From NCBI GenBank assembly GCA_024644465.1, contig JAHEKY010000016.1:1-43240 (forward strand): DNA of 43,240 nucleotides, given 5' to 3'. Of this stretch, positions 1-43,240 are shown piece after piece; the first letter of the stretch is position 1; every line of letters starts with the position of its first letter. The position numbers were made by a program, and so were the translations under genes. The notes under the pieces were generated by a model, which saw only the letters and a program-made list of their open reading frames with translations, was not told the DNA's origin and ran no database searches. The stretch comes from Ilumatobacteraceae bacterium (GTDB lineage: Bacteria > Actinomycetota > Acidimicrobiia > Acidimicrobiales > Ilumatobacteraceae).

Positions 1-636
1 GTCGAGCAACCCGTCGTCCGGCTCGGCGTCGGGGAACACGTCGATGCCGCCGGTGATCGTGCCGAAGTTGCCGACGAGGACCATCGACGCCCGGCCGTCG
101 AAGAACGCTTCGCCGTCGATCTCGACCTTCGTCGGCACGAGCGAGCGGCGGAGGTTCCTGAAGCCAGAGATCACGTAGGCGAGCGATCCGATCTTCGCCT
201 TGAGCGTCGGGTCGGCGTCCCGGATCATCAGCGCGTCGAACCCGGTGCCCGCCATCACGGCGAACGTCTCGCCGTTCACGCGTCCGAGGTCGATCGTGCG
301 TTTCGGTCCGAGCCCGATCCCGTCGGCCGCGTCGAGACCGGCCGGCACGCCGATGTTCGCGGCCAGGAGGTTGCCCGTGCCGAGCGGTACGACGGCGAGC
401 GAGGTCCCAGTGCCGGCGAGCGGTTCGAGGCAGGCGCGAACGGTGCCGTCGCCGCCGCACGCCACCACGATGTCGGCGCCGTCGCGAACGGCCGCAGCAG
501 CTTGCCCGGGACCGGGATCGTCCTCGGTCGTCGGGACGAGGTCGACTGCTTCGCCCAGCGCCCCGCGCAGCGCGTGCTCGTCCGGCGCACTCCCGCTCGC
601 GGGGTTCCAGATCGCGACCCGTCGTGGCGAGTTCAC
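1..636 (-). CDS. Diacylglycerol kinase-type lipid kinase (3' end outside the window)
   Basis: Predicted cytosolic kinase that phosphorylates diacylglycerol or a related lipid (DAGK catalytic family, the fold of DgkB/YegS). The 212 visible residues begin VNSPRRVAIWNP. They include the nucleotide-binding GGDGT motif at about residues 61-65, a PLGTGNLLA block at 84-92 and AGTGFDA at about 129-135. The C-terminal part runs off the left edge. The GTG start at 636 overlaps the TGA of the upstream PAP2 phosphatase gene (GTGA), so the two are probably translationally coupled. A lipid kinase beside a lipid phosphatase suggests an interconversion of phosphatidate-like lipids. The exact lipid substrate cannot be told from sequence. 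Confidence 0.9.
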   Translation of the reverse strand, partial: MNSPRRVAIWNPASGSAPDEHALRGALGEAVDLVPTTEDDPGPGQAAAAVRDGADIVVACGGDGTVRACLEPLAGTGTSLAVVPLGTGNLLAANIGVPAGLDAADGIGLGPKRTIDLGRVNGETFAVMAGTGFDALMIRDADPTLKAKIGSLAYVISGFRNLRRSLVPTKVEIDGEAFFDGRASMVLVGNFGTITGGIDVFPDAEPDDGLLD

Positions 637-1481
637 GATCCGACCGGCTCTCTGGTCGGGGCGACGGATGCGCCGTCGTGGCCGAACACGGGGGCGACGG
701 TGGCGCGCGGTGCATCGACGTCGTCGTGATCGTGGTCGCAAACGTGACGGTCGCGGCCGCCTTCGTCCCTGCGGGCGGCTCGATCGGGATCACGCCCCTC
801 GTCGTGGGGAGCGCCGAGGATCGCGAGGCAGATCGCGAGCGACACCAGCCCGAGCACGACGCCCGCGACCACGTCACTGAAGTAGTGCATGCCCTGGTAC
901 ATGCGGGCCAGGCCGACGCCGACCGGGATGATCACGGCGACGACGACGGCCAGCGTGCGGGCCCACACCGCTCGAGTTCGCCAGAACACGACCACCGCGA
1001 ATGCGGCGTAGACCGTTGCGGCCGCGACGTGGCCGGACGGGAAGCTGGAGTTGACGGGTGAGTCGAGCAACCGCTCGACGTCCGGCCGGGGACGCTGCAC
1101 GATTGCGGTGATCGTGATGAACGCAGTTGCCTCGAAGATCAGTGACGCGGCGACGAACACCGCCTCGTGCCAGCGCTTCCACCGCCAGAGCATCACGGTC
1201 ACGACGAGGGCCGTCACCGCGATCTTGGTCGTTGTGTCGGCCGGGAACGCGCCCCATGTCGCAAGGTCGGTTCGGCCCGCCGTGCGGATCTCGACGAACC
1301 AGTCCGCCAAACGTTCGTCGAGCCGCGTCAACGCACTCGGTGCCGTCCAGTCCGTCAGGAGGAAGCCGACGAGCGCACCGCCGGCGACGACCGCCAGCAA
1401 GGCGGGTGCCATGCGGAGCAGATCACCGCGGTGGAACATCCACGTGCGCTTCCACCAGTTGTCTGACGACGAATCGTCCAC
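633..1481 (-). CDS. PAP2-family membrane phosphatase
   Basis: A 282-residue polytopic membrane protein of the PAP2/phosphatidic acid phosphatase superfamily, expected to dephosphorylate lipid phosphates or pyrophosphates. PSGH is at residues 148-151, and the third motif has R193, H199 and D203. The first motif reads TAIVQRPRP, so the usual lysine of KxxxxxxRP is a threonine (T125), which may alter substrate handling. The C-terminal tail (about 225-282) is charged and rich in His and Asp. I chose the GTG at 1481 because it opens a normal-length protein and has a GAGGGG stretch just upstream; the frame stays open further upstream but that part looks non-coding. Its stop overlaps the start of the lipid kinase. 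Confidence 0.88.
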   Translation of the reverse strand: MDDSSSDNWWKRTWMFHRGDLLRMAPALLAVVAGGALVGFLLTDWTAPSALTRLDERLADWFVEIRTAGRTDLATWGAFPADTTTKIAVTALVVTVMLWRWKRWHEAVFVAASLIFEATAFITITAIVQRPRPDVERLLDSPVNSSFPSGHVAAATVYAAFAVVVFWRTRAVWARTLAVVVAVIIPVGVGLARMYQGMHYFSDVVAGVVLGLVSLAICLAILGAPHDEGRDPDRAARRDEGGRDRHVCDHDHDDVDAPRATVAPVFGHDGASVAPTREPVGS

Positions 1482-1543
1482 AGGACGCCCCTCACGGTTG
1501 TCTCGGATACAGGTGCGGCGTCTGTACCCGGTGGCCGGAGCGG

Positions 1544-3244
1544 TCAAACGTTCGGTGCGGCCAGTGGCCGTGCGACCAATCTCGACAACGTCGCCGCACC
1601 GTCGGCGTCGGCGGCCGCGCGTTCGAGTTCGAGCTCGACGACCGATCCGTCGATCAACAGCTGGCCCATGCAGTTGTGGAACACCGGACCGTCGGTGAGG
1701 TCCCAGCTCGCTCGCGACACCTCGCGCCCGACACGCCGCTCCAGCCACGAACCGATCGCGCGGCCGACTCGGGAGATCGCGAAGCGCAGCACGCTGCGTT
1801 CCCGCCAGGGAAGTGCGTTGCGGATCGGCGAGCTCACCACCTGATGGATGCGCGTCGGCGACTCGACCCCGACATCGACGTCCGCGACGTAGGAGAAGTG
1901 GATGTCGCCGGCCAGGATCGTGACGGTCTCACACGGCCGGTCGCGCCGGGCGAGCTCGATCAGCAGCTCGATGACGTCCTCGAACGAGCGACCGAACGCG
2001 GGCCAGTCCTCGAGGTCGAGCGCGCGGCGCAACTTCTCCGACGCTCGCGCGGCCACCGTTCCCCATGCACCGTCGCACAGTTGCTCGTTCCACTGCTGCA
2101 AGCCGTGGATGCCACCCGGGACGAAGATCGGCAACGACGTTGCCAGCAGCAGATGGCGGTCGGCCGAGCGGGCCGTGTCCGCGATCCACGACCACTCCTC
2201 CGCGCCGACCATGCGCCGGCTGCCCTGCCCGAGGTCCCGCCCGTTGCGCGAGTCGATCACGATCAGCCGCGTCGCACCGAGGTCGCGGACGAAGCTGAAC
2301 GGGTAGCCGCCCGGAACGGGCGTGAACTCCTCCGAACGGCGCGCCCATGCGGTCAGCAGTTCCGCACCGTCGCCGGCCTCGATCAACGCCGCGAGCATGC
2401 CCTCGTCGGCGATCCGCTCGGGCGACAGGTTGCCGAGGTGCTGGTAGATCCAGTACGAGACGAGCGCGCCGAGGATGTGGTCCTCCCACCACGACGTCGA
2501 GCGGATCTCCTCGACCCAGCGCCGTGAGATGTTCCAGTCGTCGATCACGTCGTGATCGTCGAAGATCATCGTCGACGGCACGACCGAGAACATCCACCGC
2601 TCGACGTCGGGCGTCCAGCTCTCGCGGTACAACGCGGTGTACTCCTCGAAGTTCGCGGCGATGTCGGCAGGTGCGTCGCCGGCGCTGGTCCTGCTGCGGC
2701 GCAACATGCGGCGGCCGGCCCGTGGCGACGGGTCGTCGGCATAGACCTGATCTCCGAGGAACACGGCGAGGTCCGGCCACTCCTCGCGGGGCTGCGTGAG
2801 CATGCGCACGCCGTGGGCGCGGAACGCGTCGACGCCGCGCCGGCGCGCGTCCCGGCCGGGTTCCAGCGAGTAGGGCGGTTCGTGCGGCGCCGCGGCGCGG
2901 CAACTGCCGAAGAGGATGCGCGTCGGTCCCGGCCGGCCCAGCGTCCGGATGCAGCTCGGCGGAAACGGCGAGTCGGCCACCGGCCACGCTCGTTCGCCGT
3001 CGAGGTGGACCTCGTACTCGACGATCGTGTCCGGCGCGAGGTCGGCGAGGATCACCAGCGCGTAGTGGTGGCCGTGCACGGTGAAGGTTTCGGCGGTCTC
3101 CCCGAGCACGGTGACCGCACACGGCCGATCGAGTTCGCACCAGATCGTCGCTTCCGTCTCGCCGACGTACCGCAGCATCGGCCCGAGCAGCAGCTGTGGA
3201 ATCGAGGGCGACGGGGGCTCGTGCAGATTGATCAGAGGCCGCAT
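1544..3244 (-). CDS. PhoD-like alkaline phosphatase/phosphodiesterase family protein
   Basis: A 566-residue metallophosphoesterase of the PhoD-like group. It has an N-terminal Fn-like region followed by GDQVYAD at residues 164-170, FDDHD at 228-232 and LAGDIHFSY further on, which are metal-ligand motifs of this family. PhoD enzymes normally carry a Tat signal, but none is seen at the chosen ATG (MRPLINLHEP), so this one may be cytoplasmic. Longer in-frame versions would start inside the neighbouring divergent promoter and encode a low-complexity basic stretch, so I rejected them. It lies 62 bp upstream of the PAP2 gene on the same strand and probably shares its transcript. The substrate (phosphomonoester or diester) is unknown. 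Confidence 0.85.
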   Translation of the reverse strand: MRPLINLHEPPSPSIPQLLLGPMLRYVGETEATIWCELDRPCAVTVLGETAETFTVHGHHYALVILADLAPDTIVEYEVHLDGERAWPVADSPFPPSCIRTLGRPGPTRILFGSCRAAAPHEPPYSLEPGRDARRRGVDAFRAHGVRMLTQPREEWPDLAVFLGDQVYADDPSPRAGRRMLRRSRTSAGDAPADIAANFEEYTALYRESWTPDVERWMFSVVPSTMIFDDHDVIDDWNISRRWVEEIRSTSWWEDHILGALVSYWIYQHLGNLSPERIADEGMLAALIEAGDGAELLTAWARRSEEFTPVPGGYPFSFVRDLGATRLIVIDSRNGRDLGQGSRRMVGAEEWSWIADTARSADRHLLLATSLPIFVPGGIHGLQQWNEQLCDGAWGTVAARASEKLRRALDLEDWPAFGRSFEDVIELLIELARRDRPCETVTILAGDIHFSYVADVDVGVESPTRIHQVVSSPIRNALPWRERSVLRFAISRVGRAIGSWLERRVGREVSRASWDLTDGPVFHNCMGQLLIDGSVVELELERAAADADGAATLSRLVARPLAAPNV

Positions 3245-3315
3245 GGTGACCCACGATGGGGGGCGTGTCAATCCACGCCCGCGCCCTCGCCGGTTTGACC
3301 GCGGTGTCGCACGGG

Positions 3316-3321
3316 TACGTC
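3316..3321 (+). promoter_or_regulatory. -10 box of predicted leaderless promoter (TACGTC)
   Basis: TACGTC lies exactly 6 nt before the GTG at 3328, the spacing expected if transcription begins at the start codon. The same arrangement recurs before several other genes here. It supports the 3328 start over the upstream ATG at 3256. Confidence 0.45.
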
Positions 3322-3327
3322 GTGCAC

Positions 3328-4236
3328 GTGGCAACGATCCAGGTCAACGAGATCACTCGCGATTCGCAGTCGACCGACGACCGTGATGCGCCGACCGCGG
3401 ACGTTGCCGAGCGCACCAGAGACGTCGTCGAGTCGTCGGGCTGGCTCGAGAACGCCGCGCGGCTCGGCTGGATCTCGAAGGGGCTCGTCTACACCCTGAT
3501 GGGCATCACCGCGTTCACGATCGCCCGACAGCGTTCGACCGGAGAGGACGCATCGCCGGAAGGTGCACTGCAGCGTGTGATGGAGCGCCCCGGCGGCCGC
3601 GTGCTGCTCGTCGTGCTCGGAATCGGGCTGCTGTTGTACGTCGCATGGAGGTTGCTCTCGGTCGCACTGATCGCGGGCAACGAACTCACGCACTGGGCCG
3701 ATCGCGTCGGCTATCTGTTCTCCGCGATCTTCTACCTCACGCTCTCGTGGACCGCGCTGAAAGCAGCGCTGCGCAATGACGCGCCGGAGGACGGCAACAC
3801 GATCGAACGGCTGTCGCGGACATTGCTCGAGACCGGTTGGACGCGCGTCCTCCTCGGCGTCGTGGGCCTCGTCGTCATCGGTGTCGGCGTCTACTTCATC
3901 GTGCGCAAGGGCATCCTCCGCTCGTTCGCCGACGACCTCGACGGCGTCGACGACTCATGGCGCGGCAACGACGGATACGCCAGGACGCTGCTCGTCGCCG
4001 GTGTGTTCGGCTGGCTCGGCCGGGGCATCGTCACGGTGCTCGTCGGCTTCTTCGTGACGCGCGCCGCGGTCAGGTTCGACGCGTCCGACGCCCGGGGCTT
4101 CGATCGTGCGCTCCGGCAGGCGGCGACGACCGACCTCGGCACGTTTCTCGTGGCGGGAACCGCCGTGGGCCTCGTCTTCTACGGCGCGTACTGCCTGCTG
4201 AGTGTCCCGCGACGTTCGTTGGAGGTCGAACGGTGA
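3328..4236 (+). CDS. DUF1206 domain membrane protein
   Basis: About 302 residues with three related membrane units of roughly two helices each. Each unit begins with a Gly-Trp-like element: GWLENAARLGW, then GWTRVLLGVVG, then FGWLGRGIVTV. This tandem organisation is that of DUF1206 proteins, whose function is not established. The GTG at 3328 was preferred because a TACGTC -10 box sits 6 nt before it. An ATG at 3256 would lie only 11 bp from the divergent PhoD start. Its TGA overlaps the GTG of the next gene, making it the first gene of a three-gene membrane operon. Confidence 0.82.
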   Translation: MATIQVNEITRDSQSTDDRDAPTADVAERTRDVVESSGWLENAARLGWISKGLVYTLMGITAFTIARQRSTGEDASPEGALQRVMERPGGRVLLVVLGIGLLLYVAWRLLSVALIAGNELTHWADRVGYLFSAIFYLTLSWTALKAALRNDAPEDGNTIERLSRTLLETGWTRVLLGVVGLVVIGVGVYFIVRKGILRSFADDLDGVDDSWRGNDGYARTLLVAGVFGWLGRGIVTVLVGFFVTRAAVRFDASDARGFDRALRQAATTDLGTFLVAGTAVGLVFYGAYCLLSVPRRSLEVER

Positions 4237-5156
4237 TCCCGCTCCTCGTCCTCGGTGTCACGCTGGCCGTCACGGTCGTCCTGGTCGCGGCGAACCTCGC
4301 GTTCGGCGCGCATCGCCCGCTCGACACCGAGCAGCCCGAACGGTGGCTCGTCCGACATGCGCCGGCGTCGTGGCGCCCGTTCGTCCGCCACGTCGACCGG
4401 CGGATCATCGGTGGCGCGGCGATCGCCGCGAGCCTCGTCATCGTCGCCGTCGGCGGCGTCGTGGTCGGCACCGTGCTCGACGCCGTCGACAACGAGCGGG
4501 GAATCGCGAGCTGGGACGAGTCCGCCGCCGAGTGGGGCAAGACGCACGCGACCGACGCGTCGACGACCATCCTGAAGGCGATCACCCAACTCGGCGGCAC
4601 GCTCGGCCTCCTCGTGATCCTCGTGTCGATCGGCGCCGTGATCTACCTGCAGCGGCGGACGTGGGGCCCGGTGCTCTACCTGCTCGTCATCGGCCTCGGT
4701 GTCGCCGGGTTGAACAACATCTTGAAGTACATCGTCGACCGCGACCGCCCGACGATCGCGCAGCTGGCGGGGCACAGCGGCTCGTCGTTCCCGTCCGGGC
4801 ACTCCGCCGCCGCCGCCGCGTGCTGGGCTGCGATCGCGCTCGTCGTGTTCCGGCGGTCGTCACGCCGAACCCGTGCGATCGGTGCCGCCGGCGCAGTGTT
4901 CATCGCCGTCGCGGTGGCGGCGACGCGAGTGCTGCTCGGGGTCCACTGGCTGACCGACGTCATCGCCGGTGTGGTCGTCGGCTGGTCGTGGTTCGGGCTG
5001 GTGACGCTCGTCTTCGGCGGTCGGTTGTTGCGCCTCGGAGAACCCGCCGAGCGCCTCGCACGCGGTGGCGACGAGCCGCGAATCGACCTGGACACCGTCG
5101 ACGTGCCCGACCTCCACCCGACGCCCGATCTCTCACGGACGGAGGCAACCCGATGA
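4233..5156 (+). CDS. PAP2-family membrane phosphatase (second copy)
   Basis: A 307-residue polytopic phosphatase of the PAP2 superfamily with all three motifs intact: K165 to R172-P173 (KYIVDRDRP), PSGH at 187-190, and R232/H238/D242. It has an N-terminal hydrophobic segment, a loop of about 40 residues, then a six-helix core. A GGAGG Shine-Dalgarno lies at 4221-4225 and the GTG start overlaps the preceding TGA. Its own stop overlaps the next ATG. Undecaprenyl diphosphate, phosphatidate or phosphatidylglycerophosphate are possible substrates. Unlike the PAP2 protein encoded at 633-1481, it keeps the motif-1 lysine, so the two may differ in substrate or activity. Confidence 0.88.
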   Translation: MIPLLVLGVTLAVTVVLVAANLAFGAHRPLDTEQPERWLVRHAPASWRPFVRHVDRRIIGGAAIAASLVIVAVGGVVVGTVLDAVDNERGIASWDESAAEWGKTHATDASTTILKAITQLGGTLGLLVILVSIGAVIYLQRRTWGPVLYLLVIGLGVAGLNNILKYIVDRDRPTIAQLAGHSGSSFPSGHSAAAAACWAAIALVVFRRSSRRTRAIGAAGAVFIAVAVAATRVLLGVHWLTDVIAGVVVGWSWFGLVTLVFGGRLLRLGEPAERLARGGDEPRIDLDTVDVPDLHPTPDLSRTEATR

Positions 5157-5749
5157 GCGCTTCCGACGACGAGGGTCGCGCCGATCGCCGCAACGACATG
5201 CGCGGCGCCGCTCTCGGCGGCATCGCGTCGGCGATCATCGGCTTCGGCGGCATGGCGCTCGTCGGGTCCGCCAGCCCGTTCGAGGCGCGCCGGCTGCTCG
5301 ACGGCGTGCTCCCGACCGTACGGTTCGCCGCGTCGGCATACATCGCGGGCGGCGCGTCGGTTCTTGCGCTCATGCTGACGCTGCTGACGTTCAGCATCAC
5401 CCACGAACTCGACTTCCGTTCGAGCCACTACCGACGGATCCGCGACATCTCGGTGCTGACGACCGCGGTGATCGCCGCCTCGGTGATGATGCTGATGTTC
5501 CTGAGCTTCCCGCTCGGCGAGGCCGACGTCGATCGCTCCTGGTACCTGTGGGTCTACTACGCCATCCTGCTCGGCGGTGCCGTGATCGGCGGCGTGTTCA
5601 TCTCGATCGTGCTCATGCTCTACTACGCCATTCGGGGGCTGATCTCCGTCGGGCAGGATCCGACGACGAGCGTGCTCGTCGACAACGGCGAGGCCGAAGA
5701 GACCGACACCGTTCAGGCGGTCGATGCGGAGGACGAACTCGTCGCGTGA
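5153..5749 (+). CDS. Conserved small membrane protein, function unknown
   Basis: A 198-residue protein with about four predicted membrane helices: roughly 15-35, 58-80, 100-122 and 135-160. A short cytosolic start and an acidic C-terminal tail (EEAEETDT-like) flank them. I do not recognise the family. The ATG overlaps the TGA of the PAP2 gene (ATGA), so it is almost certainly co-translated with it. Its last 37 bp overlap the 3' end of the convergent diguanylate cyclase gene, so each transcript end is antisense to the other. Confidence 0.75.
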   Translation: MSASDDEGRADRRNDMRGAALGGIASAIIGFGGMALVGSASPFEARRLLDGVLPTVRFAASAYIAGGASVLALMLTLLTFSITHELDFRSSHYRRIRDISVLTTAVIAASVMMLMFLSFPLGEADVDRSWYLWVYYAILLGGAVIGGVFISIVLMLYYAIRGLISVGQDPTTSVLVDNGEAEETDTVQAVDAEDELVA

Positions 5750-6639
5750 CGAGGCTCCGGCGGCACGGATGCCGACGGCGTGTCGATCGCATAGCGGATA
5801 CCACCCCGAGCGTCGCCCTTGGCCGCGTACATCAACTGATCCGCCCGTCCGAGCGCGAGGTCGATGCTGTGCGGCGGCCGTTGGAACGTGACGGCACCGA
5901 CCGAGAAGCCGATCCGGGAGTCGGCGGTGATCTTCATCAGTCGCTCGTGTAGCCGTTCGATCACCAGATGGGCGTGCTCGTCGTTCGTCTCGGGCAGCAA
6001 CATCGCGAACTCGTCACCACCGAGACGGCCGATGACGTCGACACGACGGAGCGCGGCGTGCATGCTCAGCCCGACCTGGCGGAGCACCTCGTCACCGGCG
6101 GCGTGTCCCGCAGTGTCGTTGAGTTGCTTGAAATGGTCGATGTCGAACGTCGCAACGGTCATCGGCCGCTTCGACCGCTGGGCGCGCTCCAGTTCGACCT
6201 GGGCCCGCTCGTCGAAGCCCCGCCGGTTGAGCAGGCCGGTCAACGTGTCGACGCGAGCGTTCTCCGACTGCTCGCGCAGCGCATCTCGAATCGTGACGAT
6301 CAGCGCCGCGATGATCCCGAAGAACGCGAGGCGCACGATGCCGTTCCAGTAGGGGATGAGCGGCTGCGAGTACTCCCGATCACCGAGGAGTTCGACGACG
6401 AACCAAGCGAGCGCCGCCAGGACCGCGGCGCCGAGTGCGGACGCTCGCCCGAGACGCCATGCCACCAGCGCCGTCGGGATGACGTAGAAGACGGAGAACG
6501 AGACTTCTTCTCCGGTGAGGATGTCGGCGGCGACGACGAGCACGCCGATCGCGAGCGCCAGCACGACGGTACGGACGACCGAGAGCCTGTCGATCCGCTC
6601 CAGCAACTTCGCTCCACGCCAGGTGGGTGTCGTCATCAT
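5713..6639 (-). CDS. Membrane-anchored diguanylate cyclase (GGDEF)
   Basis: A 308-residue protein expected to make cyclic di-GMP from two GTP. The first ~130 residues hold about four membrane helices in a compact sensor-like block. The GGDEF domain follows (NARVDTLTGLLNRRGF onwards), with an intact GGDEF signature in RLGGDEFAML. An RRVD inhibitory site lies five residues before it, so product feedback inhibition is likely. No EAL or HD-GYP domain is attached. Two consecutive ATG codons (6639 and 6636) are possible starts. A weak GAAGAG Shine-Dalgarno lies upstream, and a TACGAT -10 box at 6674-6679 would give a leader of about 28 nt. Confidence 0.9.
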   Translation of the reverse strand: MMTTPTWRGAKLLERIDRLSVVRTVVLALAIGVLVVAADILTGEEVSFSVFYVIPTALVAWRLGRASALGAAVLAALAWFVVELLGDREYSQPLIPYWNGIVRLAFFGIIAALIVTIRDALREQSENARVDTLTGLLNRRGFDERAQVELERAQRSKRPMTVATFDIDHFKQLNDTAGHAAGDEVLRQVGLSMHAALRRVDVIGRLGGDEFAMLLPETNDEHAHLVIERLHERLMKITADSRIGFSVGAVTFQRPPHSIDLALGRADQLMYAAKGDARGGIRYAIDTPSASVPPEPRHATSSSSASTA

Positions 6640-6673
6640 GTGCTGATCTCTTCGGGGTCCGGGCCGCGCCCGA

Positions 6674-6679
6674 ATCGTA
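6674..6679 (-). promoter_or_regulatory. -10 box candidate for the diguanylate cyclase gene
   Basis: TACGAT on the minus strand, about 34 nt before the ATG at 6639. It matches the TAnnnT consensus of actinobacterial housekeeping promoters. No clear -35 element is visible. Confidence 0.35.
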
Positions 6680-6713
6680 CCGCGTGGCCTCGAACCGAGC
6701 GGGTATGCGCGTG

Positions 6714-7673
6714 TCAGGCGCCGTCGTCGCCGCCGATGCGAGCGGACCATGCGAGGCGCGCGGCGGCGAGGTCGGCGAGCGCGAAACCCGCCGACTTGAA
6801 CAGCGTGATCTCGTCGTCGCTGGTCCGGCCGGCGATCTCCCCGCTGACGAGGGCGCGGAGGTCGCCGCGGATCGCATCGGTCGAGATCACGCCGTCGGCG
6901 AGCGGTTGGGCGAGATCGCCGGCGATCGTGGCGCCGGCGAACGTGTCGACGTAGACGGTCGCACGCGTGACGGCGTCGTCGTCGGCCTCGCGCATGTCCT
7001 CCCGGAAGCTGCCGACGAGGTCGATGTGGGTGCCGGGACGCAGGTCGACGCCGTGGACGAGCGGCTCGGTCGCACCGGTCACGCACGACACGATGTCCGC
7101 GGCGCCGACGCTCGACGCAAGGTCGGTCGACGCCCGCGCGGGCAAGCCGAGCGCGGCCAGCGTCGAGGCGACGGCGTCGGCAGCGTCACCGTTGCGTCCC
7201 CAGATCTCGACGAGATCGAGGTCGCGGATCGCGCCGTACGCCTCGGCGAAGCGCGACGACAGCTGGCCGGTGCCGACGATCAGGACGCGGCGAGCGTCGC
7301 GTCGGCTCAGTCGATCGGCGGCCAGCGCCGAGATCGCCGCGGTTCGCCGGGCGGTGAGCTCGTCACCGTCGAGCACGGCCAGGACGCGGCCGTCGCGACC
7401 GTCGAACAGGACGTATGCCGCATTGACCGTCGGGACATCGGTGCCGACGTTCGTCGGGACGTAGGTCACCGTCTTGACGCCGACGACGTCACCCGGCACC
7501 CAGCTCGGCATCAGCAGCAACGCGCCGGTGGCCCCGCCGGCCAGGTCGAGGTCGTGCACGTGTCGCTCCGGCGCCGACGCGTCGCCGGCAGTGACGATCG
7601 AGGCGATCGAGTCGATGAGCGCCGCCCACGGCGTCGCCGCCCGCACCTCGGCCGCGGAGAGCGTGACCGTCAT
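6714..7673 (-). CDS. Ornithine cyclodeaminase / mu-crystallin family protein
   Basis: A 319-residue NAD(P)-dependent enzyme of the ornithine cyclodeaminase/mu-crystallin family, whose members include amino acid cyclodeaminases, ketimine reductases and N-alkyl amino acid dehydrogenases. The N-terminal half carries the family lysine region (GVKTVTYVP) and an arginine in TARRTAAIS. The Rossmann fold has GTGQLSS at about residue 130, and a conserved Asp lies in GSFREDMREAD. Family-level assignment is solid; the substrate is not predictable. It starts 5 nt after the stop of the upstream protease-fusion gene on the same strand, so it is probably its operon partner. Confidence 0.87.
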   Translation of the reverse strand: MTVTLSAAEVRAATPWAALIDSIASIVTAGDASAPERHVHDLDLAGGATGALLLMPSWVPGDVVGVKTVTYVPTNVGTDVPTVNAAYVLFDGRDGRVLAVLDGDELTARRTAAISALAADRLSRRDARRVLIVGTGQLSSRFAEAYGAIRDLDLVEIWGRNGDAADAVASTLAALGLPARASTDLASSVGAADIVSCVTGATEPLVHGVDLRPGTHIDLVGSFREDMREADDDAVTRATVYVDTFAGATIAGDLAQPLADGVISTDAIRGDLRALVSGEIAGRTSDDEITLFKSAGFALADLAAARLAWSARIGGDDGA

Positions 7674-7678
7674 CGCGC

Positions 7679-9928
7679 TCAGATCAGTGGCGTCGACGCC
7701 AGTGGGTCGGCGGTCCCGAGTTGATCGAGTGGGTCGACTGCGAAGCTGGGGTCGTGATGCCAGGTCGAAGTCGGTTGCGGGAGCGAGGACCGGTCGGGCC
7801 GATCGTCGACCGGCTCGAGCTTGGGCTTGAACGCCGTCGCGCGGATCTCGGTGATCGTCTCCATGCGGACCGAGTGGTCGTTCAGCAGCCCGGTGTGCGT
7901 CGATCCCGGGACGATGGTCACGTCGAGTTTCCGTGCGGCGCGCAGACGCGCGATCTCGGCGTCGAGTGCCAGGAACCGCTGGAGTCCGAGCACCGGCTCG
8001 GGGCTCGGCTGCCAGACCAACCGCCCGTGCTGCCTCTCGAGCGCGGTGAGGACGTCGATGTCGCGTGCCTCGAGCACGTCGGACACGAGGAGTGCCAGCG
8101 AGCCGGGGACCGGGCCGGTCGAGTCACTCCGTTCGGCGTCGTCGTCCAGCGCGACGACCGTGAGGTGCTCGAGGCGATCGCCGTCGAGGAGATGCCGGTA
8201 CGACCCGCGGAAGTCCTCCATCGTCGTCACCGGCCCGAACAGCGTGCACGTGCGGATCGGTGCCGGAACGAGCGGGGCGAAGCGCGACAGCAGCAGGTCG
8301 CCCGCGCCGTGGCCGATCAGGTGGATCTCGAAGGGGTTCTTCGTGAGGTTGTACTCGATCGACTTCGCGAGCAGCCGCGCGGCGCCATCGCGGCGGAGGC
8401 AGGCTGCCTCGGATCGGCGCTGGATCTGATTCCACATCGTCGGCACCGAGTAGGCCGCGGCGAGGAACTTCGCCATGGGCGCGCCGCCGACGCGGTCGTA
8501 GTACCACTCCAGGTCGGTGCCGACGACCTTTTCGTCCAGCCCGGCGTCGGCGTACAGCCGGCCCTGCATGTCGGCGAACCACGGGGTGTCCCACAGCAGG
8601 AAGATCGGGTAGATCTCGTTGGCGATCAGCTCGTCGCGGAGCGGGGCGAGCATGTCGACCGTGGCGCTCGTCGAGAAGTAGCCGCCGTCGGCGATGATCG
8701 CCAGACGGCGTGTCGACCAGCCGGCGGTCTGTTGGCGGAACAGGAAGAGCATGGTCTTCAGTGAGTCGAAGTTCATCCCGAAGCTCGTGCCGAGCGGCGC
8801 GAAGAGCCCGTCGTCACCGATCGTCACGATGTGCCGCCACATTCGCGAGTACGACGCGGGGCGGACCGCGTCGGCCGGCGCGACGGAGCCCGGCTTCGGC
8901 GCGGGCTCCGGCAGCGTGGTCGGCTTCGCCAGCTCGCCCTCTCCGCCGCCGGCGTCAGCGGAGGTCTCGCCGGACACGTCGAAGTCGAACTCGTCGTCGT
9001 CGTCGGGATCGCGCTGTGGGTCGAGGGCGGCGCGCAGCAGCGCCGCCTCGGAGACGTGCACCTGGCTCACGTACTTCGACGTGTGGACGAACCACACGTC
9101 CTGCGCGTTGACCGTGAAGTCCTCGTACGGAAGGAGTGCATACCCCTGGTCGCCCCACTCCTGGCCCCACGAGTTGTGGATCCACCAGCCGCGCTCGTCG
9201 TAGCCGACGATCACGAACGCGTGCCCGCCGAGCATCTTGCCGCCGTGCGGCTGGTTGATCACCGTCTGATCCGGCAGGTAGAGGTTGATCCACCCGACAT
9301 GGGTCTGCGCGCTGACGAACAGCGGATGATCGAGCAGGAGCGACCGCTTCATGCTCGTCACGTCCGAGGCGTCGATCCGCAGATACAGGCTGCCGGGTCG
9401 GCGGACGGCGTCGATCACGCGTCGCAGGCTCAGGCGGCCATGCTTCTCGCCGTGTTCGTCGCCGGACTCGTAGGGCCACTCGATCTCGCGTGCGACGCCG
9501 CTCTTGCGCCATCCCTTCAACGCACCGCGCAGCGTCGAGCCCTGTTCGTAGTCGGCGCGGTCGTAGACCTGCGCCATCTCGTACATCATCCGGCGGCTGA
9601 CGGTGCGGTCGGCCCGTTCGGCCGTGGACAACTCGTGCCAGCGCTCGGCGACGTCTTTGCGCAGGTGATAGTCGGCGATCGCGGCCAGCGCGAACCCGAC
9701 GCACTCCTCGCCGCGCTGGTACCAGGTCGGATCGGCGAGGGTGCGATAGTTCGTCACCGAGTGCTGGTCCTTGAACGGCACATCCTGACGCAGCAGGCCG
9801 CGCAGGTGGTTCTCCGCATCCTCGAGCGTGTCGTCGGGGCTCAGGTCGTCGGGTGGGAAGGGCCGATCGCGGGGGTCGTAGGTGTCGGCAAAGACCTGAC
9901 CATGGAAATCGTCGTCGCGCTCGGACAT
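7679..9928 (-). CDS. Papain-like (C1) peptidase fused to a degenerate alpha/beta-hydrolase domain
   Basis: A 749-residue two-domain protein without a signal peptide. Residues ~45-285 form a C1 papain-type cysteine peptidase. The likely triad is Cys76 (RGEECVGFA), His236 (LGGHAFVIVGY) and Asn252 (HNSWG), with Gln71 as oxyanion candidate. An acidic, Pro-rich linker (about 305-355) follows. Residues ~360-700 resemble an alpha/beta hydrolase: a nucleophile-elbow-like IGHGAG at 538-543 and a late His678 (STHTGLLND). At position 541, where a Ser nucleophile is expected, there is Gly (codon GGC), so the lipase half is probably catalytically dead. The start at 9928 has an AAGGCGGA Shine-Dalgarno. It may be proteolytic, with the hydrolase half as a binding domain. 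Confidence 0.82.
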   Translation of the reverse strand: MSERDDDFHGQVFADTYDPRDRPFPPDDLSPDDTLEDAENHLRGLLRQDVPFKDQHSVTNYRTLADPTWYQRGEECVGFALAAIADYHLRKDVAERWHELSTAERADRTVSRRMMYEMAQVYDRADYEQGSTLRGALKGWRKSGVAREIEWPYESGDEHGEKHGRLSLRRVIDAVRRPGSLYLRIDASDVTSMKRSLLLDHPLFVSAQTHVGWINLYLPDQTVINQPHGGKMLGGHAFVIVGYDERGWWIHNSWGQEWGDQGYALLPYEDFTVNAQDVWFVHTSKYVSQVHVSEAALLRAALDPQRDPDDDDEFDFDVSGETSADAGGGEGELAKPTTLPEPAPKPGSVAPADAVRPASYSRMWRHIVTIGDDGLFAPLGTSFGMNFDSLKTMLFLFRQQTAGWSTRRLAIIADGGYFSTSATVDMLAPLRDELIANEIYPIFLLWDTPWFADMQGRLYADAGLDEKVVGTDLEWYYDRVGGAPMAKFLAAAYSVPTMWNQIQRRSEAACLRRDGAARLLAKSIEYNLTKNPFEIHLIGHGAGDLLLSRFAPLVPAPIRTCTLFGPVTTMEDFRGSYRHLLDGDRLEHLTVVALDDDAERSDSTGPVPGSLALLVSDVLEARDIDVLTALERQHGRLVWQPSPEPVLGLQRFLALDAEIARLRAARKLDVTIVPGSTHTGLLNDHSVRMETITEIRATAFKPKLEPVDDRPDRSSLPQPTSTWHHDPSFAVDPLDQLGTADPLASTPLI

Positions 9929-9968
9929 GGGTGGTTCCGCCTTTCCGTTGTCGTCGCGAGGTTCCAAA

Positions 9969-12833
9969 CTAGTCGATCGACTCTTGCCCTCGTCCAGGGT
10001 GGTCCGGCGCGGGTGCGGGCTCAGTGGTGCCGCGCGCGATGATCTGCCGCAACGCGTCGTCGGCCGCCGCGATCGCGTCGTGGACGTCCATCGGCGCGAT
10101 GCGCTCCTCCGCGCCGCCCGGGTCCTTGGCGAGGAATTGTCCGGTCCGCTCGAAGTGCTCGACGACCCAGAGCGGCTGCTCGACGCCGGTCTCCTCGTAG
10201 TACCGCCCGGCAACGGCGAGCAGCCGTCTCGCCAGCATGCGATCGTCGGTCAGCGATGCCGCGAGTTGGAGGATCCAGAACTTTGCAGCCTGGTACCAGT
10301 GGGCGTCCGGTTCGGCGAGCGCGGAGGAGAGGCGGCGCGCGGCGTCTTCGATCGCCCCGTCGACGATGTCGGCGAGCGCGAGCATCATGTCGACACTGTT
10401 GACGCCGGGTCGTACCCCGAGCGTGTCGAAATCGGAGCGGGACTCCTCGAGCAGGGTGCGTGCCTCCTTCGTGGTGCCGAGGTGGATGTTCAACTCGCCG
10501 AGTCCGGAACGGCCGAGCGCGACGCCATACGTGCTTCCCGCCGCGGCGGCTTCTTCGAGTGCCTCGGTGAACAGTGCCGCGGCCTGTGCGTAGCGACCGG
10601 CGTCCTTGTGCCCGAATCCGATCGTGGCGAGCGCGAGCGTGGCCGGCTCACCGGCGGCCCGGTACTGCTCGACCGCCTCGTGCAGCGTCGCCTCCCCCTC
10701 GTCGGCGCGGCCGAGGTCGTTGAGGAGGTTGCCGAGGTTGTTGAGCGCCGCTGCCAGCCGCCCCGGGTCACCGATGCGCCGACGGATCTCGACCTCGCGC
10801 ATCAGCATCGTGGCACCGGCCTCCGGGTTCGCCCAGGAGCCGAGCAACAGCGAGTAGGCGTGCAGCGTGGCCGCGAGCACCTCGTCGGGCAGGTCGGGTT
10901 CGTCCTCGAACAGTTCCTGGCACCAATCGATGCCTTCGACGAAGGTGCCGCTCGCGTACCACAGGTAGCCGATCGAGCTGATGATCCGGGCTGCCTCGAC
11001 GTTGTGGTGGTTGTCGATCGCGAAGCGGAGGGCGGCGCGAACGTTCTCGACGTCACGGTCGAGAGCGGCCAACGCCTCGGCGAGCTGGTCGCTGCGCCAC
11101 ATCCGTTCCAGCTCGGCGCACCGCGCGACGTAGAAGTCGGCGTGGGCGATCGCGATCGCCTCGTCCTCGTGATGCTCGGTGACCTTCGTCGCGCCGTAGT
11201 GGCGCATGCTCTCCAGAAGGCGGTACCACGTTGCGCCGTCGCCGCGATCCTCCGGGACCAGCATCGACTTGTCGATCAACGCGACGATGTGGTCGAGCAC
11301 GTCGAGCGCATCGACGTCGTCGCCGGCGCACACGTGCTCGGCGGCGGCGATGTCGAATGTCCCGGAGAAGACGCTGGCACGGCGGAAGACGGCCTGTTCG
11401 GCCGCGGTCAGGTGCTCATAGCTCCAGTCGATCGTCGCGGCGAGCGTCCGGTGGCGCTCGAGGGCACCGCGCGATGCGCCGGCGAGCAGGCGGAAGCGCT
11501 CGTCGAGGCGGGCGGCGATCTGTTCGGGTGACAACGCCCGCAATCGCGCCGCGGCGAGTTCGAGTGCGAGCGGGATCCCGTCGAGCCGGACGCAGATCGC
11601 GACGACCGCGTCGACGTTCTCCGCGGTGAGTTCGAAGTCGGCCCGGGCCAGCATCGCCCGCTCGCTGAAGAGCCGGACAGCATCGGTGTTGCGGACCGCC
11701 TTCAGATCGGTGGGGCGCGCTCGCGAGGACGGCTTGACCCAGTGCGGCAGCCCCAGGCCGGCGGCCGGCTCCTCCGCGGTCGGCGCCGGCGTCTGGAGCG
11801 ATGGCACGCGATAGCCGACCTCACCGCTGCTGTTGAGGCGTTCCCGGCTCGTCGCGAGGATCTTCAGCCCGTCGCACTCCCGCAACAGCTGGTCGACGAT
11901 CGGGGCGACGTCCTCGATGAGGTGCTCGCAGTTGTCGAGCACGAGGAGCAGTCGTTGGCTGCCGATTTTCGTCGTGATCGTGGCGATGAACTCGATCTCG
12001 GGCATCTCGCGCGCACCGATGTTGACCGCGATCTCGTCACAGATGAACTGCGGGTCGGCGACGGCCGCCAACTCGACGAAGCGAATGCCGTCGGGAAAGA
12101 ACTCCAGTGAGTCGGCGGCGACCTGCAGTGCGAGTCGCGTCTTGCCCGCCCCGCCCGCGCCCATCATCGTCACCAGCCGGTGGTCGCGCAGCAGCGCACC
12201 GACATCGGCGAGTTCCCGTTCCCGGCCGACGAAGCTGGTCAGCTGCGGTGGCAGGTTGATCGGCGGGCCTTCGAGCGTGCGGAGCGGCGCGAAGCCATCG
12301 GCGAGCTCCGGGTGGCGGATCTGGAAGATGTGTTCCGGACGCAGGAGGTCCTTCAGCCGGTGCTCGCCGAAGTCGACCAGCGTCGTCGCGTCCGGGAGTG
12401 AGTGCTCGACGAGCCGGGCCGTCGCGCCCGACACGATGATCTGGCCCCCGTGCGCCGACGACATCAGCCGCGCTGCCCGGTTGACGACGGCGCCGAAGTA
12501 GTCGCCGTCGCGCGCGGTGGCGGTACCGGTGTGCAGTCCCATCCGAATCCGGATCGTGATCTCGCCACACGGTTCGAGCAGTCGACGTTGCGTCTCGATC
12601 GCCGCGTTGAGTGCGTCGTGTGGCGACTCGAACGCGACGGCGAAGCTGTCACCGGCCGTCGTGAAGATGTAGCCGTCGTGGGCCGCCATCACCGCACGCA
12701 GGCGACGGTCGTGCTCGGCGAGGGCGGCGTCCATCGCCTCCGGCTCGCGCTCCCAGAGGCTGGTCGACCCCTCGAGGTCGGTGAAGAGGAACGTGATCTC
12801 TCCCGACGGAGCCGGCGCGTCGCCCCCGGTCAC
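9969..12833 (-). CDS. Class III adenylate/guanylate cyclase - AAA/NB-ARC-like ATPase - TPR regulator
   Basis: A 954-residue signalling protein. The N-terminal class III nucleotide cyclase domain (residues ~10-180) has both metal-binding aspartates, D19 in FTDLEGST and D62 in GDSFAVAF, and the NRAARL helix, so catalysis is plausible. A STAND-type ATPase follows, with Walker A GAGGAGKT (lysine 231) and Walker B LLLVLD (Asp300). The C-terminal ~350 residues are helical TPR-like repeats. No LuxR-type DNA-binding domain follows, unlike many actinobacterial relatives. The GTG at 12833 has an ACGGAGG Shine-Dalgarno 5 nt upstream; a longer frame would run into the divergent repeat-protein gene. It probably integrates a bound ligand or protein with cNMP production. 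Confidence 0.9.
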   Translation of the reverse strand: MTGGDAPAPSGEITFLFTDLEGSTSLWEREPEAMDAALAEHDRRLRAVMAAHDGYIFTTAGDSFAVAFESPHDALNAAIETQRRLLEPCGEITIRIRMGLHTGTATARDGDYFGAVVNRAARLMSSAHGGQIIVSGATARLVEHSLPDATTLVDFGEHRLKDLLRPEHIFQIRHPELADGFAPLRTLEGPPINLPPQLTSFVGRERELADVGALLRDHRLVTMMGAGGAGKTRLALQVAADSLEFFPDGIRFVELAAVADPQFICDEIAVNIGAREMPEIEFIATITTKIGSQRLLLVLDNCEHLIEDVAPIVDQLLRECDGLKILATSRERLNSSGEVGYRVPSLQTPAPTAEEPAAGLGLPHWVKPSSRARPTDLKAVRNTDAVRLFSERAMLARADFELTAENVDAVVAICVRLDGIPLALELAAARLRALSPEQIAARLDERFRLLAGASRGALERHRTLAATIDWSYEHLTAAEQAVFRRASVFSGTFDIAAAEHVCAGDDVDALDVLDHIVALIDKSMLVPEDRGDGATWYRLLESMRHYGATKVTEHHEDEAIAIAHADFYVARCAELERMWRSDQLAEALAALDRDVENVRAALRFAIDNHHNVEAARIISSIGYLWYASGTFVEGIDWCQELFEDEPDLPDEVLAATLHAYSLLLGSWANPEAGATMLMREVEIRRRIGDPGRLAAALNNLGNLLNDLGRADEGEATLHEAVEQYRAAGEPATLALATIGFGHKDAGRYAQAAALFTEALEEAAAAGSTYGVALGRSGLGELNIHLGTTKEARTLLEESRSDFDTLGVRPGVNSVDMMLALADIVDGAIEDAARRLSSALAEPDAHWYQAAKFWILQLAASLTDDRMLARRLLAVAGRYYEETGVEQPLWVVEHFERTGQFLAKDPGGAEERIAPMDVHDAIAAADDALRQIIARGTTEPAPAPDHPGRGQESID

Positions 12834-12998
12834 CGCGCCTCCGTCTTCCGCATCGCGCCCATTGTTCCATTCCTGGCGGGGCCTCCCCGCAACGCCGCAC
12901 CCTTGTGCGTCCTCCGGCGCGCGTGTCAGACTTGACCCGGCGGGTTCTGGGGGATTTCTGGCGGTCGCCGTCCGTACACCTAGAGGAACGAGCGGGAT

Positions 12999-13529
12999 GT
13001 GATTACGAAGCGGAGCAAGAAACGTGAGATCCGCGACCTGCAACGGTTGTTGATCTCACTCGGATATCTGCGGATCACGAAGAAGTCGCAGAGCGGATGG
13101 TGGGGTCCGGAGACGCAGTCGGCGGTTCGCATGGCGTACGCCGGGCTCGGCTGGGACCATCCCAAGAAGGGGAAGTGGGTGAGTTCGGCTGCGCTGGCAG
13201 CGCTCGCCGCGGCGGAGCACCATCACCACATCGACGGCTCGTCGCACACCGGCGACGGGTCGATGCACACCGGCGGCGGCGGTTCGCATGCCGGTGGTCC
13301 TGGTTCGCACGCTGGTGGTCCTGGTTCGCACGCTGGTGGTCCTGGTTCGCACGCTGGTGGTCCTGGTTCGCACGCTGGTGGTCCTGGTTCGCATGCCGGT
13401 GGTCCTGGTTCGCACGCTGGTGGTCCTGGTTCGCACGCGGGTGGTCCGGGTTCGCACGCGGGTGGTCCGGGTTCGCATGCCGGTGGACCGGGCAGTCATG
13501 CCGGCAGCGGCGGCTCCGTGGACTGGTAG
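12999..13529 (+). CDS. Peptidoglycan-binding-like domain with ten SHAGGPG repeats
   Basis: A 176-residue protein of unknown function. Residues ~10-50 resemble a peptidoglycan-binding domain 1 helix bundle: LQRLLISLGYL followed by WWGPETQSAV. Four consecutive histidines sit at 74-77. Two looser units (SSHTGDG, SMHTGGG) then lead into ten exact copies of the heptapeptide SHAGGPG (residues 96-165), ending SGGSVDW. There is no signal peptide or membrane segment. The tail would be flexible and rich in regularly spaced His, compatible with metal binding or phase separation; neither is shown. GTG at 12999 with a GAGG 12 nt upstream is the likely start. It is divergent from the cyclase regulator. Confidence 0.75.
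   Translation: MITKRSKKREIRDLQRLLISLGYLRITKKSQSGWWGPETQSAVRMAYAGLGWDHPKKGKWVSSAALAALAAAEHHHHIDGSSHTGDGSMHTGGGGSHAGGPGSHAGGPGSHAGGPGSHAGGPGSHAGGPGSHAGGPGSHAGGPGSHAGGPGSHAGGPGSHAGGPGSHAGSGGSVDW
13284..13493 (+). repeat. Ten tandem 21-bp repeats encoding SHAGGPG
   Basis: Ten in-frame 21-nt units, each encoding SHAGGPG. Middle copies are identical at the DNA level (tcgcacgctggtggtcctgg plus t). The outer copies carry synonymous changes (gcatgccgg, gcgggtgg, ccggg). The pattern fits replication slippage with purifying selection on the peptide. Copy number may vary between strains. Confidence 0.95.
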
Positions 13530-13559
13530 CGCAGCAGCCACCAGCGCTCGGCCGTTCTG

Positions 13560-14387
13560 TCAACCCGCCGCGACCGCGCACGCCGTCGGGTTCGACGCGA
13601 GCCAGTCCGCGATCTCTGCGGCGGGGCTGAGCGGTCGGCCCGCTTTCCACGCATCGAGGTACGGGTGGGGCCACACGACGCCGCGCCGTACCGACCACTC
13701 CGGCCGGGGGCACGGCGGCGAGATCCCGAAATGGACGTGGCATGCGGACGCGCGACCGGTGTCGCCGACCGTCCCGAGGGGCAGACCTGCGAGGATCCGC
13801 TGCCCGACGCCGAGGCCCTCGGCGATCGTGGCGAAGTGGGCGAGGTAGTAGCGGACACCGTCGTCACCCCGGATCGCCACCGAGCGGCCGCCTCGCGTCG
13901 CGGGGTCGTCGACTTCCGGCGACCACGCGTCGATGGTGCGGACCTCGAGCACCTCGCCATTGACGGGGCTGACGATCGTCGCCCCGCACCCACCGACGAC
14001 GAAGATGTCCGTCGCCGGGTAGGTCGAGTGGGTCGGGTTCCAACCCGCGAGGTCGGGCTGCGCGATCGGCACGACATACGGCGTCGTGGTCGGGACACTG
14101 ACGCGCGTCGCAGCGGTCTCCGCCGTCGCGGCGGTGGCGACGGCCGACCGCTCGAACGGCTCCGGCTGGAACCCGATCGGTTCGACGGTGGTCGGCGCGG
14201 CGGTGGTCCGCGCGACGGTGCTCGGTGGAATCGTCGAGTCCGCTTGCGCCGACCCGGCTGTCGTCGCCGGCTCGGACACGACCAGCGGTTGCTCACCCGT
14301 CGAGTCGGCGCAGCCGGCCGCGGCGAGCAGGAACGGGGCGAGCGCACAGAACCCACGCCGCAACGGGTGCAACGCGGCGGCGACCAT
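13560..14387 (-). CDS. M23 (LytM-like) metallopeptidase lipoprotein
   Basis: A 275-residue predicted lipoprotein: basic start, hydrophobic stretch and a lipobox-like AAGC with Cys26. A Thr/Ala/Pro-rich linker (about 30-110) leads to an M23 peptidase domain. H120 and D127 (THSTYPATDIF), H184 and the HVHFG motif (H217, H219) are likely zinc ligands and catalytic residues. The variant HxxxxxxD spacing is typical of a subset of actinobacterial M23 proteins. It probably hydrolyses peptidoglycan cross-links outside the membrane. A TAGAGT -10 box lies 6 nt before the ATG, suggesting a leaderless mRNA. It is convergent with the SHAGGPG protein gene. Confidence 0.85.
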   Translation of the reverse strand: MVAAALHPLRRGFCALAPFLLAAAGCADSTGEQPLVVSEPATTAGSAQADSTIPPSTVARTTAAPTTVEPIGFQPEPFERSAVATAATAETAATRVSVPTTTPYVVPIAQPDLAGWNPTHSTYPATDIFVVGGCGATIVSPVNGEVLEVRTIDAWSPEVDDPATRGGRSVAIRGDDGVRYYLAHFATIAEGLGVGQRILAGLPLGTVGDTGRASACHVHFGISPPCPRPEWSVRRGVVWPHPYLDAWKAGRPLSPAAEIADWLASNPTACAVAAG

Positions 14388-14393
14388 CGCGGA

Positions 14394-14399
14394 ACTCTA
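14394..14399 (-). promoter_or_regulatory. -10 box of predicted leaderless promoter (TAGAGT) for the M23 gene
   Basis: TAGAGT on the minus strand, exactly 6 nt before the ATG at 14387. No Shine-Dalgarno is present. Confidence 0.5.
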
Positions 14400-14434
14400 A
14401 CGACCCCGCTCACGGGCACCAGCGGTCGCCTTGC

Positions 14435-14440
14435 TAGAAC
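14435..14440 (+). promoter_or_regulatory. -10 box of predicted leaderless promoter (TAGAAC) for the MaoC-like gene
   Basis: TAGAAC lies exactly 6 nt before the ATG at 14447, which favours that codon over the GTG at 14441. Confidence 0.45.
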
Positions 14441-14446
14441 GTGCAC

Positions 14447-14896
14447 ATGGTGTCGATCTACTTCGAGGACCTCACTCCGGGGCGCGTCTTCGAGCTCGGT
14501 TCGGTGACCGTCACGAAGGAGGCGATCATCGAATTCGCCACCCGCTACGACCCCCAGCCGTTCCACGTCGACGAGGACGCCGCGCGGGAGTCCTCGTTCG
14601 GTGGTCTGATCGCGAGCGGCTGGCACACCGGGTCGCTCTGGATGCGGCTCTTCGCGGACGGCGTGCTCGCCGAGACCGACAGTCGCGGCTCGCCGGGGAT
14701 CGAGGAGCTGCGGTGGCGGGCGCCCGTCCGGCCGGGCGACACGTTGCACGGGACGTCGACGATCATCGCGGCCGCGCCGTCGGATCGCGACTCGACCAGG
14801 GGGACGGCGGTCGTCGAGTCGACGATGACGAACCAGGACGGCGTCGTCGTCATGACGCTGCGCAGCCGGGGCATGTTCGGCCGCCGGCCGACCTGA
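14447..14896 (+). CDS. MaoC-like (hot-dog fold) dehydratase
   Basis: A 149-residue single-domain hot-dog protein of the MaoC/(R)-specific enoyl-CoA hydratase family. The catalytic-type region FATRYDPQPFHVDEDAA is followed by FGGLIASGWHT, the usual hydratase-2 signature. It would hydrate a trans-2-enoyl-CoA or related thioester; members are also found as thioesterase-like proteins. The ATG at 14447 fits the leaderless promoter. A GTG at 14441 is in frame and gives only two extra residues. It stands alone, so its pathway cannot be inferred. Confidence 0.87.
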   Translation: MVSIYFEDLTPGRVFELGSVTVTKEAIIEFATRYDPQPFHVDEDAARESSFGGLIASGWHTGSLWMRLFADGVLAETDSRGSPGIEELRWRAPVRPGDTLHGTSTIIAAAPSDRDSTRGTAVVESTMTNQDGVVVMTLRSRGMFGRRPT

Positions 14897-14983
14897 CGCC
14901 GACGACCGGGACTCGACGGGCGGTGACGTGATCGGTACGTTGGCGGCGGGTCGGCACCGGGTCGATCCCGGAAGGATGCGTTC

Positions 14984-16285
14984 GTGCTGCTACGTCTGAA
15001 GAAGATTCAGGAGGATCTGCGCAGCAGCCTGTTCTTCATCCCGATGCTGTGCGTGCTCGGCGGCGTCGCGTTGGCCGTCGTGATGCTCGGCGTCGACGAC
15101 CGGTACGACGGGCTGCCGAGCCGGCTCACCGCGACCGTCGACAGCTCGCGGGGGGTGCTGACCGTCGTCGCGAGTGCGACGTTGTCGTTCGCGGGCATCG
15201 CCTTCTCGGTCAGCCTGCTGCTGATCTCGCTCGCGTCGAGCCAGTTCTCGCCCAGGGTCGTCCACGGCCTGTTCCGCGATCGGTTCACGAAGCGGGTGAT
15301 GGGTGTCGTCGTCGGGACATTCACGTACTGCCTCGTCGTGATGCGCGCCGTCAGGGGTCCGCTCGAGGATTCCGGCTCGCCCGTGATCCCGAGCATCTCG
15401 ACACTCGTCGCCGTTCTGCTCGGCGTCGTGTCCGTGTTGTCGATCATCGCGTTCATCAGCCACAGCGCGCACTCGATGGACGTGTCGAAGATCCTCCACG
15501 ACGTCACGCGTGACACGATCGACCGGATCAAGCAGACCTGGCCGGAAGTCACCGACGACGACGAGGACGACCACGACGAATCGGAGGTGGACCTCACCGA
15601 ACCGAGCGGCGAGTCGAAGGCCATCGCGTTCGACCGCCACGGCTGGGTGCAGCAGGTCGACTACGACGCACTGTTCGAGGTACTGGCCGACGGTGCGACG
15701 CTGCGGCTCGACACCGCCCCGGGGCGCTACGCGATCCCCAACACGCCGCTGTGCACGATCTGGCCGCCGCCGGAGGACCCCGAACTCGTCGGCAAGGCCG
15801 TCGCCGCCGCGATCATCATCGGCGAGACCCGCACGACGCAGCAAGACGCCGCGTACGGGCTGCGCCAACTCGTCGATGTCGCGTTGAAGGCGCTCTCTCC
15901 GGGGGTGAACGACCCGACGACCGCACAGGATGCGCTGTTCCATCTCGCCGCGGTCGTGCAGGAGATGCTCGTCCGCGAACAGCCGCGCCGCGGGCTCAGC
16001 CGGGATGACGGTCGGCGACTGCTGCTGCCGCGGCTGACCAGCCACGAGGAGGCGATCGAGGAGGCGTTCGACGAGGTTCGCCTCGCCGCGGCCGGGTTGC
16101 CCACCGTGCTGACCTATCTCCTCGAGATCATCTACTTGCTGTCGCTGTCGTTGGCCGAGGACTCCGAGGTGCGCACCGCGCTGACCCGCCAGGCCGAACT
16201 GATCGTCGAGTCGATCGATTCGAACGTCCCCGACCGGGACCGGGACCGGGTGCGCGCGGAGTACCGAGAACGCTTCGAGAACTGA
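14984..16285 (+). CDS. DUF2254 family membrane protein
   Basis: A 433-residue predicted membrane protein. Four helices lie in the first ~170 residues (about 18-38, 62-86, 110-130, 140-162), followed by a long cytosolic domain of about 260 residues. The conserved sequence FAGIAFSVSLLLISLASSQFS and the YGLRQLVDVALKALSPGVNDPTTA stretch are typical of DUF2254, a family of unknown function. The GTG start has a GGAAGG Shine-Dalgarno at about 14970. It ends 18 bp from the convergent unknown gene. Confidence 0.85.
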   Translation: MLLRLKKIQEDLRSSLFFIPMLCVLGGVALAVVMLGVDDRYDGLPSRLTATVDSSRGVLTVVASATLSFAGIAFSVSLLLISLASSQFSPRVVHGLFRDRFTKRVMGVVVGTFTYCLVVMRAVRGPLEDSGSPVIPSISTLVAVLLGVVSVLSIIAFISHSAHSMDVSKILHDVTRDTIDRIKQTWPEVTDDDEDDHDESEVDLTEPSGESKAIAFDRHGWVQQVDYDALFEVLADGATLRLDTAPGRYAIPNTPLCTIWPPPEDPELVGKAVAAAIIIGETRTTQQDAAYGLRQLVDVALKALSPGVNDPTTAQDALFHLAAVVQEMLVREQPRRGLSRDDGRRLLLPRLTSHEEAIEEAFDEVRLAAAGLPTVLTYLLEIIYLLSLSLAEDSEVRTALTRQAELIVESIDSNVPDRDRDRVRAEYRERFEN

Positions 16286-16303
16286 GTCGCGCGACGCGCA
16301 ACG

Positions 16304-16828
16304 TCAGTCGGCGTCCGGCCCCTGGGCGCGGAGGTCGTCGACGGCTTCCATCGCATCGCGGAGATCCGCCAACCAGTCGTCGGCGTGCCTGCCGACGAGG
16401 CGGACGCACCAGGCGAGTGCGTCCGAGCGCGAGCGGGCGACGTTGGCGGCGACGAGCGTGTCCAACACCTGTCGCTCCGGCTGGCGCAGGCGGGTCATCA
16501 CCGGCGCGGCGAGGTGGGTGAAGACCGCGAGCGTGCCGTCGATGGTGACACCCCACGCGACCTTGCGCTCGAACCGGTGCTCCGCCTCGCGGGCGATCGT
16601 GATGCGGCGTTCGCGGGTGTCCTCGCGGAAGCCGGCGATCCGGCCGGCGATCGCCTCGCCACGGTCGGCCTCGCTGGCGCCGTCGCCGAGCTCGGGCGCG
16701 GCGAGCGCGAGCGTGACCGTGATCTCGTCGCGGTCGATCGACATCGACGGCGGGGCGACGGTCGTCCAGTCGGCGGGCAGGCGGCCTTCGAACCATGCCC
16801 GGATCGTCGAGTGCTCGGTGGCGGTCAT
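16304..16828 (-). CDS. Conserved hypothetical protein
   Basis: A 174-residue soluble protein that I do not recognise. The first ~110 residues alternate strand-like and helical segments. The C-terminal part (SRSDALAWCVRLVGRHADDW then LADLRDAMEAV) resembles a short helical DNA-binding or dimerisation element of ribbon-helix-helix type, a weak impression only. A TACGGT -10 box 6 nt before the ATG suggests a leaderless transcript. It lies 43 bp downstream of the MscS gene on the same strand. Confidence 0.65.
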   Translation of the reverse strand: MTATEHSTIRAWFEGRLPADWTTVAPPSMSIDRDEITVTLALAAPELGDGASEADRGEAIAGRIAGFREDTRERRITIAREAEHRFERKVAWGVTIDGTLAVFTHLAAPVMTRLRQPERQVLDTLVAANVARSRSDALAWCVRLVGRHADDWLADLRDAMEAVDDLRAQGPDAD

Positions 16829-16834
16829 GGTGCG

Positions 16835-16840
16835 ACCGTA
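16835..16840 (-). promoter_or_regulatory. -10 box of predicted leaderless promoter (TACGGT)
   Basis: TACGGT on the minus strand, exactly 6 nt before the ATG at 16828. The sequence between it and the MscS stop is AT-richer than the surroundings. Confidence 0.5.
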
Positions 16841-16871
16841 TCGCGTTGATTACAAGATTACAAGAAAGATC

Positions 16872-17714
16872 TCAGGATCCGGTGTCGCCGGCCCACCACA
16901 GCGTGCGCTGCGGGAACGGGATCGTGATGTCGGCGGCGGCGAGCGCATCGTTGATCGCCAGCGCGACGTTGCTGCGCGTGGTCCAGAACACGGCGATCGT
17001 CGGCTCGTGCCAGAACCGCACCACGAAGTCGATGCTCGAGTCTCCGAAGCCCTCCAGCAGCACCTCCGGGACCGGCTCGCTGCGGACGCCGTCGGCCGCG
17101 GCGACCGCGCGCTCCAGCACCGCCTTTGCCTGCCGGAGGTCGGTGCCGTACGCGACACCGATCGGCAACGTCGTGCGACGGCCGCCCTGCTCGGTGTAGT
17201 TGTTGATGTCGGACTTGATCACCGTCGCCGACGGGATCTTGACCGTCTCGCCCGCCGGCGTGATCATCGTGACGAGACGGGTGTCGATGTCGTGGATCGT
17301 GCCCGCGTGCTCGTTGATCTCGACCTGGTCGCCGTACCGGAACGGGCGCTGGAGTTGGAGCAGCACGCCGGCGACGAAGTTCTCGAGGATGTCCTTCAGC
17401 GCGAACGCGAGCGCGAACCCGGCCAGACCGAGCGCACCGACGACGATGCCGATGTCGATGCCGAGGCTCTCCAAGGCATAGACGAAGCCGATGATCACGA
17501 TCAGATAGGCGAGCAGGCGGCCGATCAGCGCGGCGAGCGACGGGTCGAGGCGCCGCTGGAGCACCCGGCACACGATCATCTTCGCGATGCGCGACAGCAC
17601 GATCGCCACGACGAACACGATGCCCGCCGTCGCCCACGCCCACGCATCGAGCCCGTCGCCCGTGAGGGCCTCGGCGAGGGCGTCGCCGTCGATCTCGGAC
17701 TGGCGGATCGTCAT
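16872..17714 (-). CDS. MscS-family small-conductance mechanosensitive channel
   Basis: A 280-residue protein with three membrane helices (about 24-45, 65-85, 93-120). The pore-lining helix is rich in Gly/Ala (GALGLAGFALAFALKDILENF). The MscS beta domain (PFRYGDQVEINEHAGTI, then DIDTRLVTM) and alpha/beta C-terminal domain follow. It would open under membrane tension to release solutes during hypo-osmotic shock. The ATG at 17714 is the most likely start; a GTG at 17732 is in frame. It is divergent from the RimB/aspartoacylase/RimK operon, with about 115 bp between the starts, so the two units may be co-regulated. Confidence 0.88.
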   Translation of the reverse strand: MTIRQSEIDGDALAEALTGDGLDAWAWATAGIVFVVAIVLSRIAKMIVCRVLQRRLDPSLAALIGRLLAYLIVIIGFVYALESLGIDIGIVVGALGLAGFALAFALKDILENFVAGVLLQLQRPFRYGDQVEINEHAGTIHDIDTRLVTMITPAGETVKIPSATVIKSDINNYTEQGGRRTTLPIGVAYGTDLRQAKAVLERAVAAADGVRSEPVPEVLLEGFGDSSIDFVVRFWHEPTIAVFWTTRSNVALAINDALAAADITIPFPQRTLWWAGDTGS

Positions 17715-17829
17715 CTCCCGACGTTGCCACACCGCTGACCGCCGGGGGTGGTATCCGGACGTGCGCGGGCCCGGCCGTGCCGCTCATCGGAGCGGTCCCG
17801 CGGTGCACGATCTGCGAAGATGGGCGCCC

Positions 17830-18318
17830 ATGACCAAGACGGCGCGATCGCGCGAGCAGCCAGTGGCGATCGGCTGGCGCGAATGGGTGGCGCTCCCATG
17901 CTGGGGTATCGACGCGATCAAGGCCAAGATCGACACCGGCGCCCGCACGTCGGCGATCCACGCCTTCGACCTCGAGTCCTTCGAACGCGACGGCGAGCCG
18001 TGGGTGCGCTTCGAGATCCATCCCTGGCAGCGGTCGAGTGCCGACGAAGTGGTCGTCGAAGCGCCGCGCATCGACCGGCGAACCGTCAGGAGTTCGTCCG
18101 GGATGCGGTCGGACCGGCCGGTCGTCCGCGCCCATCTGGAGATCTCCGGACGGTCGATCGACGCCGAGCTGACCCTCACGCGGCGCGATGAGATGGGTTT
18201 CCGGATGCTGATCGGGCGCGAAGCGCTGCGGCGACGGTTCGTCATCGACCCGGCGCGGTCCTATCTCGGTGGCCGGCCGCCGCGCGAGGTCCGCCGTCGG
18301 AATCGGGCCCGGCAATGA
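17830..18318 (+). CDS. rimB: RimB-like retropepsin (ATP-dependent zinc protease / DUF785 family)
   Basis: A 162-residue protein of the RimB/DUF785 group, retropepsin-like aspartic peptidases historically annotated as ATP-dependent zinc proteases. The hallmark KIDTGARTSAIHA is at residues 33-45 with D35 as the catalytic aspartate. FRMLIGREALRRRFVIDP closes the fold as in other members. RimB is known in some bacteria to act with RimK, which adds glutamates to ribosomal protein S6. Here it heads a three-gene operon: its TGA overlaps the ATG of the aspartoacylase-like gene. A weak GAAGAT -10-like box lies at 17816-17821. Gene symbol by family and context only. Confidence 0.85.
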   Translation: MTKTARSREQPVAIGWREWVALPCWGIDAIKAKIDTGARTSAIHAFDLESFERDGEPWVRFEIHPWQRSSADEVVVEAPRIDRRTVRSSSGMRSDRPVVRAHLEISGRSIDAELTLTRRDEMGFRMLIGREALRRRFVIDPARSYLGGRPPREVRRRNRARQ

Positions 18319-19334
18319 GCGCCGCCAAGCGGCGCGATCCGTTCAGGATCGGCGACCTCGAACTCGCGGCGGGTCGCGCCGGCAGTGGCGAGCTCCCGGT
18401 GGCGCGTCTCGTCACCGGCAACCGCGTCTCGATCCCGGTGCGTGTGCTGCACGGCCGTGCGGACGGCCCGACCGTCTGGCTCAGTGCCGCGGTCCACGGT
18501 GACGAGGTCGCCGGCGTCGAGATCATCCGTCGCACCCTGGCGTCGATCGATCCGCGTTCCCTGCACGGCACGGTGATCGCCGTGCCGATCGTGAACGTGC
18601 ACGGGTTCCTCAACGGCGACCGCTACCTGCCCGACCGGCGCGACCTCAACCGGTCGTTTCCCGGCTCGCCGAACGGATCGCTCGCCGGTCGGATCGCCAA
18701 CCTGTTCATGACCGAGATCGTCGAACGGTGCGACGTCGGCGTCGACCTGCACACCGGGTCCGACCACCGCACGAACCTCCCTCAGATCCGTGCGGATCTC
18801 GACGACCGGGCGACCCGCGAGCTCGCGGTCGCATTCGGCGCTCCGCTGATGCTGCATGCCAAGCTCCGCGACGGTTCGATGCGGGCGGCTGCGACGGCGG
18901 CCGGCGCCACGATGCTGCTGTTCGAGGGCGGCGAGGCGTGGCGCTTCGACGAGCATGCGCTCTCGGTCGGCACCCGCGGCGTCGCCCGGGTGTTGCATCA
19001 ACTGGGGATGAACAACGGCGGCGAGACGGACGTCATCGACCCACCGCTGGAGAGCCGCAGCAGCTCGTGGGTCCGCGCCCGTCGGAGCGGGATCTCCTCG
19101 CTGCACGTCGCGCTCGGCGATGCCGTCACCAAGGGAGGGGCACTGTCGACGATCCACGACTCGGTCGGGAAGCGGCTGAGCGTCACCCGAGCCCACCGGA
19201 GCGGTGTCGTCATCGGCCACACGCAGCATCCACTCGTCAACCAGGGCGACGCGATCGTCCACATCGCAGAAATCCACCGGGCGGCAACCGAGACGCCCGA
19301 CGACACGCAATCGAACAGCAAGGACACGTCATGA
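18315..19334 (+). CDS. Succinylglutamate desuccinylase/aspartoacylase family deacylase
   Basis: A 339-residue zinc-dependent deacylase or carboxypeptidase. The zinc and catalytic motifs are intact: H61 and E64 (HGDE), DRRDLNRSFPG at 108-117, H146 (DLHTG) and a late catalytic Glu in LFEGGE (204-207). Characterised relatives hydrolyse N-acyl amino acids (AstE, aspartoacylase) or trim terminal residues. Overlapping ATGA junctions at both ends lock it between the RimB-like and RimK-like genes. It may therefore act on the product of the ligase, such as removing a glutamate or N-acyl group. Residues after ~315 are a Thr/Asp/Ser-rich tail. Confidence 0.85.
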   Translation: MSAAKRRDPFRIGDLELAAGRAGSGELPVARLVTGNRVSIPVRVLHGRADGPTVWLSAAVHGDEVAGVEIIRRTLASIDPRSLHGTVIAVPIVNVHGFLNGDRYLPDRRDLNRSFPGSPNGSLAGRIANLFMTEIVERCDVGVDLHTGSDHRTNLPQIRADLDDRATRELAVAFGAPLMLHAKLRDGSMRAAATAAGATMLLFEGGEAWRFDEHALSVGTRGVARVLHQLGMNNGGETDVIDPPLESRSSSWVRARRSGISSLHVALGDAVTKGGALSTIHDSVGKRLSVTRAHRSGVVIGHTQHPLVNQGDAIVHIAEIHRAATETPDDTQSNSKDTS

Positions 19335-20527
19335 AGTTGGCCATTCTCTCCCGCGCCCCGCACGCCTACAGCACCCACCGGCTCAAGTCGGCCGCGTTGG
19401 AACGGGGCCACGAGTGTCGCGTGCTGAACACGATGCGCTTCGCGATCGACCTCGCCGCCGACGAGCCGGACATGCAGTTCCGCGGCAAGCAACTGTCGGA
19501 CTACGACGCGATCCTGCCCCGTATCGGCGCTTCGATCACGTACTTCGGCACGGCTGTCGTGCGGCAGTTCGAGCAGATGGACGTCTACACGCCGAACACG
19601 GCGAACGGCATCGCGAACTCGCGCGACAAGCTGCGAGCGACGCAGATCCTCAGCCGGCACGACATCGGGATCCCTGCGACGTCGTTCGCCCGTGACAAGG
19701 CCGATGTGCTCGCTGCGATCGAACTGGTCGGCGGGGCGCCCGTGGTGATCAAGCTGCTGGAGGGCACCCAGGGGATCGGGGTCATCCTCGCGCCGGACAA
19801 GAAGGTCGCGGAGGCGATCATCGAGACGCTGCAGAGCACGAAGCAGAACGTCCTGATCCAGCAGTTCATCTCGGAGAGCAAGGGCCGCGACATCAGGGCG
19901 CTCGTCGTCGGTGATCGCGTCGTCGGTGCGATGCGGCGCACGGCCCAGGGCGACGAGTTCCGCTCGAACGTGCACCGTGGCGGCGAGGTCGAATCCGTCG
20001 AGCTGTCGCCCGAGTATCAGCGCACCGCAGTACGCGCGGCCCAGATCATGGGGCTGCGCGTTGCCGGCGTCGACATGCTCGAGGGCAATGACGGCCCGCT
20101 CGTCATGGAGGTCAACTCGTCGCCCGGGCTCGAGGGAATCGAACGCGCGACGAACCTCGACATCGCCGGCGCGATCATCGACCACATCGCCAACCAGGTC
20201 GCCTTCCCGGAACTCGACGTGCGCCAGCGGTTGAGCGTCAGCACCGGCTACGGCGTCGCGGAGATCCACGTCCACGACGACGCCGAGATCGTCGGCAAGA
20301 CGATCGCCCAGTCGGGCCTCCGCGACAGCGACATCACGGTGCTGACGTTGCACCGCGACACCGATGTGATTCCGAATCCCCGCGACAGCCGCGTCCTGCA
20401 CGCCAACGACCGGTTGCTGTGCTTCGGCAAGTTGGAGTCGATGCGGGGGATGATCCCGGCCAGGCGCAAGCGGCGTCCCAAGGTGCGCGCGCTGCCCGAG
20501 GACGCGATCGCCGAGGCCACCGAGTAG
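19331..20527 (+). CDS. rimK: RimK-type ATP-grasp glutamate ligase with C-terminal TrkA-C (RCK_C) domain
   Basis: A 398-residue fusion. Residues 1-~300 are a RimK-type ATP-grasp ligase: start KLAILSRAP, ATP-contacting VVIKLLEGTQGIGVIL at 138-153, FISESKGRDIRALVV at 179-193, and the metal/ATP motif GPLVMEVNSSPGLEGIE at 255-271. E. coli RimK is about 300 residues. The extra ~100 residues contain a TrkA-C/RCK_C module (about 308-372: GVAEIHVHDDAEIVGKT, then HANDRLLCFG), a domain that in transporters binds nucleotides such as c-di-AMP. A basic tail (ARRKRRPK) follows. RimK adds glutamates to protein or peptide termini. The ligand-sensing domain suggests control by a small molecule, which is inference. 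Confidence 0.92.
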   Translation: MKLAILSRAPHAYSTHRLKSAALERGHECRVLNTMRFAIDLAADEPDMQFRGKQLSDYDAILPRIGASITYFGTAVVRQFEQMDVYTPNTANGIANSRDKLRATQILSRHDIGIPATSFARDKADVLAAIELVGGAPVVIKLLEGTQGIGVILAPDKKVAEAIIETLQSTKQNVLIQQFISESKGRDIRALVVGDRVVGAMRRTAQGDEFRSNVHRGGEVESVELSPEYQRTAVRAAQIMGLRVAGVDMLEGNDGPLVMEVNSSPGLEGIERATNLDIAGAIIDHIANQVAFPELDVRQRLSVSTGYGVAEIHVHDDAEIVGKTIAQSGLRDSDITVLTLHRDTDVIPNPRDSRVLHANDRLLCFGKLESMRGMIPARRKRRPKVRALPEDAIAEATE

Positions 20528-20541
20528 ACCCCGGCGGGGCG

Positions 20542-20952
20542 TCAGCCGACGACGACCGTCGCCCGCATCGTCGGGTGGATCTGGCAGAAGTAGTCGTAGG
20601 TCCCTGCTTCGGCGAACTCGACGTCGAACGTCTCGTCCTGGCCGAGGTTGCCGGAGTCGAACTGGAACGCGGCATCGTCCCGAGCGGTCACCGTGTGGGC
20701 GAACGGGTCGTTGTTGGTGAACGTCACGGTCTCGCCGACCGCGACGGCGATCTCCGTCGGGTCGAAACGCGAGCTCGAGATGCCGACCGCCGGAGCGTTT
20801 GCTGGCCCGTCGGCGGGCGCTGCGTCGGTGACCGCCGAGGGCGGCTCGGTCGCCGGCGGGGTGTCGGCGGCGTCGTCCGATCCGCTGCAGGCAGCGGCGG
20901 CGAGGACGGCGAGCGTCAGTACTGAGGTCGAGAGGATTCGGTTCATGGTCAT
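20542..20952 (-). CDS. Cupredoxin (blue-copper, plastocyanin/azurin-like) lipoprotein
   Basis: A 136-residue predicted lipoprotein. A hydrophobic signal ends at a lipobox-like AAAC (Cys22), followed by a Pro/Thr/Ala linker of about 35 residues. The type-1 copper fold has ligands H86 (FAHTVTA), C123, H126 and M129 (CQIHPTM). It would carry single electrons at the outer face of the membrane. The start could be ATG 20952 or ATG 20946 (MNRIL). It is divergent from the gene starting near 21138, a His-containing helical lipoprotein that may also touch metal. Its 3' end is 14 bp from the RimK stop. Confidence 0.88.
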   Translation of the reverse strand: MTMNRILSTSVLTLAVLAAAACSGSDDAADTPPATEPPSAVTDAAPADGPANAPAVGISSSRFDPTEIAVAVGETVTFTNNDPFAHTVTARDDAAFQFDSGNLGQDETFDVEFAEAGTYDYFCQIHPTMRATVVVG

Positions 20953-21137
20953 GCGGGTGGTTCGGTGCTCGGCCGGCGTTGGATCACTCCGACTCCGGCG
21001 GTCGAAGAAATCTTCGCACGGATGATCCAAACGCGAGGCACGCCCGAACGACTTCCCGAAGCCCGGACATCGAGCTTCCGTCCCGTGACCGGGACGTCGT
21101 GAACCCCCACCCCCAGGAGCGTTACTCAGGACGAAAG

Positions 21138-22475
21138 ATGCTCGCACTCGCTGCGACGATCTCGATCACCGCTGCAGCGTGCAGCAGCGACGGCGACGAC
21201 ACCGCCGTCATCTCCGACTCGGTCGGCACCGAAGCACCCGCCGCCACCGATGCACCGGTCGCCACCGATGCACCGGTCGTCACCGACGCTCCGGCGCACA
21301 ACGACACCACCATGGCCACCGACGCACCGGCCGAGACCGATGCGCCGGCCGAGCCGGCGGCGTTCGCAACCGACGACGGCGCCTCGACCCTGCGCGCCGG
21401 GCTGACCAGCCTGCTGCAGGAACACGTCTACCTCGCGGGCGTCGCCTTCGAGACCGCCGTCGACGCAGGTGGCGACCTCGAGGACCCGGCGGTCGGTGCC
21501 GCCGTCGCCGCACTCGACGAGAACTCCGTCGCGCTGTCCGAGGCGGTCGGCTCCGTCGCCGGCGACGAGAACGGAGCGGCGTTCCTCGATCTGTGGCGTC
21601 AGCACATCGGCTTCTTCGTCGACTACACGCTCGGCGAAGCGACCGGCAACGAGGAGATGAAGGCGCAGGCCCTCACCGATCTCCAGGGTTATCAGCTGGC
21701 AGCCGGCGATTTCTTCTCGAACATCACCGGTGGCGCGATCGACGCCGACACGCTCGTCGGCGGGCTGGAGATGCACGTCTCGACGCTGACTGCCGCGATC
21801 GACTCGATCGTCGCCGGTGACGCGGATGCGTTCGACAACCTGAAGGCCGCCGCCGAGCACATGCAGGGCGCGGCGCTGCTGCTGTCGTCCGGGATCGTGA
21901 CGGCGGTGCCGGAGATGTTCCCGGGTGATGTCGAGAGCGGACCGTCCGAGGTCCGCACAACGCTCACCTACCTCCTCCAGGAGCACGTCTACCTGGCAGG
22001 CATCGCGATCGAGCAGGCGATCGAAGCCGGTGGCGATCTCGAACAACCCGCCGTGCAAGCGGCGGTCGCGACGCTGGACGCGAACACCGTCGAGCTCGCG
22101 GACGTCGTCGGTTCGGTCGCCGGTGAGGAGAACGGAGCCGCGTTCCGTGATCTGTGGCGTCAGCACATCGGCTTCTTCGTCGACTACACGCTCGGCGAGG
22201 CGACCGGCAACGAGGAGATGAAGGCGCAGGCCCTCACCGACCTCGAGGGTTATCAGCAGGCAGCCGGCGCGTTCTTCGAGGAGATCACCGCCGGGGAGAT
22301 CGTTCCCGCCGAGCTGATCCCCGGCCTCGAGATGCACGTCTCGACGCTGACCGCAGCCATCGACTCCTTCGTCGCCAGTGACACCGCAGCGTTCACCCAG
22401 CTGCGGGCCGCCGGCCAGCACATGCCGGGCGCCGCGCTGTACCTGGCCACCGGAATCGTCGCCGCCACGAGCTGA
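21138..22475 (+). CDS. Secreted lipoprotein with two copies of a His-containing helical domain
   Basis: A 445-residue predicted lipoprotein (Cys15 after ITAAA), with a Thr/Asp/Ala-rich linker and two copies of a ~180-residue all-helical domain. Each copy holds the same histidines: LLQEHVYLAG, LWRQHIGFFVDYTLG and LEMHVSTLTAAIDS, plus AAEHM or AGQHM. Four His on four helices suggest a bundle able to bind metal or heme. Similar domains exist in Firmicutes proteins often labelled copper amine oxidase without the oxidase domain; this is recognition from memory. An AGGA Shine-Dalgarno at 21128 favours the ATG at 21138. A GTG at 21099 would add a positively charged n-region (SGRK) that the signal otherwise lacks. 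Confidence 0.72.
   Translation: MLALAATISITAAACSSDGDDTAVISDSVGTEAPAATDAPVATDAPVVTDAPAHNDTTMATDAPAETDAPAEPAAFATDDGASTLRAGLTSLLQEHVYLAGVAFETAVDAGGDLEDPAVGAAVAALDENSVALSEAVGSVAGDENGAAFLDLWRQHIGFFVDYTLGEATGNEEMKAQALTDLQGYQLAAGDFFSNITGGAIDADTLVGGLEMHVSTLTAAIDSIVAGDADAFDNLKAAAEHMQGAALLLSSGIVTAVPEMFPGDVESGPSEVRTTLTYLLQEHVYLAGIAIEQAIEAGGDLEQPAVQAAVATLDANTVELADVVGSVAGEENGAAFRDLWRQHIGFFVDYTLGEATGNEEMKAQALTDLEGYQQAAGAFFEEITAGEIVPAELIPGLEMHVSTLTAAIDSFVASDTAAFTQLRAAGQHMPGAALYLATGIVAATS
21591..21695 (+). repeat. Near-identical internal duplication, copy 1
   Basis: A 105-bp block from ctgtggcgtcagcac to the codon block ggttatcag. It differs from the copy at 22152-22256 (561 bp downstream, in frame) at only three positions. 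The flanking parts of the two protein domains are much more diverged. Confidence 0.9.
22152..22256 (+). repeat. Near-identical internal duplication, copy 2
   Basis: The second copy of the 105-bp block, in the C-terminal domain of the same gene. Differences from copy 1 are GAA/GAG, GAT/GAC and CAG/GAG; only the last changes the protein. Confidence 0.9.
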
Positions 22476-22504
22476 TCCTTCCCCCAGCGAAGCGGTTCAC
22501 GCCC

Positions 22505-22533
22505 ACCTCCCGTGTGTTGTTCACACGGGAGGT
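22505..22533. terminator. Perfect 12-bp hairpin, probable terminator
   Basis: Left arm ACCTCCCGTGTG at 22505-22516, loop TTGTT, right arm CACACGGGAGGT at 22522-22533. It lies 30 bp after the stop of the duplicated lipoprotein gene. No U-tract follows, as is common in high-GC actinobacteria. Confidence 0.6.
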
Positions 22534-22562
22534 CGGCGCGTCTTCGGACGAGTCGCGCCGCC

Positions 22563-22568
22563 TACGCT
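22563..22568 (+). promoter_or_regulatory. -10 box of predicted leaderless promoter (TACGCT)
   Basis: TACGCT lies exactly 6 nt before the GTG at 22575. No Shine-Dalgarno precedes that codon. Confidence 0.5.
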
Positions 22569-22574
22569 CGCAGC

Positions 22575-23600
22575 GTGCGCGTCGTGATGAGCATCCTCGA
22601 CTCGATGCCGCACCGTGCGATCGATCCGACGACGACGCCCCACCTCCACGGGCAGGCCATGGCCGGCGGCATCGCCCCGGACGGCGGCGTGTCGCTGCCG
22701 ATGTCGGTGACGTACGCGAACCACGCTGCGTTCGTCACCGGCGCCGGCCCGGCCGAGACCGGTCTGTGGGGCAACAAGGCATGGGTCGACGGGCGATTCG
22801 TGCGCACCTGGGAGGCCGGGCCGCGGGCACCGACGCTGTTCGATCGCTGCGTCGCCGCCGGCCGGACGTCGCTGGTTGCCGTCGGCGACCAGAAGCTCGG
22901 TCCGACGATGCGGACCTCCACTGCGACGTGCGCATGGCCCCCGACGATCGAGGTGCCGGCCGGCACCCCCGTCGACGCACTCGGGTACCCGGCGAATTCG
23001 GCCGTGATCGACGTCGTGGCTGCGTGGGACATCGCCGGGGCGGACTTCCTGCTCGTGCACCTGAACGAGCCGGACACGACGATGCACCTGTTCGGCCCGT
23101 CGAGCGACGAGGCCCGGGCCCAGTATCACGACACCGACGCGGCCTACGGACAGTTGATCGAGATGCTGCGGCCGTCGTGGGACGACACGGTGCTGATCAC
23201 GGTGAGCGATCACGAGCAGGAGGACATCACGCACCCGGAGTGCGTCGACCTGGCGGACGCGCTGGCGAGGAGTGGTGTCGCGGTGGCGCACGACGGCACC
23301 GGGGCGATCGTCGTCGGCCGGGTCGACCCGGCCGCGATCCTCGCGGTCGACGGCGTCGGCGGCGTTGCCGTCGAGCCGGGGGATCCCGATGTCGCCATCG
23401 TGTGGACCGATCCGGGCCGGATGTTCGGCAAGGGCGAGCCGCTCGCGAAGGGCAACCACGGCAGCCCGCGCTGCAGAACGCAGGTCGCGATCGTCTCCGG
23501 AGGTCATCCGGCGGTTGCGCCGCTCGCGAGGCAGATCGAGACGACGCCGCCCGGGTCGCTGACGTGGGCCCCGATGGTCGCGAACCTGCTCGGCGTCTGA
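22575..23600 (+). CDS. Alkaline phosphatase superfamily phosphodiesterase (nucleotide pyrophosphatase-like)
   Basis: A 341-residue protein of the type I phosphodiesterase/nucleotide pyrophosphatase branch of the alkaline phosphatase superfamily. SVTYANHAAFVTG holds the likely Thr nucleophile. Later metal-ligand motifs are LLVHLNEPDTTMHLFG (Asp and His), TVSDHEQED (Asp-His) and GNHGS (His). There is no signal peptide, so it is probably cytoplasmic. The GTG at 22575 is favoured by the -10 box 6 nt upstream; an ATG at 22587 is an alternative. The N-terminal RVVMSILDSM lacks the usual DG(M/L) metal aspartate arrangement, but D29-like Asp residues nearby may serve. The substrate is unknown. Confidence 0.78.
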   Translation: MRVVMSILDSMPHRAIDPTTTPHLHGQAMAGGIAPDGGVSLPMSVTYANHAAFVTGAGPAETGLWGNKAWVDGRFVRTWEAGPRAPTLFDRCVAAGRTSLVAVGDQKLGPTMRTSTATCAWPPTIEVPAGTPVDALGYPANSAVIDVVAAWDIAGADFLLVHLNEPDTTMHLFGPSSDEARAQYHDTDAAYGQLIEMLRPSWDDTVLITVSDHEQEDITHPECVDLADALARSGVAVAHDGTGAIVVGRVDPAAILAVDGVGGVAVEPGDPDVAIVWTDPGRMFGKGEPLAKGNHGSPRCRTQVAIVSGGHPAVAPLARQIETTPPGSLTWAPMVANLLGV

Positions 23601-23615
23601 CCCGGGCGCCGGGGC

Positions 23616-24212
23616 TCAGGGGGCGATGCCGACGATGTTCGTGACGCGGCCGGCGTCGTCGAGCCCATGGATCCCGTACAGGACCTCACCCTCGTCCGCG
23701 ATGGCGAACGTGAAGACCTGGCCGGTCGACGGGTCGACGTACACCGGAATCGGACGCGTCCCGAGCGAGCTGAACAGCCGCGCCGAGCTCGCCGACCGGT
23801 CGAGCCCCGCACCGAGCCGTCGACCGGGGATGCCGCTGTACGTGGTGCTGTCCCCCTCGAGCGCGCCGAGCAGCTGGAGCATCCGGCCGTCTGCGTCGAG
23901 GGCGTAGGCGAATCGGTGCGGTACGCCCTGCTCGTCGAGATTCGAACCGGAGTCGTCCGGATCGTACGCGTCGCCGACGACGACGACGTGGTCCTCGTCC
24001 GTCGGATACACGGTCGCTTCGACGAGTTGATCGACGAACATCGTCGGGTCGTCGCGGGCCGGCGAATCGGCCGGCAGGAGCGGGGGCTGTTCGTCGGTCG
24101 ACCAGACGACGACGCCGTTCGGTTCGTCGAAGGTCGTCTCCGATCCGCCGCAGCCGGCCGACGACACGATGGCGACGAGCACGCACGCGGAAGCGATCCC
24201 GGCGGGTCTCAT
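23616..24212 (-). CDS. Hypothetical lipoprotein, third gene of the ECF sigma operon
   Basis: A 198-residue predicted lipoprotein with a signal segment and lipobox SAGC near residue 21. The exported part is acidic and contains no motif I recognise. Its ATG overlaps the TGA of the anti-sigma-like gene, so it belongs to the sigma/anti-sigma unit. It could be an envelope sensor, stressor target or regulator of the anti-sigma protein. That role is inferred only from position. Confidence 0.72.
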   Translation of the reverse strand: MRPAGIASACVLVAIVSSAGCGGSETTFDEPNGVVVWSTDEQPPLLPADSPARDDPTMFVDQLVEATVYPTDEDHVVVVGDAYDPDDSGSNLDEQGVPHRFAYALDADGRMLQLLGALEGDSTTYSGIPGRRLGAGLDRSASSARLFSSLGTRPIPVYVDPSTGQVFTFAIADEGEVLYGIHGLDDAGRVTNIVGIAP

Positions 24213-25243
24213 CGCGGCACCTCCAACCGGTGGAGGACCGTGCCGGACGTGTCGAGGAACTCGACGGTCAGTTCCGCGCCCGCATCGAGGCCGCGCGCTT
24301 CGAACGACGCGAACCGTCGGTGGGGCATCGACGGGTCGCGCGGCGCGGCCACTTCGGCGATCGTGATGCCGTCACGGCGGATCCGGATCGATGCGTCATC
24401 GTCGGTGGCGGTCACGATGTACACGTCGTCGACCCAACGCCCGACGGAACGGGTGTCGTCGTCCGTGCCGGGGCCGTAGCTGCTCCACAGCTGGATGCGA
24501 ACGCCGGTCTGCAGCGACCCGGCCAACGACCGGTCCATCCGGCCGGCCTCGGGGATCTCCGGTGACCGCTCGTCGACGACGACGCGGTCGGCGTCGTCGA
24601 CCGTTGCGAAGCCGGCCGACGCCGTGAGGCGGGCCCACGTCTCGTCGGTGACCATCACGATCTGGTCGGCGATGTCGACGACCTCGGCGAGTCGCCACGA
24701 CCCGTCGGCGAGGACCTCGACGACGACACCGGGCTGTTCGACCCATCGGACCGAGAATCCGGCGTCCTCCGACCCGGTGACCTCGGCGACGGTGGCGCGG
24801 ACGGCGACGGGGTTTCCACCGGCCGTCTCGATCGAGTCGCCGGGTTGCTGGCGGTGGGTCCTGATCGTGAGTTCCCGAACACCGTCGCCGAAGCCGAGCG
24901 TGTCGGTGTCCGCCGTGCTCTCGATCGTCAGCAGGCCGAACCCGGCGGGGATCGCCGAGAGCGTCGCATGCCGGACACGGGTGGTCAGCTGCTCGATCGA
25001 CGATGCCGGACCACCGTCGTCGGGGCTGATCCACGTGAGCGCACCCACACCGCCGAGCACGAGGAGCAGCGACGCCGCGACGAGGAGCCAGGCGGATGGA
25101 CGTCCGCCACTCGCGTCGACTGGATCGGGCCTCGGCGACGTGACCGCCGAGACGGGCGGCGTCACGACGGCCGTCGACGCGGCGACGGCGTCGTACGTGC
25201 GGCGGAGGCGGCCGGCGAGCTCGTCGTCGGACAGCATCGTCAC
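24209..25243 (-). CDS. Single-pass membrane protein, probable anti-sigma factor
   Basis: A 344-residue protein. A cytosolic segment of about 50 residues (MLSDDELAGRLRRTYDAV) is followed by one membrane helix (about 51-72) and a ~270-residue extracytoplasmic beta-rich region. The layout and overlap with the ECF sigma gene are those of a membrane anti-sigma factor; the short cytosolic part would bind the sigma. I see no HxxxCxxC zinc motif, so it is not a ZAS-type anti-sigma. The GTG at 25243 overlaps the sigma stop (GTGA) and has AGGAG 5 nt upstream; an ATG at 25237 is in frame. Function rests on context. Confidence 0.7.
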   Translation of the reverse strand: MTMLSDDELAGRLRRTYDAVAASTAVVTPPVSAVTSPRPDPVDASGGRPSAWLLVAASLLLVLGGVGALTWISPDDGGPASSIEQLTTRVRHATLSAIPAGFGLLTIESTADTDTLGFGDGVRELTIRTHRQQPGDSIETAGGNPVAVRATVAEVTGSEDAGFSVRWVEQPGVVVEVLADGSWRLAEVVDIADQIVMVTDETWARLTASAGFATVDDADRVVVDERSPEIPEAGRMDRSLAGSLQTGVRIQLWSSYGPGTDDDTRSVGRWVDDVYIVTATDDDASIRIRRDGITIAEVAAPRDPSMPHRRFASFEARGLDAGAELTVEFLDTSGTVLHRLEVPR

Positions 25244-25728
25244 GACAGCTCCTCTCTCAATCGGGCGAGGCCGCGGTGGGTCTGCGCCTTCACCGTGCCC
25301 ACACGCAGCCCGAGCACCCGCGCGACGTCCGCTTCGCTCAGATCCTCGTAGAACCGCAGCGCGAGGACGAGCCGATACTTCGCCGGCAATCGGCACAGCG
25401 CGTTCCAGGTCTCGTCGATCTCGCCGATCCCGGTCGGCGCCGGCCCGTCGGTTGCCCGCGTTTCGGTTCGCGCCGCTCTGCCGAGGTGGGTTCGGCAGAG
25501 GTTGACCAGCGCGGTGTGGACGAAGCCGGCAGGATTGTCGACCCGCTCCCATGCGCCGTAGAGGCGGACGAACGCCTCCTGCGTCAGCTCCTCGGCGACT
25601 GCGTGCGAGCCGACGATCATCCGGGCAAGCCGGACGAGCGGTGCGTAGCGGTCGGCGTAGACGGTTGCGAACGACGGCGCTGCGGCCCCGACCGCCGCAT
25701 CCTCGGACCTGCTCACACAGCCAACCAT
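25240..25728 (-). CDS. ECF-family RNA polymerase sigma factor
   Basis: A 162-residue sigma-70-family ECF factor. Region 2 (FATVYADRYAPLVRLARMIV, then ELTQEAFVRLYGAW) and region 4 (LPAKYRLVLALRFYEDLSEADVA, then GTVKAQTHRGLARLREEL) are complete, joined by a short linker. There is no extra C-terminal domain. The ATG at 25728 is chosen; a GTG at 25716 is a shorter option. No Shine-Dalgarno is present, and the putative promoter below would place the transcript start almost at the ATG. The gene overlaps the downstream membrane anti-sigma candidate by GTGA. The regulated genes are not known beyond likely self-control. Confidence 0.88.
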   Translation of the reverse strand: MVGCVSRSEDAAVGAAAPSFATVYADRYAPLVRLARMIVGSHAVAEELTQEAFVRLYGAWERVDNPAGFVHTALVNLCRTHLGRAARTETRATDGPAPTGIGEIDETWNALCRLPAKYRLVLALRFYEDLSEADVARVLGLRVGTVKAQTHRGLARLREELS

Positions 25729-25737
25729 TGCACCAAT

Positions 25738-25762
25738 GACCAGCGACGACCCGAAAAGGTTG
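25738..25762 (-). promoter_or_regulatory. Candidate ECF-type autoregulatory promoter
   Basis: On the minus strand, an AAC-containing element (GCAACC) and a GTC element are separated by 18 nt between AAC and GTC. This resembles actinobacterial ECF promoters (-35 AAC, -10 GTC). It lies just upstream of the sigma gene and would give a near-leaderless mRNA. Speculative. Confidence 0.35.
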
Positions 25763-25776
25763 CAGTCGCGTCGAAG

Positions 25777-25782
25777 TATCCT
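25777..25782 (+). promoter_or_regulatory. -10 box candidate (TATCCT) for the VOC gene
   Basis: TATCCT lies 8 nt before the ATG at 25791, close to the leaderless arrangement seen elsewhere. It shares the short divergent gap with the ECF promoter. Confidence 0.4.
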
Positions 25783-25790
25783 GCGATGCC

Positions 25791-26165
25791 ATGATCCGCG
25801 TCCAGCCGATGGTCGTCGTCCACGATGTCGAAGCCGCGTCCGAATGGTTCCAGCAGGTGGTCGGGCTGACGTCGGGCCACGGCGGAGCCGAGTACGAGAT
25901 GCTGATGGACGGCGACGCACTGGTCGCCCAGTTGCATGACTGGGACGCCGACGAGCATCCCCATCTCGGCGACCCGACCGACCCCTCGCGAGGCAACGGT
26001 GTCCTGCTGTGGTTCGCGGTCGACGACTTCGACGCCGCGGTCGAGCGCGTTCGGGCGAGTGGTTCGGAGGTGCTCGACGGCCCGCTCGTCAACCCGAACT
26101 CGCACCAGCGCGAGGTCTGGGTCCGCGGCCCCGACGGCTACACGGTCGTGCTCGCCGGCCAGTGA
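25791..26165 (+). CDS. VOC superfamily (glyoxalase/bleomycin-resistance-like) protein
   Basis: A 124-residue single-domain VOC protein: MIRVQPMVVVHDVEAASEWFQ at the start, then LWFAVDDFDAAVERVRASG, ending with VWVRGPDGYTVVLAG. The paired beta-alpha-beta-beta-beta units are visible. The fold covers isomerases, dioxygenases and drug-sequestering proteins; with no clear metal-ligand set I cannot choose. It is divergent from the ECF sigma gene, with only 62 bp between start codons. Confidence 0.8.
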   Translation: MIRVQPMVVVHDVEAASEWFQQVVGLTSGHGGAEYEMLMDGDALVAQLHDWDADEHPHLGDPTDPSRGNGVLLWFAVDDFDAAVERVRASGSEVLDGPLVNPNSHQREVWVRGPDGYTVVLAGQ

Positions 26166-26222
26166 CGCCGATCCGAGTCGCGACGAGTCGCGTCCGCGTC
26201 TTCGTCGCGCCGGGTGCGGGCC

Positions 26223-26228
26223 TAAGGT
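26223..26228 (+). promoter_or_regulatory. -10 box of predicted leaderless promoter (TAAGGT)
   Basis: TAAGGT lies exactly 6 nt before the GTG at 26235. Confidence 0.5.
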
Positions 26229-26234
26229 GCCGGT

Positions 26235-27212
26235 GTGGGAGGGATCGACGCGAGCATCGGGGCACCGCGGTTCCCGTACCCCATCCCGTTCGGCTGGTTC
26301 TCCGCGTGTCGCGTCGCCGACCTGCCCTCCGACCTGATCGCCGCCGACGGCGAGGCGGGGTCCGTTTGGGCGTTCCGTGCGGTCGGCCGGGAGATGATCG
26401 CCTGGCACGACGGCGGGTCGTACCGCGTCGCCGACGCGTTCTGTCCCCACCTCGGTGCGCATCTCGGCGTCGGTGGTCGTGTCGACGACGGCTGCCTCGT
26501 CTGCCCGTTCCACGGCTGGGCCTACAACGGCGATGGCGCGAACGCGTCGATCCCGTTCACCGACCGGACGAACCCGCAGGCGACGCTGCGGATGTATCCC
26601 ACCGTCGTCACCGACGGCCACCTGCGCTTCTGGTACCACCCCGATCCGGCGGTCGCCCCGCTGTGGGACGTCCCGCAGCTGATCGGCGACGACATGGTGC
26701 GGTGTGGGTCGGCCGAATGGACGGTCGAGTCCTACTGGCAGGAGATGGCCGAGAACTCGGTCGACATGGCGCACTTCGTGGCCGTTCACGGCACGCCCGC
26801 GCTCGGCGAGGTCGGGAGTGTCGAGACCGACGGCCCGTTCCGGACCGTGGTCAACACGACGGTGTACTCCACCCCGCGGGGCGATCACGACGGTGAGCTG
26901 ACGGTCGCGATGTACGGGCCGGGAACGAGCGTCACCACGTTTGCGTTGTTCGGAACCGTGTCGCTCCTCGCCGCGACGACGCCGATCGACGACGGACGGT
27001 GCCGGATCACGTTCGACTACTTCCACGACGGTGACGAACTGTCGGCCACGATCGCCGCGGGCTTTGCGAAGGAAGTCGATCGCCAGTTCGAGCAGGACGT
27101 GCCGATCTGGGAGAACAAGCGGTTCGTCGCATCGCCCGCGCTCGCCCCGTACGAGCGACCGATCACCGAGTTCCGTGCCTGGGCGAGCCAGTTCTACGCA
27201 CCTGCCCCGTGA
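26235..27212 (+). CDS. Rieske non-heme iron oxygenase, KshA-like
   Basis: A 325-residue oxygenase alpha-subunit. The Rieske [2Fe-2S] ligands are C70, H72 (CPHLGAH), C90 and H93 (CPFHGW). The mononuclear iron site is in ENSVDMAHFVAVH (bridging D177; ligands H180 and H185), with D288 (QFEQDVPIWENK) as the third ligand. The C-terminal QFEQD-IWENK signature matches 3-ketosteroid 9-alpha-hydroxylase and related one-component-type alpha subunits. It needs a reductase, not seen here. The GTG at 26235 has the -10 box 6 nt upstream. The amidohydrolase gene follows 10 bp later, pointing to oxidation then hydrolysis of an organic substrate, identity unknown. Confidence 0.88.
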   Translation: MGGIDASIGAPRFPYPIPFGWFSACRVADLPSDLIAADGEAGSVWAFRAVGREMIAWHDGGSYRVADAFCPHLGAHLGVGGRVDDGCLVCPFHGWAYNGDGANASIPFTDRTNPQATLRMYPTVVTDGHLRFWYHPDPAVAPLWDVPQLIGDDMVRCGSAEWTVESYWQEMAENSVDMAHFVAVHGTPALGEVGSVETDGPFRTVVNTTVYSTPRGDHDGELTVAMYGPGTSVTTFALFGTVSLLAATTPIDDGRCRITFDYFHDGDELSATIAAGFAKEVDRQFEQDVPIWENKRFVASPALAPYERPITEFRAWASQFYAPAP

Positions 27213-27222
27213 GTGGCCCGGT

Positions 27223-28083
27223 GTGAGCTTCCCGGACGATCCCCGCGCGATCGATCTGATGATCGCGTTCCCGTTCCGCAAGGCGGAGGTGTACGAATTC
27301 CTGCGGGCGAACGCCAAGGACGACGCGACGCGAACGGGTGAGTTGGAGATGCCCGCTGGCTTCCTGTTCGACGAGGTCGGCGCCGACCCCGACGAGGACG
27401 CGGACGTGATCGAGACGTGCATCGCCGAGATGGACGCGAACGGCGTCGCGGCCGGGCTGTTCAACCTCGGCGACGACGCACTCGAGGCGAAACGGCGCTA
27501 CCCGGACCGGATCCACCTCTCGCTCGAAATCGACCCGAACGACATCGGTGCCGCCGTCGCCGCGATCCGCGTCGCGCACGCCGACCATGGCATCAAGGCG
27601 GTCACCAGCTTCCCGGCCGGATGCACGCCGCAGGTGCCGATCAGCGATCGCCGCTACTACCCGATCTACCAGACATGCGTCGACCTCGGCATCCCGATCT
27701 GCCTCACCGCAGGCGTGCCGGGCCCGCGCGTCCCCGGTGACTGCCAGCACGTCCGCCACTTCGACCAGGTCTGCTTCGACTTCCCGGAACTCGTCGTCGT
27801 GATGCGCCACGGAGGCGAACCCGACGAGGCGCTCGCGGTCAAGCTGATGCTGAAGTACCCCGGCCTGCACTACTCGACGTCCGCGTTCTCGCCGAAGCAC
27901 TACCCGCAGGCGATCATCGACTTCGCCAACACGCGCGGTACCGACAAGATCATGTACGCGGGGTACTACCCGATGGGGCTGTCGCTGGGCCGAATCTTCG
28001 CCGAGTTGCCGGCGGTGCCGTTCCGCGACGAGGTCTGGGCGCCCTTCCTGCGCGAGAACGCCCATCGCGTGTTCGACCTCTGA
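27223..28083 (+). CDS. Amidohydrolase-family (TIM-barrel) protein
   Basis: A 286-residue amidohydrolase-2-like protein. It lacks the N-terminal HxH usually seen in metal-dependent members; residues here are LMIAFPF. Later motifs MRHGGEPDEALAVKLMLKYPG, YSTSAFSPKHYPQAII and TDKIMYAGYYPMG are typical of the ACMSD/gamma-resorcylate decarboxylase-like branch. It may hydrolyse or decarboxylate a ring-cleavage product. The GTG at 27223 lies 10 bp after the Rieske oxygenase stop, so they are probably one operon. The substrate is unknown. Confidence 0.8.
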   Translation: MSFPDDPRAIDLMIAFPFRKAEVYEFLRANAKDDATRTGELEMPAGFLFDEVGADPDEDADVIETCIAEMDANGVAAGLFNLGDDALEAKRRYPDRIHLSLEIDPNDIGAAVAAIRVAHADHGIKAVTSFPAGCTPQVPISDRRYYPIYQTCVDLGIPICLTAGVPGPRVPGDCQHVRHFDQVCFDFPELVVVMRHGGEPDEALAVKLMLKYPGLHYSTSAFSPKHYPQAIIDFANTRGTDKIMYAGYYPMGLSLGRIFAELPAVPFRDEVWAPFLRENAHRVFDL

Positions 28084-28149
28084 ACGCAATCTTGACGATC
28101 GGCGGCGACGCCGGCGGAACCCGAGCGGTCCGCCAGACGTCCAACCGTC

Positions 28150-30579
28150 ATGAAGAGCTCGACGACCGTCCAACTGATGACGCTCGCGCTCGTCGCCGCG
28201 GCGTGTTCCAGCTCGCCGGGCGTCGGCGTCTCCGACAGCGCACCGAACAGCACCACGGCCCCGCCGACGACCGAACCGGGCGGCACGCCGGGCCCGGGCG
28301 AGGGCGGCGGCGTCGGCCCCGTCGGGTTCGCGCCCGCACCGCTGCAGCAATTCGACGACTGCGCGACGTTCCTCGACCACGTCCGTGGTGAGGCTGCGGA
28401 GCGGGTGGGCCCGTACGGGTTCGGCACCGGATGGCACGGACCGATCGACATGTTCGCGTTGGAGGACGCGGCTGCCGTCGACGAGGTCGCTGCATCGAAC
28501 GGCGCACCCGCGGCAACCGCCCCGGGGTCCCGGGCGGCGGGCGGCGATGACACCGGCGGCGACGGTGGTGCCGTCTCGGGCACGAACGTCCAGGTGGAGG
28601 GCGTCGACGAGCCGGACATCGTGAAGACCGACGGCGACCGCGTGCTCGCCGTGGCGAACGGTGTGCTCCACTACATCGACATCGACCCCGACGGATCGGG
28701 CGGCACGTGGCGGGGTTCGATCGCGCTGCACGAACTCGGCACGAGCTACGGCTTCGGCCACGAGATCTTCGTCGTCGGCGATCGGGCGTTCGTGTTCACC
28801 CAGAACGACGTCTTCTACGGCGGCCATCCCATCCCGATGCCGGTGGACGACGTGGTCGCGGCACCGCCCGTCGAGGAGACCGTTGACGGTACCGTCGACG
28901 CCGAGGAGGAGTTCGCGACCCCGCCTGCCGACGAGGTCGAGCCGCTGCCGCCGGTCATCGTGCCGGACCGGGGCGACGAAGGGCCGTCGCTGTCGATCGT
29001 CGAGGTCGACCTGACGAACCCTGCCGACCTGCGGGTCCGCAACACGATGACGATCGAAGGGCGCTACGTCAGCGCCCGCGCCACCGGCACGACCGCCCGC
29101 GTCGTCGTGACATCTCCGCCCGACGACCTCGGGTTCGTCTACCCGTCGCACCCGGGTTCCGAGGACGTCGCCGAGCGGACGAACCGCGAGATCGTGCTCG
29201 CCTCCACGGTCGAGGACTGGGTGCCCACCTTCGCGCTGAGCGGGCCGGCTGGCACCACGTCCGGCCAGCTCGCCGCGTGCGGCGACATCCACGCGCCGGC
29301 CGAATTCAGCGGCTTCGAGATGCTGTCGATCGTCACGCTCGACCTCGGCGCCGAACTCGCCGCACCGACGGGCACGAGCTCCGTCATGGCGTCCGGCGAG
29401 ACGGTCTACGCCTCGCAGGACCGGCTCTACGTCTCGACCAACAAGTGGAATCCGTGGCCGACCGAGCAGCTCGACCGCCCGGACCGCTGGCCGGAGGAGC
29501 ACTACGAGACCGCCATCCACCGCTTCTCGATCGCGGGTGCAGGACCGGCCGCCTATGAGGCGTCCGGCGCGGTCGCGGGCCACCTGCTCAACCAGTTCTC
29601 GATGAACGATCGCGACGGCGTGCTCTACGCCGCGACGACGGAGGGCGCGCCGTGGACCGAATCCTCCGTGAGTCAGATCGTCGCACTGGAGCGCAACGGC
29701 GACCGGCTCGAGCCGATCGGCGTCGTCGGCGGGATGGGCCTCGGCGAGCGGATCTTCTCGGTTCGCTACGTCGGCGAACTCGCCTATGTGGTGACGTTCC
29801 GCCAGACCGATCCGTTCTACGTCGTCGACCTCACCGACCCCCGTGCGATGCGCGTCGCCGGCGAACTGAAGATCCCCGGCTTCTCGTCCTACCTCCACCC
29901 GATCGGTGAGCGGCTGGTACTGGGCGTCGGCCAGGACGCAACCGACCAGGGTCGGGTGACCGGAGCGAAGGTGTCGCTGTTCGACGTGAGCGATCCCGCC
30001 GATCCGATCGAGGTCGACGTGTGGACGATGCCGAACTCGTCGAGCATCGCCGAGTTCGACCATCGGGCGTTCCTCTACTGGGCGCCGACGAACACGGTCG
30101 TGTTGCCGCTCCAGTCGCACGGTGACCGGTTCGCCGGTGCGATCGTGTTCGACGTCTCGGCCGATGGCATCGTCGAGCGCGGCCGGATCACGCATTCCGA
30201 CGCCGACGACGGCCCGGTCGGGCGCACCGACTGTGAGATCGTCGACGTGGGCGACCTCGGGCCCGACACCGAGCTGTTCTGGATCGGCCAGGAGGGCGGT
30301 CAGGTGCAGCTGTGCGGGGCAACGGATGCGGGCGGTGCGACCGGTCTGTTCTGCGAGACGATCCCGGTCGACGAGGCGCAGTACTTCTGGGAGGGCTCGT
30401 CGGAAATCGACCTGACCGGCGTCGATCGGATGGAGCTGTGCTGGCCGGACTGGAACGGCTACCAGGTCGCCGTGCAACGCACGATGGTGATCGACGGCAG
30501 CGTGTGGACGCTCTCCCGCGAGCGTCTGCAGGCCAATGATCTCGACACGCTCTCCCGCACCGCTGCGATCGCCCTCTGA
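28150..30579 (+). CDS. Large secreted beta-propeller lipoprotein
   Basis: An 809-residue predicted lipoprotein (lipobox VAAAC, Cys19). A Thr/Pro/Gly-rich linker leads to a domain with GTNVQVEGVDEPDIVKTDGD at about residues 145-164. That is the hallmark of the beta-propeller domain family found in archaeal and actinobacterial secreted proteins. Blade-like repeats continue to the end. Its role is unknown; binding of protein or polymer at the cell surface is plausible. It starts 66 bp after the amidohydrolase, so operon membership is uncertain. Downstream lies a REP-like palindrome. Confidence 0.82.
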   Translation: MKSSTTVQLMTLALVAAACSSSPGVGVSDSAPNSTTAPPTTEPGGTPGPGEGGGVGPVGFAPAPLQQFDDCATFLDHVRGEAAERVGPYGFGTGWHGPIDMFALEDAAAVDEVAASNGAPAATAPGSRAAGGDDTGGDGGAVSGTNVQVEGVDEPDIVKTDGDRVLAVANGVLHYIDIDPDGSGGTWRGSIALHELGTSYGFGHEIFVVGDRAFVFTQNDVFYGGHPIPMPVDDVVAAPPVEETVDGTVDAEEEFATPPADEVEPLPPVIVPDRGDEGPSLSIVEVDLTNPADLRVRNTMTIEGRYVSARATGTTARVVVTSPPDDLGFVYPSHPGSEDVAERTNREIVLASTVEDWVPTFALSGPAGTTSGQLAACGDIHAPAEFSGFEMLSIVTLDLGAELAAPTGTSSVMASGETVYASQDRLYVSTNKWNPWPTEQLDRPDRWPEEHYETAIHRFSIAGAGPAAYEASGAVAGHLLNQFSMNDRDGVLYAATTEGAPWTESSVSQIVALERNGDRLEPIGVVGGMGLGERIFSVRYVGELAYVVTFRQTDPFYVVDLTDPRAMRVAGELKIPGFSSYLHPIGERLVLGVGQDATDQGRVTGAKVSLFDVSDPADPIEVDVWTMPNSSSIAEFDHRAFLYWAPTNTVVLPLQSHGDRFAGAIVFDVSADGIVERGRITHSDADDGPVGRTDCEIVDVGDLGPDTELFWIGQEGGQVQLCGATDAGGATGLFCETIPVDEAQYFWEGSSEIDLTGVDRMELCWPDWNGYQVAVQRTMVIDGSVWTLSRERLQANDLDTLSRTAAIAL

Positions 30580-30595
30580 CTCGACCGGACCGGGC

Positions 30596-30630
30596 GTGTC
30601 ACATCTGGTGCCAGGCACCCGATGTAACAC
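30596..30630. repeat. REP-like palindrome, copy 1
   Basis: Imperfect inverted repeat with 17-nt arms around a single A: GTGTCACATCTGGTGCC / GGCACCCGATGTAACAC, two mismatches. The core is GGTGCC-A-GGCACC. It resembles the palindrome at 35148-35172 (shared CATCTGGTGC) and sits 17 bp after a stop codon. Confidence 0.75.
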
Positions 30631-30662
30631 TGCTCACCACGAGTCGGACGGCGGCGGTTCTC

Positions 30663-30668
30663 TAGGCT
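30663..30668 (+). promoter_or_regulatory. -10 box (TAGGCT) of predicted leaderless transcript
   Basis: TAGGCT lies exactly 6 nt before the ATG at 30675, the start of a 14-codon reading frame upstream of the SDR gene. Confidence 0.45.
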
Positions 30669-30674
30669 CGGCTG

Positions 30675-30719
30675 ATGGTCGTACCAGCAGCTCTGGGCCG
30701 GGTTCGTCGTGAGCGGTGA
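30675..30719 (+). CDS. Possible 14-codon leader peptide overlapping the SDR start
   Basis: A short frame MVVPAALGRVRRER begins at the expected transcript start and stops at 30717-30719, so it overlaps the SDR start codon GTG (30709) in another frame. It may couple or tune SDR translation, or it may simply be a by-product of the leaderless promoter. Too short for coding statistics. Confidence 0.35.
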   Translation: MVVPAALGRVRRER

Positions 30720-31482
30720 CACAGCCGCTCGCACCGCGATCGTCACCGGCGGCGCCGGCGGGATCGGGGCGGCGATCGTGGCAGCGCTCACCGTCGACGG
30801 CTTCCGAGTCGCGGCGTGGGACCTCAGCGTCGAGACGTCGACGGAGGTCGGCCTCGACGGGTGCATCGACGTCGCCGTCGACCTCACGAGTGGCGAGTCG
30901 GTCGCGGCGGCCTACGCCACGACGGCCGAACTGCTCGCGGACGGAACGCAGCCGGCGGTGCCGGACGTCGTCGTGAACAACGCGGGCATCGACGTGATCG
31001 CGCCGTTCCTCGACACCGACGAGCGCGACTGGGACCGGATCATCGCCGTCAACCTGAAGGGGTTGTTCCACGTGTGCAAGGCGGTGCTGCCGCCGATGAT
31101 CGAGCGCGTCGCAGCGACGGAACGAGGCGCGACGATCGTCAACATCGCGTCCGACGCCGGCCGCGTCGGGTCGACCGGAGAAGCCGTCTACTCGGCGACG
31201 AAGGGCGGGGTCATCGCCTTCACGAAGACCCTCGCCCGCGAGCAGGCGCGCAACGGCGTGACGGTCAACTGTGTCTGCCCTGGCCCGACCGACACCGGCC
31301 TGCTCGACCAGCTCGCCGCGACGAACCAGCGGCTGTACGACGGGCTCGCGCGGGCGGTCCCGCTCGGGCGGATCGCCCAACCGACCGACATCGCCGGCGT
31401 CGTCGCCTTCCTCGCCTCGCCGGCGGCCGCCTACATGACCGGCCAGACGCTCTCGGTCAGCGGCGGCCTCACGATGGCCTGA
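30709..31482 (+). CDS. Short-chain dehydrogenase/reductase (SDR)
   Basis: A 257-residue classical SDR: TGGAGGIG (13-20), NNAG (90-93), catalytic Ser148 and the YSATK motif with Tyr161 and Lys165. The C-terminal PGPTDTGLL and the ending VSGGLTMA are typical of the FabG-like group. It would oxidise or reduce an alcohol/ketone with NAD(P). The acidic residue at the end of strand 2 (AAWDLS) suggests NAD preference. The GTG at 30709 has no strong Shine-Dalgarno and is covered by the 14-codon frame above. The natural substrate is not predictable. Confidence 0.88.
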   Translation: MSGDTAARTAIVTGGAGGIGAAIVAALTVDGFRVAAWDLSVETSTEVGLDGCIDVAVDLTSGESVAAAYATTAELLADGTQPAVPDVVVNNAGIDVIAPFLDTDERDWDRIIAVNLKGLFHVCKAVLPPMIERVAATERGATIVNIASDAGRVGSTGEAVYSATKGGVIAFTKTLAREQARNGVTVNCVCPGPTDTGLLDQLAATNQRLYDGLARAVPLGRIAQPTDIAGVVAFLASPAAAYMTGQTLSVSGGLTMA

Positions 31483-31581
31483 ACCCGGGGTGTCGCCGCG
31501 TCCGACCGGCCGACCGATTCACTGACCAGCGCCGGTCCGCTTCGTGGCGTGTTCGCCGGGACGCGTCCGTTGTGCAGCGGT

Positions 31582-31587
31582 TACCAT
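31582..31587 (+). promoter_or_regulatory. -10 box candidate (TACCAT) for the rsbQ-like gene
   Basis: TACCAT lies 7 nt before the GTG at 31595, supporting that start over the earlier GTG at 31544. Confidence 0.4.
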
Positions 31588-31594
31588 CCCGCTG

Positions 31595-32407
31595 GTGGAT
31601 GTGCTGCGACGCAACAACGTGAAGGTGTCCGGCGCGGCCGACGGCCCGCCGATGATGTTCGCCCACGGCTTCGGGTGCGACCAGCAGATGTGGCGCTGGG
31701 TCACACCGGCATTCGCCGACGACCACCGCATCGTCCTGTTCGATCATGTCGGCTGCGGTGGGTCCGACGCCTCGGCCTACGACCCGGCGTCGTACGAATC
31801 GCTCGATCGCTACGCCGCCGACGTGTTGGACATCATCCGCGAACTCGATCTGCGCGACGTCGTCTTCGTCGGCCATTCCGTCAGCTCGATGATCGGCGTG
31901 CTCGCGTCGATCGCCGAACCGGATCGCTTCGCCGGGCTCGTCCTCGTCGGGCCGTCGCCGCGGTACATCGACGACGAGGGCTATGTCGGCGGGTTCCGGG
32001 AGAGCGACATCAACGAGCTTCTCGACTCGCTGGACAGCAACTACCTCGGGTGGTCGCGGGCGATGGCCCCGACGATCATGGGCAATGCGGACCGACCGGA
32101 ACTGGGCGAAGAGCTGACCGACAGTTTCTGCCGAGTCGATCCCGCCATCGCCCGGCAGTTCGCACGCGTGACGTTCCTCGGTGACAACCGCGCCGACCTC
32201 GACCGGGTCGCGGTGCCGACGCTGATCCTGCAGTGTTCCGACGACGTCATCGCGCCGACCGCGGTGGGCGAGTACGTCCACGAGCGAATCGCAGACAGCA
32301 CGATCGAGGTGCTCGACGTCAGTGGGCATTGCCCGAACCTGTCCGCTCCCGAACAGACCGCGCAGGCGATCAGGCGGTTCGTCGATCGATCCGACGCACT
32401 GGTGTGA
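31595..32407 (+). CDS. rsbQ: RsbQ-like alpha/beta hydrolase (energy-stress signalling)
   Basis: A 270-residue alpha/beta hydrolase closely resembling B. subtilis RsbQ (from memory): RNNVKVSG, FAHGFGCDQQMWRWV, VLFDHVGCGGSDASAYD and GHSVSSMIG. The catalytic triad would be Ser95, Asp217 (CSDD) and His245 (GHCPNLS). RsbQ is required with the phosphatase RsbP for the energy-stress branch of the sigma-B pathway and is thought to supply a small hydrophobic ligand. Here it is followed by the RsbP-like gene, with the TGA overlapping the GTG start of rsbP. No anti-sigma, anti-anti-sigma or sigma-B gene is in the window. Confidence 0.9.
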   Translation: MDVLRRNNVKVSGAADGPPMMFAHGFGCDQQMWRWVTPAFADDHRIVLFDHVGCGGSDASAYDPASYESLDRYAADVLDIIRELDLRDVVFVGHSVSSMIGVLASIAEPDRFAGLVLVGPSPRYIDDEGYVGGFRESDINELLDSLDSNYLGWSRAMAPTIMGNADRPELGEELTDSFCRVDPAIARQFARVTFLGDNRADLDRVAVPTLILQCSDDVIAPTAVGEYVHERIADSTIEVLDVSGHCPNLSAPEQTAQAIRRFVDRSDALV

Positions 32408-34587
32408 CCGAGCCGGCCGCTCCCGGCGGTGGCCAGGCGGCGACGGAGCCGTCGATTCCGGTCGACGATCTGGCGCGGCTGGTCGACTCGAGCCCGATGG
32501 GCTATGTCACGAGCGGCCCGGACGGCCGCATCGACCACGTCAACACCACGTTCGTCCGGTGGCTCGGGTTCGAGCGGTCGGAGCTCGTCGGGAAGCGGTC
32601 GTTCCAACAGCTCCTCGCCCCCGGAGGCCGGATCTACTACGACACGCATCTCCGGCCGATGCTCGATCTGCAGGACGAGGTCCGCGAGATCGCCGTCGAG
32701 CTGGTGCGCGCCGACGGTGAGCGGCTTCCGGTGCTGATCAACGTCGCGCGTCGCGTTCGCCCGAGCACGGGTGACACCGTCGTCGAGACGGTGGTCTTCG
32801 ACGCGACCGAGCGCCGCAGGTACGAACAGGAGCTGCTCCTGGAGCGGCGATTGGCCGAGCTGTCCCAGGCCCGGCTGCAGTTCCTCTACGACGTCGTCGC
32901 GGGCCTCGCGTCCGCGACCACGGTCGAGGAGGTGGTCGACGTCATCCGGACGAAGGGCGCGACGTCGGTGACCGGGGCCGCGTGTTCGGTGTGGCTGTTC
33001 GAGCCGGGCGAGCGGGCGGCCGTTCTCGCCACGGTCGGCGAGCACGCCGAAGAGCCCCTCCGGCTCGAGTTTCCCGAGGGTGGTGCGGCCCTCGACCGGT
33101 TGCATGCCGGCGAGCTGGTCGTGATCGCCGACTGTGAGCAGACCGGCGACGAGTACCCGTTGCTCAGCGGCTGGCTGACCGCAGTCGGCCGGCGCTCCGC
33201 CGTGATCGCGCCGCTGCTCGACGGCCACGAGCTCACCGGGGTCATCTCGTACGGGTTCGACGAGCTGCACGACTTCGACGAGCAGGAGCTGCGCGTCGTG
33301 CGGTCGTTCGCCGCGCAGGCCGAGCTCGCGCTCAGCCGCACCGAAGCGCTCGACGCGGAACGCAAGAGCCGGGCCCGACTCTCCAACCTGCAACGTTTCA
33401 CGGCCCGGCTCGCCGGGGCCGTCACCCTGGACGACGTCATCGACTCGATCGTCGAGAGCGCCACGACGCTGCTCGGCGCCGTCGGTGTGCGGGTGGCACT
33501 GCTCGACGACACGAAGACGAAGGTGATCTTCGCTCGCGGCGGTGGCCTCGGTGGCGAGGAGACCGAGGCGGTCGGCATCGAGGAGTCGACGATCGCCGGC
33601 GAGGTGATCCGCACGGGCAAGGTCATCGCGCGTGAGTCCCGGTCGGCCCTGACGGCGTCGTTTCCCGCCAGCCCGGTGCTCGACGAGCCGAACTTCGGGC
33701 GCGTGATCGCGGCACCGCTGCTCGACGATGGCGGTCCACTCGGCGCGTGGGTGCTCGTCTTCGCCGACGAGGGTTCGCCGGACGACGACGACACGAAGCT
33801 CGTTCAGCTGTTCGTCGACCAGGCCGCGCAGGCGATCCGGCGCGGCCGCCTGTTCGACCTCGAACACCGTGTGGCGATGACGTTGCAGCAGAGCTTGCTC
33901 GCTGACGTGCCTGACGTCGCAGGGTGGCACGTCGAAACGGCGTACGCGCCGGGCAGTGACCACCTCGTCGTCGGTGGGGACCTCTTCGACGTCACCCAGT
34001 TCGACGACGGCCGGCTCGTCGTCGTCGTCGCCGACATCGTCGGCCACGGGCTCGGCGCCGCCGCTGCGATGGGTCAGCTGCGCAGCGCGGCGAAGGCCTT
34101 GGCGCTCGTCCTGTCGACGCCGGCGGCGCTGCTGCGGGGGCTCGACGAGTTCGCGAGTTCGACGCCCGGGGTCATGTACTCGTCGGTGTGTTGCGTGATG
34201 CTGGATGCCAGCGGTGCCGGTCGATACGGATGCGCGGGCCATCCGCACCCCATCCTGCGGCGTGCCGACGGCACGACCGAGGTCCTCGAAGGCGGCCGCT
34301 CGCCGCTGCTCGGAGTCGCCGGGGACGTGCGGGCGGACGCGCAGATCGCGATCGAGCCGGGGGACACGCTCGCCGTCTTCACCGACGGGCTCGTCGAGCG
34401 GCGTGACGGCCCGGTCGACGACCAGATCGATCGCCTGCGCACGCTCGTTGCGTACACCGACTTCGCGCAACCGAACGGGCACGCCGGCCGGTTGCTCACG
34501 TCGATGCTCGACGGTGCCGAGCCCGCCGACGACATCGTCGTCGTGTGCGTCACCCGCACCGGCGACGACGCGTCCGGCACCGCCTGA
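32404..34587 (+). CDS. rsbP: RsbP-like PP2C phosphatase with PAS and two GAF domains
   Basis: A 727-residue regulator. Residues ~20-135 are a PAS domain (MGYVTSGPDGRIDHVNTTF), ~150-315 and ~325-482 two GAF domains, and ~485-720 a SpoIIE/PP2C phosphatase. Metal-binding aspartates lie in GGDLFD (D526), ADIVGHG (D544), TDGLVE (D661) and PADDIV (709-710). B. subtilis RsbP has PAS plus PP2C; the two GAF domains are additional. It would dephosphorylate an RsbV-type anti-anti-sigma factor when its sensors are occupied. The start overlaps the rsbQ stop (GTGA), so subunit stoichiometry is likely coupled. The partner substrate is not encoded nearby. Confidence 0.9.
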   Translation: MTEPAAPGGGQAATEPSIPVDDLARLVDSSPMGYVTSGPDGRIDHVNTTFVRWLGFERSELVGKRSFQQLLAPGGRIYYDTHLRPMLDLQDEVREIAVELVRADGERLPVLINVARRVRPSTGDTVVETVVFDATERRRYEQELLLERRLAELSQARLQFLYDVVAGLASATTVEEVVDVIRTKGATSVTGAACSVWLFEPGERAAVLATVGEHAEEPLRLEFPEGGAALDRLHAGELVVIADCEQTGDEYPLLSGWLTAVGRRSAVIAPLLDGHELTGVISYGFDELHDFDEQELRVVRSFAAQAELALSRTEALDAERKSRARLSNLQRFTARLAGAVTLDDVIDSIVESATTLLGAVGVRVALLDDTKTKVIFARGGGLGGEETEAVGIEESTIAGEVIRTGKVIARESRSALTASFPASPVLDEPNFGRVIAAPLLDDGGPLGAWVLVFADEGSPDDDDTKLVQLFVDQAAQAIRRGRLFDLEHRVAMTLQQSLLADVPDVAGWHVETAYAPGSDHLVVGGDLFDVTQFDDGRLVVVVADIVGHGLGAAAAMGQLRSAAKALALVLSTPAALLRGLDEFASSTPGVMYSSVCCVMLDASGAGRYGCAGHPHPILRRADGTTEVLEGGRSPLLGVAGDVRADAQIAIEPGDTLAVFTDGLVERRDGPVDDQIDRLRTLVAYTDFAQPNGHAGRLLTSMLDGAEPADDIVVVCVTRTGDDASGTA

Positions 34588-34705
34588 CGAGCGTCGTCGG
34601 CGTGCCGGGCACGGCTCGCCGCGGTCGTCGCCGGCGCGTCAGCGGGGAGTCAGGTTCGGCTGCAAGACTCGCCCCGGAGGTCGCGGTGCGGCGCGTGAAC
34701 AGCCC

Positions 34706-34734
34706 GACAAAGTTGTGTCAGACACAACTTTGTC
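34706..34734. repeat. REP-like palindrome, copy 2 (perfect 14-bp arms)
   Basis: GACAAAGTTGTGTC, a single A, then GACACAACTTTGTC: a perfect inverted repeat between the convergent ends of rsbP (34587) and the PepSY-like gene (34740). The GTGTC-A-GACAC core parallels the GGTGCC-A-GGCACC core of copy 1. It may also end transcription from both sides. Confidence 0.8.
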
Positions 34735-34739
34735 TGGGT

Positions 34740-35060
34740 TCAGTCGTTGTCGTTCTTGTCCGGCGTGTCGGGGTTCGCACTGACGACGTTGAACTGCTCG
34801 TCGAGCTGGACGTCGACCTCGCGACCGTCGTCGAGGCGCACTTCGACCTCGTAGTAGCTGTCCTCGTCGCCCACTTCCGTCTCGGTGACGCGCCCTTCGC
34901 CGAGATGTTCGAGCGCAACGGCGCTCGCCCTGGTCAGCGCGTCGCCGGTGATCGGCGTCTCGTTGTCGTCGCCCCCGGTGGAGGCGGTGACGGCGCCGCC
35001 GATCGCGAGGGCGGCGCCGACGACGACGATGCCCCCGATGGCCAATGCCTTGCTGTTCAT
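34740..35060 (-). CDS. PepSY-like small exported or membrane-anchored protein
   Basis: A 106-residue protein with one N-terminal hydrophobic segment (AIGGIVVVGAALAIGGAV) acting as signal or anchor. A PepSY-like unit follows: TRASAVALEHLGEGRVTETEV, then YYEVEVRLDDGREVDVQLDEQFNV. PepSY domains often inhibit peptidases or bind cell-wall components. The tail is acidic (PDTPDKNDND). An AAGGAG Shine-Dalgarno 6 nt before the ATG at 35060 fixes the start. Confidence 0.82.
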   Translation of the reverse strand: MNSKALAIGGIVVVGAALAIGGAVTASTGGDDNETPITGDALTRASAVALEHLGEGRVTETEVGDEDSYYEVEVRLDDGREVDVQLDEQFNVVSANPDTPDKNDND

Positions 35061-35147
35061 GTACGGCTCCTTCTGCGTGTCTGCCGTCCGGGCCATCCCG
35101 GACATCGTCAGCATGCGCAGGTCGACCTGACCGCAGCCTGACCGTCA

Positions 35148-35172
35148 CATCTGGTGCGCCTGGCACCAGATG
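35148..35172. repeat. REP-like palindrome, copy 3
   Basis: Perfect 10-bp arms CATCTGGTGC / GCACCAGATG with loop GCCTG, 6 bp beyond the acyl-CoA dehydrogenase stop. It shares the CATCTGGTGC arm and the following (A)ACAC with copy 1 at 30596-30630. Confidence 0.8.
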
Positions 35173-35178
35173 CAACAC

Positions 35179-36393
35179 TCAACCGGTTTGGGTGCCGACC
35201 TTGAGGTCCTTGAAGGGCACGCCCTTGTCGACCGACGGCTCACGGGGCAGGCCGAGCACCCGATCGCCGATGATGTTGCGCTGGATCTCGTCGGTGCCGC
35301 CCGCGATGCTCGAACTGAAGCTGTTGAGCACGATCCGCTGGCGCTCGCCGCCCGCCACGTCGTGGGGGTCCCACGCGACGGAGTCGGGCCCGGCGATCTC
35401 GAGCGCGACCTCGCGCATCTTCCACGCGATGTTCGACCCGAACAACTTGCCGAGCGAGCCGCCGGGCCCGGGCGTCTTGCCCGCCTGCTGTTCGGCGCGA
35501 TTGCGTTGGGCGACCATCGCCTTGGTGGTCTCCATCGAGTAGATCTGCATCAGCTGGTCGCGCACGACGGGATCGTCGATCTTTCCGTTCTCGCGGGCGG
35601 CCTTCGCGAGGAGCTTGAACGTCGGCTGGTTGATCTGGCCGGATCCGGCGCCACCGATCGCGACGCGCTCGTACATCAACATCGCCGTCGCGAGCTTCCA
35701 GCCCGCGTTGTACTCGCCGAGCAGATGATCCTTCGGAATCCGCACGTCGGAGAAGAACACCTCGTTGAAGTGGCGGCCGCCGTCGATCTGATGGATCGGG
35801 CGGATCTCGACGCCTGGCGCGCGCATGTCGAGGATGAACATCGACAGCCCGGCGTGCTTGACCAGCTCCGGGTCGGTCCGGGCGACGACGATGCCGTAGT
35901 CGGACTTGTGGGCGAGCGTCGTCCACACCTTCTGCCCGTTGAGGATCCACTCGTCGCCGTCGAGCTCGGCGCGGCTCTGGAGGCTGGCGACATCGGACCC
36001 GGCGCCCGGTTCGGAGAACATCTGGCACCACATCGTCGTGCCGGAGATGATGTCGGCCATGTAGCGGCGCTTCTGCTCGGCGGTGCCGTACTCGTTGAGC
36101 ATCGGCAGGCACATGCCGTGGCTGATGATGTACTCGCTGTCCATCATCCGGTACTTGCCCTTGACTTCGCGCCAGATCTTCTCGTGCGCCATCGTCAGGC
36201 CACCCCCGCCGAACTCCGCGGGGTAGGGGACGCCGGCGAGACCCGCTTCGGCGGCCGCGGCGAGGAACGCCTGTTGCTCCTCGGAGTCGGGCAGACCCTC
36301 ACCGTGGGCCTGCCCGTGCGCGTCCATGAAGTCGACGCACCGCTGACGGAACTCGGCCGTGTCCTGCTCGCTGATCGTGTCGGTGTCGCTCAT
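35179..36393 (-). CDS. Acyl-CoA dehydrogenase
   Basis: A 404-residue FAD-dependent acyl-CoA dehydrogenase. The mid-domain MWCQMFSEPGAGSDVASLQ and GQKVWTTLAHKSDYGIVVART blocks bind FAD. The C-terminal domain carries the SIAGGTDEIQRNIIGDRVLGLPRE signature. It would form a 2,3-double bond in an acyl-CoA and pass electrons to ETF. The ATG at 36393 has AGGAG 6 nt upstream. It is divergent from a MarR regulator, with an operator-like palindrome between them, and the thiolase gene lies beyond, so the three may form a fatty-acid or steroid side-chain catabolic locus. Chain-length specificity is unknown. Confidence 0.92.
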   Translation of the reverse strand: MSDTDTISEQDTAEFRQRCVDFMDAHGQAHGEGLPDSEEQQAFLAAAAEAGLAGVPYPAEFGGGGLTMAHEKIWREVKGKYRMMDSEYIISHGMCLPMLNEYGTAEQKRRYMADIISGTTMWCQMFSEPGAGSDVASLQSRAELDGDEWILNGQKVWTTLAHKSDYGIVVARTDPELVKHAGLSMFILDMRAPGVEIRPIHQIDGGRHFNEVFFSDVRIPKDHLLGEYNAGWKLATAMLMYERVAIGGAGSGQINQPTFKLLAKAARENGKIDDPVVRDQLMQIYSMETTKAMVAQRNRAEQQAGKTPGPGGSLGKLFGSNIAWKMREVALEIAGPDSVAWDPHDVAGGERQRIVLNSFSSSIAGGTDEIQRNIIGDRVLGLPREPSVDKGVPFKDLKVGTQTG

Positions 36394-36489
36394 GTGTGCT
36401 CCTGATGTCGGGCGGCAGGTCCGGTCGTCGTCGGACGAGTGTCCGAGCCGCGCGTCGAATGCCGCCGGTTGGCGCGGCTTGCAGTTGAT

Positions 36490-36505
36490 TGTATGTTGCC
36501 GTACA
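36490..36505. promoter_or_regulatory. Operator-like palindrome between acyl-CoA dehydrogenase and marR
   Basis: TGTATG-TTGC-CGTACA, half-sites matching at five of six positions. It overlaps the promoter region of both divergent genes and lies 23 bp before the MarR start codon. It is a good candidate binding site for that regulator. Confidence 0.5.
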
Positions 36506-36527
36506 GTATGTGTCCAGACGGAGTGAC

Positions 36528-36992
36528 ATGAGCAGCCTGACCAACAACGAACTCGACGCCCCACCGTGGCTGCGCGTCGAGTCGACGCTGATGGCGACGG
36601 CGCGGCTGGTGCGCGAGGCGTTCGACACGCGGCTCGCCCCACTCGAACTCAACCTCACCCAGGCCAGCCTGCTCGGTTACGTGGCCGAGTTCGGCGCGAC
36701 GACGCAGACCCGCCTCGCCGACCACCTCGGCATCGGCCGCGCCTCGATCGGCAGCGTCATCGACCGGTTGTCCGACCGCGGCCTCGTCGAACGACAGCCG
36801 GACCCGCACGACCGTCGGGTGTGGCGCGTCGAGATCACCGCAGCCGGCCGCGCGCTCGCCGGCGAGGTCGCCGACGTCGACGAGGTGCTGCGCGCGGAAC
36901 TCCGCCACGGCATCGGTCGCGAAGAGCGTCAAGCCCTCTCGTGGGTCCTGACCCGCCTCCAACAGAATCTGCAATCCGCCATCCGGTCGTAG
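36528..36992 (+). CDS. MarR-family transcriptional regulator
   Basis: A 154-residue winged-helix regulator: a dimerisation helix (VESTLMATARLVREAFDTRL), HTH (TQTRLADHLGIGRASIGSVIDRL) and a wing with the DRRVWRVEIT element typical of MarR (DxRxxxLxLT-like). GGAG lies 4 nt before the ATG at 36528. It probably represses or senses substrates of the divergent acyl-CoA dehydrogenase and the downstream thiolase. The thiolase gene follows 79 bp later on the same strand. The effector ligand is not known, though an acyl-CoA or aromatic acid is common in such loci. Confidence 0.88.
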   Translation: MSSLTNNELDAPPWLRVESTLMATARLVREAFDTRLAPLELNLTQASLLGYVAEFGATTQTRLADHLGIGRASIGSVIDRLSDRGLVERQPDPHDRRVWRVEITAAGRALAGEVADVDEVLRAELRHGIGREERQALSWVLTRLQQNLQSAIRS

Positions 36993-37071
36993 TGGTGGCT
37001 GACACCACTCCGACTCCCAACACTCGAACCTCCGACCATCAAACCCCAACCCGCAGAACAGGGAGAACCAC

Positions 37072-38238
37072 ATGACCGAAGCAGTGATCGTCGACGCCGT
37101 CCGCACGCCGGGTGGCAAGCGCAACGGGCAGCTGAAGGACTGGCAGGCCGCCGCGCTCGCCGCCGAAACGCTCAAGGCGCTCGCCGAGCGCAACAACCTC
37201 GACCCGATGGACGTCGACGACGTCATCATGGGCTGCGTCATGCAGGTGGGCGAGCAGTCGCTGAACATCGGGCGCAACGCGGTGCTGACCGCCGGCTGGC
37301 CCGAAGAGGTGCCGTCGACGACCGTCGATCGCCAGTGCGGCTCTTCGCAGCAGTCGATGCACTTCGCCGCGCAGGGCGTGATGGCCGGCGCGTACGACGT
37401 CGTGATTGCCGCGGGCGTCGAGGTCATGACGCGCACGCCGATGGGCGCTTCGATCGTCCAGGGGATGGGTTTCCCGTTCCCGCAGGAGATGCAGGACCGC
37501 TACGCCGAGACCGGTCTGCCCCCGCAGGGCATCGGTGCCGACATGATCGCCGACGAATACGGCATCACCCGCGAGGACCTCGACGAGTTCGGTGCGATGA
37601 GCCAGCAGCGCGCCGCGCAGGCCCGCGACGAGGGCCGCTTCGACAACGAGATCATCCCGATCGAAGTCGACCTCGACGGCGAGAAGGTGCTCGTCAAGGC
37701 CGACGAGGGCATCCGTGACGGCACGACCGCCGAGGGTCTCGCCAAGCTCAAGCCGGCGTTCAAGGAGGACGGCAAGATCACCGCCGGCAACTCCTCGCAG
37801 ATCTCCGACGGTGCGTCCGCCGTGCTGATCATGAGCAAGGAGAAGGCCGAGCAGCTCGGGATGAAGCCCCGTGCGCGCTTCCACGCGTTCGCTCTTGCGG
37901 GAACCGACCCGGTCACGATGCTCAAGGGCCCGATCCCCGCGACGAAGAAGATCCTCGAGAAGACCGGCCTGACGATCGACGACATCGACGTGTTCGAGGT
38001 CAACGAGGCGTTCGCCTCCGTCGTGCTCGCCTGGCAGCAGGAGACCGGCGCGGACATGAGCAAGGTCAACGTCAACGGCGGGGCGATCGCGCTCGGCCAC
38101 CCGCTCGGCAGCTCGGGCACGAAGCTGATGGCGACGCTGCTCAACGAGCTGGAGCGCACCGGTGGCCGCTACGGCCTCCAGGTGATGTGTGAAGGCGGCG
38201 GCATGGCCAACGCGACCATCATCGAACGCCTCGACTGA
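37072..38238 (+). CDS. Acetyl-CoA C-acyltransferase (thiolase)
   Basis: A 388-residue thiolase. The acylated Cys89 (RQCGSSQQS), the NEAF motif, catalytic His343 (ALGHPLGSSG) and Cys373 (CEGGGMANA) are present, as needed for full activity. It would cleave a 3-ketoacyl-CoA to acetyl-CoA and a shortened acyl-CoA, or catalyse the reverse condensation. A GGGAGAA Shine-Dalgarno precedes the ATG. Context (MarR, acyl-CoA dehydrogenase) points to beta-oxidation. Whether it is degradative or biosynthetic cannot be decided from sequence. A small CGTTGGC/GCCAACG hairpin lies about 40 bp after the stop. Confidence 0.92.
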   Translation: MTEAVIVDAVRTPGGKRNGQLKDWQAAALAAETLKALAERNNLDPMDVDDVIMGCVMQVGEQSLNIGRNAVLTAGWPEEVPSTTVDRQCGSSQQSMHFAAQGVMAGAYDVVIAAGVEVMTRTPMGASIVQGMGFPFPQEMQDRYAETGLPPQGIGADMIADEYGITREDLDEFGAMSQQRAAQARDEGRFDNEIIPIEVDLDGEKVLVKADEGIRDGTTAEGLAKLKPAFKEDGKITAGNSSQISDGASAVLIMSKEKAEQLGMKPRARFHAFALAGTDPVTMLKGPIPATKKILEKTGLTIDDIDVFEVNEAFASVVLAWQQETGADMSKVNVNGGAIALGHPLGSSGTKLMATLLNELERTGGRYGLQVMCEGGGMANATIIERLD

Positions 38239-38279
38239 GTGGCGCCGGATCGCCCGATCGCGACGTTGCGTGAGCTCCT

Positions 38280-38298
38280 CGTTGGCCTGACGCCAACG
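38280..38298. terminator. Short hairpin after the thiolase gene
   Basis: CGTTGGC, loop CTGAC, GCCAACG: a 7-bp perfect stem 41 bp after the thiolase stop. It overlaps the start of the 96-bp repeat array. Weak terminator candidate. Confidence 0.4.
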
Positions 38299-38584
38299 TC
38301 GTCGCCACGCGCCTTGCGCTCGGACGATCCGATCGCCACTCAGCCGGTTGTTCTTGAAGGAGGCGTCGTTGGTTCGTCGTCGGACGGTTCAACGTCGTCG
38401 CCACGCGCCTTGCGCTCGGACGATCCGATCGCCACTCAGCCGGTTGTTCATGAAGGAGGCGTCGTTGGTTCGTCGTCGGACGGGTCGACGTCGTCGCCAC
38501 GCGCGTTGCGCTCGGACGATCCGATCGCCACTCAGCCTGCCGATTCTTCGAAGAAGGGGTCGTTGGTTCCTCGTCGGACGGTTC
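38296..38584. repeat. Three tandem 96-bp repeats in the intergenic gap
   Basis: Unit boundaries at 38296, 38392 and 38488, each beginning acgtcgtcgccacgcg. Copies 1 and 2 are almost identical; copy 3 diverges in its second half. Each unit contains ttgcgctcggacgatccgat, a TCAGCC element and a ggcgtcgttggt element. The surrounding 391-bp gap (38239-38629) holds no convincing gene. A 225-codon plus-strand frame and a minus-strand frame span the array, but both read low-complexity, Arg/Ser-rich peptide with no start signal or homology I can see. Function unknown. Confidence 0.9.
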
Positions 38585-38629
38585 AGCGTCGTCGTCGAGC
38601 GCTGTTCGTGAGACGGAATGCCGGAGCCG

Positions 38630-39751
38630 TCACCGAGCCTTCACCTTCGACGACTCGTCACTCGACACCGACGACACGGCGCCGGCCTGCTGGGCGACGA
38701 CGCTGCCTCCCGGGACGAAGATCGCGTCGAGCGTCGTGTCGTCGAGATCCATCCCTGCAGGCGCGTTCGCGACGAGGTTCAGCACGTGGCTTCCGGCGGC
38801 GACGGCCACGGCACCGTTCGTGGCGCAATGACCGAACTTGCCGGACGGAACGTCCGACTCGCGTTGGGTGTCGGCGAGCGGGCCGGAGGTGCCGGTGTTG
38901 CCCGAACCGAGCGTGAGATAGCACTGGACGAATCCTCCCGAGCTGTTGAAGACCCAGGTGCCACCGACGATCTGGATCAGCCCGGCGCTCGGCGCCTGGA
39001 GCGTGACGCTGGCGATGACGATGGTCGAGCCCGCGGGGTCGGGATCGATGTCGTTCAGCCGCACGCTCTGGGCGACCGGCATCCTCTTGTTGATTTCTGC
39101 GATGACTTGCGCCTTCGTGAACGTCTTGTTCTTCGCGTACACGTCAGCGGAGTCCGCCTTGGTGCCGACGAGGGTGACGAGATCGGCGAGACCGGAACTC
39201 GTGGTGTACCCGACGATGTCGACGACGACGTCCATCGTCTGACCGACGGTTCCGGCCACGTAGGTCAGGTCGATCCGACCAGCGTTCGGGCCGGTGGTCG
39301 GGATGGCCACGGAGATGTGGTTCGGAATGACGTCGCCGGGGCCGAAGTTCAACCCGGCGGTCGAGGGGAGACCGGTGGCCGTACCCGGACGGACCGACAG
39401 GAATCCCGTCGCGGTCGGGTGAACCGCGGTGACGTTCATGATCACGCCCGTCGCCCCGATCGGGACAACCGTCTTGGTCGTCCTCGTGTCGGTCACTTCG
39501 ACGTACGTCTCGATCGGGCCGGTGACCTTCAGCTTGCGCGGGATCTGCGACTGGAACTTTCCGGTCAGGCCCACGTTGAATCTGGTGTCGAGGCCGCGGG
39601 TCGGGTCGACGTTGACCACGGTGGATTCCGCGCTGCCCGGCAATGCGACGATCCGTCCGGGCGCGCTGACGGCGCCGACGACGATTGCGGATCCGATCAG
39701 CGACATCGCGGTGATCGCCGCGGCGCGTCGTCGTCGTTGGTGTTGTCCCAT
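38630..39751 (-). CDS. Secreted protein of the actinobacterial DTR/PG-rich cell-surface type
   Basis: A 373-residue exported protein. The N-terminus MGQHQRRRRAAAI and following hydrophobic stretch form a signal with a basic n-region. The ectodomain begins VVNVDPTRGLDTR and has VTAVHPTATGFLSV, NFGPGDVIPNHISV and VDIVGY, a beta-rich module repeatedly found in secreted proteins of Acidimicrobiia and relatives (recalled, not searched). The second half has no motif I know. A GGAGGGG Shine-Dalgarno precedes the ATG at 39751. Likely a surface or matrix component; role unproven. Confidence 0.75.
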   Translation of the reverse strand: MGQHQRRRRAAAITAMSLIGSAIVVGAVSAPGRIVALPGSAESTVVNVDPTRGLDTRFNVGLTGKFQSQIPRKLKVTGPIETYVEVTDTRTTKTVVPIGATGVIMNVTAVHPTATGFLSVRPGTATGLPSTAGLNFGPGDVIPNHISVAIPTTGPNAGRIDLTYVAGTVGQTMDVVVDIVGYTTSSGLADLVTLVGTKADSADVYAKNKTFTKAQVIAEINKRMPVAQSVRLNDIDPDPAGSTIVIASVTLQAPSAGLIQIVGGTWVFNSSGGFVQCYLTLGSGNTGTSGPLADTQRESDVPSGKFGHCATNGAVAVAAGSHVLNLVANAPAGMDLDDTTLDAIFVPGGSVVAQQAGAVSSVSSDESSKVKAR

Positions 39752-39821
39752 GGGCCCCTCCAGTGTGTGTTCGAGCGACACTAGACAATCCGAGCGAGGA
39801 TGGCCCCAGCGTGCGCGTCGG

Positions 39822-39920
39822 CTAGATGATCTTGCGTTCGTTGGCCCAGGCGGTGATCTGGTGGCGGTTGGGGCCACGATCGCGTGAGGTAGGTGCGCTG
39901 TATTTGCGCAACAACCTCAC
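39822..39920 (-). other. Possible 32-codon remnant or micro-ORF
   Basis: A minus-strand frame from GTG 39920 to TAG 39822 reads RGPNRHQITAWANERKII near its end, looking more like real protein than its surroundings. It has no Shine-Dalgarno. It may be the tail of a decayed gene or a micro-ORF. Confidence 0.25.
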
Positions 39921-39923
39921 GCG
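39881..39923. repeat. Nested inverted repeat (43 bp)
   Basis: Outer arms CGCGTGAGGT (39881-39890) and ACCTCACGCG (39914-39923) are perfect. Inside them, TGCGC (39894-39898) and GCGCA (39906-39910) form a second stem around loop TGTATTT. It could form a cruciform or mRNA hairpin, or be an operator. It sits between the secreted protein gene and kbl. Confidence 0.8.
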
Positions 39924-39952
39924 TTCGGGGTATGCGGGTGGTCGGCGTTCGG

Positions 39953-39958
39953 TACGGT
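39953..39958 (+). promoter_or_regulatory. -10 box of predicted leaderless promoter (TACGGT) for kbl
   Basis: TACGGT lies exactly 6 nt before the ATG at 39965, 29 bp downstream of the nested inverted repeat. Confidence 0.5.
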
Positions 39959-39964
39959 GCGGCC

Positions 39965-41170
39965 ATGACGCGCACCAGCTTCTACGAACAGGTCGATGCG
40001 TCGCTCGCCGCCATCCGCGACGACGGGTTGTGGAAGGCCGAGCGGGCGATCACGTCACCGCAGGGCGGCACGATCACCGTGGCCGACGGCGGCGAGGTGC
40101 TCAACTTCTGCGCGAACAACTACCTCGGGCTCGCCGACGACGCGTCGCTCGTCGCGGCTGCCAACGAGGCGATGAAGACGTACGGGTACGGCATGGCGTC
40201 GGTCCGTTTCATCTGCGGCACGCTCGACCTGCACCGGACGCTCGAGCGCGAGATCGCGGCGTTCCTCGGGACCGACGACGCGATCACGTTCGCCGCCTGC
40301 TTCGACGCCAACGGCGGCGTGTTCGAGCCGTTGCTCGGTGCCGAGGACGCGATCATCTCGGACTCGCTGAACCACGCGTCGATCATCGACGGGGTGCGGC
40401 TGTGCAAGGCGAAGCGATATCGCTACGCGACGCGCGACCTCGACGACCTCGCGGCGCAACTCGCACAGGCGCAGGCCGACGACGCCCGCCACATCCTGAT
40501 CGTCACCGACGGTGTCTTCTCGATGGACGGATACGTCGCCGATCTCGCCGGCATCTGCGAGCTCGCCGACCGCCACGAGGCCCTCGTGATGGTCGACGAC
40601 TGTCATGCCACCGGGTTCATCGGCCCGAACGGCAGGGGGACGCCCGCGCTGCACGGTGTCGCCGACCGCGTCGACATCGTGACGAGCACGCTCGGCAAGG
40701 CCGTCGGCGGTGGCATGGGCGGCTTCGTCGCCGCCCGGCAGAACATCGTCGACCTGCTGCGCCAGCGGGCCCGTCCGTACCTGTTCTCCAATGCGCTCGC
40801 CCCGGCGTTGCTCGGCGGCGCGCGACAGGCGTTGCGGCTCGTCGCCGACGGCGACGTGCTGCGCGCCCGACTCGTCGACAACGCGGCGCGCTTCCGGGCG
40901 GCGATGACCGCAGCCGGGTTCACCCTGTCGGGCGAAGGGCACCCGATCATCCCGGTGATGATCGGCGACGCGACGCTCGCCGGTGACATGGCGGCGCGGC
41001 TGCTCGAGCGGGGGATCTACGTCACCGCATTCTCGTACCCGGTCGTGCCGCACGGCACCGCGCGGATCCGCACGCAGATGAATGCCGCGCACTCGTCGGC
41101 GGACGTCGATCGTGCGGTCGACGCGTTCACCGCCGTCGGCACCGAACTCGGTGTCATCGGAGCCGCCTGA
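39965..41170 (+). CDS. kbl: Glycine C-acetyltransferase (2-amino-3-ketobutyrate CoA ligase)
   Basis: A 401-residue PLP-dependent alpha-oxoamine synthase. Key features are [28 protein letters not shown] and the PLP lysine 245 in [10 protein letters not shown] (E. coli Kbl uses the equivalent Lys244). It converts 2-amino-3-ketobutyrate and CoA into glycine and acetyl-CoA. The last base of its TGA is the first base of the tdh ATG. Together they form the classical two-step threonine-to-glycine pathway. A leaderless promoter and an upstream nested palindrome are the visible control elements. Confidence 0.94.
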
Positions 41171-42195
41171 TGAAGGCACTCGTCAAGGCGCGCCCCGAAC
41201 CGGGCCTCGTGCTCGACGACGTTCCGCGGCCGCAGCCGGGCCCCGCCGACGTGCTGATCAAGGTGACGCACGCGGCGATCTGCGGGACCGACCTGCACAT
41301 CTACAACTGGGACGATTGGGCCCGGGAGAACATGAACCCGCCGGTCGTCGTCGGCCACGAGTTCGTCGGCGTCGTCGAGGAGATCGGCGCGCAGGTCGAC
41401 GACATCGAGCCGGGCACCCGCGTCGCCGGGGAAGGCCACATCGTGTGCGGCCACTGTCGCAACTGCAGGGCCGGCGACGGCCACCTCTGCAGGTCGACGA
41501 TCGGCGTCGGCATCCAGCGCGACGGAGGCTTCGCGGAGTACGTCGTGATCCCGGCCCGCAACGCGTACCCGATCCCCGACTCGGTACCCGACCGGATCGC
41601 GGCGATCCTCGATCCGCTCGGCAACGCCGTCCACACCGCCCTGTCGTTCGACCTGGTCGGCGAGGACGTCTTGATCACCGGTGCAGGCCCGATCGGCCAG
41701 ATGGCGTGTGCGGTGTGCCGGCACGCGGGGGCGCGGCACATCGTCATCACCGACGTCGAGGAGGGCCGCCTGGCGACCGCCCGCGAGATGGGTGCCACTC
41801 GTGCGGTCGTCGCCGGATCGGCGTCGGTGCGGGCCGCGATGGACGACCTCGGGATGACCGAGGGGTTCGACATCGCGCTGGAGATGTCGGGCAGCCCGCA
41901 CGCAGTGTCCGACATCCTGCGCCACGCCAACCACGGCGCGAAGGTGGCATTGCTCGGCCTGTTCGCACACCCGGCGGAGATCGACCTCAACCAGGCGATC
42001 CTCAAGGGGTTGACGATCAAGGGCATCTACGGCCGCGAGATGTTCGACACCTGGTACAAGGCCGTCGCGATGCTCAACTCCGGGTTGAACATCGACCCGA
42101 TCATCAGCCACCACTTCGCGCTCGACGATTTCGAGGAGGCGTTCGAGACCCTGCTCGCCGGAGACGCGAGCAAGGTGATCCTCGACATCGCCTGA
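41170..42195 (+). CDS. tdh: L-threonine 3-dehydrogenase
   Basis: A 341-residue zinc-dependent medium-chain dehydrogenase. Catalytic zinc ligands include Cys38 (CGTD) and His63 (GHE). Structural zinc cysteines are Cys93, Cys96, Cys99 and Cys107 (CGHCRNC, HLC). The NAD-binding GAGPIGQMA motif follows. It oxidises threonine to 2-amino-3-ketobutyrate, the substrate of Kbl encoded just upstream with a one-base overlap. Length and motifs match E. coli Tdh closely. Confidence 0.94.
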
Positions 42196-42211
42196 TCCGC
42201 TCGTCGGGATC

Positions 42212-42217
42212 TACGCT
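42212..42217 (+). promoter_or_regulatory. -10 box candidate (TACGCT) for the DUF1801 gene
   Basis: TACGCT lies about 38 nt before the ATG at 42256, leaving a short leader that contains a GGGAGAG Shine-Dalgarno at 42244-42250. Confidence 0.35.
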
Positions 42218-42255
42218 GCCGCGCAGGCAATCGGGACCGACGAGGGAGAGTCGAG

Positions 42256-42702
42256 ATGGTGCAGAGCGCGACGACGAACGTCGAGGGCTACCTCGCCGAG
42301 CTGCCCGCGGAACGCGCCGAGGTCGTCGAACGCGTCCGCGAGCTCGTGCTCGCCAACCTCCCGGACGGCATCGAGGAGGTGGTCAACTTCGGGATGATCG
42401 CCTACGAGATCCCGCTGGAGCGATATCCCGAGACGTACAACGGACAGCCGCTGATGTACGCCGCGCTCGCGGCGCAGAAGCACCACTACGCGCTGTATCT
42501 CCACGGCGCGTACGCGTCCGATCAGGCACGTGACGCCTTGCGCGAGGCGTACGCCGAGGCGGGCAAGAAGTTCGACATGGGCAAGAGCTGCCTGCGGTTC
42601 AAGCGCTACGAGGACATGCACGAGGAGGCGGTCGCCGAAGCGCTGCGGTCGATCACCGTCGACGACTACATCGAGTTCTACGAGGCGAGCCGGCGCCGCT
42701 GA
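42256..42702 (+). CDS. DUF1801 domain protein
   Basis: A 148-residue protein of the DUF1801 (YdhG/YjbR-like) group: LPAERAEVVERVRELV, EEVVNFGMIAYEIP, AAQKHHYALYL and MGKSCLRFKRYEDM. The family has a small alpha/beta fold and no agreed function. GGGAGAG at 42244-42250 precedes the ATG. It ends 6 bp from the convergent VOC gene and so has no room for a separate terminator. Confidence 0.83.
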   Translation: MVQSATTNVEGYLAELPAERAEVVERVRELVLANLPDGIEEVVNFGMIAYEIPLERYPETYNGQPLMYAALAAQKHHYALYLHGAYASDQARDALREAYAEAGKKFDMGKSCLRFKRYEDMHEEAVAEALRSITVDDYIEFYEASRRR

Positions 42703-42708
42703 ACACCG

Positions 42709-43218
42709 TCAGGCGGGCGAGGAGATGCCGACGCCGCTGCGCTCGTCGCGCCCGAACCGTTCGATCTCGGCGGCGATGTCGAGCGGATGGACGCCGGCCC
42801 GGGCGCCGCGGTCCTCGTCGGTCAGCAGGTGGGCCGGGATGATCCAGGCGATCTCGAACTCGAGGCCGTCGGGGTCCTTCGCGTAGAGGCTCTTGGTCGT
42901 GCCGTGGCTGCTCGACCCGACGAGGTGACCGCCGCGGGCGAGGACGCCGGCGAGCCGCTCGAACTCGCCGAGCGTGTCGACCTCCCAGGCGAGGTGGTAC
43001 AGGCCGACGGTGCGCCGGCCGGCGTCGCTGGCGTCGGCGTTCGCGCCGATCGCGAACAGGCCGAGGTCATGGTCGTTCGTCGAGCCGTCCGCCTGGAGGA
43101 ACGCCGCACCCGGGAACTCGCTGACGACCCGGAAGCCCAGCACGTCGGCGTAGAACTGCGTCGATCGCTCGACGTCGCGCACGTAGAGCACCGCATGGTT
43201 GAGCCGCTGAATCGCCAT
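42709..43218 (-). CDS. VOC-family extradiol-dioxygenase-like protein
   Basis: A 169-residue VOC protein. It starts MAIQRLNHAVLYVRDVERS, with His8 as a likely first metal ligand. YHLAWEVDTLGEFER provides a second His, and DPDGLEFEIAW a Glu, the usual 2-His-1-Glu set of glyoxalases and extradiol dioxygenases. A substrate cannot be named. Residues 130-169 form an extra C-terminal tail. The gene is complete and close to the right edge. Confidence 0.82.
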   Translation of the reverse strand: MAIQRLNHAVLYVRDVERSTQFYADVLGFRVVSEFPGAAFLQADGSTNDHDLGLFAIGANADASDAGRRTVGLYHLAWEVDTLGEFERLAGVLARGGHLVGSSSHGTTKSLYAKDPDGLEFEIAWIIPAHLLTDEDRGARAGVHPLDIAAEIERFGRDERSGVGISSPA

Positions 43219-43240
43219 GATCCGTACAACGCCGGCCCGA

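Follow-up and report, generated by a model that had tools for sequence, protein, structure and literature searches.

Results

The window, meaning the whole 43,240-nucleotide stretch of Ilumatobacteraceae DNA that was analysed, carries three genes on the forward strand, encoding a RimB-type retropepsin (17830-18318, 162 aa; PF05618, E 2.5e-37), an AspA/AstE-family zinc deacylase (18315-19334, 339 aa; PF24827 AstE_AspA_cat, 2e-41) and a RimK alpha-L-glutamate ligase fused to TrkA_C (19331-20527, 398 aa). Consecutive genes overlap by the four bases ATGA, at 18315-18318 between rimB and the deacylase gene and at 19331-19334 between the latter and rimK. An MscS-type mechanosensitive channel gene on the reverse strand (16872-17732) diverges from the operon, its GTG start being separated from rimB by a gap of 97 bases, and its product matches all three MS_channel Pfam domains (PF00924, 1.4e-17; PF21082, 7e-14; PF21088, 1.5e-7). 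The operon is tight, and these coordinates agree with the two ATGA overlaps and the divergent MscS gene of the original prediction. An Rfam scan of positions 14000-22000 gave zero RNA-element matches over threshold, and a sigma-70 promoter and terminator scan of 17650-20700 likewise gave none, a result that is uninformative in high-GC DNA.

RimK is usually annotated as an S6-modifying enzyme, and the usual home of the RCK_C (TrkA_C) sensor domain is in potassium channels. The RimK of the window comprises, on the forward strand throughout, a Rimk_N pre-ATP-grasp domain (residues 1-94, 19331-19612; PF18030, 8.2e-35), an ATP-grasp domain (residues 98-286, 19622-20188; PF08443, 3.1e-61), a TrkA_C domain (residues 309-371, 20255-20443; PF02080, 3.2e-9, and Foldseek of the tail model) and, past RCK_C, a tail that is basic by net charge (residues 373-398, 20447-20524). 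Among NCBIfam models the protein scores 257.5 bits against TIGR00768 for the RimK family (cut-off 143.4), falls just below the cut-off of the S6--L-glutamate ligase equivalog NF007764 (324.2 versus 331 bits) and matches the CofF and MptN models below their cut-offs. A C-terminal TrkA-C domain of about 100 residues had been predicted; the HMM search past residue 300 upheld the fusion, with TrkA_C matched at 37.0 bits against a Pfam cut-off of 27, but this match covers only 63 residues of an extension past the ligase that measures some 110 residues including its basic end. The full-length fold was predicted with low confidence, at a mean pLDDT of 61, and the fold search was therefore run with the tail model alone (mean pLDDT 77); in it RCK chains were found with Foldseek at E 9e-6 to 1e-4 and KtrC and KhtT ranked high. 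By sequence the nearest solved relatives are the RCK_C domains of KtrA, KtrC, KhtT and BusR, with weak E-values. Residues 309-371 are an RCK_C domain by both Pfam profile and predicted fold.

The RimK-RCK_C fusion is a real and widespread RimK subfamily. In all 80 of the related loci that were kept the RimK match extends to query residue 375 or further, and the fusion is therefore not due to chance; a second phylum draw added 16 fused loci at 58-77% identity. RimK lengths fall into two clearly separate ranges, 389-423 aa with the fusion and 293-319 aa without it, and in a tree of 71 rows all 39 fused rows cluster, with one unfused row inside. PNP and D.LLCFG segments are conserved among fused proteins that are 58-95% identical, and residues 373-396 carry a mean net charge of +6.2 over 103 fused rows, as compared to +3 for the window's own tail. 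RCK_C divergence is 1.6-1.9 times that of the ligase core, a faster evolution that would allow for a looser role such as oligomerisation. The fused form did not appear on plasmids or in phages, as none of the 116 plasmid records and none of the 33 phage records reaches 80% query cover, and the 40 and 15 rows listed, respectively, stop before TrkA_C. A literature search found no paper on RCK_C fused to a RimK ligase, nor any biochemistry of the fused protein.

The ligase core of the fused form retains residues S7, R8, S14, R64, S68, R189 and N262 in 98-103 of the 103 fused rows, positions reported as polyglutamate contacts in Pseudomonas RimK (PMC10092738). Regarding the ADP contacts of the Pseudomonas enzyme, K141, F210, S212 and N213 are present in 100-103 of these rows, and position 180, I in that enzyme, is V or I in 102. 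E178, however, is Glu in just 2/103 fused as compared to 27/32 unfused rows, so the nucleotide site of fused RimK may differ in its working.

The partner genes conform to their predicted families. The predicted DTGA retropepsin is substantiated by the PF05618 match and by the motif itself (RimB residues 35-38), of which D35, G37 and A38 are identical in all 114 loci with a RimB match (131 loci searched), while the score against the RimB equivalog NF052261 of NCBIfam, 118.4 bits, lies below its cut-off of 200. RimB adjoins fused rimK in 79/81 loci, and the two loci that lack it (L003 and L060) have a contig end close to rimK, at 408 and 38 bases respectively. For the predicted zinc deacylase the PF24827 match is joined by conservation of H61, E64 and H146, which serve as metal ligands in this family; of 61 matching loci 60 have all three, and the remaining row has no letter there. 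DoeB is the best named NCBIfam model for this protein (110 bits, cut-off 402.7), and a search of the window's own genome with that model returned the window's deacylase gene as sole match. All-against-all ORF clustering produced three large groups whose positions look like those of the module genes, though these are under-counted.

Discussion

Several known systems offer a comparison for the window operon. The Pseudomonas Rim system resembles it in combining RimK and RimB at one locus and in its polyglutamate-binding residues, which are kept here. As RimA of the Pseudomonas operon is described as an EAL phosphodiesterase, whereas the middle gene here encodes an AspA-type deacylase, the window operon is not RimABK; it differs further in the RCK_C on RimK, in the rarity of Glu at position 178 and in hosts whose S6 is without a Glu-Glu tail. 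In the RimBK hybrid of the Desulfotalea type RimK is also part of a domain fusion, albeit with RimB at the N-terminus instead of RCK_C at the C-terminus, and for it RpsF glutamylation is likewise reported as not observed (PMC11957791). The same three families recur in unfused rimK-aspA-rimB loci of Vibrionaceae, Rhodobacterales and cyanobacterial plasmids, at times flanked by MscS, MgtE or CorA genes, but RimK is there without RCK_C and 53-55% identical to the window's ligase. RCK_C is common to fused RimK and to KtrA/KtrC, KhtT, BusR and, as reported, CpeA, and the case of BusR indicates that it can control a non-transporter protein (PMC8517857). Finally, the Pseudomonas rlo operon is likewise said to hold an osmotic-linked pair, the retropepsin RloA and the ATP-grasp protein RloC, contributing to hypo-osmotic tolerance, although RloA is predicted to be secreted and the described parts of the operon include neither RCK_C nor a deacylase (PMC12239564).

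In the original prediction c-di-AMP bound RCK_C and thereby governed glutamylation of ribosomal protein S6, a combination that we now consider highly improbable. A Glu-Glu end is absent from S6 in all 37 fusion-bearing genomes for which tails were compared, 29 having no terminal Glu and 8 a single one, and the S6 of the window's own genome ends PTA. The S6 tail sequences thus rule out S6 as a general substrate, though it could still serve in the 8 hosts because their S6 ends in one Glu. As for the nucleotide, a diadenylate cyclase (DAC) match is present in 43 of 70 fusion-bearing genomes, the window's own among them, and the sequence and fold relatives named above favour c-di-AMP, but the 27 genomes without a DAC match, mostly Microbacteriaceae, contradict it as a general ligand. 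Since these hosts still conserve RCK_C, with no sign of relaxation (RCK_C/core divergence 1.59 in DAC-less versus 1.89 in DAC-bearing actinobacteria), a universal role of c-di-AMP is unlikely and was rejected. None of 81 fused tails matches the published c-di-AMP signature of RCK_C, (I/L)(I/L)X2DXRX5N(I/L)(I/L) (PMC10117811), but by eye known binders deviate too, and this objection is hence weak. Unfused Pseudomonas RimK is reported not to be stimulated by c-di-AMP (PMC10092738).

A narrower version, in which c-di-AMP controls fused RimK with a non-S6 substrate in DAC-bearing lineages and Microbacteriaceae switched ligand, overlaps with the explanation that we prefer and is possible, if on the unlikely side. 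At residue 331, aligned by eye to the Arg of the signature, 18/25 DAC-bearing but only 5/26 DAC-less rows have R, and 14 of the latter have W; five genomes from the family or genus group to which the window belongs (G000, G112, G031, G149 and G368) hold 2 to 4 DAC matches each; and in one lineage (G304) a CdaA-type cyclase gene (CdaA_N + DAC) and an MscS gene lie beside fused rimK. The R contrast at residue 331 and the G304 neighbourhood also speak for c-di-AMP in the wider version. However, the shift at residue 331 may be a single ancestral change, a marked difference between DAC-bearing and DAC-less rows is confined to 9 of the 70 positions from 306 to 375, the signature is lacking, and one DAC neighbourhood in some 50 genomes is within chance by a rough estimate rather than a computed one.

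With a probability of about one half, we favour a RimK alpha-L-glutamate ligase with an RCK_C sensor in cis, which would build up poly-alpha-glutamate chains from either free glutamate or some non-S6 acceptor. RimB would trim the chain, and the AspA-type deacylase, found in less than half of the fused loci, would process an N-acylated precursor or product. The ligand of an RCK_C dimer, an ion or a nucleotide that need not be c-di-AMP in every host, would set ligase activity, and glutamate polymerisation would thereby track ionic or osmotic conditions inside the cell. We infer the product, ligand, allosteric control and osmotic role of fused RimK; synthesis of glutamate chains may be tuned by salt state and not aimed at a ribosomal target. 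The original suggestion that ligase, protease and deacylase add and remove a tag is plausible, as Pseudomonas RimB is reported to cut polyglutamate, to strip glutamates off polyglutamated RpsF and to stimulate polyglutamate synthesis by RimK (PMC11957791). This RimK subfamily, widespread and equipped with a regulatory domain of channel type, occurs in hosts in which S6 has no Glu-Glu tail. It provides a handle on the role of RimK wherever its substrate is something other than S6, and on the RCK_C ligand in hosts without diadenylate cyclase, such as Microbacteriaceae. If our explanation is true, RCK_C control would widen from ion transport and transcription to the synthesis of a glutamate polymer.

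Two further explanations, each of which we think rather unlikely, concern the function of RCK_C and the nature of the product. RCK_C might be an oligomerisation or docking module only, locking a RimK tetramer or docking RimB without small-molecule input, which would accord with the dimerisation reported for BusR RCK_C domains (PMC8517857), with the tetramer described for unfused RimK (PMC10092738) and with RimB as the most constant neighbour of fused rimK. The conserved PNP and D.LLCFG segments nevertheless seem more than a bare dimer surface needs, and many described RCK_C domains bind ligands, even if c-di-AMP was reportedly bound by only two of six in Streptomyces. Alternatively, deacylase and RimK may share one metabolite, a small N-acyl glutamyl peptide serving as osmolyte or cofactor-like compound and made or removed by the operon, in place of a protein or polyglutamate. 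This overlaps with our preferred explanation and draws on the family deacylase found in the stretch around rimK in 33/81, 12/22 and 10/18 loci and on RimK relatives that ligate Glu to small molecules, the CofF and MptN models being matched below cut-off, but in 58 of the 103 fused loci that stretch holds no deacylase of this family, and fused rimK is accompanied more constantly by RimB, which in Pseudomonas is reported to be an endopeptidase acting on polyglutamate.

The osmotic element of our preferred explanation relates to the channel genes nearby. Of 81 fused loci, just two have an MscS gene divergently adjoining the operon, namely the window and its sister locus L002. MscS lies near fused rimK in 3/81 loci plus 2/22, representing three lineages, and within a few kb of it in some lineages other than that of the window. 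The survey therefore rules out that the MscS link, sparse as it is, occurs only in the window, and equally that the fused module includes MscS as a conserved component. The excess is weak, with 0.72 expected (69 genomes) as compared to an observed 5 loci from 3 lineages (nominal P(>=3) 0.037). KO K05844 denotes rimK. In Photobacterium damselae rimK is reported to be 52-fold higher at 1% NaCl (PMC10308900) and KO K05844 to be commoner in brackish than marine genomes (PMC10219603); the RimKs of both papers either lack the fusion or have a form that is not stated. The predicted osmotic connection is thus weakly favoured by the MscS, MgtE or CorA neighbours and by these low-salinity reports, but the divergent MscS gene from which it was drawn is rare.

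Cytoplasmic glutamate is a main K+ counter-ion, and a more specific scheme, which we regard as rather improbable, is an osmolyte valve in which hypo-osmotic shock or an ion change acts on RCK_C to turn RimK on and glutamate is polymerised, RimB reverses this on upshift and MscS is the emergency partner. Polymerising glutamate would cut the number of osmotic particles without loss of nitrogen, and no earlier case of a biosynthetic ligase gated by RCK_C is known to us. As separate observations on RimK, a Cs+-resistant E. coli strain is reported to carry a rimK mutation (PMC10831881) and RimK to be lost in an Azotobacter algU mutant (PMC10651043).

Organization and spread of the fused rimK operon

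Contig C42 of the host genome G000 (3.37 Mb, 82.9% complete), which constitutes the window, carries rimB (17830-18318, forward strand), an AspA/AstE-type deacylase gene (18315-19334, forward) and rimK fused to TrkA_C (19331-20527, forward), and the four-base overlap found at both junctions bears out the three-gene operon of the original prediction. An MscS gene is located on the reverse strand at 16872-17732. All Pfam domain matches of these genes were well above the Pfam cut-offs, with PF18030 at residues 1-94 and PF08443 at residues 98-286 of RimK preceding TrkA_C. RimK scored 324.2 bits against the NCBIfam S6-ligase equivalog, just under the cut-off of 331, and RimB 118.4 bits against the RimB equivalog, under the cut-off of 200. 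The gene adjoining that of MscS (16304-16828, reverse) matches NCBIfam AbmR, an ATP-binding transcription factor (245.7 bits, cut-off 160), and a DUF2254 predicted membrane protein is encoded at 14984-16285 (forward; PF10011, E 3e-98), a gene found nearby only in L002 among 80 related loci. The frame at 20979-22475 (forward), which is without a Pfam match at E 0.001, consists of two similar halves with LLQEHVYLAG in each and is probably an internal duplication.

The RimK-TrkA_C fusion represents a real subfamily. Relatives were confirmed at at least 561 places, of which the best 80 were retained, the closest among these being L002, from an Ilumatobacter metagenome-assembled genome (95% identity). 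In all 80 the alignment reaches query residue 375 or further, the proteins being 390-413 residues long, and by title these best 80 are actinobacteria, three Spirochaetes contigs (L009, L023 and L031) and one 'proteobacterium' (L076). Over 81 rows the mean share of the commonest residue is 90% for the ligase and 83% for RCK_C. Among 149 genomes drawn evenly from the window's phylum, with more distant ATP-grasp matches left out of the count, seven contained the fused form (75-100% identity) and five a RimK of 51-55% identity ending near residue 290. L076 comes from genome G179; among the matches listed for 188 genomes of its phylum, 14 genomes have between them 16 fused loci of full length (58-77% identity), L076 itself included, alongside one split match (G309) and many unfused ones. 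Protein lengths in the loci read separate cleanly, at 389-423 aa for fused versus 293-319 aa for unfused forms. A tree of the ligase core (71 rows) places all 39 fused rows in one group, the fused/unfused label requiring two changes, with unfused L190 inside and unfused L202 beside the group, positions which are unsure because both have long branches. L190 (genome G311), a RimK of 293 residues which is also without E178, would be a probable case of secondary loss of the RCK_C tail.

None of 116 plasmid and 33 phage records covered 80% of the fused RimK query. Cyanophage records H41-H55 contain tail-less RimK homologues of 35-36% identity, many annotated as S6 glutaminyl transferase. Among the papers listed from the openly licensed PMC literature none describes the fusion, and the word 'TrkA' does not occur in the main text of PMC11957791, PMC4741518 or PMC10092738. 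PMC12733198, on Mg2+ in neurons, contains both 'RimK' and 'RCK domain'.

The tail and the active site

The TrkA-C domain predicted at the RimK C-terminus, including HMM similarity past residue 300, was confirmed by a PF02080 match at residues 309-371 (37.0 bits, cut-off 27) and by the predicted fold. A profile built from 18 tails found KtrA, KtrC, KhtT and BusR with weak E-values of 0.001-0.06, and the tail as modelled by AlphaFold (mean pLDDT 77) matched MthK, KtrC and KhtT chains at E of about 1e-5 and a TM-score of about 0.6. Of the model's 91 structure matches at E ≤0.001, the 50 listed bear titles of RCK or potassium-channel proteins, with the exception of 2bko and 2bkn ('unknown function'); the tail-profile list gives these two together with 1vct, titled potassium channel related. 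As modelled, the tail is thus identified as RCK_C, beyond which a basic stretch of variable length follows. G000 has ten TrkA_C matches, nine above cut-off, and therefore appears to use this domain widely.

We infer that polyglutamate is the product of the fused RimK, and that RCK_C would regulate the ligase in cis via an ion or nucleotide; the odds of rival explanations overlap with those of this reading and need not sum to one. The polyglutamate and ADP contacts seen in Pseudomonas RimK are described in PMC10092738; in the fused set (103 rows, 101 distinct sequences, L163 repeating L076) the former are retained in 98-103 rows and the ADP contacts K141, F210, S212 and N213 in 100-103. Judged by this alignment, the active-site residues are largely intact. 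The ADP contact E178 is Glu in 27/32 unfused rows as against only 2/103 fused rows. Residue 178 corresponds to window positions 19862-19864 and is R, S, K, Q, H, A or G in the other 101 fused rows.

Substrate and ligand

S6 of E. coli ends in Glu-Glu. The proposal that S6 is the target of RimK was not supported as regards a general substrate, as a Glu-Glu tail was present in 0/37 fusion-bearing genomes: the S6 C-terminus was without Glu in all seven of a first set, and in a further set (S6 hit in 32 genomes, 30 read) it was without Glu in 22 and had a single Glu in eight, the genomes read including no Glu-Glu host as positive control. A terminal Glu was observed in 1/4 unfused-RimK hosts read and also in 2/5 read hosts without a RimK match (G008 and G016), so that a single Glu does not track RimK, and together with the tails lacking Glu-Glu this makes S6 unlikely as the general substrate. 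PMC11957791 likewise states that RimK may serve other functions where S6 lacks a terminal Glu. Long Ala/Lys/Glu-rich C-terminal extensions occur on S6 of fusion-bearing actinobacteria (L122, L123, L125-L127, L129, L131, L133, L135-L138 and L143-L145).

The suggestion that c-di-AMP controls ligation fails as a universal rule, and c-di-AMP may be the ligand in some lineages. A diadenylate cyclase (DAC, PF02457) match was found in 43/70 fusion-bearing genomes (6/7, 20/23 and 17/40 by set) and not in 27/70, some of the latter being metagenome-assembled, of unstated completeness, and many being isolates. The DAC-less genomes comprise 26 behind named loci (23 Microbacteriaceae, two family-less Micrococcales and one family-less marine actinobacterium) and G107. 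The domain is not relaxed in DAC-less hosts, where RCK_C identity averages 0.789 over 26 rows, as against 0.761 over 21 actinobacterial rows that have a DAC, the core identities being similar (0.867 and 0.873). None of 81 tails matches the c-di-AMP-binding signature of RCK_C published in PMC10117811, from which, by eye, known binders depart as well. c-di-AMP is favoured by residue 331, an R in 18/25 DAC-bearing versus 5/26 DAC-less rows, and by genome G304, which has a CdaA_N + DAC gene and an MscS gene within about 7 kb of fused rimK. This locus, L170 (G304:C107:35400-48500), holds fused rimK, deacylase, MscS (9211-10089) and an 859-residue CdaA_N + DAC frame (10066-12645) at 5967-12645, and its contig contains a further fused rimK together with three MscS matches. 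Two to four DAC-domain matches each are present in G000, G112, G031, G149 and G368, which belong to the window's group, more than the one DisA that PMC10117811 gives for Actinobacteria.

Gene neighbourhood and osmotic context

A role of the operon in osmotic balance, as hinted at by the divergent MscS gene, may be envisaged. With HMMs whose seeds came from the window and from annotated plasmid records, 81 fused loci had RimB in 79, deacylase in 33, MscS in three (window, L002 and L006) and CorA in one; 22 further fused loci had RimB in 16, deacylase in 12, MscS in two (both G304), MgtE in one and CorA in two; and 18 unfused loci had RimB in nine, deacylase in ten and MscS in one (G202, with CorA). 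The MscS link is therefore not confined to the window, as L002, L006 and G304 show, and it is sparse (3/81 and 2/22). The window and L002 have a divergent MscS gene directly adjoining the operon; that of L170 is likewise upstream on the opposite strand, about 2 kb from rimK. Across 69 genomes (L006 lying outside these) 0.72 MscS genes near fused rimK were expected from MscS counts per genome, and five loci in three lineages were observed (nominal P 0.037 for three or more), a weak enrichment.

Fifteen plasmid records, chosen from 116 (11 once a first MscS case was known), had RimB in 12, deacylase in seven, MscS in four, MgtE in three and CorA in two, the last three matching by construction because the seeds came partly from those records, where these genes are, however, annotated. 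The order is rimK-aspA-rimB-MscS in V. nigripulchritudo; Salinivibrio has MscS and an Mg2+ transporter ahead of rimB, and V. europaeus has MgtE, CorA and MscS after it. The identifier K05844 we take to be rimK. For RimK that is unfused or of unstated form, a 52-fold increase of Photobacterium damselae rimK at 1% NaCl is reported in PMC10308900, and brackish relatives carry K05844, together with a mechanosensitive channel and a system for Mg2+ uptake, more often than marine ones (PMC10219603).
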